A stretch of 64,000 nt of DNA. Origin: Brachycybe producta. Its lineage: Eukaryota > Arthropoda > Diplopoda > Playtdesmida > Andrognathidae. Location: positions 124,001 through 188,000 of the forward strand of contig JAUPFP010000067.1 in assembly GCA_036925085.1 (NCBI GenBank). The letters run 5' to 3'. How positions within the stretch are numbered: the first letter of the stretch is position 1; each line of letters starts with the position of its first letter. This document shows positions 1-64,000 of this stretch, piece after piece. Under the pieces are notes generated by a model. It searched no databases and was not told the DNA's origin. It saw only the letters and a list, made by a program, of their open reading frames with translations. The position numbers and the translations under genes are program-made.

Positions 1-11
1 ACCACACTCAC

Positions 12-365
12 CTCGGATGACCTTCTCGATCCCGGCGCACTTGCGGGTAGACTTTGAGTACCTCGACCCGGACCATGGAACGGGCCAACCGATCCAGGAG
101 GACCGAACCCGCCACCACCACCACCACCACCACTACTACTACTACTACCAAAAAATGGTCCAGAACCACCACCACTACCGCCACCGCCACCGCCACCGCC
201 ACCAGCAAACCCAAACCCAGAGCTCGATCGTGGGCCACCGAACCCCATAGTACTTCCCGAACCACCTGAACCAGACGGTCCAACAGCAGCAGCAGCAGCA
301 CCTCCAGGAATTGCTCCATAACCTCCTTGGCCACCTTGGCCCTCTTGGCTCTCTTCGTTTCCCAT
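12..365 (-). CDS. First coding exon of a glycine-rich protein starting MGNEES (partial)
   Basis: Read on the minus strand, an ATG at 365-363 opens a frame that stays open to a consensus donor (GAG|GTGAGT) at position 12, so the gene continues beyond the left edge. The roughly 118 residues begin MGNEESQEGQGG. They continue with an alanine run, long Gly and Ser/Gly tracts, and end ...PASAPGSRRSSE. Gly at position 2 with Ser at position 6 fits an N-myristoylation signal. The presynaptic scaffolds Piccolo and Bassoon also begin MGNE-x-S-x-EG followed by Gly/Ala/Pro-rich sequence, so a Piccolo/Fife-like scaffold is one possibility, but low-complexity sequence makes this weak. Two other frames are open here only because of the triplet repeats. 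Confidence 0.5.
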
Positions 366-1646
366 ATAATTAAATAAAATTAAAAAAAACCCCTTCGCGT
401 TAAACCGCGGCTACGAAGAACTTATTTCTATGCGCGTTAAGCTTATTTATCCGGTACGAAATCTATTTTTGGCTGCAGAAACAACGGCCATGACAGACAC
501 ACTTAAAAAATAGTGATGTTTCGTGTCGATTTTGTTTCTTTACCATAAAACAAAACGCGTTTTATACAGATAATCAAACACTGATAACGCGTTTTACTTC
601 CATAATAATCATCTTTGATAATTCTGCATTTTTCGCACCTAAAAAAAATAAAATTCGCATCATAAATTTTAACAAAAAAATATTTTTTAAAAAAAAAAGT
701 GGATTGAGGCCACAGAAAGACACACAGACAAGAGTGCGGAAAAAATAAAATCACCTACTTTGCACACTAAGCAAAATGAAAACCCAACTATTGGAGCTTC
801 TCTACTATAATATTATTTCTCTGCAGAAACACACACACTTGTCTCTCTTTATATAAATATAGATATATCTATATCCGCATCTGCAAGTGACGTCACGCGT
901 GTGTCAATATAAACCACCTGCATAAAGAGAAACATCCGCATCCGCAACTGTTAATGTGTGTGTATGAGCCCATATAAAAATAAAGCATCCTACCAATCAC
1001 CCCTAATAAAAATAATGAGTAATACCCATTGCAATATAAAACGCGTCTTGTAATGAATACTCAAGACAGTGTTGCCAATTCAGCTCACTTCTCCATTGAT
1101 TTTTTTCTTCTTCTTCTTCTCCCCATCTTTTTTTTTTTTTTGGTTCCAAATTCTAATCGAGGAGAGAAAAAAAAACCCTAAAAAAAACAGCATCTGAAAT
1201 CTTATTCAGTTAATTTCAGAAGAAGAAGACAAAAAATATATATATTTTTTTTTTTGGGAAACCCACCCAATAATAAGACAAAACACAAAAAAATGAGACA
1301 ATAAAATATAAAAATCGATAATTTCAGAACAATTTTGCATTTTCTTCTTCTTTCTGCTTTTGATTTGTCATTTAAGCAATAAAGAAAAATTAAAATTGAT
1401 TTTCTTTTTTTTTTTCGGTGGAGAGAATGGGGTTTCAGAGGTCAGAGTCAAATTCAAATGATTGACAGTTCTGCCTTTGATAATGTACTATTTATAGTTT
1501 CTTGCAATTCTAAATATTATATCTTCCATTAAATTATGCATTAAAAGCAAAGCTATGGTAGTTATTAGCTTTATAGTTAGTTAGCTCTTTTCATGAAAGA
1601 TGGTCGCTAATGCTTTAGTTAGTTACAACACACTTGCAGTACTGTA
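366..1646. other. AT-rich upstream region, no gene seen
   Basis: Poly-A/T runs, TA-rich microsatellite and CTT-rich stretches. As it lies 5' of the minus-strand glycine-rich gene it probably holds its 5' UTR and promoter, but apart from the CRE palindrome no clear element is visible. Confidence 0.4.
888..895. promoter_or_regulatory. Palindromic CRE site (TGACGTCA)
   Basis: A perfect TGACGTCA lies about 520 bp upstream of the minus-strand MGNEES start codon, in an otherwise AT-rich stretch. This is the CREB/ATF consensus. The same octamer occurs inside the ~207-bp MITE family of this window, but no MITE arms are visible here. A regulatory role is inference only. Confidence 0.25.
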
Positions 1647-1659
1647 CGTGCAGTTACAG

Positions 1660-2087
1660 GAAATAATACTTCGCCCCGCCCACCCAATAAGGGTATAAGG
1701 GCACCTCTCATACCGTACTCTCTATACGAACAACACAAAGGAACGGCTGGGAAAACAGCCTGGACCCGCCCAGTTGCGGACCCCTAAGAAGACCCTGGAC
1801 CTACGGGGAAAAGCCATAGGCATAAAAACCCGTATTCATCAACACGACGACTTCAATGTCCTTGCAAAATTTTCTAAAAGCTACTATTAGGGGTAGACTA
1901 ACCAGATGTTTTTTTGTCACACGGCCATCCCAACCCGGATTTAGCGACCTCAGCCACTAATATTCGCCTAGCTTCCACCCTGATTTCCAAGGGACACTCG
2001 TATAGAACATGATCTAGATAAGTTACCCTCTTTTAAGTTAAAACACCTAAGGTAGGTATTAAATGATCCATGGCCAGTTAACATTTG
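1660..2087 (-). mobile_element. 5'-truncated non-LTR retrotransposon (LINE) with 13-bp target duplication
   Basis: Flanked by an exact 13-bp direct repeat, CGTGCAGTTACAG, at 1647-1659 and 2088-2100. Minus-strand translation starts QMLTGHGSFNTYL and, after a frame break, continues DHVLYECP followed by EVAKSG and a stop, then about 250 bp of 3' UTR. The pattern LTGHG-x-(F)-x-x-YL followed by H-V-L-(Y/F)-E-C-P is the end of ORF2 in Jockey/I/R1-type LINEs. The copy is 5'-truncated and frameshifted, so it is dead; the long exact duplication suggests a fairly young insertion. Confidence 0.8.
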
Positions 2088-2145
2088 CGTGCAGTTACAG
2101 TACTGAAAGCACGCACACAAATGCACGTACACAGAAATATATATA

Positions 2146-2352
2146 ACAGGCAATTAGAAAACGGAATGAACTTCAGTTGGCTCCGTCCTTGTTATGACGA
2201 CCGGCAACTTCTAATTGGTTGGTTATGTAGTCTGACGTCACATGCTCCGCCCCTTTTCAACGTCGAACCACACAACAAACCAATTATAAGTTCCCGGTTG
2301 TCATAAAAAGGGCGGAGCCAACTTAAGTTCATCCCGTTTTCTAATTGCCTGT
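2146..2352. mobile_element. Long-TIR foldback MITE, family M, copy 1
   Basis: The element starts ACAGGCAATTAG and ends CTAATTGCCTGT. The two ~95-bp arms are near-perfect inverted repeats carrying GGCTCCG, ATGACGACCGGCAACTT, TGACGTCA and a CCGCCCCTTTTCAACG centre. Flanks are TA-rich (TATATA on both sides). It sits just right of the LINE insertion. Confidence 0.85.
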
Positions 2353-2386
2353 TATATATATATTAAAATCAACCACACACACACCC

Positions 2387-2581
2387 ACAGGCATCTGTAG
2401 ACAGCTTCAGAATTTGTTTGGCTCCGCCCTTTTATGAGCGTCATCAATTTTAAATTGGTTTGTTAATGGGTCTGATGTCACATGCTCCATCCTTATCAAT
2501 TTCTAATTGGTTGATATTTGGTCTGACGCTCATAACAAGGGCCGAGCCAACTGAAGTTTTCACCTATTTCTAACTGCCTGT
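2387..2581. mobile_element. Chimeric family M MITE: two subfamily ends
   Basis: The left end is ACAGGCATCTGTAGAC followed by a TTATGAGCGTC block (subfamily M2). The right end is GAGCCAACTGAAGTT...CTAACTGCCTGT (subfamily M1). The two termini therefore do not match each other outside the outer ACAGGC/GCCTGT and inner GC-box segments, suggesting recombination or template switching between neighbouring copies. Confidence 0.7.
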
Positions 2582-2691
2582 GCTTTTTATTCGTGTGGAC
2601 TATAAATATGTCTGTGTGTACTTCCTGTATGCGTGTGTGTGTACTGTTACTGCATGCATGTTCTTTCTTCATGTGTTTGTGTGTGTGCGTG

Positions 2692-2887
2692 ACAGGCATC
2701 TGTAGACAGCTTCAGAATTTCTTTGGCTCCGCCCTTTTATGAGCGTCAGACCAAATATCAACTAATTAGAAATTGATAAGGGCGGAGCATATGTAACATC
2801 AGACCCAGTAACAAAATAATTAGAAATTGATAACGCTCATAAAAGGGCGGAGCCAAACAAATTCTGAAACGGTCTACAGATGCCCGT
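2692..2887. mobile_element. Family M MITE, subfamily M2, copy 3
   Basis: ACAGGCATCTGTAGAC at the left and GTCTACAGATGCCCGT at the right frame two arms containing GGCTCCGCCCTTTTATGAGC and its reverse complement. The centre has GATAAGGGCGGAGCATATG. It is the intact counterpart of the left half of the neighbouring chimeric copy. Confidence 0.8.
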
Positions 2888-2966
2888 CACAGACACCAAA
2901 AAAGGGGCAGGCAACGAGAACAAACAGAAAAAAACTTCAAGCACATAAAAGTACCGTACACACACA

Positions 2967-3172
2967 ACAGGCATTTAAAAATCGGGACGAACACAAGTTG
3001 GCTCCGCCCTTTTTATGACAACCGGGAACTTCTAATTGGTTTGTTGTGTGGTTCGACGTTGAAAAGGGCGGAGGATGTGACGTCAGACTACATAACCAAC
3101 CAATTAGAAGTTGCTGGTCGTCATAAAAAGGGCGGAGCCAACTTGTGTTCATCCTGATTTCTAAATGCCTGT
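2967..3172. mobile_element. Family M MITE, copy 4
   Basis: ACAGGCATTTAAAAATCGGG on the left, CTAAATGCCTGT on the right, with the same GGCTCCGCCC/TTATGAC arms as copy 1. It is the fourth element in a run of four within about 1.03 kb. Confidence 0.8.
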
Positions 3173-5131
3173 CATACACACACAGCCAGAAATAGCAATC
3201 ACATGGTGTCCACTGAAAAAAAAAGCACGCACGCACGCGCACCCATAGGAGAAAAAAGAGCAGACATGCGCACAAACTACCCACACACACACAAAATACA
3301 TACAGACAAAAAAAGCACCCACACAAACAGCCCACACACACACAAAATGCACACATACAAAGAAACGGAAGTGCCACAAACGCACTACTGACAGGAAAAA
3401 AAAGAACACCCACCCACAAACAAACAGCCAGAAAAAGCCAATGGTTGCCATGGTTACTATGATATTGTTGTCAAATATCATTAGTCAAAAGCTTTAAGCT
3501 GTTTAATAGAAAGGCGATTTGTATTAATTTTTATAGTACACATGGGCGCACTCACCCTCTCTCTCTCTCCAAAGTGAATAATAAAATGTAACATCAATTA
3601 TGCGGTTTCCAAACACATCCCGACCGACCGCAATCTTTGATTGATTTCTCTCTCTCTATTTAAATAACAAAAAAGAGAGATCTCGAGTCTATACATTCCA
3701 ACGAGAAGTAAAAAAAGCGACAATTCTACCAAAATATCCATCATCTTTATTTTGAAATTAACTTCCTCTTTGAATAATGAAAACTGAGTCCCAAACAAAG
3801 TGTTCCTCGGACAGTTCTGAACCATTTTTACAAATCAAATCGCACATTTTTTTAATCAACGATTAGAACAACAATTTACGATAAGCGATTAAAAAATTCT
3901 AATCGATTGTAACCCCATATTAAAGTAAACGAATCAATTATATTTTCGTTCTTTTTTTTTTTTTCTAAATCGTTGCTTCAACCGATGTTTAAAAAAATGT
4001 CCTGTAAAGAAAAAAAAACGGCACTTCAGTTAACTAATTTGTCCTGAGTGATCCTGGATCCAATTTGCACTGCATACTAGAAATACTACAAGTAGTAACT
4101 CTCTCTCTCTCTCTGAACAGAGATACTCGAAAGGCCATAAGTCGAGAAGGCCGCTTGCGAGTCACCAACCACCACCACCATTGTCCACAATGGTTATTCA
4201 CAAACAAGCGACTTTTAATGGGTCGAAATGTAACTGCAAACAGTGGTCGGCGTGTGGTCCAAACCGACCACTCAAGTCGACCTTAGACGACTACTTGTCA
4301 CAGTTCATTCAACTACACACGAGGACCACTTCCCAACTGATATAGCAGTCGAGTGGAGTGGAAGGGGATTAGGCTTAAGAGGGCTCAATAGAAAAATACT
4401 TGTGTAAATTGCAAGGTAGATGGCGCCTTGCAACCTCCATAGGTGGCAAACTACACTCGTCGCCAATTAGTTGAAATCGAATGCACCCCTTTTAGCTCTC
4501 AAAAAGTGCGTCCAAAACAACCTTAATTATCAGAGCACGTGGACAAACTTATACTCAGAACATAATATAAGTGAAGAGAGAGCACGTGTAGAAGAAATAG
4601 CGATGACGCAATTAAAAGTTTGCCACGTGAAAAACAAGGAAGAATGTGAGTCAAGAGTTGAAGAAGTGCCAGTACACCTCATCTATGGGAGGAGGGTGAT
4701 CTACTTGCATTCTTAATGCCAACCACTTTTTGCAGTCCACCTCTACCACTAAAAGTCGCTTCCCTGTGAACACTATTACGCTTTACACTCACGTTTTAAA
4801 AAAAAAACCGTGAGTCATTCACGTCTAACTTTGACAAATCTCGTACAAATCCCAAGCTGTTAACAATTGTCAGTGTCACTGACGGGTGCAAGTCGTAGCC
4901 ACGATAAAGCGCCTCGTATTCACAAAATACATTTTACAAAAGGTGCAACTCCACAGGTTACAGTTCGCTTCCGTAGTAAAAAAAAAAATAAACATTTCTT
5001 GACAAGTCCGATATATTTTGCAGTTTGTGATTTATAAGCAAACATCGAACAATTGAAGAACACTGAATCCATTTTTCCTATTTATCTTTAAAAAAAATCT
5101 AAGAAAAGAACTTACTAAATGATAAATTATT
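3173..5131. other. Intergenic stretch, no gene recognised
   Basis: Holds a CA-rich low-complexity tract (about 3180-3400), AT-rich DNA, and a more GC-balanced block (about 4080-4780) whose longest open frame (81 codons) I do not recognise. It lies downstream of RAD18 and upstream of the MITE cluster. Confidence 0.4.
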
Positions 5132-5259
5132 TTATTTCTTCTTTAGAATGGACAATCGAGGTCTTTGCGACGTCGGCACGGTTCTTTTTCGGCTATTAAA
5201 TATTGTAAAATCGTCCAAATCGTCATCCGAATCAGAACTTTCGATAGAAAGCAAGTTAA
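5132..5259 (-). CDS. RAD18: RAD18 last exon: acidic patch and basic C-terminus
   Basis: Acceptor TTTTGCAG at 5260. The exon reads NLLSIESSDSDDDLDD followed by RKRTVPTSQRPRLSILKKK and TAA. The Ser/Asp-rich stretch followed by clustered Lys/Arg resembles the tail of vertebrate RAD18 in composition, and the basic end could be a nuclear signal. A minus-strand AATAAA overlaps the stop codon region (about 5131-5136). Confidence 0.8.
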
Positions 5260-8200
5260 CTGCAAAAAAAAAAAAAATATAACAGAAAGAAACAAAAACC
5301 GGTTTAAAAATCTCAACTAGAAAATAAAATCACATTTAATTTGACTCTTCTAGTTTCTATAAAAACACTTCCAAACTTAATTCATAACATTTCTTAGTTA
5401 AAAGATGAGTTGACCAACAATGAAAAATGACCAGACTCTTGACCTTAACCGAAGTTTCTGACACGAGAATTCATAAAATACCTTTGCGAACATCCGAAAT
5501 CCGACCAATAGCCACATTCGAAACGTTGCTTTTTGATCGGGTCGTGCGAGTATCGCTACCTGATGAACTCGTCACTGAAAGGCACTTCTTGGAATTGATT
5601 CCGGACGTACTTGGCTCAACATCGACAATTTTAGACTTGATTCCGTGCATTAGATTACTGAATTGATCTCGATGGAATAACACTGTCAGACAAAACAAAA
5701 TTACAAATTTGAAAATTAGAAGTCAGATTTATATTCAGAAATTTGGACAAATAATAAAAGCAGAAAATGAATGAGCGAAACACATTTTAAAGTGGTTTTA
5801 AAGCTGTAAACGAAGCCTCTCGAAGAACTCTTGATTATTCTGTCTTTCGGGTGCTAAATGAAGAGAAACTTGAATATGTTTTAAAAACTAGAAAAAAGTA
5901 TTTTCACGTTAGATATCTTTCAAAATAAGCTTTTTTTTATGTGATAAAGACCCAATTTTAAGTAGTTTTTGTCTATAAAAAGTTTATTTTGAAAGATATC
6001 AACATGAAAATACTTTCAAGTGATTCAGTTACCCGTTCTAGTTTCTACCACACTTTCTAGTTTCTCTTATTCAAGTGTGAAATGGTAGCAGAAACACTTA
6101 ATAGTATTATCATCTTTCAAAATAAACTTTTCGTAAGATTTTGAAGGTCAAAGAGGTCAAGGCCCCGCCGCCCTACAGGTAACGTTTCATTGCGCAAATT
6201 TAACTGCACAAGTCTTCCATTTTATGCCGCGCCGTTCACGTCAAAAATACTCTGAATTAGTGATATCACTAGTTCAATTTATTAATTCATTAATTCATAT
6301 AATGATATCGCTGATTCCGAGTTATTTTTTGACATGAACGGCGCGGCATAAAATGGAAGACTTGCGGCCGAAAAAAAAAATGCCCTTACAATAGTCACTC
6401 CGTTGTTTTTCGATATCATACGAAGAACTGTTCCGATTAACCGTCATTTTCTTTTAAATGAAACCAAAAAAAAAACAATAACTCTTAAGACCGATAAGAT
6501 TAAGAGACTGACTTTAAAATATTACCATTTCGGAAGTCTTAACTCTTTCACATTCGTATTTTAACCGTTGTTCAGAAGCCTCGACTTCTTTCACGAGTTC
6601 GGAAACTTAACAGAATAAAACAACACTTTTTTTTGGTTTCAAATTTATTCGAGAAGCGGAACTTCCGTTCGATATTCTTTTTACCTGGCCTCGGATTTTC
6701 CGAATCGCAATCCGAATTGTAAAAAATCACAAACTGTTTATGCCTTTTACTCAGAATCTGAAACCGAAAGATAAAAATGTCGAATTTTGAGCTTATGTTT
6801 GTACAAAGAAGAGAAGAGAAAGAAACCTCTTTGTTTCCTTTCGTATTAAGACCGTATTTTCGCAGTTCTTCTCGTAGATCTTTCTCCTTAAGAAATTTGT
6901 AGACCTTCTTCGACAAATAAGGCCGCTTGTTAGGCGAAGGAACAACAGAAGATTCTTTTGTAACGTCGACATGATTCCGATCAGAATTTCTTCGGCAGTT
7001 GTCCTGATGCAACTTAATGTTCTTTTCGCTAATTGCAATCGAACAAACCGGACACGAAACTACGAAAAACCAATACGACCAAAATATATAAATTAATAAT
7101 ATAATAAAATAATTATTAATATAAATTATTTTGCCTTTTGGGCACAAAATGACAAGAAACTACTATTTGGTTAAGAAACTAGAAAAAAATCCGACTTTTT
7201 TTACGGTTGCTTTATAGATATTTATTTTGCTGTTGTCCTACCAGACGGCGCCACTGCAGTGGCTAATGCTATGTTCCATAGAATTTTTTTTTTTGTGAAA
7301 TTTGAACGTAAAAACGTCAAGCGAACGTTTTTTTTTTTTTAGAAACAACCTTACAGAAAAAATTCAAATTGTTTTCAAAAAATAAACAATTTTATAGTTC
7401 AGTTTGAAAAACGACCCGTTTTTAGGATTATTCCATTGAAATTTCATGAAAAACTAGTTTCGCTTTTTTTCAAAGTGTCATAAAAAGTTGATTTTGAAAG
7501 ATATCATCATGAACAAACTTTTAGCATTATCACCAGCTATTCTAGTTTCTAAAACACTTTGAATTTTTTCGTAATGTTTCTCCCGAAAAACATTCGCTTC
7601 AAAATGGAGAGAAGAAACCTCGCCACTGCAGGCGAGACGAAAACAAAAGAAATATCTATAAAGCCACCTTAATGATTTCCAATTGAATCAGTGGTTCCAT
7701 ACATTCTGTAAGCGCCCTTGTTGTTAGAATTTGACAGTTCCAACAATATGCTCCCCCATTAGCGGACAAGAACATATTCGGTCCAATATGGACAACACAA
7801 GGTGAGCAATTTCAAGAGAACACGAGCAAATGTTTGCTTTTGTTCGCTCCTTTCGTGAATACTTAGCATGACACGTTCAACTTTAAACAACAGAGACTGT
7901 GCTACCCTCTCTCGTACGGATCAGTTCGACAAACAAATCGGATACATTATCCAAATGCAGATCTCGTAATCAGAAACAGCTTTCGAGTCAATTTCGAAAA
8001 GACTTCATGCAGTACCTTTCTTGCATTCTTTTTCGTCGTCATCGTCGACATCGCTCGACAAAATAGTCAATTTTTCACAATTTCCATCTTTACCAAAGTT
8101 TTTGCTAGTTTTGATCATTTCGACGAGCTTCAACCTTTAAAAAAAAACACACACATCACAAAGAAATCGTGTCGAAATCGTAAGTAATTATTAAACGAAG

Positions 8201-9811
8201 CAAACTATTCAAACCTTAAATTCTTAAAACACTCGATTAAACAATCAATTTGTCGATTTTTACGTAGATCCGATTCAGCAATGGCCTTTTAAAAATGAAA
8301 TAAAAAATATTCTACAAACAAGTTAATGATAAAATACATAACGGTAGGACTAATGTGGCTCTCCCAATAGACTAGCTCTCTCTCAGCTGTTTGTTTTTTT
8401 ATTGTTTTTCTTATATAAAGAGCCACGTTTGCCCTACTACCTGATAAACTTACTTGATAACAAACAGGACAAAAATCGTTATAACTTATGTAGTTACGAA
8501 TACAAAAGGAACAGACTGAAAACGCAAAAAAACGCCTTATTAAAGTCGGAAATTTGCAAAAAAAAAAAAAAATATACAAATGAAATGGAACAATTGAATA
8601 AAACTCAGTTTTAGAATTCTATTTGAAACTAGTGGGGTAACCCGTCATAAATGACGGGAGCAAAATTCACAGGCAATTGTGCGCATGCGCGTCGTTTTTT
8701 CCTTTTTTTACTCCTTTCATTTCAATTTCAGTCACCCCCTCCCACTTTTCTCTCTCTCTCTCTCTCCCCCCCCCCTTCTACACTTTCCAAAGGAAGAGTT
8801 CAACATACAGTTGACCTTGAGAAAAAAAAAATGGTTCATTTATTCAAATTTATATAAATTCCGACGTGCTTCAATGGTTTTGTTACTCCACACACACACA
8901 CACACAGACCTGGGATATTATATATATATAATAATGCTTGTTTCAAACAACTTGTGATTGCAAGTATATGTAATTGACAATTGTCACTGACAAGACTTGT
9001 AGTTATGTGATACGGAGCCCAGCTGTTCCTAAAGCCATTGTTCTATCGTGAGAGTAGCTGTCATGAAAGTTGCGATAGTTCACTCTCACGATAGCAAACT
9101 GTCTACATGTGTTGAAGTAACGTGATAGTTCCCTGTCACATGTGACAGTGTGACGTCTACTTCACAGGATATCATTGAATCAACAACAGTGTTGCCTCTT
9201 TCTCCCTCCAGAAGCCAAATTTCCCTACAAAGTGGACATTTCTCCCTACAAAGCGGTCACTCAACAACTATTACTATTGCGACAGTACTATTCAACTATC
9301 TAGTCAAACGAGATAGTTGTGATAGTCACTATCGCAACAGTGCGATAGTGACTATCACACGGTTTTCACGATGATAGTTCTCGCGATAATTGCTGTCACG
9401 TGACAGCAACCATCGCGCGAGAAGTATCACCGTGAAAACGGGGCTTAAAACATCTTTCAAAGTTCTTCTCATTCATTCTTTATAAATAAACTATTGTATA
9501 GAAGTTGGTTAGAGGCTAGATTTCTAGTCTGAACAAGCCTATATAATTGTAGGCATTCAAGTCTCCGGATATCCTATAGCCTCTAACCAAGTTCTGGTAA
9601 TTTCAAGTGCGATTTCTTATTACAATTATGAGAGCATTTGGTGATCATGCAATTGTTGAAGAACTCAAAACAGATCGAACAACGCAACTGTTCATCAAGA
9701 AGCTAGAAAATAAAAAAAAATTCATTAAATAATCATCAATTGGGAAAATAAAACATTGAATACCTTCATTTCAACATTAAAATTCGCTTCGCGATCAAAT
9801 GAAACCGCCAT
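5132..9811 (-). CDS. RAD18: RAD18-type E3 ubiquitin ligase, ten exons
   Basis: Exons read on the minus strand: 9811-9764, 9702-9624, 8515-8454, 8285-8215, 8134-8016, 7059-6827, 6757-6685, 6605-6526, 5682-5482, 5259-5132. The product is about 364 residues, shorter than vertebrate RAD18 (~495). It holds a RING (C24, C27, C39, H41, C44, C47, C58, C61), a UBZ4 finger (C129, C132, H144, C148), a SAP motif (about 180-220, LREELRKYGLNTKGNK then SKRHKQFV) and an acidic patch followed by a basic tail ending LSILKKK. In the family, RAD18 binds RAD6 and mono-ubiquitinates PCNA at stalled forks for translesion synthesis. The start codon context is CAATATGG. All junction phases agree except exon 8 to exon 9, which is off by one base. 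I am confident of the identity, less so of that junction. Confidence 0.9.
5790..6085. repeat. Foldback repeat, family F (in a RAD18 intron)
   Basis: Left arm CTGTCTTTCGGGTGC...ACTTGAATATGTTTTAAAAACTAG...TATCTTTCAAAATAAGC; right arm TTTATTTTGAAAGATATC...CTAGTTTC. This ACTAGAA / TTCTAGT plus GATATCTTTCAAAATAA arrangement recurs more than ten times in the window, mostly in introns and intergenic DNA. Confidence 0.7.
6685..7059 (-). CDS. RAD18: RAD18 exons 6-7: UBZ4 zinc finger and SAP domain
   Basis: Exon 6 (7059-6827) begins V-S-C-P-V-C and completes C-x2-C-x11-H-x3-C, the UBZ4 pattern that binds ubiquitin. After a basic/Pro linker it enters the SAP domain (VYKFLKEKDLREELRKYGL), which contacts DNA. 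A GAG|GTTTCT donor leads, after a 69-bp intron, to exon 7 (6757-6685), which resumes ILSKRHKQFVIFYNSDCDS, equivalent to the end of the RAD18 SAP motif. Confidence 0.9.
7200..7672. mobile_element. TTAA-flanked MITE, family T, copy 1
   Basis: The left end GGTTGCTTTATAGATATTTA is inverted at the right end (AATATCTATAAAGCCACCTTAA), with paired GGCGCCACTGCAGTGG and CGCCACTGCAGGCG segments inside. Sister copies at 15936 and 30552 have TTAA at both ends, as in piggyBac-like insertions. It lies in the RAD18 intron between exons 5 and 6. Confidence 0.65.
8454..9702 (-). CDS. RAD18: RAD18 exons 2-3: RING domain
   Basis: Exon 2 (9702-9624) encodes LLDEQLRCSICFEFFNN through TKCSHN. A GTAATA donor splits the next Phe codon, and exon 3 (8515-8454) supplies CSFCIRNYISYNDFCPVC and ends with a GTAAGT donor. 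Together they give all eight zinc ligands of a C3HC4 RING in RAD18 order. Exon 4 (8285-8215) continues AIAESDLRKNRQID, matching the conserved helix after the RAD18 RING. The 1.1-kb intron between exons 2 and 3 carries a SINE. Confidence 0.9.
8629..8935 (+). mobile_element. SINE-like retroelement, family S, copy 1
   Basis: Starts CTAGTGGGGTAACCCGTC and contains GCGCATGCGCGTCGTTTTTTCC, a polypyrimidine block, GTTGACCTTGAGAAAAA and AATTCCGACGTGCTTCAA. It ends in CA and TATA microsatellites. The related copy at 41417 has a clear target duplication, which defines the family as a retroposon. It is within RAD18 intron 2. Confidence 0.7.
9050..9445. repeat. Nest of short palindromes built on GATAGT / ACTATC
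   Basis: Successive hairpins: CTATCGTGAGAG / CTCTCACGATAG, TCACATGTGA, CACTATCGCA / TGCGATAGTG, TCACGTGACAG and CGATGGTTGC-like arms, ending near CACCGTGAAAACGGGGC. It is probably one or two degenerate foldback elements in RAD18 intron 2; no terminal duplication was found. Confidence 0.5.
9505..9592. repeat. Core hairpin of family E element
   Basis: TTGGTTAGAGGCTAGAT pairs with ATAGCCTCTAACCAA. The same hairpin core occurs in the longer family E elements at 24482, 41183, 44683 and 46031. Confidence 0.55.
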
Positions 9812-11261
9812 ATTGAACGAAAAACAAGACTGAACGTGACAAGAGGGCATTAACATTAAGTCCCATTAGCGAGATTTTGAAGCAGTTAAAATTTATTAGA
9901 AAACATAAAACAACTAGAATACGATAATCCAATATGGCGTTCAAAATAGTTCGTATTTATAGAAAAATTACGCCATATTGGTACACTACTTTGAAAGAAA
10001 TAGACATCAATTATTTGACGTCATTTCAAGTTAATAATAGTCGCTAGATATTATTGTATTAGTCGCTTGTACTCGCGAGCCACTTGTTAAGAATCATCAA
10101 ACCAAAGCGGTTCTCAACCAAACCTCACACGTTATTTTGAAAAACAAATGATATTCAATTAATATACTGAAAGATATAACGTTTGCAATTTAAATTATTA
10201 TCTAATTAATTATATAAGCATTTTTTATGTAAAATATTAAGGTGGTTTCAAGAGAAATGTTAATGTTTTTTTATAAACTAGAAGGGTAGCTCAACTACTT
10301 AAGGGTGTTTTTCATACTGATATCTTTTAAAATAAACTTTTTATTTGTCAGTTGCAAAATAACGCAAATTTAAGTGGACGAAATTTGTTTTTAATTTTTA
10401 TTTATAAAATTACGTTTATTTTGAAAGATATCAACATGAAAAATATTAAGTGATTCAGCTACCATTCTAGTTTTGAATAAAACTTCCAATTTCTTCTTAG
10501 TGCTGCTCTCTATTCTGAAACCCAGAATAAACAGAATTAGAAAATCAGCTGTTCATAAACCATCTTAAATCAATATTTTTATAAATTTCTTTAACAAATT
10601 AGAATAATAATAATTATTCACCAGAAAAATTAAAATATAAATTAAATAAATTATGAATAAATTAATATTGAAAAAAAAAATTATTTAAGCTTATATTCCA
10701 AACAAAACTAATTAAATTAAAATAAATTAAAACTTATGTAAAAATAATATAATAAAATTACTCAGAACCATTTTTGTTTTCAATCGTTTTTTTTTTTAAT
10801 TTCATTTCAGTTCAATAATAAGAAATTAAAAATTCTAATATTTACTCTTAAAACACAATTTCTTTGTTTCCTAAAATGAAAATCAAATTTACATTTTTCA
10901 AATAAGTATTTAAATTACAAAAACAAACAAAACAATAAACGAAATGATTAGATAAGATATAATTAATTAATACAGTAACAACATGTTTGAAATGTATTGT
11001 CAACAGAACTCTTTAAATTATATACAGGTTTATTAAAGAAATATGAAAATTATATATTAATACAGAGTGTTTCTAAAAAAAAAACAATAGCCAATTAGTA
11101 AGAAGGAGGAGGAGGAGGAGGAGGAGGAGGGGAAAAAATGGGAGAAGTTTGGAATGGTTTTTTAATACAAATCCATTAATTACTAAAAAAAATATATATA
11201 AATTACCTATAAAACAATTATGAGGTGAGGGTGGTGAGGTGTGGTTGTAGGAGTTGGTGAT
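9812..11261. other. AT-rich intergenic space between RAD18 and the TBC gene
   Basis: Head-to-tail spacer: RAD18 5' flank on the left, TBC gene 3' flank on the right. It contains a family F foldback (10243-10562), a (GGA)n run near 11105-11130 and much A/T-rich DNA. A minus-strand AATAAA at 11029-11034 is a possible polyadenylation signal about 230 bases past the TBC stop codon. No further gene is seen. Confidence 0.5.
10243..10562. repeat. Foldback repeat, family F
   Basis: AAGGTGGTTTCAAGAG...AACTAGAAGGGTAGCTCA at the left pairs with GAGCTACC-like and TTCTAGTTTTGAATAAAA at the right, then TCAGCTGTTCATAAACCATCTTAA. The inner arms are ATATCTTTTAAAATAAAC and GTTTATTTTGAAAGATATC. Confidence 0.65.
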
Positions 11262-12460
11262 TCAAGAAATGGGCATTTCAGAACCAAGGTTCGATATGAT
11301 GGTTTGAACCCGAGCTAATCCACTTCCGACAAAGTTGGACGTTGCGTGGACCAAAGAGTTGGCCGAAGAAGGAGAAGTCGATCTCAAGAATTTATTATTA
11401 CACTTACTACTGTTGTTACTTTCCGAGTAATGGACACACACTATTGCTTTACTATTCCACAGCATCTTGAAATATGAAGAAGAAAAAAAACTTAAATAAT
11501 AAAAGATTTATAATGTTTAGATTCATATTTTTTTTTAAAAAAAATTGTGGAAGAGGATTTCTTTTTAATGTTTTTAAAGACAACTTTCAGAAAAATAAGA
11601 AACAGAGCTTTTGTTAACAATCTAGATGCGTTTAGATTTTTAACATTTGGTTTAAAAAAAACGTTCATTATGAAAGATATCAATGTATTTCCTTAGCCTT
11701 TTTTTTTCTTTACTCACGGAGTAAAGAAAAAAAGGCTAAGGAAATTTTTACGCTGATATCTTTCATAATAAACGATTTTTTTTTACCAAATGTAATCAGA
11801 CAGTTATAACTTATAAAGATATAACTAAAATTTCTAAATGGAAAGTTAATTTTTTACAATTAAAAGTTAAAAAAAATGGTTTAAAATGAATAATAATCTT
11901 CAAAAACAACTTAAAAACATCTTTAAAAAATGGTTTAAAATAAAAATCTTTAAAAAATGGTTTAAAATAAAAATCTTTACAAATAGTTTAAAATGAATTT
12001 CTTCCAAAAAACAAATTAAAAAATGATTTAAAATGAATAATTTAAAAAAATTATTTAAAATAAATAACTTCAAAAACAACTTTTCATTCATTTTAAACCA
12101 TTTTTTAAGATATTTTTCATACCTTAAAAATGGTCTAAAATAAATAATTTTGGAAAAAATATAGCAATATATAGAAAAAATAAATGATTTAAAAAAAAAA
12201 TCAAAAATTAAAAAAGTGTAAAATGAAAAAGATTTAAAAATAAAAACTTGATTCAAAATAAAACGTGGATTAATAATAATATTGAATGAAAAAATGTCAA
12301 ATTGTTTAAAATAGAAAATAGTGTAAACAAATGTTGCAGTTGAAATGCCTAAAATATAAAAAAATGTACCAAAGGAGTGTCGGATTTGTCTGTTGTCCAC
12401 TTCATTATTGATTTGGGTTCGTTGCAGGAGCCGGCGCATGAAACGACCATCGATTCCGAA
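11262..12460 (-). CDS. TBC gene last two exons
   Basis: Exon 12460-12370 (acceptor ATATAG) gives SESMVVSCAGSCNEPKSIMKW and TTDKSDTPL, then a TTG|GTACAT donor. Exon 11465-11262 (acceptor TTTCAAG) resumes in phase with MLWNSKAIVCVHYSES and ends GSEMPIS and TAA. If the GTACAT donor were skipped the protein would end a few codons later (LVHFFIF). The spliced form completes another propeller-like strand, so I prefer it, with moderate confidence for the last exon. Confidence 0.65.
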
Positions 12461-15400
12461 CTATATAACACAAAAAAAACACCAAAATAGAACAAAAAAA
12501 ACATCCTCAAAACCAACTCAACTACAAGAGTTCAAAAACCACACTTACTGTAGTCCGATGAGGCACCGAACCGGTTTATCGGCAACTTTTTGCTTTTCTT
12601 TTAGAGTCAATTCAACACTGTACGGAACATCGCTTTCGGAGAACGATATGAAGCTTCCGGAATCGCTACCTTTCCAGAAACGGCCATCAGACGAATTATT
12701 ACCAATAGTCAAGCGGTCGACATTCCTCTTACTCAAGCCGCCATCCTGAACGGAATCGTATTCGACGTGCGATGCGGAAGACAAATCTTCGAGACTAGTG
12801 GCCACCGAGGTCAACACACCACGACTACAGTCGGCCGCTCCTATAACTAATAATGGAGGAGCTTTCGATTGATGATGAGGTGGCGACTTCTCCTCCGAAA
12901 TCAGCCTCTCTTTTCGTCGACGTTCTAGCGTCCGTCGAGTCGAATTGCGACGCCGGTTCGAACAGTTCGAAGCTCCGAGGTATGCTGCCGGTCCTCCGCT
13001 ACTGCTTCCACCGTCTCCACCGGTTGAACCGTCATCTGTTAACAAAACAAAACGAGGAAGTTCGAGAGGAGGAACAGTAAGCTTATCCTTGAAAGTACAG
13101 CGAAGGCGTTGACCCTCGACCGATCTCGCCCACCGCTCGTCTTCGGTATACGACACAAAAACATCGTCATAGTCAAAACTATCACAAGTCGGTGAGCTAA
13201 AGAGGCTGTCTCCACTGCCACCTAACAGATGCGAAACGTCGTCGTAACTTCGACGGTGGCACTTAGCTCCGACGTTCGATCGATTCGAGAGTTGTGGTGG
13301 CGGTGGAGGCGACGAAGACAACGAAGAAGACGTAGACGGAGTCCAGCGTACTTTGGAAGTCACCCACGTGGAGAGCTCGTACGTGGACATACTGTGATTC
13401 AACCGTCGAAGGTTCGGAGCTCGTTCGACCGACGCTCGTTTCGAAACCTTCGGTGGTCTTTCCGTTCTTCGTCGAACGGGATTTCCGTCCGAATTCGCTC
13501 GAACGGAAACGTGACGACAAGGAGACGATGATAAGATTCGCGGTAAGACTGAAACTCTGAGTTTCTCGTTCGATGAAAGAAGTGGCGATGGTTCGCCGTC
13601 GCTTAACAGTGACTTTGGAGCAGCAGTAAGAGTCGGCGATGTCTCCGTCGACGTTTCGCCCAAAATTGTTGCCGTGTCACAACTACTCGTAGTTTTGTCC
13701 TCTTCTAAATCTCCCAATTCATTCTCGAGCTCGCATTCGTCGCACTGAACGACAGTTGCTTCTTCCGGTTCATGCCGACATGTCGAACTGTCTTTGCTGC
13801 CGTCGCCGACTGTTTGATAACCACTGTCCGAACGACCTCTGATCTGTTTCAGTCGGTCGTCCAAATGATCACCGTCTTCGTAATGTGAAAACGTTTTTTG
13901 ATTCAAGTATAATTCCTGCAAAAAAAATACCAAAAATTCAGAAAAAAAAAATCATAAATATCTTAAAACTAGAATAGTAAATGAATTTAAACGTAAATTA
14001 AAGTTCCTCACCTCAATACGCTTCGTCACCAGATCCATGCTCGTTCTGCGTTCTTCGATTCCACCTCCGCCGCCACCGCCACCGTCGCGAGGTGAATTGA
14101 AAGCACTCGTTCTACGAGACGGCAATTTATGAACTTCGTAAACCAACAAGTGTCCATTTCCAGTTCCGACCCACAACGTTCCCTCAACCGGAAGAACAGA
14201 TGTTATGCGCCATTCAGTGTTGAATCCAGTATCCTTTTTTTTTTTTTTTGAAAACAAAAAGTTTAGTTTTTAAAAAGAAAAACCAGAACTAGGACACCAC
14301 TGAAAAAAATATTGTTGTTGTTGTTGTTTACCGTTACAGCTTTTGGACATTTGTTTTCTTTGACGTCGAAAATAGTACGACAAACGAGATTCTGCGGATC
14401 CCAAAGTTGAAGAGCCGAAGATCCACGCAACAGAATCCACACTCCGTGTTTACTGTCCGTGATGCTCGAAACGATGTCCAGAGAGTTACTGGACACCGTG
14501 AACTGGTCTATTATGTCTAGTGTTCTGTAATTACGAAATAAATAATTAAAATTTTATTATAAGAATATAATTATTACAAAAAAAAATATGCAAATGATGG
14601 AAAACAATAGATTCGAACTCCAGTTATTCTGCATTTTAGAGACTAGAAGAGGAAATCAAACACTTACGGTCGATTATCGTGTTAATATCTTTCAATATAA
14701 ACTTTTTATGTCAATTTTAAGCAATTTGAGAAAATGTCCCTAAATTTGCTTCGTAAGACTAAATGTAAAAATTCAAATTGACATAAAAAGTTTATTTTGA
14801 AAAATATCAACATGAAAACAATTCTTTAATTCTACTAGTTCGACATTAGAACTCTGAATACATCACGTTTTAAAAATATTTTTTTTTTAAAAATTGTTTC
14901 TTTTAGGGACTAGAAGAGTAAATATTTTTAAAAATAAGATGATCACGTTTTAGAAACTTTTAAATTTTTTTTTTTCAGATTATTTTTCTAAATTCCAAGT
15001 GAAAATTGAAATTGGCAAATTTGAAATTACTACAAAAAAATTTATTTTAAAAGATATCAACGTGAAAATCCCTCTCGAACTCTGATTATTCTGTCTTTCA
15101 GGCACAAAATGAAGAGAAACTTCAATGTGTTTTAGAAACTAGAAGGGTAGCTCAGTTAATTAAGAGTATTTTTAATGTTGATATCTTTCAAAATAAGCTT
15201 TTTTATGCGAATTGTGTATAAAAAGCTTATTTTGAAAGATATCAACATTAAAAATACTCTTAATTAACTGAGCTGCCTTTCTAGTTTCTAAAACATTTTC
15301 TAATTTCTCTTCATGTTGTTCTTCTAAAAGACAGAAAATAATTTTTCACCTTTAATTATTTTAACTTTGTGTCAAATATGTTTCTTTCAGCAAAGTACGA

Positions 15401-18003
15401 CATTTTCCAAAAAGCCCTTCATAATTCACCTTGCATGCAAGATTACAATCCTGTTTCCGCAAGCGCACCAAAGCCTCCTTTCGACCAAACTCAAGCACGA
15501 TACCGGCCCCGATCCAACCATAATATAAAACACATCGTAATCGATATCGACGGCATTATGAGAAGGCGATGAAGTGGATAGCCGTGCAATGGGCCTCTGA
15601 ACGACCGCGACCGTTCCGTCAGCCAAAGCAGCATAGATCCGATTCCTCCTCGGATCGTCCTGCCAACACACACTTAGAACGGCATCGTTCAAAGTGGTCC
15701 TCCACAGACATTCTCGTGTCGTAATATCGTACGCGTAAAGACAGTGAGAGAGCGAACCCAATAACATGACGTTCGCTTCGGGCACGTACGACAGACACAT
15801 GATGCGAGAATCAAGCTGAAGAAAGAAAAGAAAAAAACAGCAAAATATTAAAACATATTTTAAAAATTTTAACGTTTTTACGATATTTTAAATAAATATT
15901 TTATGTATTTCAAATTTTTAAATTATTTGAAATATTTAAGGTGGCCGAATAGAGATTTATTTTCATTTTGCCCTCCCAGATGGCTCCACTGTTGTGGCTA
16001 TTATGTTCTATAGGAGGTCTCTACCGCACAACTTGCGGTTTTGAGAAAATTTACATTTTTCAAGCGAACGTTTTTCAGGAGAAACATTACGAACACATTC
16101 TAAGTGTTTTAGAAACTAGAATAGTTGGTGATAATGCTAAAAGTGTTTTCATGCTGATATCTTTCAAATTAAACTTTTTATGACAGTTTTAAAATATAGT
16201 TTTTCGTGAAATGTCAATTTTTTCAAATTTTTCAAACTCAACTTTATATAAAATGTTTATTTTTTAAGATGTTGTTGTCATGAAAAAAACTTTTAGCATA
16301 ATCTTTTACAACTCTAGTTTCGAAAAACATTTTTAATTTTTTCGTAATGTTGTTTCTAAAAACCGTTCACTTGACATTTTTGCGTCCAAATTTTCCAAAT
16401 ATAGCATTAACCACTGTAGTGTGCGCCATCCGGAGGGAGACAAAAGCAAAATAGCTATCTATTCAGCAACCTTAAGATGGCTTTAAAAGCGTTCAAATCA
16501 AATACGAATTTTTAAACTTCTTGCAGATCTATCGAGACATAAATAAAATCATCCCAATTAAGTTATTTTAGGAATTTCTTAGGAATCCCCTCCCCACCCC
16601 TCCAAAATAAAAGGATTATTAAAAAAGGACCTGTATATCGAGCCATTGCATTGTACCGTCGGTAGCCGAAACCTCCATAATGCGGCCATTACTTTGATGA
16701 CCCTCGCAAAGCCACAAAACATCTTTCAAACAAACAAACAAAAAAATTACCAATGAATCTAAAAATTAAAGCTGATTTTAAAGCGTAAACGCATCTCAAA
16801 CCACTGATTATTCCGTTTTTCAGGTAGAAAAATAAAGAGAAACTTGAACGTGTTTTAGAAACTAGAAACGCTCATGAAAATATCCCTTAAGTGATTGAGC
16901 TCTCCTTCTAGTTTCTAAAACACTTTTCTAGTTTCTTTTAATTTCGCACTTGAAGTACTCTCTTGCCTGAGAACAAACACCTTAACGTGATTTTAAAATG
17001 TAAATCGGCCTCTCGAACTCTGATTATTTTGTCTTTCAGGTGCAATATAAGGAGAAATTCGAACGAGCTTTAGAAACTAGAAGGGTAGCTCAATCACTTA
17101 AAGGGTCTTTCGTGTTGATATCTTTCAAAATAAGCTTTTTATGTACATTTTTTTTAAAAAAAATTCAACGTTTAGCAGACATTTTTAAAAGTTTTGTATG
17201 TAAAAAGGTTTATTTTGAAAAATATCAACACGAAAATACTCTTAAGTGATTGGGGCTCCTCTTCCAGTTTCTAAAACCCTTTCTAGTTTCTCGCTGTTTT
17301 GCTTCTGAAAGCCAGAAGAGCAAAACTTATCAGAACATTTGTACCAGAGTGCAAGAGGGAGAGAGATTATTACACAAACCCATAAATCTCACCGTTTCCT
17401 ATGACGGCAGCACACTCGATGATCGTGGCCGTCGTGTCCATCTGAGCCTCCAGTCCATCCAACTGAAACAAAACAAAACAGCAAACGTCATCAACCCTTT
17501 CTCGAAGAAATTTTTCTTAAATTCTCACCAATTTCTCTTTCGTTTCCATCACCTCTTTTTCTAAATTTCTCTTTTTGTGTTTTTCTTTCAGTGTTTTAAG
17601 GTAGCAAGCTTGTTTGGACACAATCTCGGCACGGCGAGGAAACGGTTTCAGATCTTCGAAAGCAGTCTTGAGAAAATGAACAGAAAACGATTTATTTTTA
17701 TAAATAGCAATTTGCAAAAAACAAAAAAAAACAATGCAAATGAAAGCGAACAATCTAATAAAATTCAAATCGTTAATTTTTCCGAGTGCGAATAACTTCT
17801 CGATGCGATCGTAAAATACTGACCCTCATGAGGCCTTCGACGTCGTAACAGAGCCGACTCGAAGCCTTAAGTTGCCGCATAATTGAAATGGTGCTCGTCC
17901 TTTCCAAAAGAGAGACTTCAGTCATTTTAAGAATAGCGACTGAAAATCGGAACAACACTTTGGGTCCCTCGTACAAGAAGCAATCCCAGATTCGCAACAG
18001 AGT
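11262..18003 (-). CDS. TBC (Rab-GAP) protein with C-terminal WD40-like propeller, 3' ten exons
   Basis: Exons on the minus strand: 18003-17824, 17666-17529, 17462-17393, 16722-16631, 15815-15430, 14524-14332, 14233-14012, 13915-12549, 12460-12370, 11465-11262. All nine junctions are in phase with GT-AG borders. About 980 residues are visible. The first two exons encode the end of a TBC domain (TLLRIWDCFLYEGPKVLFRF, then AFEDLKPFPRR), closest in memory to the TBC1D2/TBC1D2B group, which stimulates GTP hydrolysis by Rab7-like GTPases. The next five hold WD40-like blades (RIYAALADGTVAVV, LWVGTGNGHLLVYE), recalling the propellers of JIP3/4, LRRK and ARHGEF10/17. A long Ser-rich exon follows, then a last blade (VVSCAGSCNEPKSIMKW). 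Upstream exons with the catalytic Arg/Gln fingers were not found. I know no common human protein with this exact order. Confidence 0.8.
12549..13915 (-). CDS. TBC gene exon: ~455-residue serine-rich insert
   Basis: A single long exon with acceptor TTTTTTTTGCAG and donor CTACA|GTAAGT. It is rich in Ser, Thr, Asp and Arg, with basic phospho-site-like patches (RRRTERPPKVSKRAS), a PPPPPQ run and an acidic FDYDDVFVSYTEDERWA segment. The end (DKPVRCLIGLQ) looks like the first strand of a blade completed by the next exon. The insert thus sits between blades and is probably disordered. The GC content is clearly higher than in the flanking introns, supporting coding status; the opposite-strand frames here are shadows. 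Confidence 0.8.
14012..17462 (-). CDS. TBC gene exons: WD40-like propeller blades
   Basis: Five exons (17462-17393, 16722-16631, 15815-15430, 14524-14332, 14233-14012) encode repeated four-strand blade signatures. Examples are DVLWLCEG...GTMQWLDIQ, MCLSYVPEANVMLLGS...LYAYD, RRLWCACGNRIVIL, GVWILLRGSSALQLWD and ITSVLPVEGTLWVGTGNG. A Gly run precedes a basic Ser/Thr stretch at the end of the last one. The acceptor of exon 14233-14012 is odd: 16 adenines lie directly before the AG, with the pyrimidine tract further upstream. Confidence 0.8.
15058..15340. repeat. Foldback repeat, family F (TBC gene intron)
   Basis: A near-perfect inverted repeat: GTTTTAGAAACTAGAAGG, TAGCTCAGTTAATTAAGAGT and GATATCTTTCAAAATAAGC on the left; all recur inverted on the right, around a short TTTTTATG loop. 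Confidence 0.75.
15936..16475. mobile_element. TTAA-flanked MITE, family T, copy 2 (TBC gene intron)
   Basis: Begins TTAAGGTGGCCGAATAGAG and ends CTATCTATTCAGCAACCTTAA. Internal segments CCAGATGGCTCCACTG and its counterpart GTGCGCCATCCGGAGG are inverted, as are inner ACTAGAA and GATATCTTTCAAA blocks. It is the same layout as copies at 7200 and 30552. Confidence 0.75.
16996..17330. repeat. Foldback repeat, family F (TBC gene intron)
   Basis: CCTCTCGAACTCTGATTATT, GTCTTTCAGGTGCAA and AAACTAGAAGGGTAGCTCAA at the left; GGCTCCTCTTCCAGTTTC and CTTCTGAAAGCCAGAAG at the right. It fills most of the intron between exons 17462-17393 and 16722-16631. Confidence 0.7.
17529..18003 (-). CDS. TBC gene exons: C-terminal half of TBC domain
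   Basis: The exon 18003-17824 (60 codons, phase 0 at both ends) encodes LLRIWDCFLYEGPKVLFR followed by AILKMTEVSLLERTSTIS and ends ...VEGLMR|GTCAGT. Exon 17666-17529 continues TAFEDLKPFPRRAEIVSKQ and a Lys/Glu-rich helix (LKEKHKKRNLEKEVMETKEKL). The R-I-W-D-x-F-x-x-E-G-x-K-V-x-F-R motif is the conserved late TBC motif, and the charged tail matches the helix after TBC in TBC1D2-like proteins. Confidence 0.85.
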
Positions 18004-18117
18004 CTGGAAATAACATTGAAACAACAACAAAAAATTAAAAATCTTAAATAATGATCGAAACAACCGCTTTTTATTGAGACTCGATTGCGATTTTTAGGTG
18101 GAAACAAATTAATAAGA

Positions 18118-18232
18118 AACTTTTCCTCCACCCTTTTATGACGTCAGACCAAGTAACAAACCCAATTAGAAATTGAGGACGTTCATAAAAGGGCTGAGCA
18201 AAAGAAATTCTAATGCTGGGCACAATTGCCTG
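18118..18232. mobile_element. Truncated family M MITE, short subfamily
   Basis: CCACCCTTTTATGACGTCAG...CAATTAGAAATTGAGGACG...CATAAAAGGGCTGAG...CTGGGCACAATTGCCTGT. This matches the 135-bp element at 55169 but lacks the left terminus. Confidence 0.55.
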
Positions 18233-18239
18233 TGATAAA

Positions 18240-18636
18240 CTGTAGTTTAATTTTGCTACTCTTATCCCCTCCCCTTTTTTATATTTGAAAGAGAAAATGA
18301 GTTTTTCATTTTCTCTGGTATGCGCATGCGCGTCGTTTGTTCCTTTTTTTACTCCTTTCATTTCAATTTCAGTCACCCGCTCCCCCTTTTGTCCCCCTCC
18401 ACGTTTCTCTCTCCTCCCCCTTCTACACTTTCCAACCTTTTCTCCCCTCTCCAATTTAATATCAATGGGGTTCTTGGATGGGGAGTGTGCAACATATAGT
18501 TGACCTTGAGAAAAAAAGCGGTTCATTTATTCATTTAAATTTATATTAAATTCCGACGTGCTTCAAGGTTTTTGTCCTTGTTTGTACAGCATTAATCACA
18601 CATACACAGACCTGGCTTAATATTTATATATAATAA
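18240..18636 (+). mobile_element. SINE-like family S, copy 2 (diverged 5' end)
   Basis: Shares GCGCATGCGCGTCGTT, the polypyrimidine block, AGTTGACCTTGAGAAAAA, TTCCGACGTGCTTCAA, ACACAGACCTGG and the TATATA tail with the copies at 8629 and 41417. The CTAGTGGGGTAACCC start is missing or replaced. Confidence 0.65.
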
Positions 18637-18639
18637 TTT

Positions 18640-18990
18640 AATATTTTATATTTTATTTCAGTTATTTGTATCTTCTTAATGAATAATATAGGATTCTTAT
18701 ATGAAGGATTAGAGAACCTTTTAGGATTCGGATTTGGATTCGAGAAAATTTAGGATTTCGTTCTCGACTCAATACAGCGCAGCTATCACAGTGTTCGAAT
18801 AATGCTGAAATCAATACATTAAAGAAAGGCATTTTCAAATGTAGTCAAGTATTGTCACAGTTTGACACAAAAATATATATTTTTTGCTCATTTTAGACAA
18901 AATGACAGGTGCAAAAAAATGGGAGGATTAGGCGTAAAAAGGAGAAACAATACTTTCTCCAACCTTTTTCTTAAAGATTTTACTAAGAGA

Positions 18991-19049
<59 letters not shown>

Positions 19050-19050
19050 A

Positions 19051-19102
<52 letters not shown>

Positions 19103-19614
19103 AACCTTAACGAGGTTCTTGTCTAATTAGCATACAGGTGATCCTCAGGTTTTTTAAAAAAAAAAAGAATAAACCCGTTTTCGGCACGCGAATGAAACAC
19201 GAAGATGAAGACAATCTTTCTCTCGATTTCCAAGAGTTTCTTTCCTTCTTCTCCTCCTCCTCCTCCCTTCTCAACTTGAAATTTCAACGAAAATATAAAA
19301 AAAAAATGTGAAAAACGATAATAAAAATCTTAAGATAATAAATGTCTTACCTCCTCCTATCTACAAATATAACGGACAAATATTTGTTGAAAACAGGGTC
19401 AAACACTCGGGCTACTGGCAAGGACAATTACTTCAGTTTACATTTTTACAACAACAGAAAAACAAAAAAAATTCAGGATTTATTGTCATGTGTGTCTGTG
19501 TGGAGAGAAAAAACTCAAAAGAGGACTCAGCAGGGAAATTACAAGGGGATCTTCCTTAAGTTGTGGAGATGATAATTTCGGTGGAGTGTTCGTTATCATA
19601 TTGTACTGTAGCAG
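18640..19614. other. No gene; long (TC)n microsatellite inside
   Basis: A TC repeat about 110 bp long (near 18990-19098) interrupted by TATC units, then a mixed stretch with a CTCCTCC run. Upstream exons of the minus-strand TBC gene were looked for here and not recognised. Confidence 0.4.
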
Positions 19615-20135
19615 AATTAGTCCTCAAGTTGTAGAGAAAATCATCAACTTGTGGAACAAGAACTAAAATTGTGGATTAAGTTCAGATTGTGGTGAAGAGT
19701 CCTTCGAATTCTGGAGAGAGACCTCAAGTTGTGGAGAAAGTCCTCAAGTTGTGGAGAAAGTCCGGATTGTGGTGAAGAGAGTCCTCGAATTCTGGAGAAA
19801 GTCCTAAAGTTGTGGAGAAAGTCCTAAAGTTGTGGAGAAAGTCCTAAAGTTGTGGAGAAAGTCCTAAAGTTGTGGAGAAAGTCCTAAAGTTGTGGAGAAA
19901 GTCCTAAAGTTGTGGAGAAAATCCTCAAGTTGTGGAGAAAATCCTCAAGTTGTGGAGAAAATCCTCAAGTTGTGGAGAAAGTCCTCAAGTTGTGGATTGA
20001 GCCCTCAAGTTCGGAAAAAAAAAGTCCTCCAGTTGTGTAAAAAAAAAGTCCTCCAGTTGTGTAAAAAAAAAGTCCTCTAAGTTCTAGAGAAATTCCTGAA
20101 GTTCTGAAGGAATCCTAAAGTTATAAACAAACTCC
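19615..20135. repeat. Minisatellite, 20-bp unit (GTCCTAAAGTTGTGGAGAAA)
   Basis: At least 18 units, most exact between 19800 and 19990, with CAAG/AAAG variants in blocks and degenerate units at both edges. Any open frame here is a by-product of the repeat. Confidence 0.9.
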
Positions 20136-21323
20136 TGAGGTTGTGAGGAATTTTTTTTATGGAATCAGTCCTCATGCTTTTGAGAAAGTTCTTAAGAAAT
20201 TCATTATTTTGTTGCGGGGATCCAAGTTGGGAAGGTATCCTGAATTTACAACATGTATTGAAGTTGTGAGCATAATCCTCAAGTTAGGTGGCTCGCGAGC
20301 CAAAAAAAAAACCACCCTGTTTGAAAAAGAAAGCTGACCACTGTAATGATTCCAATCAAATTCCATTGATCCCAATCTTGTGTCCAGTTTTGTTACAAAT
20401 TCAAGAAGAAAGGGTTGAACAAAAAAAAAAGGGGTTGAAAGTTAAAGGAAAGAAAAACCAAAAATGAAAAGTTGGTGAAAGGATTGAAGAAGAGAGAGAG
20501 AGAGAGAGAGAAAGGTGAAAAAGGGCATGTCCACTAGTGTCCAGCCTCCAAAATAGATGGACTTCATAGCTCATTGAACTATATAGGAAGGGGCCAAACG
20601 TTACTCTTTCCAAGAATGATATTGAGGCCTCAGTAAACCAATTGTGTAAAGGGGCACCACCCCCCCCCCCCCTCCCCCCCGTTTCCCCCTCTCCTCACTT
20701 GAATCCCATGTGGTCAGTTTTTTTGTTCCACAATGGGGCTCCCGTGCTGAGAGCGAAGGGGGTCAAGAAATTAGTATTTCTACTTGACCAACATGACACT
20801 TGGATGCGCCCATACAAACACACACACAGATGATGTCCAATCAAATTCAATGAAAGTCCTTCCATTTTCTACTAAACTTCATCAATACATCAAAGGATAT
20901 ACAATGAAAAGACATGGTCAAACCCATAGAATAAAGAAAAGGTCCTACCCTATGACCTTCATGCCCTTTTATTTCAAAGTTTCACTGGGGCATTTTGACA
21001 ATTGTGAAGAACGTGTCTATAATACACAGGTTTCTAAATTTAGCATTTTTTTTAAAAAAAATGTCTTATTCCGAATTAAATAAGTGTCCAAAATAGATAA
21101 ATTAACCAAATTTAAATTAATTACAGTTAAAATGGGACTGTAAACAAAAGCTAAAACTGATTTTTCATAATTGCTAAGCTGAAAAAGAAAAGCTCACTTG
21201 TACAGAATCTAAAACCAAATTTATAGACTAGAAATAAACTAGGCAAAACTATAAACAGCTAAAATAGTCATGACTTAATTAAAAGGTAATTAACACTGGA
21301 CACGACATAAGAGCTAAACTCGC
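20136..21323. other. No gene recognised
   Basis: Mixed low-complexity DNA: GA run near 20490, C-run near 20660, CA run, then AT-rich DNA with scattered AGCTAAA words that lead into the next array. Short open frames only. Confidence 0.35.
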
Positions 21324-21360
21324 TGAGCAGCACTTTCCAGTTTATGGAAAGTGCTGCTCA
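21324..21360. repeat. Perfect 16-bp-stem hairpin
   Basis: TGAGCAGCACTTTCCA, five-base loop GTTTA, then TGGAAAGTGCTGCTCA. The stem words (CAGTGCTC-like) resemble the adjacent 23-bp array, so it may be an inverted array unit. Confidence 0.8.
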
Positions 21361-21364
21361 ACGG

Positions 21365-21772
21365 GTAAACTGGACAGTACTCACAAGCGAAACTGGACAG
21401 GACTCGCAAGCTAAAAGGCTAAAAGCTCGTCAGGTAAACTGGACAAGACTCAACAGCTAAATTGGACAGTGCTGGTCAGGTGAACTGGACAGTGCTGGTC
21501 AGGTGAACTGGACAGTGCTCGTCAGGTAAACTGGACAGTGCTCACGAGTTAAACTGGACGGTGCTCGTCAGGTGAACTGGACAGTGCTCGTCAGGTAAAC
21601 TGGACAGTGCTCACGAGTTAAACTGGACAGTGCTCGTCAGGTGAACTGGACAGTGCTCGTCAGGTAAACTGGACAGTGCTCACGAGTTAAACTGGACAGT
21701 GCTCGTCAGGTGAACTGGACAGTGCTCGTCAGGTAAACTGGACAGTGCTCACGAGTTAAACTGGATGAGTCC
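21365..21772. repeat. Minisatellite, 23-bp unit with 69-bp higher order
   Basis: Unit CTGGACAGTGCTCGTCAGGT plus RAA. Three variants (CGTCAGGTG, CGTCAGGTA, CACGAGTTA) repeat in fixed order at least three times, making a 69-bp higher-order unit. Confidence 0.9.
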
Positions 21773-22230
21773 CAAGAAAAAAACTGGACAAGACCCAGAA
21801 TTCAAAACGCAGCACGAGCTAAAATGTACAAAAGCTAAACTGAAGCTTACTAAAAAAAATGTTTAGAAACACCCTGTAAATGGTAACATGGGAACATTTT
21901 AAATTTCCTATTACCAATAAATAAATAATTCAAGAGATGTGATCGGGGGAAAAAAAGTGCTTCAATAGCTAAATCTTCCTGAAGTCAAAGTTGAAATCCT
22001 TATTGAAAAGAAACTAGATTTGCAAATTAGATGAAATTTGAAAGCAAAAACCACAATAAAAAGAAAAATGACATTGAATTTCCTTCTGAATAAAACAACA
22101 ATAAAATGAATAAATATTTTCGATCATTTAGAATCTTAAATTCAACAATACATTTTGACTTAATAATAAAATAATAATGTGGGAAACGAAAAACAATTCA
22201 AGGTTTCTACATAACAACAAAATTTATAAC

Positions 22231-22800
22231 AATTCTGTAACAGTGTAGAGCCCCTGTTACAGGACTCAGGTCTAGATTCTCTTAGTTTGGGGCGGGTACC
22301 GCCTTACGCTGAGAGTGTGATTTAGACCTGACTCCATACGGTGCTGGGGTCGTTCTCGTTGGTATTTACTGTTGAACGCAATTGCAAAGCAGAGAAATAA
22401 TAACAGGCGAGACGGATGCATGTTGACGATGTTACTTAATTATTGTATGCAACCATTGACATACAACAAGCAGAGAAGCGTTACAAAGTGTGGCGTGGTT
22501 TAGCCACCGGAACACTGATTGAGTTATTTCATGTTTCGATATGAGAGAATGGACCACGAATCAATTAAAGACATGGACCTTTATACCTAGGGCCTGCAGG
22601 CACCTACACAGGCGCACAAATGCTCAAGGGACCGTGCCTTGATGGGTATCCATCCACCGATATTAGAACCAGGATGTGGCTTACTCTTTGGGATCTTAGA
22701 TGGTCAAGAAAAAGGGCAGAAATGCGACACTTGGGGTACGAGGGAACCCAAGGCTATGACTTTAAAGGGAAGACGAAATACAGGGTGTTACTATCCTACA
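22231..22800. mobile_element. GC-balanced block, possible solo LTR or old element
   Basis: Starts TGTAACAG...CTGTTACA, a 9-bp inverted pair, and has GGGGCGGGTACCGCC and near its end GGTGTTACTATCCTACA. The base composition differs from both flanks. TG...CA ends are possible, but I see no convincing 4-6 bp target duplication and no coding sequence, so the class is unknown. Confidence 0.3.
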
Positions 22801-22819
22801 GTACAAGACTAGAATGACT

Positions 22820-23030
22820 AATGCTTAAGTGGATGAGAGGAGATAGCCCTTTGCTTATAGTGCTGGTGGTCCCAGGTTCGAATCCTGGCCGAGGCATGCT
22901 GGTTTTGTTTGTCATTCAAATTTTCTCCATCAATTGCAGAATAGATGTCAGACAGGGCAGCAGGTTGTAAAACACATTTCGCCAAAACCGATTTATATGT
23001 CGCATTTTTCAACATTATTTGACCGTCACA
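22820..23030 (+). mobile_element. tRNA-derived SINE
   Basis: A perfect T-arm, CCAGG-TTCGAAT-CCTGG at 22872-22888, includes the pol III B box GGTTCGAATCC and is followed by CCGAGGCA. The 5' part (AGTGGATGAGAGGAG) is only loosely like an A box and cannot form the acceptor stem, so this is not a functional tRNA. The 3' body is unrelated to tRNA, and the minus-strand frame reads the typical RIRTWDH shadow. Confidence 0.6.
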
Positions 23031-24481
23031 CCTCGGTGTTGTGGGGACACGTGGTCCAAGTCAATGCATAGTAAGGTCAATTGGGAATTCCAAGGCAGAG
23101 AGAAAATGGGAACCAGTTGTAGACAAAACGGAATACCAAATGATAACAATATTCCACATTTAAATTTTAGAATGCAAACAAAAAAAAAAAAATTAGAATT
23201 TACTTAAAAAAAAGTTAAAACAAAAAGTTACAAGTTGAAGTGTGACACACCTGTAGACAAAAATTACAAGCCATATAGGGCCTACGTCCAAAAAAAAAAA
23301 AATAAAGCAGATGTTTTTTCTGATGCATTCAGAAGACGCAGACAGTACTTTTCAAGCAGATGCTTCTTTAGTTTAACTACAACTTGGAAACAAAGATATT
23401 TTTCCTTTAAATTTCCTAACCTTCTTCCATATGTATCCCACTTATTGACCTTCCCCCTCCCTCCTCCTCCTCCTCCACCACCTCATCATAATCATTTCAC
23501 CCACCACCTATTTACACCTCCAAACCACCACCCTCCCCCCCCCCAAAAAAAAAACATCTCCACCCATTTAAGAAGACTCAACTAGTGTGCCACTCACTCA
23601 CTACAACACATCCCAATGTGGCCACACCAGAATAATGTTGGGCCCATGTTTGGCACCTCTTTTTTTGGGGGGGGGGGCCACTCAGAATTCACATTTACCT
23701 GAACACGTGCCAGAAAGTGGCAATCAAGACTATAACTTAACAATTTAACCAAACTTATACAATAGATTCGTAGAACAACAAATGGACACAAAGTGGTCAA
23801 ATGTTGCAGATGTTTTTTTGGGTTCATTTTACGATGTTGGTTCTTCAAAACCAAAACAAAAGAAAAAACCAAAAAAAAAACCACTTTCAGAAAAAGAAAC
23901 TAATTTATAAAGTAAGAAAAAAAAAGGTGTTTGAAATGAAAATAAAGTCCCTAAATTTCTGCACCATCTGCTACGAAGTTACAAACCAACCCCTCGGCTC
24001 TTGACCACAATATTGACCAGTGGCACTGACCACTAACTAGTTCCATACTTCTCAAGGGAATAATTAATTGCTTCAGTCTTCTTTTGTAAAGTGAAGAGAA
24101 GAATGTGGTCTCAAGAGTCATTTGGACTTTTGTGGCTCAGGAACTATATTATTATTGACATTAGGATTAAAAAAGGCTGGTCATTTTGACATGAAATTAA
24201 ATTTCATATTTCCAAATTCCGAAATATTAATTAAAAAATCATGAATAAGTTGAGCTAACCTAAACTGTGCAGAATTTAATAGAAATAAGAGCTAAATTGA
24301 TCAAAAGCTAAATTCTTTAAAAGCTAAACTGACACGAAAATAAGTTCTTCAAGAGCTAATCTGATCAACAACTAAATTCTTCAAGAGCTAAACTGATCAA
24401 CAACTAAACTAAACTTTTCAAAAATAAAAAAAAAACAAATACAACTCTTAATTTTCTTAACTGCAATATTATTTAAAAAAG
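23031..24481. other. No gene recognised
   Basis: Poly-A and CCT/CCA-rich tracts (23450-23560), a G run, then AT-rich DNA with degenerate AGCTAAACTGATCAA repeats near 24290-24420. Confidence 0.35.
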
Positions 24482-24697
24482 GCTGGTTAGAGGCTAGATG
24501 TTTAGTTTCTTAGTTACTGTCAGTTTTCAACTAGAACATTATAGTCTCTAACCATTGTTTTTCTATATTGAAAAAAAAAATCATAATTGTTGGTTGATCT
24601 CTCTCTAAACGAGATTGTTTGTTAAATTTCACAATTAGGGGCACTCGAGCCATAGATTGAGAAACATTTGCTTTATATTGCATACAAATTCGAGCCG
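24482..24697. mobile_element. Family E element, right part
   Basis: Hairpin core GGTTAGAGGCTAGAT / TAGTCTCTAACC followed by the outer arm GAGCCATAGATTGAGAAACA and TATTGCATACAAATTCGAGC, as in the fuller copies at 44683 and 46031. The left outer arm is absent. Confidence 0.6.
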
Positions 24698-25818
24698 TAA
24701 TTATAAAAATTAACCTCTTGACCAAAACTTTCAACTGACCAAAACCTGTAAATACCCATTGTTGAAAGAAAATTTGCATATTTTTTTTATTTTATCATTT
24801 ATAATTCAAATTAAAATATATTTCAGTAAAACAGTATTGCATTTAATTATATCATTCATTCATTTGTAAAAATAAAAAAAATAGAGAAAGTTGAAAGACA
24901 TTTTACAAGAAAAAAAGACAAAAAGCAATTTCACCCTCCAAAAAAAGAGTATAAGTTATTAAGATAGGAGGCAGATGTTATAGAAATAATTACTATTCAT
25001 TCATTCATTGCCTGAAAAAGAAAAGCAACACAAATTCCTGTTGTTTGTATTGTTTTATATATACATATACTTAAATGGGTGATCAACCTGTGGCCCTTTG
25101 ATTAGTTAGTCAAATATATAATTTTAGAAGCGCAGGTGAAAAACATTTAACACCGGCCTTCTTCAAGCAAACTCTACCCAATCCCCACCCTCCCTTCAAA
25201 TAAATAAACAAAAGAAAACCTCAGTTAAAGTTTATCTAAATTAAAAATGTAAATTACACACATTTCTATTGGAATCCAACCTTCCCCCCAATGTGTTTGA
25301 ACTCATGTTTCAGTACAAATGGGATTCTAGTTTTTAAAAAAAAAAATGTGTGCAAAACAGCATGAAATTGACAGAAAGATAAAAAGAGAAATTCCGCCCC
25401 CCCCCCTTCTTTTGATTGTTTTAATTACATTCACTTTCAAAATAATTGCAAACATTAAAATCTATTTGATGATTTTTAACATCAAGTATTCAAACTTTCT
25501 CTAGTCAACCCCCCCCCCCCCTCCCTCTCATAACTAATTAAATCAATCAACTTAGCGGCTAAAATAGACTTAATTAAAAATAATTTTAAATTCTTTTATT
25601 ATGTTTCATACTTTTGACCCTTATTTTCGATATTAGGCCTGGTTTTTCTCTCCCCCCCCCCCACTCACCTATTTTTTTTTTGATAAATTTAAATAAATTT
25701 TAATTATTTTTTTAACCCTCTTTATTTTTATAAATCAAAAATTAAATTTAAATTAGAAGCAAATTTTTTTATAAAGAAATTTAAAGTGTTTTATTTTTAA
25801 ATGCATTTAAATGCATAT
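24698..25818. other. AT-rich DNA with several C runs, no gene
   Basis: Homopolymer C tracts of about 9-12 bases near 25397, 25508 and 25653. No open frame above background and no recognised repeat family. Confidence 0.35.
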
Positions 25819-26293
25819 TTAAATGTGTTTAGGTTTGAATTATACGGAATCCAGTTAAGGACACATGCACATCAAATAAAAATTGACTTTATTATTAATA
25901 TTTTAAATTGAAATACTAAATCAATATTTTGTCAATAGTTTATATATTATTTTTAAGTTAATTAACTCAATATTTTCAGATTAATTAACTGCATAAATTG
26001 AATTCGACATATTGTTTGTTTGTCCTTCACAGGGCTCTGTAGAACACGTTTATTGTATTTAAATGCATTTAAATTATCAGGTGTGTGTACTAGGTATAAT
26101 TAGTTAAGAACAATTCAATTTATTTAATATCACTTAAATATTGAGTTAATATTTAAAAATATTCAATTTCTATTTGAATATTAATGTATTATAAGAAAAT
26201 ATTGATTTAGTATTTGAATTCGTTCAGATAATTAAGTTAATTTTCATTCATGTCCTTAACTGGACTCTGTATAATTCCACTAAACACATTTAA
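25819..26293. mobile_element. Inverted-repeat element, family P (complete copy)
   Basis: TTAAATGTGTTTAGGTTTGA and ATTATACGGAATCCAGTTAAGG at the left are inverted as CCTTAACTGGACTCTGTATAAT...AAACACATTTAA at the right. Very AT-rich middle with ATTTAAATGCATTT. One-ended copies lie at 34463, 53795 and 63867. Confidence 0.75.
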
Positions 26294-26342
26294 ATGTATT
26301 TAACAATTAAACATAATTAAGTTCCTTTATATATGTGTATGT

Positions 26343-26517
26343 TACTGTCAATCTGCGGAATCAGTCAATATGCAGGTTGCCTAGGCAATCTGCAAAACCA
26401 CCAATCTGCTAGTGAATCTGTAAAATTCAATACACTTTTTAGGTGTTGAATTTAGCAGATTCACTAGCAGGTTTGGTGGTTTTGCAGATTGCCTAGGCAA
26501 TCCGCAGATTGACTGTA
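26343..26517. mobile_element. TA-flanked hairpin MITE
   Basis: TA-CTGTCAATCTGCGG at the left and CCGCAGATTGACTG-TA at the right. The arms continue through TTGCCTAGGCAATCTGCA, AACCACC and CTAGTGAATCTG. The left arm carries about 20 extra bases. TA at both borders fits a Tc1/mariner-type insertion. Confidence 0.8.
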
Positions 26518-27829
26518 CATCAAAATAATATTGAAAGTGTTTTTTAGAAACTAGAAACTAACTTTTGAGATAATTTCAATGTGGATTTAAAATTTAAGTT
26601 TTCTATTAAGAATTGAAAAATAACGAAATTGTCATTTAGCCCTTTTAATCATTTTATAGTCTAGAATGGTTAAAATTAACAATTTCTTCCTTTCAAATCC
26701 ATTCCTTTAAATGAAAACCCTTACAAGACCACCACCTTAACATATGTTAAACATGTGGTAACTTTGACAACTTCCGTTTTTCTTTTTCTCTCTTATTATA
26801 ATAAAGGATGAGAGATTTGAGAATGTTGCAAAAAGGAAAAAAAAAAGATTGGTTTTCAGATGTTATTTTTTGCATTTCCTGCCAATCTTTCAATTTAAAA
26901 CTTTTAAAATAACCTACAAGACACCAGAAGAAAAATATATAAATTCCCAGATGTCTCCATGTGTCTTTCCCTTTTTTTTTACACACATCCAATGTCATTG
27001 CCACAGAAATATTTACAATTGACTCGTGAGCCTCAGTGTGGTGTGCCCCAAATGTGGCCCCAGTTCTAAAGAAAGAAACTCAAAAATGACAAATCAACAC
27101 AAGTGGACAATCTCTCTCCAAATATCCCTACCTGTTCAAAGAAGATTCACTAGCCTCCTCCTCACATTTTATTTGGAAGCAAAAAATATAAACTTTATTA
27201 TAAAAAGAAGTCTTGGAACCACAAGCAAGCAGATGGCAGCCAAGTGTCCCAATCAGTAACATAAGGCTTCATAATGGGGCCATTTTCCCCTGTTCCCTCA
27301 ATAACAACAACCCCCAGAAGTTCCCTTTAAAAACATAACCCCCTCGAGGTTTTTTTTTTGTATATAATTCTGACCCTCAAATCATCCTCTTTCATTCAAT
27401 TCTCTCTCTCTCTCTCTCTTTTTTTTTTGCTAAGAAGTGTGCCAGAAAAATTGTGAAAAATGTATTATTCATATTATAAAAGAAGTGAGCCGAAATTATG
27501 TCATTTGAAACTACGGGTAACAAAAATATAGAACCTTTTTTTTTTTTGGTCAATAGGGCTATAGACCATTTGTTCACATTTCTGAACAAAGTAAAATTTA
27601 CGACAATAAAATTATGTTTTCATCTTGTTATTTCTTCTATCGCCCCCTTAAGTTGCAAGTGCCAACACTTGTTACTTAGCAAGTTGTAAAGTTTACCCGA
27701 GTTTATTTTTTCTCCTAAAGTTTAGTTATTTGTAAAAAATTTAGTTAAAAGTTGAGTTAATTTTTGAAAGTTTAGTTATTGTAGTTTAACTAAGTTATTT
27801 GCAAAGTTCTACCAGTAAAGTTTATCTTA
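26518..27829. other. No gene recognised
   Basis: AT-rich DNA, a TC run near 27403-27420 and degenerate AAGTTTAGTTAT units from about 27690 that grade into the following array. Confidence 0.35.
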
Positions 27830-29695
27830 GTTTTCTTTATCGTAAAGTTGAGCTTAGTTTTCTTTATCGTAAAGTTGAGCTTAGTTTTCTTTACAGTAAA
27901 GTTGAGCTTAGTTTTCTTTACCGTAAAGTTGAGCTTAGTTTTCTTTATCGTAGAGTTTAGCTTAGTTTTCTTTATCGTAGAGTTTAGCTTAGTTTTCTTT
28001 ATCGTAAAGTTTAGCTTAGTTTTCTTTATCGTAAAGTTTAGCTTAGTTTTCTTTATCGTAAAGTTGAGCTTAGTTTTCTTTATCGTAAAGTTGAGCTTAG
28101 TTTTCTTTATCGTAAAGTTGAGCTTAGTTTTCTTTATCGTAAAGTTGAGCTTAGTTTTTTTTCTTTATTGTAAAGTTGAGCTTAGTTTTTTTTATTTATT
28201 GTAAAGTTGAGCTTAGTTTTCTTTATTGTAAAGTTGAGCTTAGTTTTCTTTATTGTAAAGTTGAGCTTAGTTTTCTTTATTGTAAAGTTGAGCTTAGTTT
28301 TCTTTATTGTAAAGTTTAGCTTAGTTTTCTTTATTGTAAAGTTGAGCTTAGTTTTCTTTATTGTAAAGTTGAGCTTAGTTTTCTTTATTGTAAAGTTGAG
28401 CTTAGTTTTCTTTATTGTAAAGTTGAGCTTAGTTTTCTTTATTGTAAAGTTGAGCTTAGTTTTCTTTATTGTAAAGTTTAGCTTAGTTTTCTTTATTGTA
28501 AAGTTGAGCTTAGTTTTCTTTATTGTAAAGTTGAGCTTAGTTTTCTTTATTGTAAAGTTGAGCTTAGTTTTCTTTATTGTAAAGTTGAGCTTAGTTTTCT
28601 TTATTGTAAAGTTGAGCTTAGTTTTCTTTATTGTAAAGTTTAGCTTAGTTTTCTTTATTGTAAAGTTTAGCTTAGTTTTCTTTATTGTAAAGTTGAGCTT
28701 AGTTTTCTTTATTGTAAAGTTGAGCTTAGTTTTCTTTATTGTAAAGTTTAGCTTAGTTTTCTTTATTGTAAAGTTGAGCTTAGTTTTCTTTATTGTAAAG
28801 TTGAGCTTAGTTTTCTTTATTGTAAAGTTGAGCTTAGTTTTCTTTATTGTAAAGTTTAGCTTAGTTTTCTTTATTGTAAAGTTGAGCTTAGTTTTCTTTA
28901 TTGTAAAGTTGAGCTTAGTTTTCTTTATTGTAAAGTTGAGCTTAGTTTTCTTTATTGTAAAGTTGAGCTTAGTTTTCTTTATTGTAAAGTTGAGCTTAGT
29001 TTTCTTTATTGTAAAGTTGAGCTTAGTTTTCTTTATTGTAAAGTTTAGCTTAGTTTTCTTTATTGTAAAGTTGAGCTTAGTTTTCTTTATTGTAAAGTTG
29101 AGCTTAGTTTTCTTTATTGTAAAGTTGAGCTTAGTTTTCTTTATTGTAAAGTTGAGCTTAGTTTTCTTTATTGTAAAGTTGAGCTTAGTTTTCTTTATTG
29201 TAAAGTTTAGCTTAGTTTTCTTTATTGTAAAGTTGAGCTTAGTTTTCTTTATTGTAAAGTTGAGCTTAGTTTTCTTTATTGTAAAGTTGAGCTTAGTTTT
29301 CTTTATTGTAAAGTTGAGCTTAGTTTTCTTTATTGTAAAGTTTAGCTTAGTTTTCTTTATTGTAAAGTTGAGCTTAGTTTTCTTTATTGTAAAGTTGAGC
29401 TTAGTTTTCTTTATTGTAAAGTTGAGCTTAGTTTTCTTTATTGTAAAGTTTAGCTTAGTTTTCTTTATTGTAAAGTTTAGCTTAGTTTTCTTTATTGTAA
29501 AGTTGAGCTTAGTTTTCTTTATTGTAAAGTTGAGCTTAGTTTTCTTTATTGTAAAGTTGAGCTTAAGTTTTCTTTATTGTAAAGTTGAGCTTAGTTTTCT
29601 TTATTGTAAAGTTGAGCTTAGTTTTCTTTATTGTAAAGTTTAGCTTAGTTTTCCTTATTGTAAAGTCTAGCTTAGTTTTCTTTATTGTAAAATGT
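27830..29695. repeat. Large minisatellite, 27-bp unit, about 69 copies
   Basis: Unit GTAAAGTTGAGCTTAGTTTTCTTTATT. Since 27 is divisible by 3 the array leaves a 478-codon frame of (KLSLVFFIV)n, which is an artefact. Two variant positions (GTTGAG versus GTTTAG, and TTATCG versus TTATTG) form blocks: the first ~400 bp has TATCG, the rest TATTG. Small length errors occur near 28158, 28190 and 29565. Confidence 0.95.
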
Positions 29696-30551
29696 AGCAT
29701 TTTTCTGAAGTTCATATAAACCCTTTTAGGTGTTTAAAGTGCAATTCTAGTCAAGTTTAACTTTAGACTAGTTGGTCCCATTTAGCCCTAGTAAAGTAGA
29801 GCTATTTGTCCAGTTTAGCTGCAAGTCTTGATTAGCATTTTAGTTTATCTTTTGTTCTGTTTAGATTTTTTTTTTGGGGGGGGGGGGGGTTCAACTTAGC
29901 CATAACTATACATTTTTTTGTTGTTGCTAACTATCATTTTTTTATTGTTTTAAAATCCCAAACATGTATTTCATATATCAATGGCAGCTGATTTAAAACT
30001 GTAATCTGATACTCTTTTTTCTAGCCTAGACTAGACTAGCCAGGAAAACAAACAAAAAAAAATCAAACAAAAATATATATTCTGATAAAAAATTGATAAA
30101 TGTCTTTCATTAAGAAACCATTAAAAAAGTAGACTAACATAAAAACAAAATGTATTTCAGACTATCTTTAAAGATAGTAATGGATATCCCAACCTACCTA
30201 CTACTATAGGGATACTAAGGTAGGGGATGGGGTGTTGAAGTTTTTAAGGTTTTTTTTTTTAAGGTGACACCTGTCTGCCTTCAGGTGAATTTCACCCGCA
30301 GAGTTTCTGTCTCCCAAATTTTTCTTCTTCTTCTGGTTCCTTTTTTTGTTTCACCTGCCCCCCCCCTTCTTTCCAAATCACCTTAAAACTTCTGCACCTC
30401 TGAGGAACCCACAATCGGAACCCTCACCCCACCCTTCAATCTCACTTTACCCTGCCTTCTGTAAGTTTACTTAAAAAAATAAAATACAAACTTCCTCATA
30501 AATACAAACAACTGAACGTTTAGGCCCAAATTCAAGAAGAAAACTTTGCAC
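29696..30551. other. No gene recognised
   Basis: AGTTTAGCT-type degenerate words at the left, then poly-T/G tracts, a C run and mixed DNA (30180-30480) with only short frames. Confidence 0.35.
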
Positions 30552-31127
30552 TTAAGGTGGCTAAATAGATATTTATTTTGTTTTTTGTCTCACTGGATGG
30601 CGTTACTGAAGTAGCTATTATTGTTCTATAGGAGGTCCACTTCCTTCCAACCGTGGTTTTTTGACAAAATTTCTATTTTTCAAGAAAAATATTGCAAAAA
30701 AATTCAAAGTGTTTTAGAAACTAGAATATTTAGTTATAATGTTTAAAGTATATTCATGAATCATGATGATATCTTTCAAAATAAACTTTTTATGACAAGT
30801 TTGAAAAAAGCGAAAATAGTTTTTTTCATGAAATTTCAATGGAAAAATCCTAAAAAAAATGGGTCATTTTTCAAACTGAACTATAACATTGTTTAATTTT
30901 TAAGATATTGATTGCCATTCAAAAACTTTTAACAATAATCTTTTACCATTCTAGTTTTGAAAACAATTTGAATTTTTTTATAATGTTTTTTTTTAAATGT
31001 TTGCTTGACGTTTTTGAGTCCAAATTTTCCAAAAAAAACGTTTATGGAGCTTAGCATTGGGGGCGCCACTACAATGGCGCCATCCGATTAGACAAAAACC
31101 AAATAAATATCTATACCGCCACCTTAA
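30552..31127. mobile_element. TTAA-flanked MITE, family T, copy 3
   Basis: TTAAGGTGGCTAAATAGATA at the left; ATATCTATACCGCCACCTTAA at the right. Internal GGATGGCGTTACTGAAGTAG pairs loosely with CACTACAATGGCGCCATCC. The inner part repeats the ACTAGAA and GATATCTTTCAAAATAAAC blocks. Confidence 0.8.
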
Positions 31128-31617
31128 ATCTTCAACTTAAAACCCTCTGAGCAGGGTTCCTACATACGAAAAATATGTGCAAGAGTAATCACTAAAACCA
31201 ACTTTTTCTGTGCTCACAGGATTTAAATTCAAGTGTTAAGTTTTTCCATCTTGAATTTGAGCCTTAATTTCCTCTCTCTCCCCTCTTGGCCCTCCCCCCA
31301 CTCCCCCTCTAGTCTTTTAGACAAAAAAAGAAATTAAAAATGTTTCAATAAAAAGTAGATTCTAAATCAAATGTATTTATTCTTCATGGATTTTTTTTTG
31401 TTCTGACTTTGTTATAACAAAAAGATAAGAACAAATAAATGATTGGATTACAGACAAAGCAAATACTTCCTGAAATTCGATCTCTTTTTTTTTCCATTGT
31501 TACAACAACAAAAAAATTGTCATGACTTCTTGTCATGTCAAGAAACCATTGCAAAATATGCAAAACATAATAGAAAAACAATAGAAAAAGAACTCTTTGT
31601 TATTATTCTGCATTTCA

Positions 31618-31969
31618 GAATGCTCCACATTCCGAAGAAATTGTGCTGCCACAAGAGGGCGCTTGCAATAATTTAATTACTAGACGCACGCAACATGACA
31701 TAATTAACAACAGGCAATTAGAAATCGGGACAAACAGAAGTTGGCTCCGCCCTTTTTATGACGACCGGCAACTTCTAATTGGTTGGTTATGTAGTCTGAC
31801 GTCACATGCTCCGCCCTTTTCAACGTCAGACTACATAACCAGCCAATTAGAAGTTGCCGGTCGTCATAAAAAGGGCAGAGCCAACTTGTGTTCGTCCCGA
31901 TTTCTAATTGCCTGTTAATTAACATAACGTTAGGTCTACATGTCCTCGCATGTCCTTTACAGGGCTCCC
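31618..31969. mobile_element. Half copy of inverted-repeat family G, split by a MITE
   Basis: CACAAGAGGGCGCTTGC, AATAATTTAATTA and CATGACATAATTAACA, then after the inserted MITE TAATTAACATAACG and GTCCTTTACAGGGCTCC. The same words form the complete hairpin element at 55454. The inner MITE occupies 31710-31915. Confidence 0.65.
31710..31915. mobile_element. Family M MITE, copy 5, exact 9-bp target duplication
   Basis: ACAGGCAATTAGAAATCGGG...CGATTTCTAATTGCCTGT with TAATTAACA at 31701-31709 repeated exactly at 31916-31924. The long arms and 9-bp duplication suggest a Mutator-like (MULE) origin for the family. Confidence 0.9.
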
Positions 31970-32454
31970 ATATGTGGTAATGTGGAAGAACCCTTAAACG
32001 GAAGAGGAAAGCAGAAACGTAGAGAAATTTTATTTTCCTGATTTTTCATTCTGCTTTTTATCTTTTGCTGTGTTTTTTTTTCCACATGTGAGATCCAGGC
32101 GTTTGGACACATTTGTATAAAGGAACAAAAAACTACAAGGTCTAAAGAACTCAGTATGTGAGTCAATTAGGTGAAAATCACCTTTTTTAATGGAAAGTAG
32201 CTATTTATAGTAAATGGACAATAAATCACTCTTTAAAGTCCTGAAATAATCTTTGTAGAATTGAATAGGTCCCCCTGTCTCTCTATTCTACCTGTGTGGT
32301 CCCCATTTGTGGGACCCCAACTAGGAACTTCATTAACACTCAAAATACTAAATGTGAAAAGTAATTTAGTTCAAAATAAAGAAATTAGCACAACAGAAAG
32401 TTTAAAAAGTAACTAACTTTTCAAGTTACTTTTTCTTCTAATAGTTGTTTAGAT
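31970..32454. other. No gene recognised
   Basis: Unremarkable AT-rich DNA between a transposon copy and the next tandem array. Confidence 0.35.
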
Positions 32455-33240
32455 GATAAGATTTTAGGTGAACTGTATTTAGGAAAATTTGTTTAGGCAA
32501 AATGGTTTAAATGACAATTATTTTAGGCAAAATATATTTTAGGTGAATTTTTTTTAGGTGAAATGGTTTAAATGTCAATTATTTTAGGAGAATTTTTCTT
32601 AGGTGAAATGGTTTAAATGTCAATTATTTTAGGCAAAATATATTTTAGGTGAATTTTTTTAGGTGAAATGGTTTAAATGACAATTACTTTAGGCAAAATA
32701 TATTTTAGGTGAATTTTTTTTAGGTGAAATGGTTTAAATGACAATTACTTTAGGCAAAATATATTTTAGGTGAATTTTTTTAGGTGAAATGGTTTAAATG
32801 ACAATTATTTTAGGCAAAATATATTTTAGGTGAATTTTTTTTAGGTGAAATGGTTTAAATGACAATTACTTTAGGCAAAATATATTTTAGGTGAATTTTT
32901 TTAGGTGAAATGGTTTAAATGACAATTATTTTAGGCAAAATATATTTTAGGTGAATTTTTTTTAGGTGAAATGGTTTAAATGACAATTACTTTAGGCAAA
33001 ATATATTTTAGGTGAATTTTTTTAGGTGAAATGGTTTAAATGTCAATTATTTTAGGCAAAATATATTTTATGTAATTTTTTTTAGGTGAAATGGTTTAAA
33101 TGTCAATTATTTTATGTGAATTTTTTTTAGGTGAAATGGTTTAAATGTCAATTATTTTAGGCAAAATATATTTTAGCTGAATTTTTTTTTTTGTTGAAAT
33201 TGTTTAAGAAAAAATATTTAGGCAAATAATGTTTGGGATG
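32455..33240. repeat. Minisatellite, ~60-61-bp unit, about 12 copies
   Basis: Each unit contains TTAGGTGAATTTTTTT, AGGTGAAATGGTTTAAATG and TTTAGGCAAAATATATT. Units alternate between 7 and 8 T residues and between ATTACTTT and ATTATTTT, suggesting a two-unit (~121 bp) higher-order period. Confidence 0.9.
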
Positions 33241-33837
33241 AAATATACTTTAGGTGAAACAAATTGAGGTAAAATTAAGTTTTAGGTTAAATGGTTTTTA
33301 GATGAAAATAAATTCAATGCTTTGCATTTTTCAGGACATTTCTGTATTTAAATTAAGGGGGAAGAAAAAACGGTCCTAATGACTTATGCAAATAGCAAAT
33401 AGCACCATGTGGCACACGTGTAAAATATTAGCCTCAAAATGAAGGCGAAGAAGACGATGAACCACACATAAGTAAGTCCTTATAGAATGAAGAGGAACCA
33501 TCAACAAAAAAAGAAGCTAAATTATCCAACTGTTATTTCCTGCTTGAAGCTAACAACAGATGACCGCGCGACCCATCAACTAACCCATGTGTGGCAATTA
33601 TTAAGTAAAATAATATTCATAAATGCTCTTTGCCCCCTTTCCACTTGTATTCAAGATGGGGATAAAACCCCCTTAAAAAGGTGATTTGGCACGCGCGTGA
33701 CGCGCGTAACCCCCCAAAAAAAGCACCACCTCAAAAAAAATTTTATCTGAAGGTGGATGCATATTACTCAACAAATTGTAGAATAATGAAGCAACATCTG
33801 TAATGTGCAACTTCAACGTTCCCCCCATTTAAGATTG

Positions 33838-34155
33838 GTTTTTATGAGTTTAGAACTCTTAATTATTTCTGTTTTTCAGAAGAGCAAAATTAAGAAAAAC
33901 TTGAAAAAGTTTTTTTAAAAACTAGAAGGGTAGCTCCATCACTTAAAGGCTTATCTTTTAAAATAAGCTTTTTGTTTCAGTTTTAAAAATGATTCCACTT
34001 AAAACAGACGATCATTTTTTTTTTATTTTTGTTTTTCAAAAAAATGCCCTTTAAGTGATTGAGCAACCCTTCTAGTTTCTAAACCACACGTTAAAAGTTT
34101 TTCTTTCGGAAAAAACTGAATTATCAGCGTTCAAGAGAGGCGTTTACACTTTAAA
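33838..34155. repeat. Foldback repeat, family F
   Basis: AACTAGAAGGGTAGCTCCAT and TTATCTTTTAAAATAAGC at the left; GATTGAGCAACCCTTCTAGT at the right, then AGCGTTCAAGAGAGGCG. A second one-armed copy starts near 34195. Confidence 0.65.
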
Positions 34156-34462
34156 ACAACGAGAGTATATTTCAATTGCGAAATTAAGATAAAACTAGAA
34201 AGTGTTTTAGAAACTAGAAGGGTAGCTAAATCACTTCAGGATATTTTCATTGTTGATAATGATAATTTTCAAAATAAGCATATTTATAGACACAAATTGA
34301 AAAAATATCGTCTTTTTTGTATAAAAAAAAAATTGCTTAAAATCTAGAACTGCCTTTAAACTTTATTTAAAAAAAAAACATTCCTCTGACCTGTGGTCAA
34401 GCAGTTACATATTAACTTCAAGACCTTAAAAAACTGACCACTAATACCTTTGTCGACAGTCA

Positions 34463-34757
34463 TGAGTTAAATGAATTCAAATTAAATGTGTTTAAGTTAT
34501 ACGGAAGCCAGTTAAGGACATGAACACCAAATAAAAATTGACCTTAATTATTAATATTTTAAATTGAAATACTAAATCAATATTTTGTAAATAGTTTCTA
34601 TATTTTATATTTAAGTATTAACTCAATATTTTCAGATTAATTAACTGAATAAATTGAATTCGACATATTGTTTGTTTGTCCTTCACAGAGCTCTGTAGAA
34701 CACATTTATTATTTAAATGCATTTAAGTTATCAGGTGGGTGTACTAGGTATAACAAG
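34463..34757. mobile_element. Family P element, left half only
   Basis: CATGAGTTAAATGAATTCAA, ACGGAAGCCAGTTAAGGACA and GTCCTTCACAGAGCTCTGTA, ending GTGTACTAGGTATAAC. Matches 53795-54080 almost end to end and the left half of 25819-26293. Confidence 0.7.
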
Positions 34758-35315
34758 AAACTGTAAATGACAAATTGTCAACCTTTGGAAGAAGAAGAAA
34801 AAGAGGAAAAAACATTTGACCTCCGACCCCCCTTCCCCCCTTCCTTTTAAAAGAAACTATTCAACATTTGACAATAAACATGCCGCTGTTGACCAGTGTC
34901 CAGTGAAGCTAAAGTTTTACAAATTGAACCATTTCAAACTTTGAAAATTAAAAATTTTAACCGCATTTCTGCATGAATTCATTTTTACTACAAAAAAAAT
35001 CAAAAATCTTTAAAAACTTCTTGCTTTCAACAAAAACCATTTCATTCAGAACAACAAACAACAGAAGGTGCTACTGATATATATAATCAGTGGTCAAGTG
35101 GTCAGTGCAAAAAAGGGCGTGTGTCTCAAAGAAAAAGAAAAAAGGGAGGGAGGGTTGGGGGGGGGGGGAGAAAATCGCACGAGCACGAAACCACCCCACC
35201 ATCAATTCGGTCAGAATGATGGATGACCAGTGTGTGCCCAGTAGACAACAAAAAAAGAAGACAACCTCATTCATAATTGACAAGTCCACTATAAGAGCTT
35301 GACCAGTGGACACAC

Positions 35316-35527
35316 ACAGGCAGTTAGAAATAGAAGAGAACTTCAGTTGGCTCCGCCCTTGTTATGACGACTGGCAACTTCTAATTGGCTGGTTATGTAG
35401 TCTGACGTTGAAAAGGGCGGAGCATGTGACGTCACACTACATAACCAGCCAATTAGAAGTTGCCGGTCGTCGTCGTCGTAACATGGGCGGAGCCAACTGA
35501 AGTTCTCTCCTATTTCTAACTGCCTGT
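35316..35527. mobile_element. Family M MITE, copy 6
   Basis: ACAGGCAGTTAGAAATAG and CTATTTCTAACTGCCTGT ends, flanked by GTGGACACAC on both sides. The right arm has a small CGT expansion (GTCGTCGTCGTCGTAAC) absent from the left arm. Confidence 0.85.
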
Positions 35528-36164
35528 GTGGACACACACAGTGGACAGTGAAGTAATTTAGACACCACTCACTGGTGGGGGGGAATGTCTTAAAATCATA
35601 AATTCTTCTTCGTCTTTTCAAAGTCTGAAATGACACCAAAGGAATAACTATTGTCTCTCAAAAAAGAACAAACTGGACACAAGAATGAAGTAATTTCTAA
35701 AGGTTTTTACTAGAAAGCCACGCGTGTCCAAGCTGCTTTTAAAAGCAAAAACTCTTCCCTTCACCAAAACAATATAGAAAAATCTCTCAAGAAACACAAT
35801 AAACATCAATTCTTTTAAGAAAAACTACAGAATATTACGACCAGAATAGAAATGTACCTTAGAAATCAATAAATCAATTGATCACAGTTATTGTTTCTTT
35901 TATTTGAAGAAAAAACTAGTTAAATGATGAAAAGAAGTTGACAACAAATTTAACTTCTGCTTTTAAATTTCTATAGAAATAGTAATTTAGAGATTAACAC
36001 CTGGATTTTTGAATCTCGAGCACAGAATAAAAAAAAAAACACAAACTTAACTGCAGTTAGATAAACTGCAGTTAAGTTTCTGGTGTTTTTGTTTATTATA
36101 TGTTTATTCTGATCTCAACATAAAATGTTATAACCGTTTTTTTTTTGTATTTCCAAATTAGAAA
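35528..36164. other. No gene; contains a CTGCAGTTA inverted pair
   Basis: TTAACTGCAGTTAGATAAACTGCAGTTAA forms a short palindrome near 36048-36078, repeated near 36418-36449. Otherwise AT-rich. Confidence 0.4.
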
Positions 36165-36700
36165 ACACTGTGGTTAAATGTAGTTAACTGTGGTTAAAAA
36201 TTGTAGTTAACTGTGGTTAAAAATTGTAGTTAACTGTGGTTAACTATAGTTAACTGGGATTAAATGCAAAGTTTTTTCTATAAAAAGTTTATTTTGAAAC
36301 ATATCAAAAACAATAAAATACTATTAAGTGATTGAGCTACCTGTCTAGTTTTTAAAATGCTAGAAATCTAGTTTTTCTTAATTCTGTTCTTGAAAAGACA
36401 GAATAACACCACAAACTTAACTGCAGTTTATATGACTGCAGTTAAGTTTGTAGTGTTTTTCTTTATTATTTGTTTATTCTGATATCAACATGAAATGTTA
36501 TAAAGGTTTTTGTATTTCCAATTAGAAACTCTGTGGTTAAATGTAGTCAACTGTGGTTAAATGTAGTCAACTGTGGTTAAATGTAGTCAACTGTGGTTAA
36601 ATGTAGTCAACTGTGGTTAAATGTAGTCAACTGTGGTTAAATGTAGTCAACTGTGGTTAAATGTAGTTAACTGTGGTTAAATACAGTTAACTGAGAATAA
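36165..36700. repeat. Minisatellite, 20-bp unit (AAATGTAGTCAACTGTGGTT), two blocks
   Basis: A short block near 36165-36260 and a longer one at 36525-36700 with at least eight units. The blocks are separated by a segment (family F half and the TGCAGTTAAGTTT palindrome) that itself is present twice (about 36030-36300 and 36410-36740), so the whole region is a tandem duplication of roughly 420 bp. Confidence 0.8.
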
Positions 36701-36849
36701 ATGCAAAGTTTTTTCTATAAAAAGTTTATTTTGAAACATATCAAAAACAATAAAATACTATTAATTGATAGAGCTACCTGTCTAGTTTTTAAAACGCTTT
36801 CTAGTTTTTCTTAATTCTATTCTTGAAAAGACAGAATGAAAATCACGAG

Positions 36850-37665
36850 CTTAAAAATCAGATAAATTACTGAATCTTTCTAAATAAAAACTTAATGTAT
36901 TAGGATTTAGACAAAATACCTCGATCAAAAGTAACTTATAACTGTCAGTTACTTTTTATTATTATTAAAAACATAAAATTTCAAGGTTTGTCTTTAATTT
37001 TTTTTTCAAAACTGGGTCCTTTAGGGTCAAGGAGTGTCCAGTTTACAATGGATAAGTGTAGGTTTTTTTGCACGTGAGAATGATTCAATAAAGAAGATTT
37101 TCAGATTCAATAAAGGCCAACAATATAAAAAGTGTCTCATCAGAATCAATAGGTGACCTCTAACCCCAAGATTAAAAAAAAAACTACCTTTTGTTTAAGA
37201 GACAAAAAAAAAAAAAGATTCACACCTTATAAGGGGTGGGTGGGGTCTTTAGGAGGTCAGTTTAATGTAAAACCATGTTTAAAAGTCTTTGAAACTTGAG
37301 GTTTAGGGGGCTCGGGTTTAGGTTAGGTTAGAAAGGTGCGGTGGTGGTGTTCATGGTTTGTTGTGGCCCAGTTTTCAAAACACACAAAAACTGTAGAAAA
37401 TTAGGTCTAATTTTGCATGGGGTTTTTGTTGTAAGTTGCCATTGCAAAAATATGCAAATTCAATAAGAGAAAAACAATGGAGCTAGAAACTCTGGATATA
37501 TTCTGCATTTCAGTAGCAACTTTGAGAAGAAAATTGAATGTGTTTTACAAACTAGAAGAGTAAATGAATAAAAAGCCCGACAAGTCAACAAGGGTAAAGC
37601 CCGAGCACCAGTAGTCTGGACGCACCTTAATAATCACCTCTAATTTTGACCTAAAAAAAACAAAA
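36850..37665. other. No gene recognised
   Basis: AT-rich DNA with a GGTTTAGG-like stretch near 37300-37330 and one family F arm near 37545. No exon-like segment. Confidence 0.35.
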
Positions 37666-38728
37666 CTTAAAATTTAGTCATTTTCAAACTACCATAAAAA
37701 TATTCATTTTCAAAGATATCAAAAAATCAATTTAATCAATTAAATTACTCTTCTAGCTTCTTAAAACAATTTTAATATTTTATTAAGAGGCTATATACAT
37801 CGCTAAAATTACTTCGAAAAATCTCCACAAAGAGCGCTAGTATCGTTTTTCTATTAAGCCCATACACCCGATGTTAAAGAAAAAATGTTCATTTTTAAAA
37901 TACACAGTCGCGACGGCAATATGTTTATTTTTCATATATAAAGTTGTCCAATTTTAATTTTTCAAAGTGCAGTGTGCACCTTAAATATATGCTGATCGAG
38001 TGATAGAATGACAAAAAATTGGAAAGTGTTTTTCTATTTTTAAAAAAACTAATTTCAAAATCGCGAATTTCTAACTCTTTATGTTAAACTCTATTGAGAA
38101 CGAGCTCTTAACCAAAAAACATCCATTAAAATGTTGGTAAAAATACCTAAAAAATAATTTTAAAAAACCACAAGTAAACCACAGTGAAGCCAACATATTA
38201 ACGCATGCGCTGATTATTTTTGTGGTTTTTTAAAATTATTTTTACGTATTTTTACCAACATTTTAATGGATGTTTTTTTCTTATGAGCGCGTACTGAATG
38301 GAGTTTAACATAAAGAGTTAGAAATTCGCAATTTTGAAATATTTTTTTAAAAAATAGAAGCACACTTTCCAATTTTTTGTCATTCTATCACTAGATCATC
38401 ATATATTTAAGGTGCACACTGCACTTTGAAAACTTATTATTTGACAACTTTAAATATGAAAAATAAACAATATTGCCGCGACTGCTGTGTATTTTAAAAA
38501 TTAACATTTTTTTCTTTAACATTGGGGGGTCTATGGGCTCAATAGGAAAACGATGCTAGCGTTCTTTGTGGAGATTTTTCAAAGTAATTTTGCGATGTAG
38601 CGCCTCTTAATAAAATATTAAAATTGTTTTAAAAAAGCTAGAAGTGTAATTTAATTGATTAAATTGATTTTTTGATATCTTTGAAAATGAATATCTTTAT
38701 TGCAGTTTGAAAATGACTAAATTTTAAG
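37666..38728. repeat. ~1.06-kb long hairpin: two ~507-bp inverted arms
   Basis: The left arm (37666-38172) and right arm (38221-38728) are largely reverse complements across their whole length, around a 48-bp spacer. Matching landmarks are CTTAAAAT / ATTTTAAG at the outside, GAGGCTATATACATCGC / GCGATGTAGCGCCTC, CAGTCGCGACGGCAATA / TATTGCCGCGACTGCTG and CAACATTTTAATGG at the inside. A second partial copy of about 95 bp follows (38729-38830). Confidence 0.9.
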
Positions 38729-38830
38729 TTCTTCTTTAACATGGGGGTCAATGGGCTCAATAGCAAAACGATGCTAGCGCCGTTTGCGGAGATTTTTCAA
38801 AGTAATTTTGCGATGTAACGGTCTCTCTTA

Positions 38831-39528
38831 AAACCGTTTTCAACATGCAAATAAACCAAAAAACAAAGTGTAATTTAAGAAAACTTTATTTTTTTCTACA
38901 TAAAAAATGAAGACAAAAAGGAAACTTAAGGAAGAAAGAAAACTTTTAAAGAAAAAACTTCAAGGTAAGTTGGAACACAAACATTCAGCTGCCTTAAAAA
39001 ACTGAAAAGACCTGAAGGGAGTTTTTTACTAAAAAAAAAAGGCGGAAAATAAGCACCTTGGTCTCCCTTTCCTCCCCCTTCATCCTCATTATAACATGTG
39101 CCTCGTCCACCACCAACCCAACAACACCTGCCTGAATTTTGCTCGAATATATTATAATTCAGTACAAAAATTGCCATAAGGCAAGCAGGCGTCTGGTGTA
39201 TCAATTGCCACGTGCCAGTATTTTAAGGCACTGAGGGCAAGATAAGGGTGCTCACAGGGTTGGGGGAGGGGGTGAGGCAGGGTGGAGTATTGAAGGGGGA
39301 AGGGAAGTGAGGAGGAGGGCCAAGACTTTCTGAAAATGTTCTTCCAAAGGTGACATTGGGTCTGGGTTATCATAATAATAAATAAGATAACCCCCTTCAT
39401 TTATGAAGAGCATCAAAACATACAAATTGCATAGTAAATCTGCAGAATGACTAAAAGTTTTAGTCAACGTGCAAAATGTCTAAACAAACAAAATATCCAT
39501 CCAATCAACAAAATGTCCATTAAGATGG
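38831..39528. other. No gene recognised
   Basis: Poly-A rich DNA plus a purine-rich GGGGGAGGGGG stretch (39260-39320). Frames on both strands are short, without splice-site context or family motifs. Confidence 0.35.
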
Positions 39529-39906
39529 TTTTAAAATGTAGAAACGCCTCTCGAACTCGAGTTATTCTGTCTTTCAGGTCCAAAAAAAAAAGGCCGAAAT
39601 TTGAAAAGTGTTTTAGAAACTAGAAGAGTAGCTCAATCACTTAAGGGTATTTTCACGTTGATATTTTTCAAAATAAGCTTTTTATGTAAATTTAAAAAAA
39701 AAAAAACTTAACGTTTAGCAGACAATTTTAAAAGTTATGTCCGTAAAACGTTTATTTTGAAAGATATCATCATAAGAATACCCGTAAATGATGGAGCTAC
39801 CCTTCTAGTTTCTAAAACAATTTCTAGTTTCTCTTCATTTTCCTCTTCTGAAAAAGACAGAATAATGAAGATTTTGAAAATCAGCTGTTTATAAACCATT
39901 TTAAGG
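39529..39906. repeat. Foldback repeat, family F, near full length
   Basis: TTAAGATGGTTTTAAAATG, CTCTCGAACTCGAGTTATTC, TCTGTCTTTCAGGTCC and AAACTAGAAGAGTAGCTCAA on the left; GGAGCTACCCTTCTAGTTTC, GAAAAAGACAGAATAATG and AAACCATTTTAAGG on the right. This copy shows the ends of the family best. Confidence 0.75.
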
Positions 39907-40296
39907 CAATATGTTGAAACAGACATTCTGCAAATTGCCTGAAACTAGTCCATATCAAAATTTACCACCAAATTAGTTGGGCCACAATTTTTTTTTTCAA
40001 AACTCACTTGAGAATTTTGCAGAATGGCTGATTTTAAGCACTACATATACAATATGTCCCAAAAGCCGTCTTTAAAAACTAGAAGAGTGAAGAGTTACTC
40101 TTTTAAAATACACTTTTTTTATATAAAACAAGATTTTCAACCAACTTGATATGAAAAGCATAAAAATAAACAAATTGAAACCTTGCAGAACAATTTATTT
40201 TGAAAAATTGCATCCTGAAAACACCTTTTATCTATTTTTTTTACCTATTCTAGTTTTTAAATAACCTCTGAAAACATTCAATAGCAAGCGTGCGTG

Positions 40297-40491
40297 ACAG
40301 GCAGTTAGAAATCGGGAAGAACTTCAGTTGGCTCCGCCCAGTTTATGACTAACATAACTTTTAATTGGTTCTGACATCACATGCTCCGCCCCTTTTCAAC
40401 GTCGCACCACACAACAAACCAATTAGAAGTTGCCGGTCGTCCTAACAAAGACGGAGCCAACTAAAGTTCTCCCCGATTTCTAACTGCCTGT
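40297..40491. mobile_element. Family M MITE, copy 7
   Basis: ACAGGCAGTTAGAAATCGGG and CGATTTCTAACTGCCTGT ends. Flanks GCGTGCGTG and GCAAGCGTG match at 7 of 9 positions. The left arm has a small deletion in the ACTTCTAATTGG region. Confidence 0.8.
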
Positions 40492-41182
40492 GCAAGCGTG
40501 TGCTACATTTCAACGCAGCTGCAGTTAGAAGATGGAATCGTAATGACGTCACACAACGTCCAGTGCTCATAAAAAAGCCTTTCACTCCAATCCACCCCAA
40601 TGACGTCACAGTCATTACTTAAAACCTTATTCAACTTTTCTTTTTTTTTTACAACTAAAATTAAATGAAGACTAAATTCATAATTCATAAAGCAAATAAT
40701 TTTGTTGTAAATTGTTATGGTACAATGAACTTCCATTTTGGTTGTTATTATTGTTTGTAATTTCCAACTGAATAATCATAGATATTTATTATGTTTGCGT
40801 GCAAAAACAGTTATCAGACAAAGTGAGAAAACAAAAAGTACGGCGGCGGCGGCGGCGACCAATAATAACACCTGGTTAAAATTCTACAACAATAAGAGAA
40901 GAAGATCCGAATTCAAAAAGTCAGAAACCCTCCTTCCCCCCTCCCCCTCCTCCACCACAAAACCCACCAAAAAATAAATAAATTTTGATATCAACAAAAT
41001 TGTGATTACTTAACTTTGTTTACCTCAAAGATAACTAAACTACTTTTAAGAATAAACTTTAACGTTTGCAAAGTGAAACTAATGTTGTAAACATTATGTA
41101 AATAAATTGTTTATACTTTTCTTTTCTTCTGAAAAATACCTTCATTTTTTTACAAACTTTTTTTTAAAAAAATGATCAGTTC
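40492..41182. other. No clear gene; short CGG repeat in an otherwise AT-rich stretch
   Basis: TGACGTCA occurs twice (near 40543 and 40602), and a (CGG)5-6 run sits at 40841-40857. A plus-strand frame (40738-40977) reads AAAAATNNNTWLKFYNNKRR but has no family resemblance. A 5' UTR or first exon is possible but unsupported. Confidence 0.3.
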
Positions 41183-41303
41183 GGATGTTTATGCAATATT
41201 AAGCAGATGTTTCTCAATCTGTGGCCCAAGTGCCAATTGTGAAGTAACAATCCAAATTTGACAACAATTTGAATTTTTTTAAAATCAAAAACACTTATTA
41301 GAG

Positions 41304-42161
41304 CAGCGGTCGCCAACCGGTGGCCCACAAGAAATTTTTGGTGGTCCGCAGAAAAATCTGGACAATATTTGCATTTTTTTTTTTTGGTTTATTAACAATA
41401 AAATATTCTTAATAAACTAGTGGGGTAACCCGTCATAAATGACGGAAGCAAAATTCACAGGCAATTGCGCGCATGCGCGTCGTTTTTTCCTTTTTTTTTA
41501 CTTCTTTCATTTCAATTCAATTTCAATCACCCCCTCCCACTTTTCTCTCTCTCTCCCCCTTCTACACTTTCCAACCTTTTCCCTTCACCCCTCCCACTTT
41601 TCTCTCTCTCTCCCCCTTCTGCACTTTCCAAAGGAAGAGTTCAACATATAGTTGACCTTGAGAAAAAAAACCGGTTCATTTATTCAAATTTATATAAATT
41701 CCGACGTGCTTCAAGGGTTTTGTACAGTGTTACTACACACACACACACACACACACACATACATACATACATACACAGACCTGGGATATTATATATATAA
41801 TAATAATTCTTAATAAATTCTTTTATTCTAAATGGCAATTTTCGCCTTTCTATTGCACTAAATTCACGAAATGTACTGAAGTCTCGTACAGTTCTCGTAA
41901 AATACGGCACACGAGAGAGAGCTACATTTCGTTCAGTTTCCCCCCTAAGCTTCAATTATTTTGTAATAATTAAACTAACTTTAATAATTTTGTTACAATT
42001 AAACAACCTTTAAAGATTTTCTATTAATAAAATGGAAGTTCTCTCTGATCATTATTTCACAAACGTATTTATCTTTTTAAAAAAAAATCATATTAGTGGT
42101 CCGCAGGATTTAAAATTTTCAATTTAGTGGTCCGTGAGGTCCGAAAGGTTGGCGACCGCTG
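41304..42161. mobile_element. Non-autonomous hAT-like element carrying a SINE
   Basis: Terminal inverted repeats CAGCGGTCGCCAACCGGTGG and AAAGGTTGGCGACCGCTG, with 8-bp flanks TATTAGAG and TGTTAGAG matching at 7 of 8 positions. CAG-type ends with an 8-bp duplication are typical of hAT. The interior repeats AAATTTTTGGTGGTCCGCAG and GTGGTCCGCAGGATTT and is split by the SINE at 41417-41805. No transposase remains. Confidence 0.8.
41417..41805 (+). mobile_element. SINE-like family S, copy 3, 12-bp target duplication
   Basis: Starts CTAGTGGGGTAACCCGTC and ends in ATAATAATA. ATTCTTAATAAA at 41405-41416 is repeated exactly at 41806-41817. The pyrimidine-rich segment with CTTCTACACTTTCCAA is internally duplicated here relative to copy 1. 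Confidence 0.85.
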
Positions 42162-42225
42162 TGTTAGAGGCTTTAAGTCTAGTTGACAATTAATACTAAC
42201 CAGACATCTAACCTCTAAAATGCAT

Positions 42226-43426
42226 CCTAGGTTAAGATGCATCATGGGCAATGACTATTCTAATTTACTCATATAATGTATGGCTACATATATTCTATAA
42301 GTGCTGCTCGCAGTTGCTTTAAAGCCAGCAGTTCCTCAAATGCGCTTCAAAATGTGTGGAACTCTACCATGTGTTCACTGTAAAAGAAAAAAAAGCATCT
42401 GATGCTGCAGGATGCTCCAGCTATTTTGAATCTCAATCTGTCTCCCAAAAATGGACCCCAGATGGACCCCCTTTTTTAGCACAATATACTCTTCATATAT
42501 ATTTTAAAATATAAAATAATATTAAAAAAAATGTCCAGTAAAACAATAACAACAACAAAAAATTGACACATTGTTGTAAATATGAAGGATGTCGAAAAAA
42601 TAAGTTTCCAAAAAAAGAACTAACCAACAACAATGGAGTCCAAAATTAGGGGTTACAATATAATAGAAAGGGGGAGGGGAAAAATGATGAACCCAAAATT
42701 ATAAAACCCATCTTTCACCCTCCCTCCCCACTTTCCCCCTTGATCATCTGTTAGATTCCGCATTCAATCAATCGATAAAGCACGGAAGAGAAGAAAAAAA
42801 CATAATAGAAAATGTCATCCATTCCCCCCCCCCCCTATATAATGACCTAATGTACTTTTTGGTCATCCCATCTGTGTGTTCCCATGACCACCACATCATC
42901 ATCCCATCCATAATAACTATCCTAGTAATCCACCTCCCCTTAACCTTCATCAACCATCCCCTCCTTATATACAATTTCTACATTAGCACTTAATGTAGAT
43001 TAAATTATAACTGAGTTTCATTGTTGTATATTAAAAAGATTAAACAAATCATAAACTAAATTCAAATTCGTTTAATTAATAACCTGCATTAATTTTTTTG
43101 AAGCCAACATTCAGAGGGCGAAAAAAAAAATCGAAACTAAGTTACAGTCAAAACCCGTTTAACACGAAAAATCGGTTAATTCGGTTTAATTATTGTTAAT
43201 ATTTGTTAATTTTTTGTTTAATTTTTTTTTCTCTTCCTGATAATAAACGTTCTAACGATTTTATTTACGAATTAATACTGATAATCTTGCTCAAGGCCTT
43301 GACACACGAACCACTATTTAGTAGTCCAGTTCGACTGCAAAATGTAGTCGGTGTGTCACTCATGTGAAAAAATGCAACCACAGCCCAACTACTAATCATC
43401 GTTTTCGACTGTCAGAAGTCGACAGG
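42226..43426. other. No gene recognised
   Basis: AT-rich with homopolymers, CCATCC-rich tract (42860-42960), and a more mixed piece near 43290-43420 (CTTGACACACGAACC, TAGTCGGTGTGTCA). Confidence 0.35.
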
Positions 43427-43656
43427 CTAATCGTAGGTCACTAGGTGACCTACACTTTCAGATAGCTATTTGGAAAAAAAAACCTGTAGGTCACTCAGTG
43501 ACCTACACTTTTAGATGTGAACTATAGGTCACTCAATGACCTACACTTTTAGATATGAACTGTGGGTCACCGATATAAAAAAAAAAGTTCTAAAGTGTAG
43601 GTCACTGAGTGATCTACAGTTCTGAAGTGTAAGTCACCTAGTGACCTACGATTAGT
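43427..43656. repeat. Palindromic cluster of GTAGGTCAC / GTGACCTAC
   Basis: Outer pair CTAATCGTAGGTCACTAGGT and CACCTAGTGACCTACGATTAG; inside, three further copies of GTAGGTCACTNAGTGACCTAC spaced by CTTTTAGATATGAA. Probably a foldback element with internal tandem duplication. Confidence 0.75.
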
Positions 43657-43683
43657 CTGTTCCATGTGTTTTACTTAACAACA

Positions 43684-43741
43684 GTCGTCATAACATGGGC
43701 GGAGCCAACTGAAGTTCTGACCGATTTCTAACTGCCGGTGT
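43684..43741. mobile_element. Family M MITE fragment (right arm)
   Basis: CGTCATAACATGGGCGGAGC, CAACTGAAGTTCTGACC and GATTTCTAACTGCCGGT only; the left arm is absent. Confidence 0.7.
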
Positions 43742-44682
43742 TTCAGCCACTGTTATACACCATATTATAAGTGCTGTTTTTTTTACGGCTCGCTACGCTC
43801 GCAAACTAGGAAAAATGTTCATGTTTTCCAAAGTTTAAAGACTTTGTTTTCAAACACATCTTATGGCCAATTTTGAAACTCATTCACAAAACGTTTATGC
43901 AAAACAATGTAAAATTTCGATCATTTTAAAACTGATGAAAAATTATATTTGAAAAGTTAATCAAAAAAAAAACGCTTTCAGCATTTGGTCGGGGGGGGGG
44001 GAGAATTCTACACTGGCTTTTTTTGGAGGGGGTGAGGGTTGGGCACCCCTGACTATAAACACACCAAGTGCCAAATCACGTGCACAAAACACACACACAA
44101 AATGAAAGTAACTTACTAATCCGTCAGTTACAATTGATAAGTGAGCCAGCAACCTCTCTCTCTCTCTCTCTCTCTCTTCTAATCTTGCCATAAAAGCCAT
44201 AAAAAGGTGTGTCAAGGTGTTTTATGATTAGAATTTTAGTAGAAAACCACTTTATCAAAGAAAAACTGAACTCAATTTTCGTTCTTTATGTAAACACAAC
44301 ACACATGATGAAGAATTCTTAAATAAACTTTCATTTTTAAAAGCGATCCTCCCCCCCTTTCTTTTTCCCATTTTAATTACATGTTTCAGATAAAATAATA
44401 CAAAATTAAATAGAAGACAAAAGTGTTTTATTTATAATGTACATTATCTTTTTTTTTTTTCGTTTGTGTCTGAAAACCACATTGGAAATTTGCCAGTTAA
44501 GTTTGTTGTTTCAAATTTTGCAACAAAATAAAAATTGTGTGTCTATTGGCAACAGTTTTATATATTTATTGACATCACACCATTATGTTACCCCCGCCGT
44601 CCTAAAGTTAGAACAAACATAAAATCAGTTATTCTGCAAATTGACTAGTCAATATGTGTAAAATCATAATTAGGGTTCGGAT
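43742..44682. other. No gene recognised
   Basis: AT-rich, a (TC)n run near 44153-44177, and short frames only. Confidence 0.35.
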
Positions 44683-45137
44683 TTTCAATGTAATATATCA
44701 AAAGCAAAAAAAATGTTTCTCAATCTGTGGCTCAAGAGCCAAATGTGAAGTAACAAAGTCATAATATTGTCAGGGGTTTACTCCCCAGGGGAGAAACGTT
44801 TTTTCACCGTTCCCACCGTATGGCCCCCGTAGTCACTATTGACCAAGATCAGTCAGTTTTGCCCACGGCTGGTCAAAAGTGGGCCCGGTGTTGCCCACCA
44901 CTCTGCCGGATCCTAACCGACTGGGATCGGTCGACGCTTTTTCGACAGTAAATAGCCCGTTTTTTATTAGATCAACCAACAATTACGATTTTGTTCAATC
45001 AAATACTTTGGTTAGAGGCTAGAATGTTCTAGTCGACAACTGATAGTAACAAGACATCTAGCCTCTAACCAACCGTGATTAGGCACTTGGACCACAGATT
45101 GAGAAACATTTTTTGCATATTGCATGAAAATCCGAAC
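44683..45137. mobile_element. Family E element with an extra GC-rich insert
   Basis: Left arm GGTTCGGATTTTCAATG and GTTTCTCAATCTGTGGCTCA; right arm GACCACAGATTGAGAAACAT and CATGAAAATCCGAAC; core GGTTAGAGGCTAGAATG / CATCTAGCCTCTAACC. About 190 bp of GC-rich sequence (44775-44960, GGGGTTTACTCCCCAGGGGA to GGTCGACGC) is absent from the copy at 46031 and may be a separate insertion. Confidence 0.7.
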
Positions 45138-45482
45138 TCTACCAATTCATAATCCTACATCCTTCATGTGACTTCCTTACTTGTGACTAATATTTTAGGG
45201 TTTTTATTACTCTTATTTAGTAGAAAACCCTTTTTTTTAAAAAATCTTTTAACGTTTTTTCCACCAAATGCAAAATGACAATTTCTAGTTTATTAATTCC
45301 AATGTTTACATGAAAATTATTTTTTAAAAAAATCATTCTAGTTTCTAACATGTGATCAATTTCTTAAGACAAATTAAAATTTAAAAAAAATGTTATAAAT
45401 GGACTTTTAATAATAAAAATTAGATATATTTTTTCAGCATATAAGTCCGGTGAGACAGTTTACATTTAATTAAAGTTTAATT

Positions 45483-45795
45483 TCTTAAGATATTTTTTTA
45501 GAATTCTTTGATTATTCTCTGTCTTTCAGAAGAGTAAAATTAAAGAAAAATGTTTTAGAAACTAGAAGGGTAACTCAATCACTTAATGCTATTTTCATCT
45601 TTCAAAATAAAACTTTTTTTATATATATTCTTCTGCTAAGCGTCATTTGCTTAAAAATCTTATTTTGAATGATATTAACACAGTTAAGTGATTGAGTTAC
45701 CCTTCTAGTTTCCAAATCAGATTCAAGTTTATCCTGATTTTGCATATGAAAGAACAAATAGTCAGTTCAAAGAGACGTTTAGACCTTAAAACCTC
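45483..45795. repeat. Foldback repeat, family F
   Basis: AAACTAGAAGGGTAACTCAA and ATCTTTCAAAATAAAAC at the left; AAGTGATTGAGTTACCCTTC and TAGTTTCC at the right, with CTCTGTCTTTCAGAAGAG in the outer arm. Confidence 0.65.
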
Positions 45796-46030
45796 CTAAG
45801 GTTTTGAATAAACACGACCACTTTTCGATTAAAAAATGAAGTCGAAGGTGGTTGAGTTGTGATTGCTATGTATTTTCTATGGAAAGTCTCAATGTGGTCG
45901 GGTTTGGCATTTTGCAGTCTTAAAAGTGGTCAGAAAAAGTGGCCTGTGTGCCACAGGGCCTAAAACCAAAAAAAAAAAAAGCTACCATTTTCTTTTTAAG
46001 ATAAAGTGAAACAATAAAAATATATAACTA

Positions 46031-46325
46031 CAGCTCGGATTTTTATGCAATATCAAAAACGTTTCTCAATTTGTGGCTCAAGAGCCAATTTTGTAGGAAT
46101 AGATCTAACAACAATTATGTTTTTTTCAATCAAAAAGCACATGATGAAAGGCTATACCTATCTAGTTAATAACTGATGGTAACCAGACATCTAGCCTCTT
46201 AACCAGCCTTTTTGATTAATAATAAAAACAATTGTAGTTGCACTTAATGATGATCACTTCACAATTGGTAAGTTGGGGCCACAAATTGAGGAACACTTGT
46301 TTTAATAATGCATAAAAATCCGAGC
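46031..46325. mobile_element. Family E element, compact copy
   Basis: AGCTCGGATTTTTATGCAAT and GTTTCTCAATTTGTGGCTCA at the left; GGCCACAAATTGAGGAACAC and GCATAAAAATCCGAGCT at the right. It shows the family outline without insertions. It ends about 220 bp before the scabrous TATA box. Confidence 0.75.
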
Positions 46326-46543
46326 TCTTATGTTACACATTGTTATATTTTTGTATTGTTAACATAAAACACGCGACTAGACGACTGCGCATGCGCGTAA
46401 TTTACATCCAGACTCCCGTTTTAAAAACGGATTCTTCTCCTCGTCCTCCTCCTCCTTCCCTTTTAACAATGTGTTTGAAAAAAAGCCCAGCCAATCATAG
46501 AACAACCAACCTCCCCGTTCGAAAGCTGTTTTTTTTTCAGGAG

Positions 46544-46551
46544 TATAAAAA
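46544..46551 (+). promoter_or_regulatory. TATA box of the scabrous-like gene
   Basis: TATAAAAA sits in a GC-balanced stretch (46370-46720) unlike its AT-rich surroundings. An initiator-like TCAGTT follows at 46581-46586 (A at 46583, about 39 bases downstream; TTCATT at 46575 is the alternative). The coding ATG at 47344 is roughly 760 bases further on, so the 5' leader is long or contains an intron. Inferred from spacing and consensus only. Confidence 0.5.
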
Positions 46552-46884
46552 GTAGCAGCAAAGCAGGCGAAAAATTCATTTCAGTTGTTATAACAGTAAG
46601 GGGTCGTCGGATGCAAAGTGTCCCGAGTGTTGTTGTTGCAGTGTGTTGTTACCGTTACTAAGTTACTAAGGACGTGGGCCAACAACGAGGAGGAGGAGGA
46701 TTCACAGAGTGGGAAAGTTTAAAATCCAAATCGTTGCTACTTCTTTTTTTTTCAAGAATGGATTCAAACTGTGTTACTCTAATGAGATTTTCTTAAGAAA
46801 GTTAAGAATAAAAAAAGTTTTGTACAACTTTTTTTTGGGGAGAAATTATTCATCAGATTTTTCAACTTTTCTTGAGAAATTTTT

Positions 46885-47320
46885 CTAAAAGTTTTCATTT
46901 AGCAAGTTCTTTCTGGAACTTTTTGCAATTTTCTGGAACATTTTCTTAATTTTCTGGAACTTTTTCTTAATTTTCTGGAAAATTTTATTAGCATACTGTA
47001 AAGTCTTCTATTTAAGTGTTTGCAAGTTTTCTGGAATTTCTTACAATTTTCTAGAAATTTTTTGCAATTTTCTAGGAACATTTTGCAATTTTCTGGAACA
47101 TTTTGCAATTTTCTGTTTTTTTTTTGCAAACTTTCTCAAAATTATCTGGAAGTTTTCATAACTTTTTCAAAAGTTTTCATTGTTTTTTAAACGTTTTTTG
47201 TAAACATTTTCTGAAATTTTTTTTGTCAGTTTTCTAAGGGTTTTTTTTACATTTTTTTTTTTTTGGAAGTTTTCTAAAACTTTTCAGTTTTTCTCAAAGT
47301 TTTTATAGTTATCTGGATTT
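46885..47320. repeat. Degenerate ~21-bp repeat (TTTTCTGGAACATTTTGCAA) in the scabrous leader
   Basis: Around ten recognisable units (TTTTCTGGAA plus CATTTTGCAA or TTTTTCTTAA) between the putative promoter and the start codon, grading into T-rich DNA. It lies either in the 5' UTR or in a leader intron. Confidence 0.7.
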
Positions 47321-47343
47321 TTTTATATTTGTACTTTAAAAAA

Positions 47344-48162
47344 ATGGCAATTGAGAAATTTAATTGTCCAGCCAAAATGTCAAATTTACTGATGATGTCC
47401 ATCATTGTGGTCATCAGCAGCAGCATTCTTCTAGTCCAATGCATTCATGCAAAGTCAGTGTCATCATCATCATCATCATCATCACAAAATGAAGGTGGTG
47501 AAAGTGAACTGAATTTCGAACTGATGGAAATGTTGTCCAGATTAAAAGCTCAAGTTTCCCAATTACAAGAGCAAAGAGCAGAGGACAATGCCCAATTAAA
47601 ACAACTTCAAGAAGCAATATCAAAACGAGATCAAGTTCAAAACCCTGGGTTAAGTTTACAGAGACTTAAATCTCAATTACAGTCTTTAAAATCAGAACTG
47701 ACCACATTGATAGCCACCAAAGAACGCGAAGTGGACGGGTTAACTGGTGTCCGCGAACTACGTTTAGAACTGGACGCTGTCCACTCCGAATGTCAAAAAC
47801 TAAGATCGGACGTTCAATTAGTTAAAGACCGTCGTGACGAAGACGTCCGACTTATGGGTCAGCAAAGAAACAGTCAAGTGACCATCAAATGGTTACAAAA
47901 GACCGTTGATGAGATCCGTAAAGAAATGAACGAAGTGGCCGCAGCTCAGAATGTGTCTGCGGCAATGCGGTTGCAACAACAGTTCGAGACTGGAATCAGT
48001 TTATTGAGATCGGATGTTGTGGCTCTCAGAACCCAAATGGAAGAGTCAAGAGTGGCTCAGGATCGAGATGCGGCCACACTCATTCAAGTCCAACAGGACG
48101 TGGTTGATCTTCATAATCAAAACCATCAAATGGGAGCCAATGCTCAATTCTTCAGAGAAGAG
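47344..48162 (+). CDS. sca: Scabrous-like secreted coiled-coil protein, first coding exon
   Basis: The ATG at 47344 (AAAAAAATGG) opens 273 codons up to a GAG|GTCAGT donor at 48163, phase 0; an in-frame stop lies shortly after, in the intron. A short N-terminal stretch (MAIEKFNCPAKMSN) precedes a hydrophobic signal segment (LLMMSIIVVISSSILLVQ). A Ser run and a long heptad-rich coiled coil follow, with Cys in SECQKL. Drosophila Scabrous has the same layout, including an NCPA-x-M motif just before its signal peptide and a W-L-Q-x-T-x-x-E-I-R-K segment; here WLQKTVDEIRKEM. In the family, Scabrous is a secreted glycoprotein with a C-terminal fibrinogen-like domain that modulates Notch signalling in neural spacing. 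The downstream exons, including that domain, were not seen. The upstream TTG at 47329 is not the start. Confidence 0.8.
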
Positions 48163-49489
48163 GTCAGTATAGTATTTAGATTTTCTAGTATTTTATATTA
48201 AAAAAATAAGTGGGCTTGTTTAAAATGTGTGGTCATTTTTCGCGTGTTTTATTTAAATACTAGAAATTTTTTTTAAATACTTTTTATAAACAAAAAACGT
48301 CTATTTTTCATAGTTGTTTTCAAATGCAGTAGTTCTATTTCTAGTCTAATGTTAAATTAGACTAGAAATGGCAACTGCATTTTTGAAAACAACTATCCGA
48401 ATCCTACACGCCATGAAAGAAAAGAAAAAAAGAAACAGAAAATTTGAAATATTCTACATTTCTTCTGCTTTCTGTCGCGTTCAAGGGTTCACACTCGTCA
48501 CTTTCGAGCAGAACAGAAAAAAGTCAAAAAAATTTTAGTTTTTTTTTTCTGCTTACTTTCTCCTGAATAAAAAATGGGAAGAAATGAAATGTTGACTGAA
48601 AATAGAATTTCTTCCCATTTTATTAATTCGGCGGAAAGTAGGGAAAGAAAAAGGAGCTAAATTGTTTCTGAGTTTTTTTTTTTCTGCATTTTGTTTTTGA
48701 AGTGCAACATTTTAAGGCCAACGTCAGGCAGGCCAGGCAGAAAAAACAGCTGCCTGAAATTTTTTTTAACTGAAAATAGAAATCAGATTTCTGTCTTCAT
48801 GTGTGAAACCTTGGCCTTAAAACGTCGCAAAGTCGCAGAAAAAAACCTCTTAAAAAGAGTTATATTCCATTGTTCTCTTTTTAATTTGCATATTTTACAA
48901 TGACTGATTTATAGAAACTCTTCTCTTTCTGAATACAGAAAAAAAATCCGCTATATTATTGTAATAAATAATCACACAAGAGATAAAGATTATTTTTTTC
49001 TACATTTCTAAAGTAGACAAAAACGACTTAATAAATTTTTTAAGTGTCGTTTTTTAAATAATTTAAGAATCTCATTTTAAATACTTTTGGCAATATTTCA
49101 CATAAGAAGTTCTTCTTCTTGGTTGCAAAAAAAAAAAGCAAATAAACAACGTTGACAATCCATTAAAAATCTAATGTGTCTTTAAAAATTATGAGTAGTA
49201 TATAATATTATTATTATTATTATTTATTATCACTGACACCTTGCCAACATATTATATCTTTTTAAACGGATTGCAAAATGATTGAATAATAAATCTCTTC
49301 CTCCCTTTCGTCTCTCTTATATCTCGTTGTGTCGTCATCATCATCATCAAAATGATACCTCAATCCCATGAATCCCCTCCCCCTCTTCCATATTCAATTG
49401 TAAATAATAAAATTTCCCAGGCCATTTTTAAGTTCTGTAATTATAAAATATATATGATAAGGAGGAGGAGGGTCCACATCGGATTTAAG
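48163..49489 (+). other. Start of scabrous intron 1, no exon seen
   Basis: AT-rich intron sequence. It contains a clean hairpin at 48310-48396 and a looser one around 48545-48640 (GGGAAGAAATGAAATG / AGAATTTCTTCCC). Confidence 0.5.
48310..48396. repeat. ~41-bp-arm hairpin in scabrous intron 1
   Basis: ATAGTTGTTTTCAAATGCAG and TTCTATTTCTAGTCTAAT pair with ATTAGACTAGAAATGGCAAC and TGCATTTTTGAAAACAACTAT around a five-base loop. Confidence 0.85.
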
Positions 49490-50070
49490 AGAGCTTTTCT
49501 CATTTTCCTGCACGTGTTTCTTGCTTTTCTGCGTGTTTCTTGCTTCTCTGTCTTTTTCCCCACACTTTTCTGCGTGTGCTTCTCGCTTTTCCACACGTGC
49601 CTCTCGCCTTTCTGCGTGTTTCTTGCTTTTCTGTTTTTTTCTTCTTCACTTTTCCGCGTGTGCATTCCACTTTTCTGCATGTGCTTTCCACTTTTCTGCA
49701 AGTTTCTCGCTTTTATACATGTGTTTCTTGCTTTTCTGCGTGTTTCTTGCTTTTCTCGCTTTTCTGTGTTTTTTCCCCCACTTTTCTGCGTGTGCTTCTC
49801 GCTTTTCTGTGTTTCCCCCCCCCCCCCCACTTTTCTGCGTGTGCTTCTCGCTTTTCTGTAAATATATCTCGCTTTTCTATAAATGCATTTCGCTTTTCTC
49901 AGTTTTCTGTGTGTGCTTCTCGCTTTTCCACACGTGCCTCTCGCCTTTCTGCGTGTGCTTTCCATTTTTCTGCATGTGCTTCTAGCTTTTCTCGCTTTTC
50001 TGCACGTGCTTCTAACTTTTCTGTAAACATGTCTCGCTTTTCTGTGCGTGTGTTTCCCATTTTTATTATG
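49490..50070. repeat. Degenerate 21-bp minisatellite (CGCTTTTCTGCGTGTGCTTCT)
   Basis: At least 25 units built from TTTTCTGCGTGTGCTTCTCG with variants CACACGTGCCTCTCG and TGTTTCTTGC. A multiple-of-three unit leaves long open frames on both strands (such as SACASRFS on plus), which I treat as artefacts. Confidence 0.85.
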
Positions 50071-50170
50071 GTTTTCACTTTTATGTTGTGTACTTTATGC
50101 CGATGAATAAATGGGGCTTGGGGGGGGGGGTTATAGAGACTATTCATTTCCTGTGGGACTCCACTTTCAA

Positions 50171-50395
50171 CTAACTTGGAATTACAAGGATTAAAAAGGG
50201 ATCAGAAATTCCTGTTCGTAAATTCCTTGGTTTAATAGTGACATGACTACCAAATTTTTCCCACCAAAAATGTAGAGCACCTTCTTCTTCTATAAAAGCT
50301 CCCTGTTTTTTCCCATCTAAGAAGACAACCAACTTATTTTTTTCGAGTGCCACTTGAAAAGTAGAAACTTCACCCCACACAACACACACATAAAA
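50171..50395 (-). CDS. Candidate last exon of a FAIM-like gene
   Basis: Minus-strand frame of about 75 codons from a possible acceptor (AATTCCAG, 50398-50396) to a stop at 50171. It reads FYVCVVWGEVSTFQVALEK, then VVFLDGKKQGAFIEEEGALHF, then HVTIKPRN, GISDPFLILV. The order LEK - (V)-x-(N/D)-GKK - F-(V/I)-(D/E)-(D/E)-x-G - HF - IK - GI - LI follows the C-terminal domain of Fas apoptotic inhibitory molecule (FAIM). A minus-strand AATAAA at 50062-50067 lies about 105 bases past the stop. No upstream FAIM exon was recognised, so an isolated pseudo-exon or coincidence remains possible. It lies antisense within the presumed scabrous intron 1. Confidence 0.4.
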   Translation of the reverse strand, partial: FYVCVVWGEVSTFQVALEKNKLVVFLDGKKQGAFIEEEGALHFWWEKFGSHVTIKPRNLRTGISDPFLILVIPS

Positions 50396-50999
50396 CTGGA
50401 ATTCTTCATAATATCGAAAATGTCCCCTCGGGACCGCCTTCCCTCCCTCTCCCTATAACATGTTCCCTTTACAAATATGAATCTCCAAAAAAAAACCTGG
50501 GGGTTTTTAAAGGAAGAAAAGAAACAAGAAGTAGTTTTCTTCTGAAAGATGGACACAATATCTTCTGATATCATCGGAGTCTACAGAAAACAACAATGCA
50601 CATTATTCACAATTGTATAAAATGAATCATCATACAAACCTTTTAGAATCATGTTAACTTAAAAGTAAATCTGAATTCAATTACATGTATTCTAACGAGT
50701 GTCAAATTTACACAAATTGTATTGTTTGACCAGTCGTTTTGGTTGACATATATATATTGTATTTCGTTTGGATGAACATATTTTTAAAATTATACCCAAA
50801 GGTATCACACATACAGAAAAAAAAAAAGCAACAACATTAAAAGAAGAATCACACATACTGAAAAAAAATTCCTCAATGAATGTCACAATGTTAAGAAATT
50901 TACCATAGAATCTTTTGAAGAAGTGGAAAGAAACATAGAATTTTTTATTTCGATTTCTATTTTCTAGTAATTTTTTTCAGCATGTGTGATCCTTCCCTA
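50396..50999. other. No gene recognised
   Basis: AT-rich. Upstream exons for the FAIM-like frame were sought here without success. Confidence 0.35.
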
Positions 51000-51425
51000 C
51001 AAAGAAAATTGAAACTGTTTTAGAAACTGGAATGGTTGCTTGAATCACTTGGATCTTTCAAGACAAGTTAATTTCAAAGTGAAATAAAACTTTTATAGAC
51101 AAAAATGAAAGAAAAATGGTCGTCTGCTTAGGCCTTGTTTCCATTGGGGTGAAAATTTGAACTTTTTGAAAATTTCAACTTGGATGAAAAATAGAAACCT
51201 ATGATAGTGAATGGATGGGAGCCATGTTTCTTCTATTTTTCACCATTTTTACACCAATGGAAACTTGGCCTTAAAGTTGAGTCATTTTCAAACTCACTTA
51301 GAAAGTTTATTTTGAAAGATATCAAACATGAAAGTGATTGAAACTTGAAGTGATTGAGGCTACCGTTTCTAGTTTCTAAAACACTTTCAACTTTCTCGAT
51401 TTCGAGAGGCGTTTACAACCTTAAA
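51000..51425. repeat. Foldback repeat, family F, with a MITE in its loop
   Basis: GTTTTAGAAACTGGAATGGT and TTGAATCACTTGGATC at the left; GAAAGATATCAAACATG and TCTAGTTTCTAAAACAC at the right. The loop carries an unrelated hairpin element at 51130-51272. Confidence 0.65.
51130..51272. mobile_element. Hairpin MITE, family H, copy 1
   Basis: AGGCCTTGTTTCCATTGGGG at the left and CCAATGGAAACTTGGCCTT at the right. Inner arms AAATTTCAACTT, GATGAAAAATAGAA / TTCTATTTTTCACC. Confidence 0.75.
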
Positions 51426-51657
51426 ACCACCTTAAAGTGATTTGAGTTACCCTTCTAGTTTCTAAAACACTTTCAACTTTCTCAGTCTTCTCCTGAAAGA
51501 CAAAATTCGAGAAGCTTTTTTACACTTTTTTAAAACCACATTAAAATGATTCTATTCTACTTATATGACAGAAAAAGAAGAGCAGAAAAGTGAAACTTTT
51601 TTTTTTTCTAATATGGAAAAACTTTGAAAAAGTCAAATATTTATTAGGTTAGGGCCC

Positions 51658-51852
51658 TGTTTCCACTGAGGTGAAAAATTTGAACTTTTTAAAAATTTCA
51701 ACTTGAGTGAAAACTAGAAGAAACGTGTGGCCCCCTTCCGCCCATTCACTATCATAGGCGGGGAAGGGGAGGGGCCACGTTTCTTCAATTTTTCACCCAA
51801 GTTGAAATTTTTAAAAAGTCGCACATTTTCATCTCAATGGAAACAAGGCGTT
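51658..51852. mobile_element. Hairpin MITE, family H, copy 2
   Basis: AGGGCCCTGTTTCCACTGAG and CTCAATGGAAACAAGGCGTT ends, AAAAATTTCAACTTGAGTG / CCAAGTTGAAATTTTTAAA arms and GGCCCCCTTCC / GGGGAGGGGCC near the centre. It lies only about 390 bp from copy 1; a one-ended fragment starts near 54241. Confidence 0.75.
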
Positions 51853-52474
51853 AGAAATACAAACAGAAAGAGAGCAGAAAAAAAGAAATCACACAACAGG
51901 TGAAAGAAAATCTAGGTCTATGTGTTATCGAAGAAATTACATAAAGGGTGTGTGGGCGTTCATGTATAATAATATAAATTAAGGCCCCCCCCTCCCCACC
52001 CCTTTTTCGGGGGTGGTTACCTTTTGTTTTCTCAATGAATAATAATTAATAATAATTATAGAAAGCAGTGAGCAAGACGACGGGGACGGATGGACTTTCT
52101 ACAATTCTATCCATTAATCTCTTTTGCTTTATGAGGTTTATATGGGGGGGAAAGGGAGGGTTTATTCAAAAATTCCTAATTTTTGTTGTTGTTGGGTGCC
52201 ATTTTTAATCTCAACTTTTAATATAATATGCTTCAATGCCTGATCTAATAACTTTTTTTTTTATGTAGAATTCATTTATTTCAAGGCCAAGGTTAGAGTT
52301 CTTATGAACTTGAAGAAGTGATATCAAACTTAGCCCCTTGAGGCAAACACTCAACGTCAAAAGACATTTTATTTGCTCACCAGGTGGCTTTTGTAGATTT
52401 TTTTTTTTTATCAAAATTTTGTTTTACTGGAAGAAAAAAATTTTTTTTTCTCAAAATGTTAACCATCTAAAAAG
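51853..52474. other. No gene recognised
   Basis: AT-rich DNA with C and G homopolymers. Confidence 0.35.
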
Positions 52475-52682
52475 ACAGGCAGTTAGAAATTGGAGTGAAC
52501 TTCAGTTGGCTCCGCCCTTGTTATGACGACCGGCAACTTCTAATTGGTTTGTTGTGTGGTTCGACGTTGAAAAGGGCGGAGAGCATGTGATGTCAGACTA
52601 CATAACCAACCAATTAGAAGTTGCAGGTCGTCATAATAAGGGCGGAGCCAACTGAAGTTCTCCCCGATTTCTAACTGCCTGT
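52475..52682. mobile_element. Family M MITE, copy 8, exact 8-bp target duplication
   Basis: ACAGGCAGTTAGAAATTGG and CGATTTCTAACTGCCTGT ends; CTAAAAAG at 52467-52474 is repeated at 52683-52690. Confidence 0.9.
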
Positions 52683-52683
52683 C

Positions 52684-53341
52684 TAAAAAGCCTACTATAC
52701 GAAGTCACGCGACACAGTATCGAGATACAGTTGGAAGACTTTATATATCAACCTATATATCAATCCACTGTTGGATGAAGGTCCAAAGTTGCCTGTCTTT
52801 TGCGGCTCTCATCCATGTTTTCCCGGGCCTAATCTATCCATTATTACACGTCCAATACCTAATTTCTGTTGTGCAATAACATTATAACATGTTTTCCATT
52901 ACGGAGTGAGATACAAAAGAAACAGGGAAGTTTGCCTCGCAACAATTTCAAGACTTTGGAAACATTGTTTGCATAGAAAGTCTAGCGACTATTATCTCGA
53001 CAGTCGCTAGACAAAGCCAGATACTTGTGTGGCGCAACTTTGTATCCAAGCCTTTAATGCTAAAAGCCTAGTACACAGTTGGATACCAAAAGTCCCGCAC
53101 AACAATGTATCGGGACTGTTGCAAGACTTTGTTATCTATGCATTATTTCTTTTGTGCAACATTGTAACATTGTTTTCCCATTTTGGGTGGGATACACAAA
53201 AGATATGGAAATTTTGTCACGCAACATTTCTCGAGACTTTCCAAACATTGTCTCTAGAAAAGTCTAGCAAACTGACTGTATCTCGACAAGGTCAGAGACT
53301 AGAGTCACGCGACTTTGTATCTATGTTGTGTCCTAGGCTTA
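52684..53341. mobile_element. Inverted-repeat element with TCACGCGAC / CTCGA arms
   Basis: Left GCCTACTATACGAAGTCACG, then TATCGAGATACAGTTGGAAG; right GACTGTATCTCGACAAGG, GAGTCACGCGACTTTGTATC and GTCCTAGGCTTA. The middle repeats related words several times (CGCAACATTTCTCGAGACTT, CGCAACAATTTCAAGACTTT), so internal duplication is likely. The family M copy at 52475 is inserted at or next to its left end. Confidence 0.6.
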
Positions 53342-53794
53342 AGGCTCTTTTGGCCTTCATTATCCAGAACTTCCCCCCAACTTTTTTTCTGTGTGGTATT
53401 ATTCAACAATGTGTGGTCCAGTGGACAACTTACTAGTGACCAACATTGAAAATCAAAATGGGGGCCTCACAATATATAATGTATAACTAATATCTGTTAA
53501 GTCAACCCCTTTTATCAGCAGATTTCAGTGAATTCCATTAAAAGTCACACAAAAAAAAGCATTGTACAAATATTCCAGCACATTTTTAACATAAAAAACA
53601 TTATGAACAGGAAAAAAAAGAAGAAAACCTGTCCCACAACAAAAGAACAGACCCACAATGTCAATACAGACACCAGGCAAAATGAAGCAAAAATATGCTG
53701 AGATTTACACCAAAAATTCATGAAGAAAACATGGCACTTCAACTCCCAAACTTGAACTCTCTCTCTCTCTCTCTCTGGAACAGTTTTCACCCAC

Positions 53795-54080
53795 ATGAGT
53801 TAAATGAATTCAAATTAAATGTGTTTAGGTGAATTATACGGAATCCAGTTAAGGACATATGAACCAAATAAAAATTGACTTTAATTATTAATATTTTAAA
53901 TTGAAATACTAAATCAATAGTTTATATAATTATATTTAAGTATTAACTCAATATTTTGAGATTATTAACTGAATAAATTGAATTCGACATATTTGTTTGT
54001 CCTTCATAGGACTCTGTAGAACACACTTATTATTTAAATGCATTTAAATTATCAGGTGTGTGTACTAGGCATAACATAGA
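53795..54080. mobile_element. Family P element, left half only
   Basis: CATGAGTTAAATGAATTCAA, ACGGAATCCAGTTAAGGACA and GTCCTTCATAGGACTCTGTA, ending GTGTACTAGGCATAAC. It starts and ends at the same points as the copy at 34463. Confidence 0.75.
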
Positions 54081-54740
54081 AAAAATCCGTCATTTCTGAA
54101 TTTACATGATTTTCTTTCTACATTGAAGTTAAAAGTTTAAAATGTTAAAATTTACTTCTTGAATTTGGACCTTTTTTGTTCAAGAAAAAACTTAAATATG
54201 TGACATTTCATTGTTATTTTTTTTAAAATGTTTTGTGAAGCCGTGTTTCCATTAGGTCAAAATTCATTTTCTCTTGTATTCTAAAATGTATCCTCAAATG
54301 TCTAAAATTCATTCTTGAGTAGTTTTTTTTTTTGACATCCAAAACATCCACAATTTGACTCATTTTATCCATTTCTTTGCTTTAAACAGCAACAAAGCTC
54401 ACAAAAGCAAGGAAAAAATGAAGGGAGGAGGGAGGTATGATGGCAACTACTGAAAATTGACATGAATTTAGTCAGGATAATAGATAAAATTAGCCATAAT
54501 TGAGAAAGATTAAAAAAAATGTTAACAAAAAGGCTGTTTTTGAGTCATCTTCAAAAAAAAAAGCAAAGAAGAAAAATTGCACAAAATGTAAAATTATTTG
54601 CAAATTTGACAAAACTTGTCAAGAAAACAAGATGATTGATTCAATCTGTATAAAGTGGTAATGTTACCACTGTAGATTTTCATTAATTTCGTTTGCTTTT
54701 TATGCCACAGTAGACATAAATATTACCTCCATTCTGTAAC

Positions 54741-54923
54741 ACAGTTGGCTCCGCCTCTTTTTATGACGACCAGCAACTTCTAATTGGTTTGTTGTGTGGT
54801 TCGACATTGAAAAGGGCGGAGAGCATGTGACGTCAGACTACATAACCAACCAATTAGAAGTTGCCGTTCGTCATAAAAAAAGGCAGAGCCAAGTTCTGTT
54901 CATCCCGTTTTCTAATTGTCTGT
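54741..54923. mobile_element. Family M MITE, copy 9, left terminus deleted but 9-bp duplication kept
   Basis: Begins ACAGTTGGCTCCGCC and ends CCGTTTTCTAATTGTCTGT. TTCTGTAAC at 54732-54740 is repeated exactly at 54924-54932. The outer ~25 bases of the left arm are missing, yet the duplication is intact. Confidence 0.85.
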
Positions 54924-55168
54924 TTCTGTAACTAATGATACAAAGGAAAGTAAGAAAACTTGAAGAAAAAAATTAGTGCAGCAAAAAAAAAGGTGACAAA
55001 AGAGATAATTGTCGGTTACAAGAAACCATTTTTCAGTAGCTGAAAATGAGGTCAAGGTAAACAATGACTCAAATGTTTTGTTGTTTTTTCTGATGGATGG
55101 AAGTTGTTGGAACTCCAAACGGTTGTTATTAACTTAACATCATGCTATTAACACTGGCACTGTGGCAC

Positions 55169-55304
55169 ACAGGCAAGTGTGCCCAGCACTAAAATTTCGT
55201 TTGCCCCGCCCCCTTTTATGAAATCAGACCAATTAGAAATTGATAGGCGCTTACATAAAAGGGCGGGGCAAACACAATTTTTAGTACTGGGGGCACTTAC
55301 CTGT
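55169..55304. mobile_element. Short family M-related MITE (136 bp)
   Basis: ACAGGCAAGTGTGCCCAGCA and TGGGGGCACTTACCTGT ends; GTTTGCCCCGCCCCCTTTTA and TAAAAGGGCGGGGCAAAC arms; centre CAATTAGAAATTG. Confidence 0.8.
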
Positions 55305-55453
55305 CACTATAGCTGCATTACCAACAACAACAGAAGCGCCATATATTCGTTTACTATTCTAGTTTCTAACATAGTTTGAATTTACTTTTAAAGTCGCTTT
55401 CAAAAAGTTCAGCAAACAACACATTTTTGTAAGTTCTTTTTAAAAATTAAACT

Positions 55454-55773
55454 ACGGAGCCCTGTAAAGGACATGCAAGATTTTTTTTTTTTTAAATCTC
55501 GACATTTCGACTTTTTAATCTTTTTTTATTCGGCCATGTTAATTATGCCATGTTACGCGCACCATACTCTGATAATTAAATTACCGCAAGCGCCCTCTTG
55601 TAGCAGCAATAATTTAATTATTAAGAGTATGGTGCTCGCAACATGGCATAATTAACATGGCCGAATAAAACAAATTAAATGTCGACATTAAAGTCGAAAT
55701 GTCGAAATTCTGAAAAAAAAGTCGACATGTTGGGATTAAAAAAAAATTGCACAAAGTCCTCTGCAGGGTTCCC
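55454..55773. mobile_element. Inverted-repeat element, family G, full copy
   Basis: Outer pair GGAGCCCTGTAAAGGAC / GTCCTCTGCAGGGTTCC; inner hairpin CGGCCATGTTAATTATGCCA, CACCATACTCT / AGAGTATGGTG, CATAATTAACATGGCCG; loop GCAAGCGCCCTCTTG. TCGACATTTCGAC blocks lie between. Confidence 0.75.
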
Positions 55774-57111
55774 CCATATTAAAGTGTTATTTTACAAAAT
55801 GGTAAAAAAAATAAGCAAACGTCACACACTCCAAAAATGGACCTCACACACTCCAGGCTACAATCTGACCTTGATTGTCGAGTAGTCAATTTTTTTTTTT
55901 TTGATAAAAAACCAAAACCCCTTTGAGGTGAATTTTCAAAGTCTAGAAAGGCCAGAATCTTATCTTGGTCTACCTAAACCTCAAAATACAAAAATACTCA
56001 ACTATATCCTTAAATTGAGCCACTGTCAATAACAACTAGATATTGAAAACTGAGATTTTTTTTATGGTTTTAACCAAGATTTTCTTCCTGTTCTCATAAT
56101 ATTAAAATCTCCTTCCACATCCCACCTTTTTTCTCCTTAATTACCTGAGGACTTCAGAGAGGTTGTAAAAAAAAAAAGGACCCCCTTATTTTTTTACATT
56201 TGAGGTTATTAAATAATGCTGTAAAATTCCATACATTTTAAAGAATAATATGGTTCTTCCATTTTTCAATGTTGAGAGAAGAAGAAAAACACCTTTCCCC
56301 AGTTCCCTCCTTACCCCCCCCCCCCCCCCCTTTACAAAAGGTTCCAAAAACATCGAATTTTCTTGGCAACTTCTGCGCTAAAGCCGTAGAAAAAGGCACT
56401 TTGAAAAATGATTACATACCGTCATTATGATACTTAATAATGGACCTCCCAGATTACTTTATTATTGCTAAGTCAGCATTAATAAAACTTATAAAGAAAC
56501 ACTTTTTTTTTTGCTTTATGTTTTAATTACTACAATAGCTCCCCCTAAATCCCACTTTTAAGGAATAAAGGTGGAAAAAGTGTAATTATTTCTTGTATAC
56601 GGAAGATATTCAGGCCAAGATTCAAAGTTAAGGTGGTTGTCTACAGCTTAAACTAGTCAAGAATTAAACTGAATAACAGCTAAACTGTACAAGATTTTAA
56701 GTATTATTAGTCTAAACTAATGCCTGGTGCAGACCATTAAGTTAATGTAAGGCAGCAGCTCTTTGCACTGTGTGCATGTAACATTGTTCAAAATGCACCA
56801 CACATGCTACATATTATGTTGTGGAGGACAGGACAGAATTCCATTTTTTTTGTTAGTAGTAGCATATAAATTGTTGCAACCAATAGAAAGACGACATCCT
56901 TCAAGGTTTGAGGTCTTGCTAGAGCAATGTCATTGATTTGTGCATGTTGTGCATCATATTAGAATGTCATTGATCAAGGTGACTTAGCATGCAAATTAGC
57001 GATTAGTCTCATCATTAATGAATGACACATCAAATTGTTGAGTATAATTCGGTGTGAACATTGCTGAAGCATTAAGACTGGTTTAGTAGTTGCTGAAGAA
57101 AGACATTTTCT
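55774..57111. other. No gene recognised
   Basis: AT-rich with a C run of about 18 near 56315. The more mixed piece 56700-57060 carries no exon signals I can support. Confidence 0.35.
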
Positions 57112-57291
57112 AGCTGAAGATGAACATTTTCCAGCTAAAGATGAACATTTTCCAGCTAAAGATGAACATTTTCCAGCTAAAGATGAACATTTTCCAGCTG
57201 AAGATGAACATTTTCCAGCTGAAGATGAACATTTTCCAGCTGAAGATGAACATTTTCCAGCTGAAGATGAACATTTTCCAGCTAAAGATGA
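57112..57291. repeat. Minisatellite, 21-bp unit (GATGAACATTTTCCAGCTGAA), ~8.5 copies
   Basis: Nearly exact units, varying only CTGAA/CTAAA. The (MNIFQLK)n frame is a by-product of the 21-bp period. Confidence 0.95.
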
Positions 57292-58574
57292 AATATTTAA
57301 AAAAAATGTAAATCCCTGTTAACTTAACAGGGCTTTACATCTTAAACTAAAATGAATTTGATTTTATTCAATTTATTTCTTGTACTGTTTATCAATCCAG
57401 TTTTTTATTAACTAGATATAGTTAATGTTTAGCTATTAATCAAATTAGCATATAAAATCCTTAAGAACTTCATAAAGTTTTACCTCCTGACACTTAATAA
57501 AACGCTTCAACATTTAATTAAAAATGTAGCTATAGTTAAACTCATTTTCAATTCACTATAACCACTAATGGTCAATTATGTTCAGTTGTCATTTTGTTTA
57601 TAAATTTCTTATTAAATTATCTCAAATAAAATTAATTAAATACAAAAAAAGGCTTCTTTCCTCCCCTAAAGGCAGATAAATAAAATACATAAACTCGTTA
57701 AAAGAAACTATACACACATCCAGGTGATAAAACACACACACACAAATAATTAAATCCTTTAACTAAATAAATGAGCAATTAAAATACTAATAAAAAAAAT
57801 TAGAAAAGGGTAAAAAAAATTCCGAAATGTATTTTTCTTTGAATGGATTCATTTTGTTTGTACTGATTTGAGAGTTGAATGGGGAGGAAACATGTTGTGT
57901 TTATTAAACACAAGTTAAAAAAAAAGATACAAATTAAAACATGAGCTATGGTTGAGTGAACCACCAAATTAATGTCACACGCCAAGGCTAATTATTTGTC
58001 ACAATTTAATATATTTAATATAAAGAAAAGACAAAACAACAATAACAAGTCTCTCTCTCTTTCTATCCTCTAACCAACCAACCAAATAGAGAAAAAAAAA
58101 AAAGGACAACAAAGGTCCATATCAGGAAAGCGGAAAATCATATTCACACAAGACAATCAAAATTGTATATTTTATAATATTTTGCTATTGTTTAAGAGTT
58201 TATTTATAGTGTGGGTGGTGGCACCATATCTAAACTGGAAGGGGGTGGAGAGGGAAAGACCCCCTGGACAATAATAAATAGGGAAGGGAGAAATTAATTG
58301 CTTCTTCTGTTGTTGTTTTTCTTCTCGAAATTATAATAAACACGAAAACATTTGGCACCATATTAAATCTAGTTTGAATTTTCAGTCATTTTTAATATAA
58401 AATACAATATTTTGGTTATCTGTATTGATGCAGGTCATAACCTCCCTCCTCCACCTTTTTGTTTTCATAAGGAGAACAATATATGTAGCCTCTATTCAAC
58501 CTCTTTGAACCGACCAAAAGTGGTGCAGATGTTTCAGATTGATCTTCATCTCATCATTTATATTTTAAAACGGT
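57292..58574. other. No gene recognised
   Basis: AT-rich low-complexity DNA, CA and TC microsatellites, short frames only. Confidence 0.35.
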
Positions 58575-58666
58575 GGCGCTGATTCAGCGCCAAACTGAAT
58601 AAGTGCCAAATTGAAAAAAAAACCACCATAAATTGGCGCTTATTCAGTTTGGCGTTTGATCAGCGC
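58575..58666. repeat. GC-rich hairpin (GGCGCTNATTCAG...)
   Basis: GGCGCTGATTCAGCGCCAAA and CTGAATAAGTGCCAA pair with TTGGCGCTTATTCAGTTTGG and CGTTTGATCAGCGCT. Outer AAAACGG/CCTTTTAAAA-like bases extend it slightly. Confidence 0.75.
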
Positions 58667-59055
58667 TCCTTTAAAACCAGGAGCCTCAATGACAATAAAA
58701 TATAACATGGTCCTCCTTGCATCTTGCAATGGCAACACCTCATAGCGCCCTCTATATTACCATAAAAATAATATAGATTAAAATTATATTAAAATCCAAC
58801 TAATTGGACACATTTGACATTTTCGCAAGGCTAAACCCCTCCCCCCCCCCCGGAACAAAACAATTGAATTTTGGACGCAGATTTTCTTTTTTTTCTCCTT
58901 CAATTTTTAAGTCACAGCTCATTTTACGATTAGTCAAGTCTGCATATTTTATATATTTATAAATAATATAAATGGTGAAATATATTTTGATAATAGAAAA
59001 TATTTGCCAGATGTCAGAGGGCGTCCTTTCACCTCCCCAACTTTGGTCTCTTTTT

Positions 59056-59091
<36 letters not shown>

Positions 59092-59429
59092 GGAGAACAA
59101 TTTGAAATTGTCGTTTGGTCGGTTATCATTGTTGTCAAATGGGCTTTTATGATAGGGCCGGCTATCAACCCCCACCACCACCACCTTTCCCCATTTTGAT
59201 ACATCAAACTTCTTCTCTCTTTGATTTTTAATCAAAAAGATGGAGAGAAAAAAAAAACAGATTTTTCTCTTTTTCAATGGATAAAATAAGTACTTATTTT
59301 GACCATTGATTTTCATCTAAGAAGTTATGATTGTTATGAATTTATGATAATTTATTATTGCCAAGTGGTTTTTATGCAATATTATCAAATAAAAATATTA
59401 TCAATATTATCAATTAAAAATTTAGACCT
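58667..59429. other. No gene; (TC)n run
   Basis: TC microsatellite at about 59061-59090 and AT-rich DNA. Confidence 0.35.
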
Positions 59430-59870
59430 TGTAATTTTTTTCATTTTTATATTATTTCAATTACATCTTCTTATTTTTATACATTCCAATTTTCTCCTTA
59501 ATTTCTACATATTTCAATTAAATTTTTAATTTTTATGTAATTTTAATTAAATTCTAAATTTTTATACATTTTAATTAAATTCTAAATTTTTATACATTTC
59601 AATTAAATTGTAAATTTTTACATATTTTTAGTAAATTTTAAATTTTTATATATTTCAATTAAATTCTAAAATTTTTATATATTTCAATTAAATTTTAAAT
59701 TTTTATATATTTCAATTAAATTTTAAATTTTTATATATTTTCAATTAAATTCTAAAATTTTTATATATTTCAATTAAATTTTAAATTTTTATATATTTTC
59801 AATTAAATTTTTATATATTTCAATATATTTTTTAATTTTTACATATTTTAATAGATTTTCAAATAGTTAT
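59430..59870. repeat. AT-rich tandem repeat, ~28-bp unit
   Basis: About 14 loosely conserved units of ATTTCAATTAAATTTTAAAT plus TTTTATAT. Confidence 0.75.
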
Positions 59871-61063
59871 CAACATTAAGTATGGCATGATTTATTTAAA
59901 CATTGTTTAAAATTAATTAAAATTATTTCGATTTAATTTAAATTAAATCAGATTTTCAATACGAAATTATTTTTGATTTATAAAATATGGAATATTATTT
60001 TTGTTTGTGGTAACAAATGAGACAAGAGAGAGTCTGTGTGCCCACAGCATTTTTTTTATTGCTGTTTGAGGGTTTGAGAATCCAGTGTGGCCCGTGGGTG
60101 GAAGATGAGACATGTGGAACCCAAAAATCCCAAAGAGACAGGGCACATTATCCACCCATAACCAATATATCCTAAAAAAAATTTATTCCCAACCCAGAGA
60201 TTAATTTGCATAATTGAAAATGCTTTCATACACCCAATATATAATAAAGTACTTGTGGGTACACAAGATTTTTTTTTTTGACATCAAGGTCCAGAAATTA
60301 TGCAAATTCGTCTCCCATCCCAGATTTTAAGCCCAACCCTTTATATATAATATTATTAGAAAGATATGCAAACAACTTATTTTTGTGTGTCTCCTTTACC
60401 CTCAAACACACCAAAAAAAAAACAAGTCTACACCTTTCTTAAGGAAGGGTAACCCGAGGGAAGAGGTGCCCCACCTCCTAGTGACTAACCTCCAAAAAAA
60501 AAAACAGACGCGACAAAAATATATACAACAAAAAAAATCAATAACAAACTTGTCGCGTGTGTCAGACACAAAATTCTCACGATTTTTCTATTCATTCTAT
60601 TATTGAGGCACGTGTCTGTGTCATACAAACACACACAAAAAAGAGGGTCAAAGGACCAATATATCCATAGTGACCCCCCATCATCTGAGAGGTTTTGAGT
60701 CATAATCCCCACCTTGTCCACAAGGAGAGAACAGAGTTCAGATTCCCCAGTTTTATCTAAAAATTTCCTCAAACCCTCTTTTTTTACATAAAAAAATTCA
60801 AATTTAGATCCATTTGGACCCATTTTTGAACAAAAAAAAAACCCGAAAAAGGGGGGGGGGGGCTAAAATTTTGAATTGATAATGGGGCTGAAAATGGTCA
60901 TACAAATGGGGAAATAATTCTATATTTATAGAAATTTATTGAAATTTTCAATATAACAATATTAGAAATTTGTATAGAAAAAAAAATCTCATAAGGTTTC
61001 CAAAAATATATTTATTTTCAGAGGGGTGGAGACAGAGAGAGGGGTGAGGTAGTGCACCCAGGG

Positions 61064-61066
<3 letters not shown>
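59871..61066. other. No gene recognised
   Basis: AT-rich; homopolymers and short frames only. Confidence 0.35.

Positions 61067-61139
<73 letters not shown>
61067..61139. repeat. (TC)n microsatellite, ~36 uninterrupted units
   Basis: A pure CT/TC run of about 73 bases. Confidence 0.95.
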
Positions 61140-61143
<4 letters not shown>

Positions 61144-61719
61144 ACCTGCGTCTATAGTCTAGAATGATGCCTCTTTACCCCACAATTTAAACAGGGGTGG
61201 GGATGATAAACCCTCATAGTGTTCCACATATAAAAAAAAGTGTATAAAACTGCAGAAGGTTTTTTTTTTGTGCAAAAATCCCAGACATCCACGGGCTCAT
61301 TGGGTGGAGACAGATGAAAATCATAAGACCCAGAGATGGGAGGGAGGGAGGGAGGGTAGACAAATTCGAGGGTTAGGGAGAAGATTGTTGGTGAGGTACA
61401 GTCTTATTGTAGCTCATTACAACAAAAAAAAAAGATGTCTGACTTGAGTGTGGAGTTGTGTTAGAGGGTAAAAAAAAATATAAAGCTAACTCCTAAAAAA
61501 AAAAAAAGAGGTGGCTGTGTGGGGGTGAAGTCTAGCCCCTGGGTCTTAAAATGCTAAACAAAAACAACAACAGTAAAAAAAAATTGGCTAACTGGAGATG
61601 TAGACGCATTTATTGTTGCATGAATTTCATCTCAAATTTGCATAATTTTAGTCTTTTTGTTCAATTCGAACTTTATCTTCAGCTGTTAACTGTTAGTACT
61701 TTTCTTTTAGTATTTTTTT
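61140..61719. other. No gene recognised
   Basis: Low-complexity DNA with GGGA and poly-A runs. Confidence 0.35.
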
Positions 61720-62290
61720 TTTATTTTTATTAGCTCTTATTTAGTTTAGCTTTTGTAAAGTTTTATTTCTTGATCAGTTTTGTTCTTGCTCTGTTTAGCT
61801 CTTGTACAGATTTAACTTATGGTTTAGTTCAGCTCGTGACCAGCTCAGCTCAAGTCCGGTCTTGCTCATAAGTTCAGCTGTTGGTCAAACAGCTCACGTG
61901 AATTTCCATTTATGACAAGTTCAGCTCTTGTTAAACTCAATCAGCTCTTATGAAGCTCAATTCTGCCCTTGTCCAGCTCTTATTCAGTTCAACTGTGCTT
62001 TTATCCAGCTCAACTCAGCTGTTTTCCAGCTCAACTCAGCTGTTTTCCCGCTCAACTCAGCTGTTTTCCAGCTCAATTCAGCTGTTTTCCAGCTCAATTC
62101 AGCTGTTTTCCAGCTCTTGTCCAGCTCAATTCAGCTCTTGTCCAGCTCAATTCAGCTCTAGTCGACTTCATCTCTGGTTCAGCTAAGCATTTATCGAGTT
62201 CAACTTGAATGATAGCCAGTTCAGATCAAGCCCAGCTCAATTCGTGTCAGTTTTTTTCTAGTTTTACAAAGTTCCATGTCCAGTTTAACT
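61720..62290. repeat. 21-bp minisatellite core (CAGCTCAACTCAGCTGTTTTC) in a wider AGCTC-rich field
   Basis: Clean 21-bp units from about 61990 to 62165, flanked on both sides by decayed AGCTCTTGT/AGTTCAGCT units. The three open frames (such as SSTQLFS) come from the repeat. Confidence 0.85.
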
Positions 62291-63442
62291 GTTAGTAGTT
62301 TCTGCAAACACTTTAGCATTTATTCAACCAATAAAATATCCTATACATATCTGAATCTTTTTCTAATGCTTCAATGATTGCTAATTTGCTACAAATACAA
62401 AACAGGCCAAAATATAAAGATCTTTCTTTGATATAAAAAAAAACAACAACCTCAACACGCAATTCTTTGAAATGCTCCATTGACCACATTGAAAGTTATT
62501 GGATTCTTCTGAATCTGATATCAAAAACAACTGGCCCCCCTTTTCTTTTGCAAGAAGAACAAAAAGGAGGCCACATGTGAGCTTTCTTCCCTGAGACAGA
62601 TAGAGATTAACAGCAGGTGTTGAATGAGAAAGAGGCGACAGCTTAAAAACTTCAGTTGGCTGGCTGGCCACAACAACAGAAGGTCCTCATCATCCTCATT
62701 CAAAGTTCATGAACCCTCTAAACTAGAAAGGCCAGACGTTATAATAGCTGACTATATAGGATAGAGAATGAATTGAGGGAGACCTGATGGTGATGGTGGT
62801 ACCCATGTAACCCCCCCCCCCTTTCTATTCCCTATTTTTGCACCTTATGCATTTAACATCATTGGCTACTATTTAGCCCTTTTATTGAAAAAAATATAGG
62901 CCTATATATACATTTTTATATTTAGCAACTAAACTAACCGAATAAAAGGTTTAAACTAAACAAAAGGTTAAATACTGACAAAAGCAAAGAATAAAAATCT
63001 GTTGTTGCCAAATTATATCAAACATCTGGATGACGTGTGTGTGTCATGAAGTGACGTCAGCCACGTACGGTTTAAACCTCATATTATACAGTTATGATTA
63101 TCATAGGAAAGGGGGGGGGAATTGAAAAAAAAAGGACAACTGTCATATTTACTGACATGCGAAATGTCAAAATTCACAATAGGCTATTAATGGACAAAAA
63201 TCACGATATGATTGGCTTTTAAATAGTCAGCTTTTTAAGGATATACACAGATGCTCAGAATATTAAAATTGAATATTAAATAAATATAACCCCCCCCCTC
63301 TCTATAAATATGAAGTTCCAGATTTGAGTAACTGAAAAGTGAAAAAAACAAAACACAACAAGTCCTTTATCTTGACAGACCCTCCCCCCCCCTCTCAGGG
63401 CCCTGGGAGGGTCCACATTTTGGTCTAAAAGGTGTATTTGTG
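62291..63442. other. No gene recognised
   Basis: Includes a less AT-rich segment (62440-62760) with overlapping minus-strand frames of 60-96 codons that match no family I know, and TGACGTCA near 63053. Confidence 0.35.
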
Positions 63443-63649
63443 ACAGGCAATTAGAAATCGGAGAGAACTTAAGTTGGCTCCGCCCATATTATGACGACCG
63501 GCAATTTCTAATTGGTTTGTTATGTGGTTCGACGTTGAAAAGGGCGGAGCATGTGACGTCAGACTACATAACCAACCAATTAGAAGTTGCCGGTCGTCAT
63601 AACAAAGGGCGGAACCAACTGAAGTTCTCTCCGATTTCTAACTGTCTGT
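63443..63649. mobile_element. Family M MITE, copy 10
   Basis: ACAGGCAATTAGAAATCGG and CGATTTCTAACTGTCTGT ends; 8-bp flanks TATTTGTG and TATTTGTA match at 7 of 8. Confidence 0.9.
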
Positions 63650-63866
63650 TATTTGTAAGGTCGGAGTTGAGCAATTTAAAATGAGAAAATTATATACCAA
63701 AAATTATTCTTGTCAACTTTGTGTCCAAAAAATATATAAATTTTTATCAAAAAATGCAATAAAAAGTTCATTTTAAAATATATTATCAGCATGAAAACAT
63801 ACTTTTAAGTTAAGCAGTTAATTACTCTTACTAGTTTCAAAAACACCTTTATACGTTGTACACACA

Positions 63867-64000
63867 TGAGTTAAATGAATTCCAAATTAAATGTGTTTAG
63901 GTGAATTTATACGGAATCCAGTTAAGGACATGAACACCAAATAAAAATTGACTTTAATTATTAATATTTTAAATTGAAATACTAAATCAATATTTTAATG
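63867..64000. mobile_element. Family P element, cut by the window edge
   Basis: CATGAGTTAAATGAATTCCA, ACGGAATCCAGTTAAGGACA and ACACCAAATAAAAATTGAC, starting at the same point as the copies at 34463 and 53795. Confidence 0.7.

Follow-up and report, generated by a model that had tools for sequence, protein, structure and literature searches.

Gene structure at the locus

The window, the whole stretch of 64,000 nucleotides of Brachycybe producta DNA that was analysed, carries on its minus strand ten exons (18003-11262) that splice into a single frame of 980 amino acids without internal stops (Table 1). All nine junctions are GT-AG and phase-compatible. A sequence-only reading had claimed that phase-compatible exons link the end of a TBC domain to a WD40-like part and had proposed splicing the ten exons; the open frame was obtained as expected, and the gene structure with a TBC end spliced to WD40-like exons is confirmed at the sequence level. 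In the same assembly, contig C442 (15,359 bases) carries a mitochondrial genome that translates well under the invertebrate code. By our naming of its frames, the genes run cox1-cox2-K-D-atp6-cox3-G-nad3-A-R-N-S-E, with atp8 missing from the list; this order is typical of arthropods and makes an arthropod origin likelier than one in another moulting animal.

Five further exons were found on the same strand of the same contig (C67:202408-201015), across a 59-kb intron and approximately 13 kb past the window end, and these add five more junctions, all in phase. The whole model comprises 15 exons with 1,236 modelled residues, its N-terminal exons being modelled in part. Splice sites were scored with a rough matrix built from the same sites and ranked against background GT and AG sites. 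In the 15-exon model, 6/14 donors and 8/15 acceptors fell in the top 10% of background, and the junction at 17529/17462 ranked close to that limit, at 10.6% for its donor and 11.3% for its acceptor. The worst site in the model was the acceptor before 14233, which follows a run of A and, at a rank of 99%, is as poor as almost any. Weak donors were also observed after 16631 (42%) and 12370 (31%).

Table 1. Features of the putative TBC-propeller gene (window positions)
Feature	Position	Strand	Description
Part of 59-kb intron	18004..64000	-	Whole intron, C67:142004-201014; catalytic TBC exons lie beyond the window
Exon	17824..18003	-	Last ~33 TBC positions (RIWDCFLYEGPKVLFR) and stretch beyond; phase 0 at both ends
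Exon	17529..17666	-	Charged post-TBC segment, TAFEDLKPFPRRAEIVSK...EKL; similar exon of C79 paralogue has terminal stop codon
66-base intron, fusion point	17463..17528	-	Donor GTGAGA, acceptor TTTGTTTCAG
Exon	17393..17462	-	Propeller begins; profile match from ~17423
Exon	16631..16722	-	Propeller, DVLWLCEGHQSNGRIMEVSATDG; weak donor follows
Exon	15430..15815	-	Propeller; best PF23748 match in genome search (1.6e-8)
Exon	14332..14524	-	Propeller blade(s)
Exon	14012..14233	-	Propeller stretch WRITSVLPVEGTLWVGTGNGHLLVYEV, then start of Gly/Ser-rich insertion
Exon	12549..13915	-	Ser/Pro/Arg-rich insertion, then start of last blade (VRCLIGL, ~12571)
Exon	12370..12460	-	Last blade (SESMVVSCAGSCNEPKSIMKW)
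Last coding exon	11262..11465	-	Probable closing strand (MLWNSKAIVCVHY), Ser-rich tail, stop codon

TBC and PH domains

Only the end of the TBC domain is encoded in the window; it covers positions 183 to 215 of the 216-position PF00566 profile and, at 23.8 bits alone, is subthreshold (cut-off, 25.2). Arginine- and glutamine-finger motifs were not found in the window in a six-frame motif scan, which is blind to motifs split by introns. A first genome search, with a match reaching profile position 208, had suggested that the upstream TBC exons form a separate second TBC gene. This was rejected, as the TBC profile runs on across the 59-kb intron; the upstream exon closes with VPLE followed by a donor, and the profile is picked up again in the window exon, so the two are complementary. 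Since the five exons outside the window were added, the TBC domain of the joined protein is complete (PF00566, 6.2e-57, 193.2 bits, profile positions 2 to 215 of 216).

The fingers of TBC domains take the forms IxxDxxR and YxQ. Both were found, the arginine in ISLDLLR (R at C67:~201574) and the glutamine in YCQG (Q at ~201385), and passages of PMC6176412 describe R and Q fingers in the TBC domain of Armus. In the PDB sequence search, the TBC part matched six different TBC/RabGAP sequences, each at 1e-21 or lower. With a complete domain and both fingers, the protein appears to belong to the TBC Rab GAPs.

Farther upstream on the same strand lies a PH domain (PF00169, 5.4e-8, 33.7 bits; cut-off, 25.1), matched from two exons joined by hand (C67:231561-231378 and 217405-217333). 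From order and strand, we infer that these exons are part of the same gene. If they are included, the gene would span about 96 kb of the minus strand, from C67:231561 to 135262. Charged exons, read by eye, occur at C67:207.0-207.4k and 202555-202485, between the PH and TBC parts, where members of the TBC1D2 (Armus) subfamily have a coiled coil. The upstream PH domain, together with a paralogue on contig C79, upholds the earlier description of the TBC part as TBC1D2-like; the TBC comparison set consisted of this genome and PDB sequences.

C-terminal propeller

The sequence-only reading had placed a WD40-like propeller after the TBC domain, and the Pfam profile search agreed, with matches of the ten window exons to PF23748 (1.3e-23) and PF19056 (2.2e-20) that put the WD40-like part well above chance. 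In the joined protein (1,216 residues scanned), PF23748 reached 3.8e-24 and 85.8 bits (cut-off, 26.9). A propeller query against the genome gave five matches, all on C67 exons of this gene (five candidates scored). The propeller's PDB sequence matches were headed by LRRK2 WD40 (6vp8, 6dlo), at low sequence identity, with WDR5-type chains next. The earlier comparison with scaffold-type propellers held for LRRK, the best match by both PF23748 and PDB; JIP3/4 was absent among the matches listed.

An assignment of the propeller to the ARHGEF10/WD40_2 scaffold group rather than to the LRRK group is unlikely. The joined protein does match PF19056 WD40_2 (7.9e-21), which we take to represent the ARHGEF10 group, but PF23748 gives a higher score and a longer single match, the PDB list is headed by LRRK2, and the five genome matches to PF19056 all lie on C92, C3, and C30, with none on C67. 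ARHGEF10-type and JIP3/4 scaffolds carry a C-terminal WD40-like propeller, and the present protein resembles them in matching PF19056; it differs in scoring lower with PF19056 than with PF23748 and in having a Rab GAP as the regulator.

An insertion of ~490 residues, with no Pfam match in it, precedes the last blade. Structure prediction, also proposed in the earlier reading, was applied to exon 15815-15432 alone; of five models one was confident, and it shows 11 beta strands. Foldseek with this model returned 12 matches at E <= 0.001; six of the 12 are unnamed chains of pre-60S particles, and six of the 12 are presumably WD40 proteins, judged from their titles. On profile and PDB matches, the propeller is of the LRRK2 type, and a long Ser/Pro-rich loop splits it ahead of its last blade. 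A TBC domain followed by a C-terminal propeller is supported as the most economical reading of the exon series.

Paralogue on C79 and the proposed fusion point

The TBC domains of the C79 and C67 genes share 98 of 193 residues (51%). The C79 gene, which we take to be TBC1D2, shows a subthreshold PH-like stretch, and one of its exons resembles window 17666-17529 and terminates in a stop codon. No propeller was found by tblastn (E <= 10) in C79:318001-345000. The C79 gene seems to stop directly after the post-TBC segment, as an ordinary TBC1D2 ending would. In single-exon tblastn searches, C79 was not the top match, with L005, L026, and L003 at lower E-values.

The C79 exon bears on whether the locus holds one gene or two. 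Two adjacent genes on the same strand, a TBC1D2-type GAP ending in VRI-stop after 17529 and a propeller-only protein starting from an ATG near 17441, would account for the stop codon that lies three codons inside the 66-base intron, for the terminal stop of the similar C79 exon, and for the in-frame ATG at ~17441, which lies ahead of most of the propeller; a TBC1D2-type protein could also plausibly end in VRI-stop. However, the donor GTGAGA and the acceptor TTTGTTTCAG join in phase 0 and each rank near the top 11% of background, both the end of the first gene and the 5' end of the second would have to fit into just 66 bases, and neither AATAAA nor ATTAAA occurs in this intron. We regard two genes as very improbable. 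Alternatively, a regulated switch could yield both forms, with intron retention giving a short TBC protein and splicing giving the long fusion, which would be compatible with a single gene. The intron offers both a stop codon and usable splice sites, but retained introns are often degraded, and such a switch seems doubtful.

We consider it probable (about 0.84) that a single gene encodes a protein with the order PH, charged/helical region, TBC, and propeller, and that it is a duplicate of the TBC1D2 (Armus) type that has gained a propeller.

Comparison with known systems

The protein is like TBC1D2A/Armus, TBC1D2B, and C. elegans TBC-2 in its N-terminal-side PH domain, TBC fingers, and charged post-TBC segment. 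Armus presumably ends after its C-terminal coiled coil. Passages of PMC6176412 give Armus a PH domain, the fingers, and a coiled coil C-terminal to the TBC domain; in the present protein, by contrast, a propeller follows the post-TBC segment. Overall, the gene product resembles a Rab GAP of the TBC1D2 (Armus) type to which an LRRK2-type propeller has been added.

With the Roco kinases LRRK2 and LRRK1, the protein shares a C-terminal LRRK2-type propeller (PF23748; PDB 6vp8, 6dlo), whereas here a TBC domain precedes it and the ~490-residue insertion comes before the last blade. Roc, COR, and kinase domains were not detected at E <= 1 in a profile scan of 1,216 of the 1,236 modelled residues, in which the N-terminal exons are modelled in part. 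Genome searches gave two COR-A matches, one above the cut-off but with two internal stops, and no COR-B match. On C2, PF23748 gave its second genome match (5e-4, below the cut-off), which presumably belongs to a DMXL/rabconnectin protein and not to LRRK.

TBC1D31 (WDR67) likewise combines a Rab-GAP-type domain with a WD40 propeller in one chain. The earlier reading placed its propeller on the N-terminal side, in line with passages of PMC12506977, in which the WD40 part of Tetrahymena TBC1D31A/B is N-terminal to the Rab-GAP domain. In our joined protein the order is TBC and then a C-terminal propeller. The excerpts of open-licence literature covered here described no TBC protein in which a propeller forms the C-terminal part.

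Proposed function and significance

The gene probably arose by duplication of a Rab GAP gene of the TBC1D2 (Armus) type, with a propeller gained at the 3' end of the copy, after the post-TBC segment. In its product, the PH and helical parts would recruit the protein to endolysosomal membranes, where the TBC domain would accelerate GTP hydrolysis on a Rab; by analogy with TBC1D2, Rab7 or a relative is a first-guess substrate. The propeller would provide a recruiting or regulating surface in place of a separate LRRK-type partner and could dock to LRRK, or to membranes, microtubules, or phospho-Rab assemblies reached by LRRK propellers. The long loop may act as a tether under phosphorylation control.

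LRRK1 is described in passages of PMC6176412, PMC7886321, and PMC5348726 as interacting with and activating TBC1D2, with Rab7 being switched off as a result. The architecture found here matches this reported mammalian link, which makes the fusion suggestive. An arthropod lineage may have merged two halves of a regulatory pair into one protein: TBC1D2, a Rab7-type GAP, and the propeller from the LRRK kinases by which that GAP is controlled in mammals. Such a self-recruiting Rab GAP would work against LRRK, or stand in for it, at the membranes where LRRK acts. We put this forward tentatively, as a rather unlikely scenario. If true, the fused protein would show which LRRK surface reads those membranes.

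The gene appears to join a Rab switch-off enzyme and an LRRK2-like docking ring that are separate proteins in mammals. How the LRRK WD40 propeller finds its membranes and partners is, in our judgement, an open question in Parkinson's research. An LRRK2-type propeller that occurs naturally on a Rab GAP, and not on a Rab kinase, would suggest that the propeller is a portable targeting part, common to Rab-inactivating and Rab-phosphorylating enzymes.

Gene model and TBC domain

As the sequence-only reading had claimed, ten minus-strand exons of the window (18003 to 11262) could be joined, all in phase with GT-AG sites and giving 980 codons before a stop. With the exception of this final codon, no exon contained an in-frame stop in its coding frame. 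Within the window alone, the TBC profile PF00566 was matched at positions 183-215 of 216 (23.8 bits; cut-off, 25.2). A search of the whole genome (295-Mb assembly, 442 contigs) returned 38 PF00566 matches, many being exons of one gene. Two others on the same contig (JAUPFP010000067.1, here C67, with the window at C67:124001-188000) and strand were located at C67:200949-201451, 13 kb past the window end. Five TBC exons were read there, in phase with one another and with the window exons, the next of which starts TLLRIWDCF. The joined protein matched PF00566 at positions 2-215 (193.2 bits; 6.2e-57) and contained both catalytic fingers (ISLDLLR and YCQG); the TBC domain is therefore complete and is predicted to be catalytically competent. 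It is split by a 59,011-base intron.

Exons read on contig C67 upstream of the window exons
Feature	Position	Strand	Remarks
PH exons	C67:231561-231378 + 217405-217333	-	PH domain, 33.7 bits (cut-off, 25.1), 5.4e-8; C67:231561-231378 by itself subthreshold (0.0029)
Charged exons	C67:207.0-207.4k		
Exon ending SLPSLEG	C67:202555-202485	-	Phase 2 to first TBC exon, by eye
TBC exon	C67:202408-202219	-	Read from sequence, in phase
TBC exon	C67:201837-201685	-	Read from sequence, in phase
TBC exon	C67:201616-201527	-	Read from sequence, in phase
TBC exon	C67:201448-201324	-	Read from sequence, in phase
TBC exon	C67:201225-201015	-	Read from sequence, in phase; ends VPLE, phase 0

Splice sites were scored against the GT and AG sites of C67:135000-203000, using a rough leave-one-out matrix built on the 15-exon model itself (ten window exons plus five TBC exons; 14 donors, 15 acceptors). 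Six donors and eight acceptors reached the top 10% of this background. The poorest acceptor, before 14233 (99%), follows a stretch of A; scores were also weak for the donors after C67:202219 (63%), 16631 (42%), and 12370 (31%) and for the acceptor before C67:201448 (34%). Splice sites would not carry the gene model by themselves; it is carried by the domain matches.

Judging from order and strand, the PH exons would be part of the TBC-propeller gene, the model of which is partial between the PH and TBC exons. In that interval, two Ser/Arg-rich stretches on the gene strand (C67:215060-214824 and 209985-209767), with coding-like codon use and ends near GT donors, are probably further exons of the gene. 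On the same strand, 30 kb 5' to the PH exon, two exons (C67:262158-261548) join into a PDZ domain (PF00595; 5.3e-9), representing either a separate gene or a more N-terminal part of this one.

Propeller and its junction with the TBC domain

The earlier placement of a propeller C-terminal to the TBC domain was borne out by the LRRK2 beta propeller profile PF23748, which matched residues 376-645 of the joined protein (3.8e-24); WD40_2 (PF19056) was also matched (7.9e-21). Residues 645 to 1132 are Gly/Ser/Pro-rich and gave no Pfam match; they precede the last blade, after which comes a short tail. A PDB sequence search yielded 71 distinct sequences (E <= 1). Among the best 60 of these 71, the top twelve matched over one common stretch (best, 6.8e-6), ten being named LRRK2 and two non-specific serine/threonine protein kinase; WDR5-type chains followed, from 3.1e-4, and reached the last blades once the loop was omitted. 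All five genome matches to the propeller query (289 residues; E <= 0.01) fell on exons of the TBC-propeller gene; distant copies may exist beyond the five candidates that this search scored.

One propeller exon (128 residues) was folded by itself without an alignment. The best of five models had 11 strands (mean pLDDT, 76.6), and the other four had mean pLDDT below 40. Foldseek with the single-exon model returned 12 matches at E <= 0.001: six unnamed pre-60S particle chains and six WD40-titled entries (two Rsa4, one WDS, and three beta-TrCP), which we take to be WD40 propellers.

The TBC part would be joined to the propeller at 17529/17462, across a 66-base intron. If this intron were retained, its in-frame stop after three codons would give an ordinary TBC1D2-like end, and a separate propeller-only protein could start at the ATG at ~17441. 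However, the donor (GTGAGA) and acceptor (TTTGTTTCAG) are in phase 0 and rank at 10.6% and 11.3% of the background, respectively, the intron contains neither AATAAA nor ATTAAA, and the propeller begins inside the very next exon. A fused TBC-propeller protein is the reading that we favor, with a probability of 0.84.

Comparison with a paralogue

Four TBC genes drawn from the 38 PF00566 matches were aligned with the studied domain. The closest was that on contig C79 (98/193 residues identical, ungapped), followed by a gene on C1, presumably SGSM3-like, with 63/164 identical columns and its middle part missing; fragments on C25 and C94 shared 16/48 and 19/42 residues. In single-exon tblastn over loci covering the 38 matches, loci L005, L026, and L003 (the latter two being one place) reached lower E-values than the C79 gene, which probably reflects the division of the latter into a larger number of exons. 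In the best-aligned stretches, C79 had two at 50-53%, versus 30-38% for these loci. A PH-like stretch in C79 was below the cut-off (E, 0.031). About 10 kb downstream in C79, an exon resembling window 17666-17529 (35% over 48 residues; E, 0.001) terminates GSFKYIPGARD-stop and, from its place and likeness, would be the last of that gene; no propeller match was found in C79:318001-345000. The two genes therefore seem to diverge at the TBC-propeller junction pointed out in the sequence-only reading.

Repeats and mitochondrial sequences

The 59-kb intron (window 18004-64000, continuing to C67:201014) contained simple repeats, (GA)n runs, and interspersed repeats, with a long short-repeat array at window 27793-29733 reading ...NFTIKKTKL... 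in two minus-strand frames. By eye, an interspersed repeat around ACCCTTCTAGTTTCTAAAACAC and TTTCAAAATAAACTTTTT recurred, partly in opposite orientation, at window 10300-10560, 15000-15300, 16000-16350, and 17000-17260. Contig C442 (15,359 bases) is the mitochondrial genome; as named from reading of frames, nad4L-nad4-nad5 are on the cox1 strand and nad1 is on the opposite strand. C442 also carries two closely similar stretches, inverted relative to each other (4800-5099 and 10943-10761), which are perhaps duplicated control regions. Matches to cox1 in large contigs (C1:12697416-12698753 and C17:3332011-4029047, four rows) are likely nuclear copies of mitochondrial DNA.

Relation to known systems

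Excerpts of PMC6176412 describe Armus (TBC1D2) as using R and Q fingers for catalysis, binding PI(3)P and PI(4)P through its PH domain, and targeting Rab7, with the C. elegans homologue also acting on Rab5 in vitro; they list LRRK1 among Armus interactors and speak of it as phosphorylating Armus. Recruitment of LRRK1 to autolysosomes and its activation of TBC1D2 are suggested in excerpts of PMC7886321, and TBC1D2 GAP activity is said to be lowered upon LRRK1 loss in those of PMC5348726. Domain content and order are shown at the sequence level. The studied GAP would have an LRRK-type propeller built in, to serve as a surface for targeting or regulation, and the long loop may be a phospho-regulated tether.

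The protein is predicted to resemble TBC1D2-type GAPs in working mode, adding a scaffold, and departs from TBC1D2 at the C-terminal end. It differs from LRRK proteins in not being a kinase of that kind, and no Roc, COR, or kinase domain was reported in the scanned part (1,216 residues). The sequence-only reading had called the domain order unusual next to proteins such as TBC1D31, and excerpts of PMC12506977 agree that TBC1D31 has the reverse order. No description of a TBC protein with a C-terminal propeller was found in the portions of text returned by literature searches. Being TBC1D2-like in its predicted working, with a distinct C-terminal end, and neither LRRK nor TBC1D31, the gene is filed as a putative variant of the TBC1D2-like Rab GAPs, new in its C-terminal end. 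This architecture may already be present, unnoticed, among predicted arthropod proteins.
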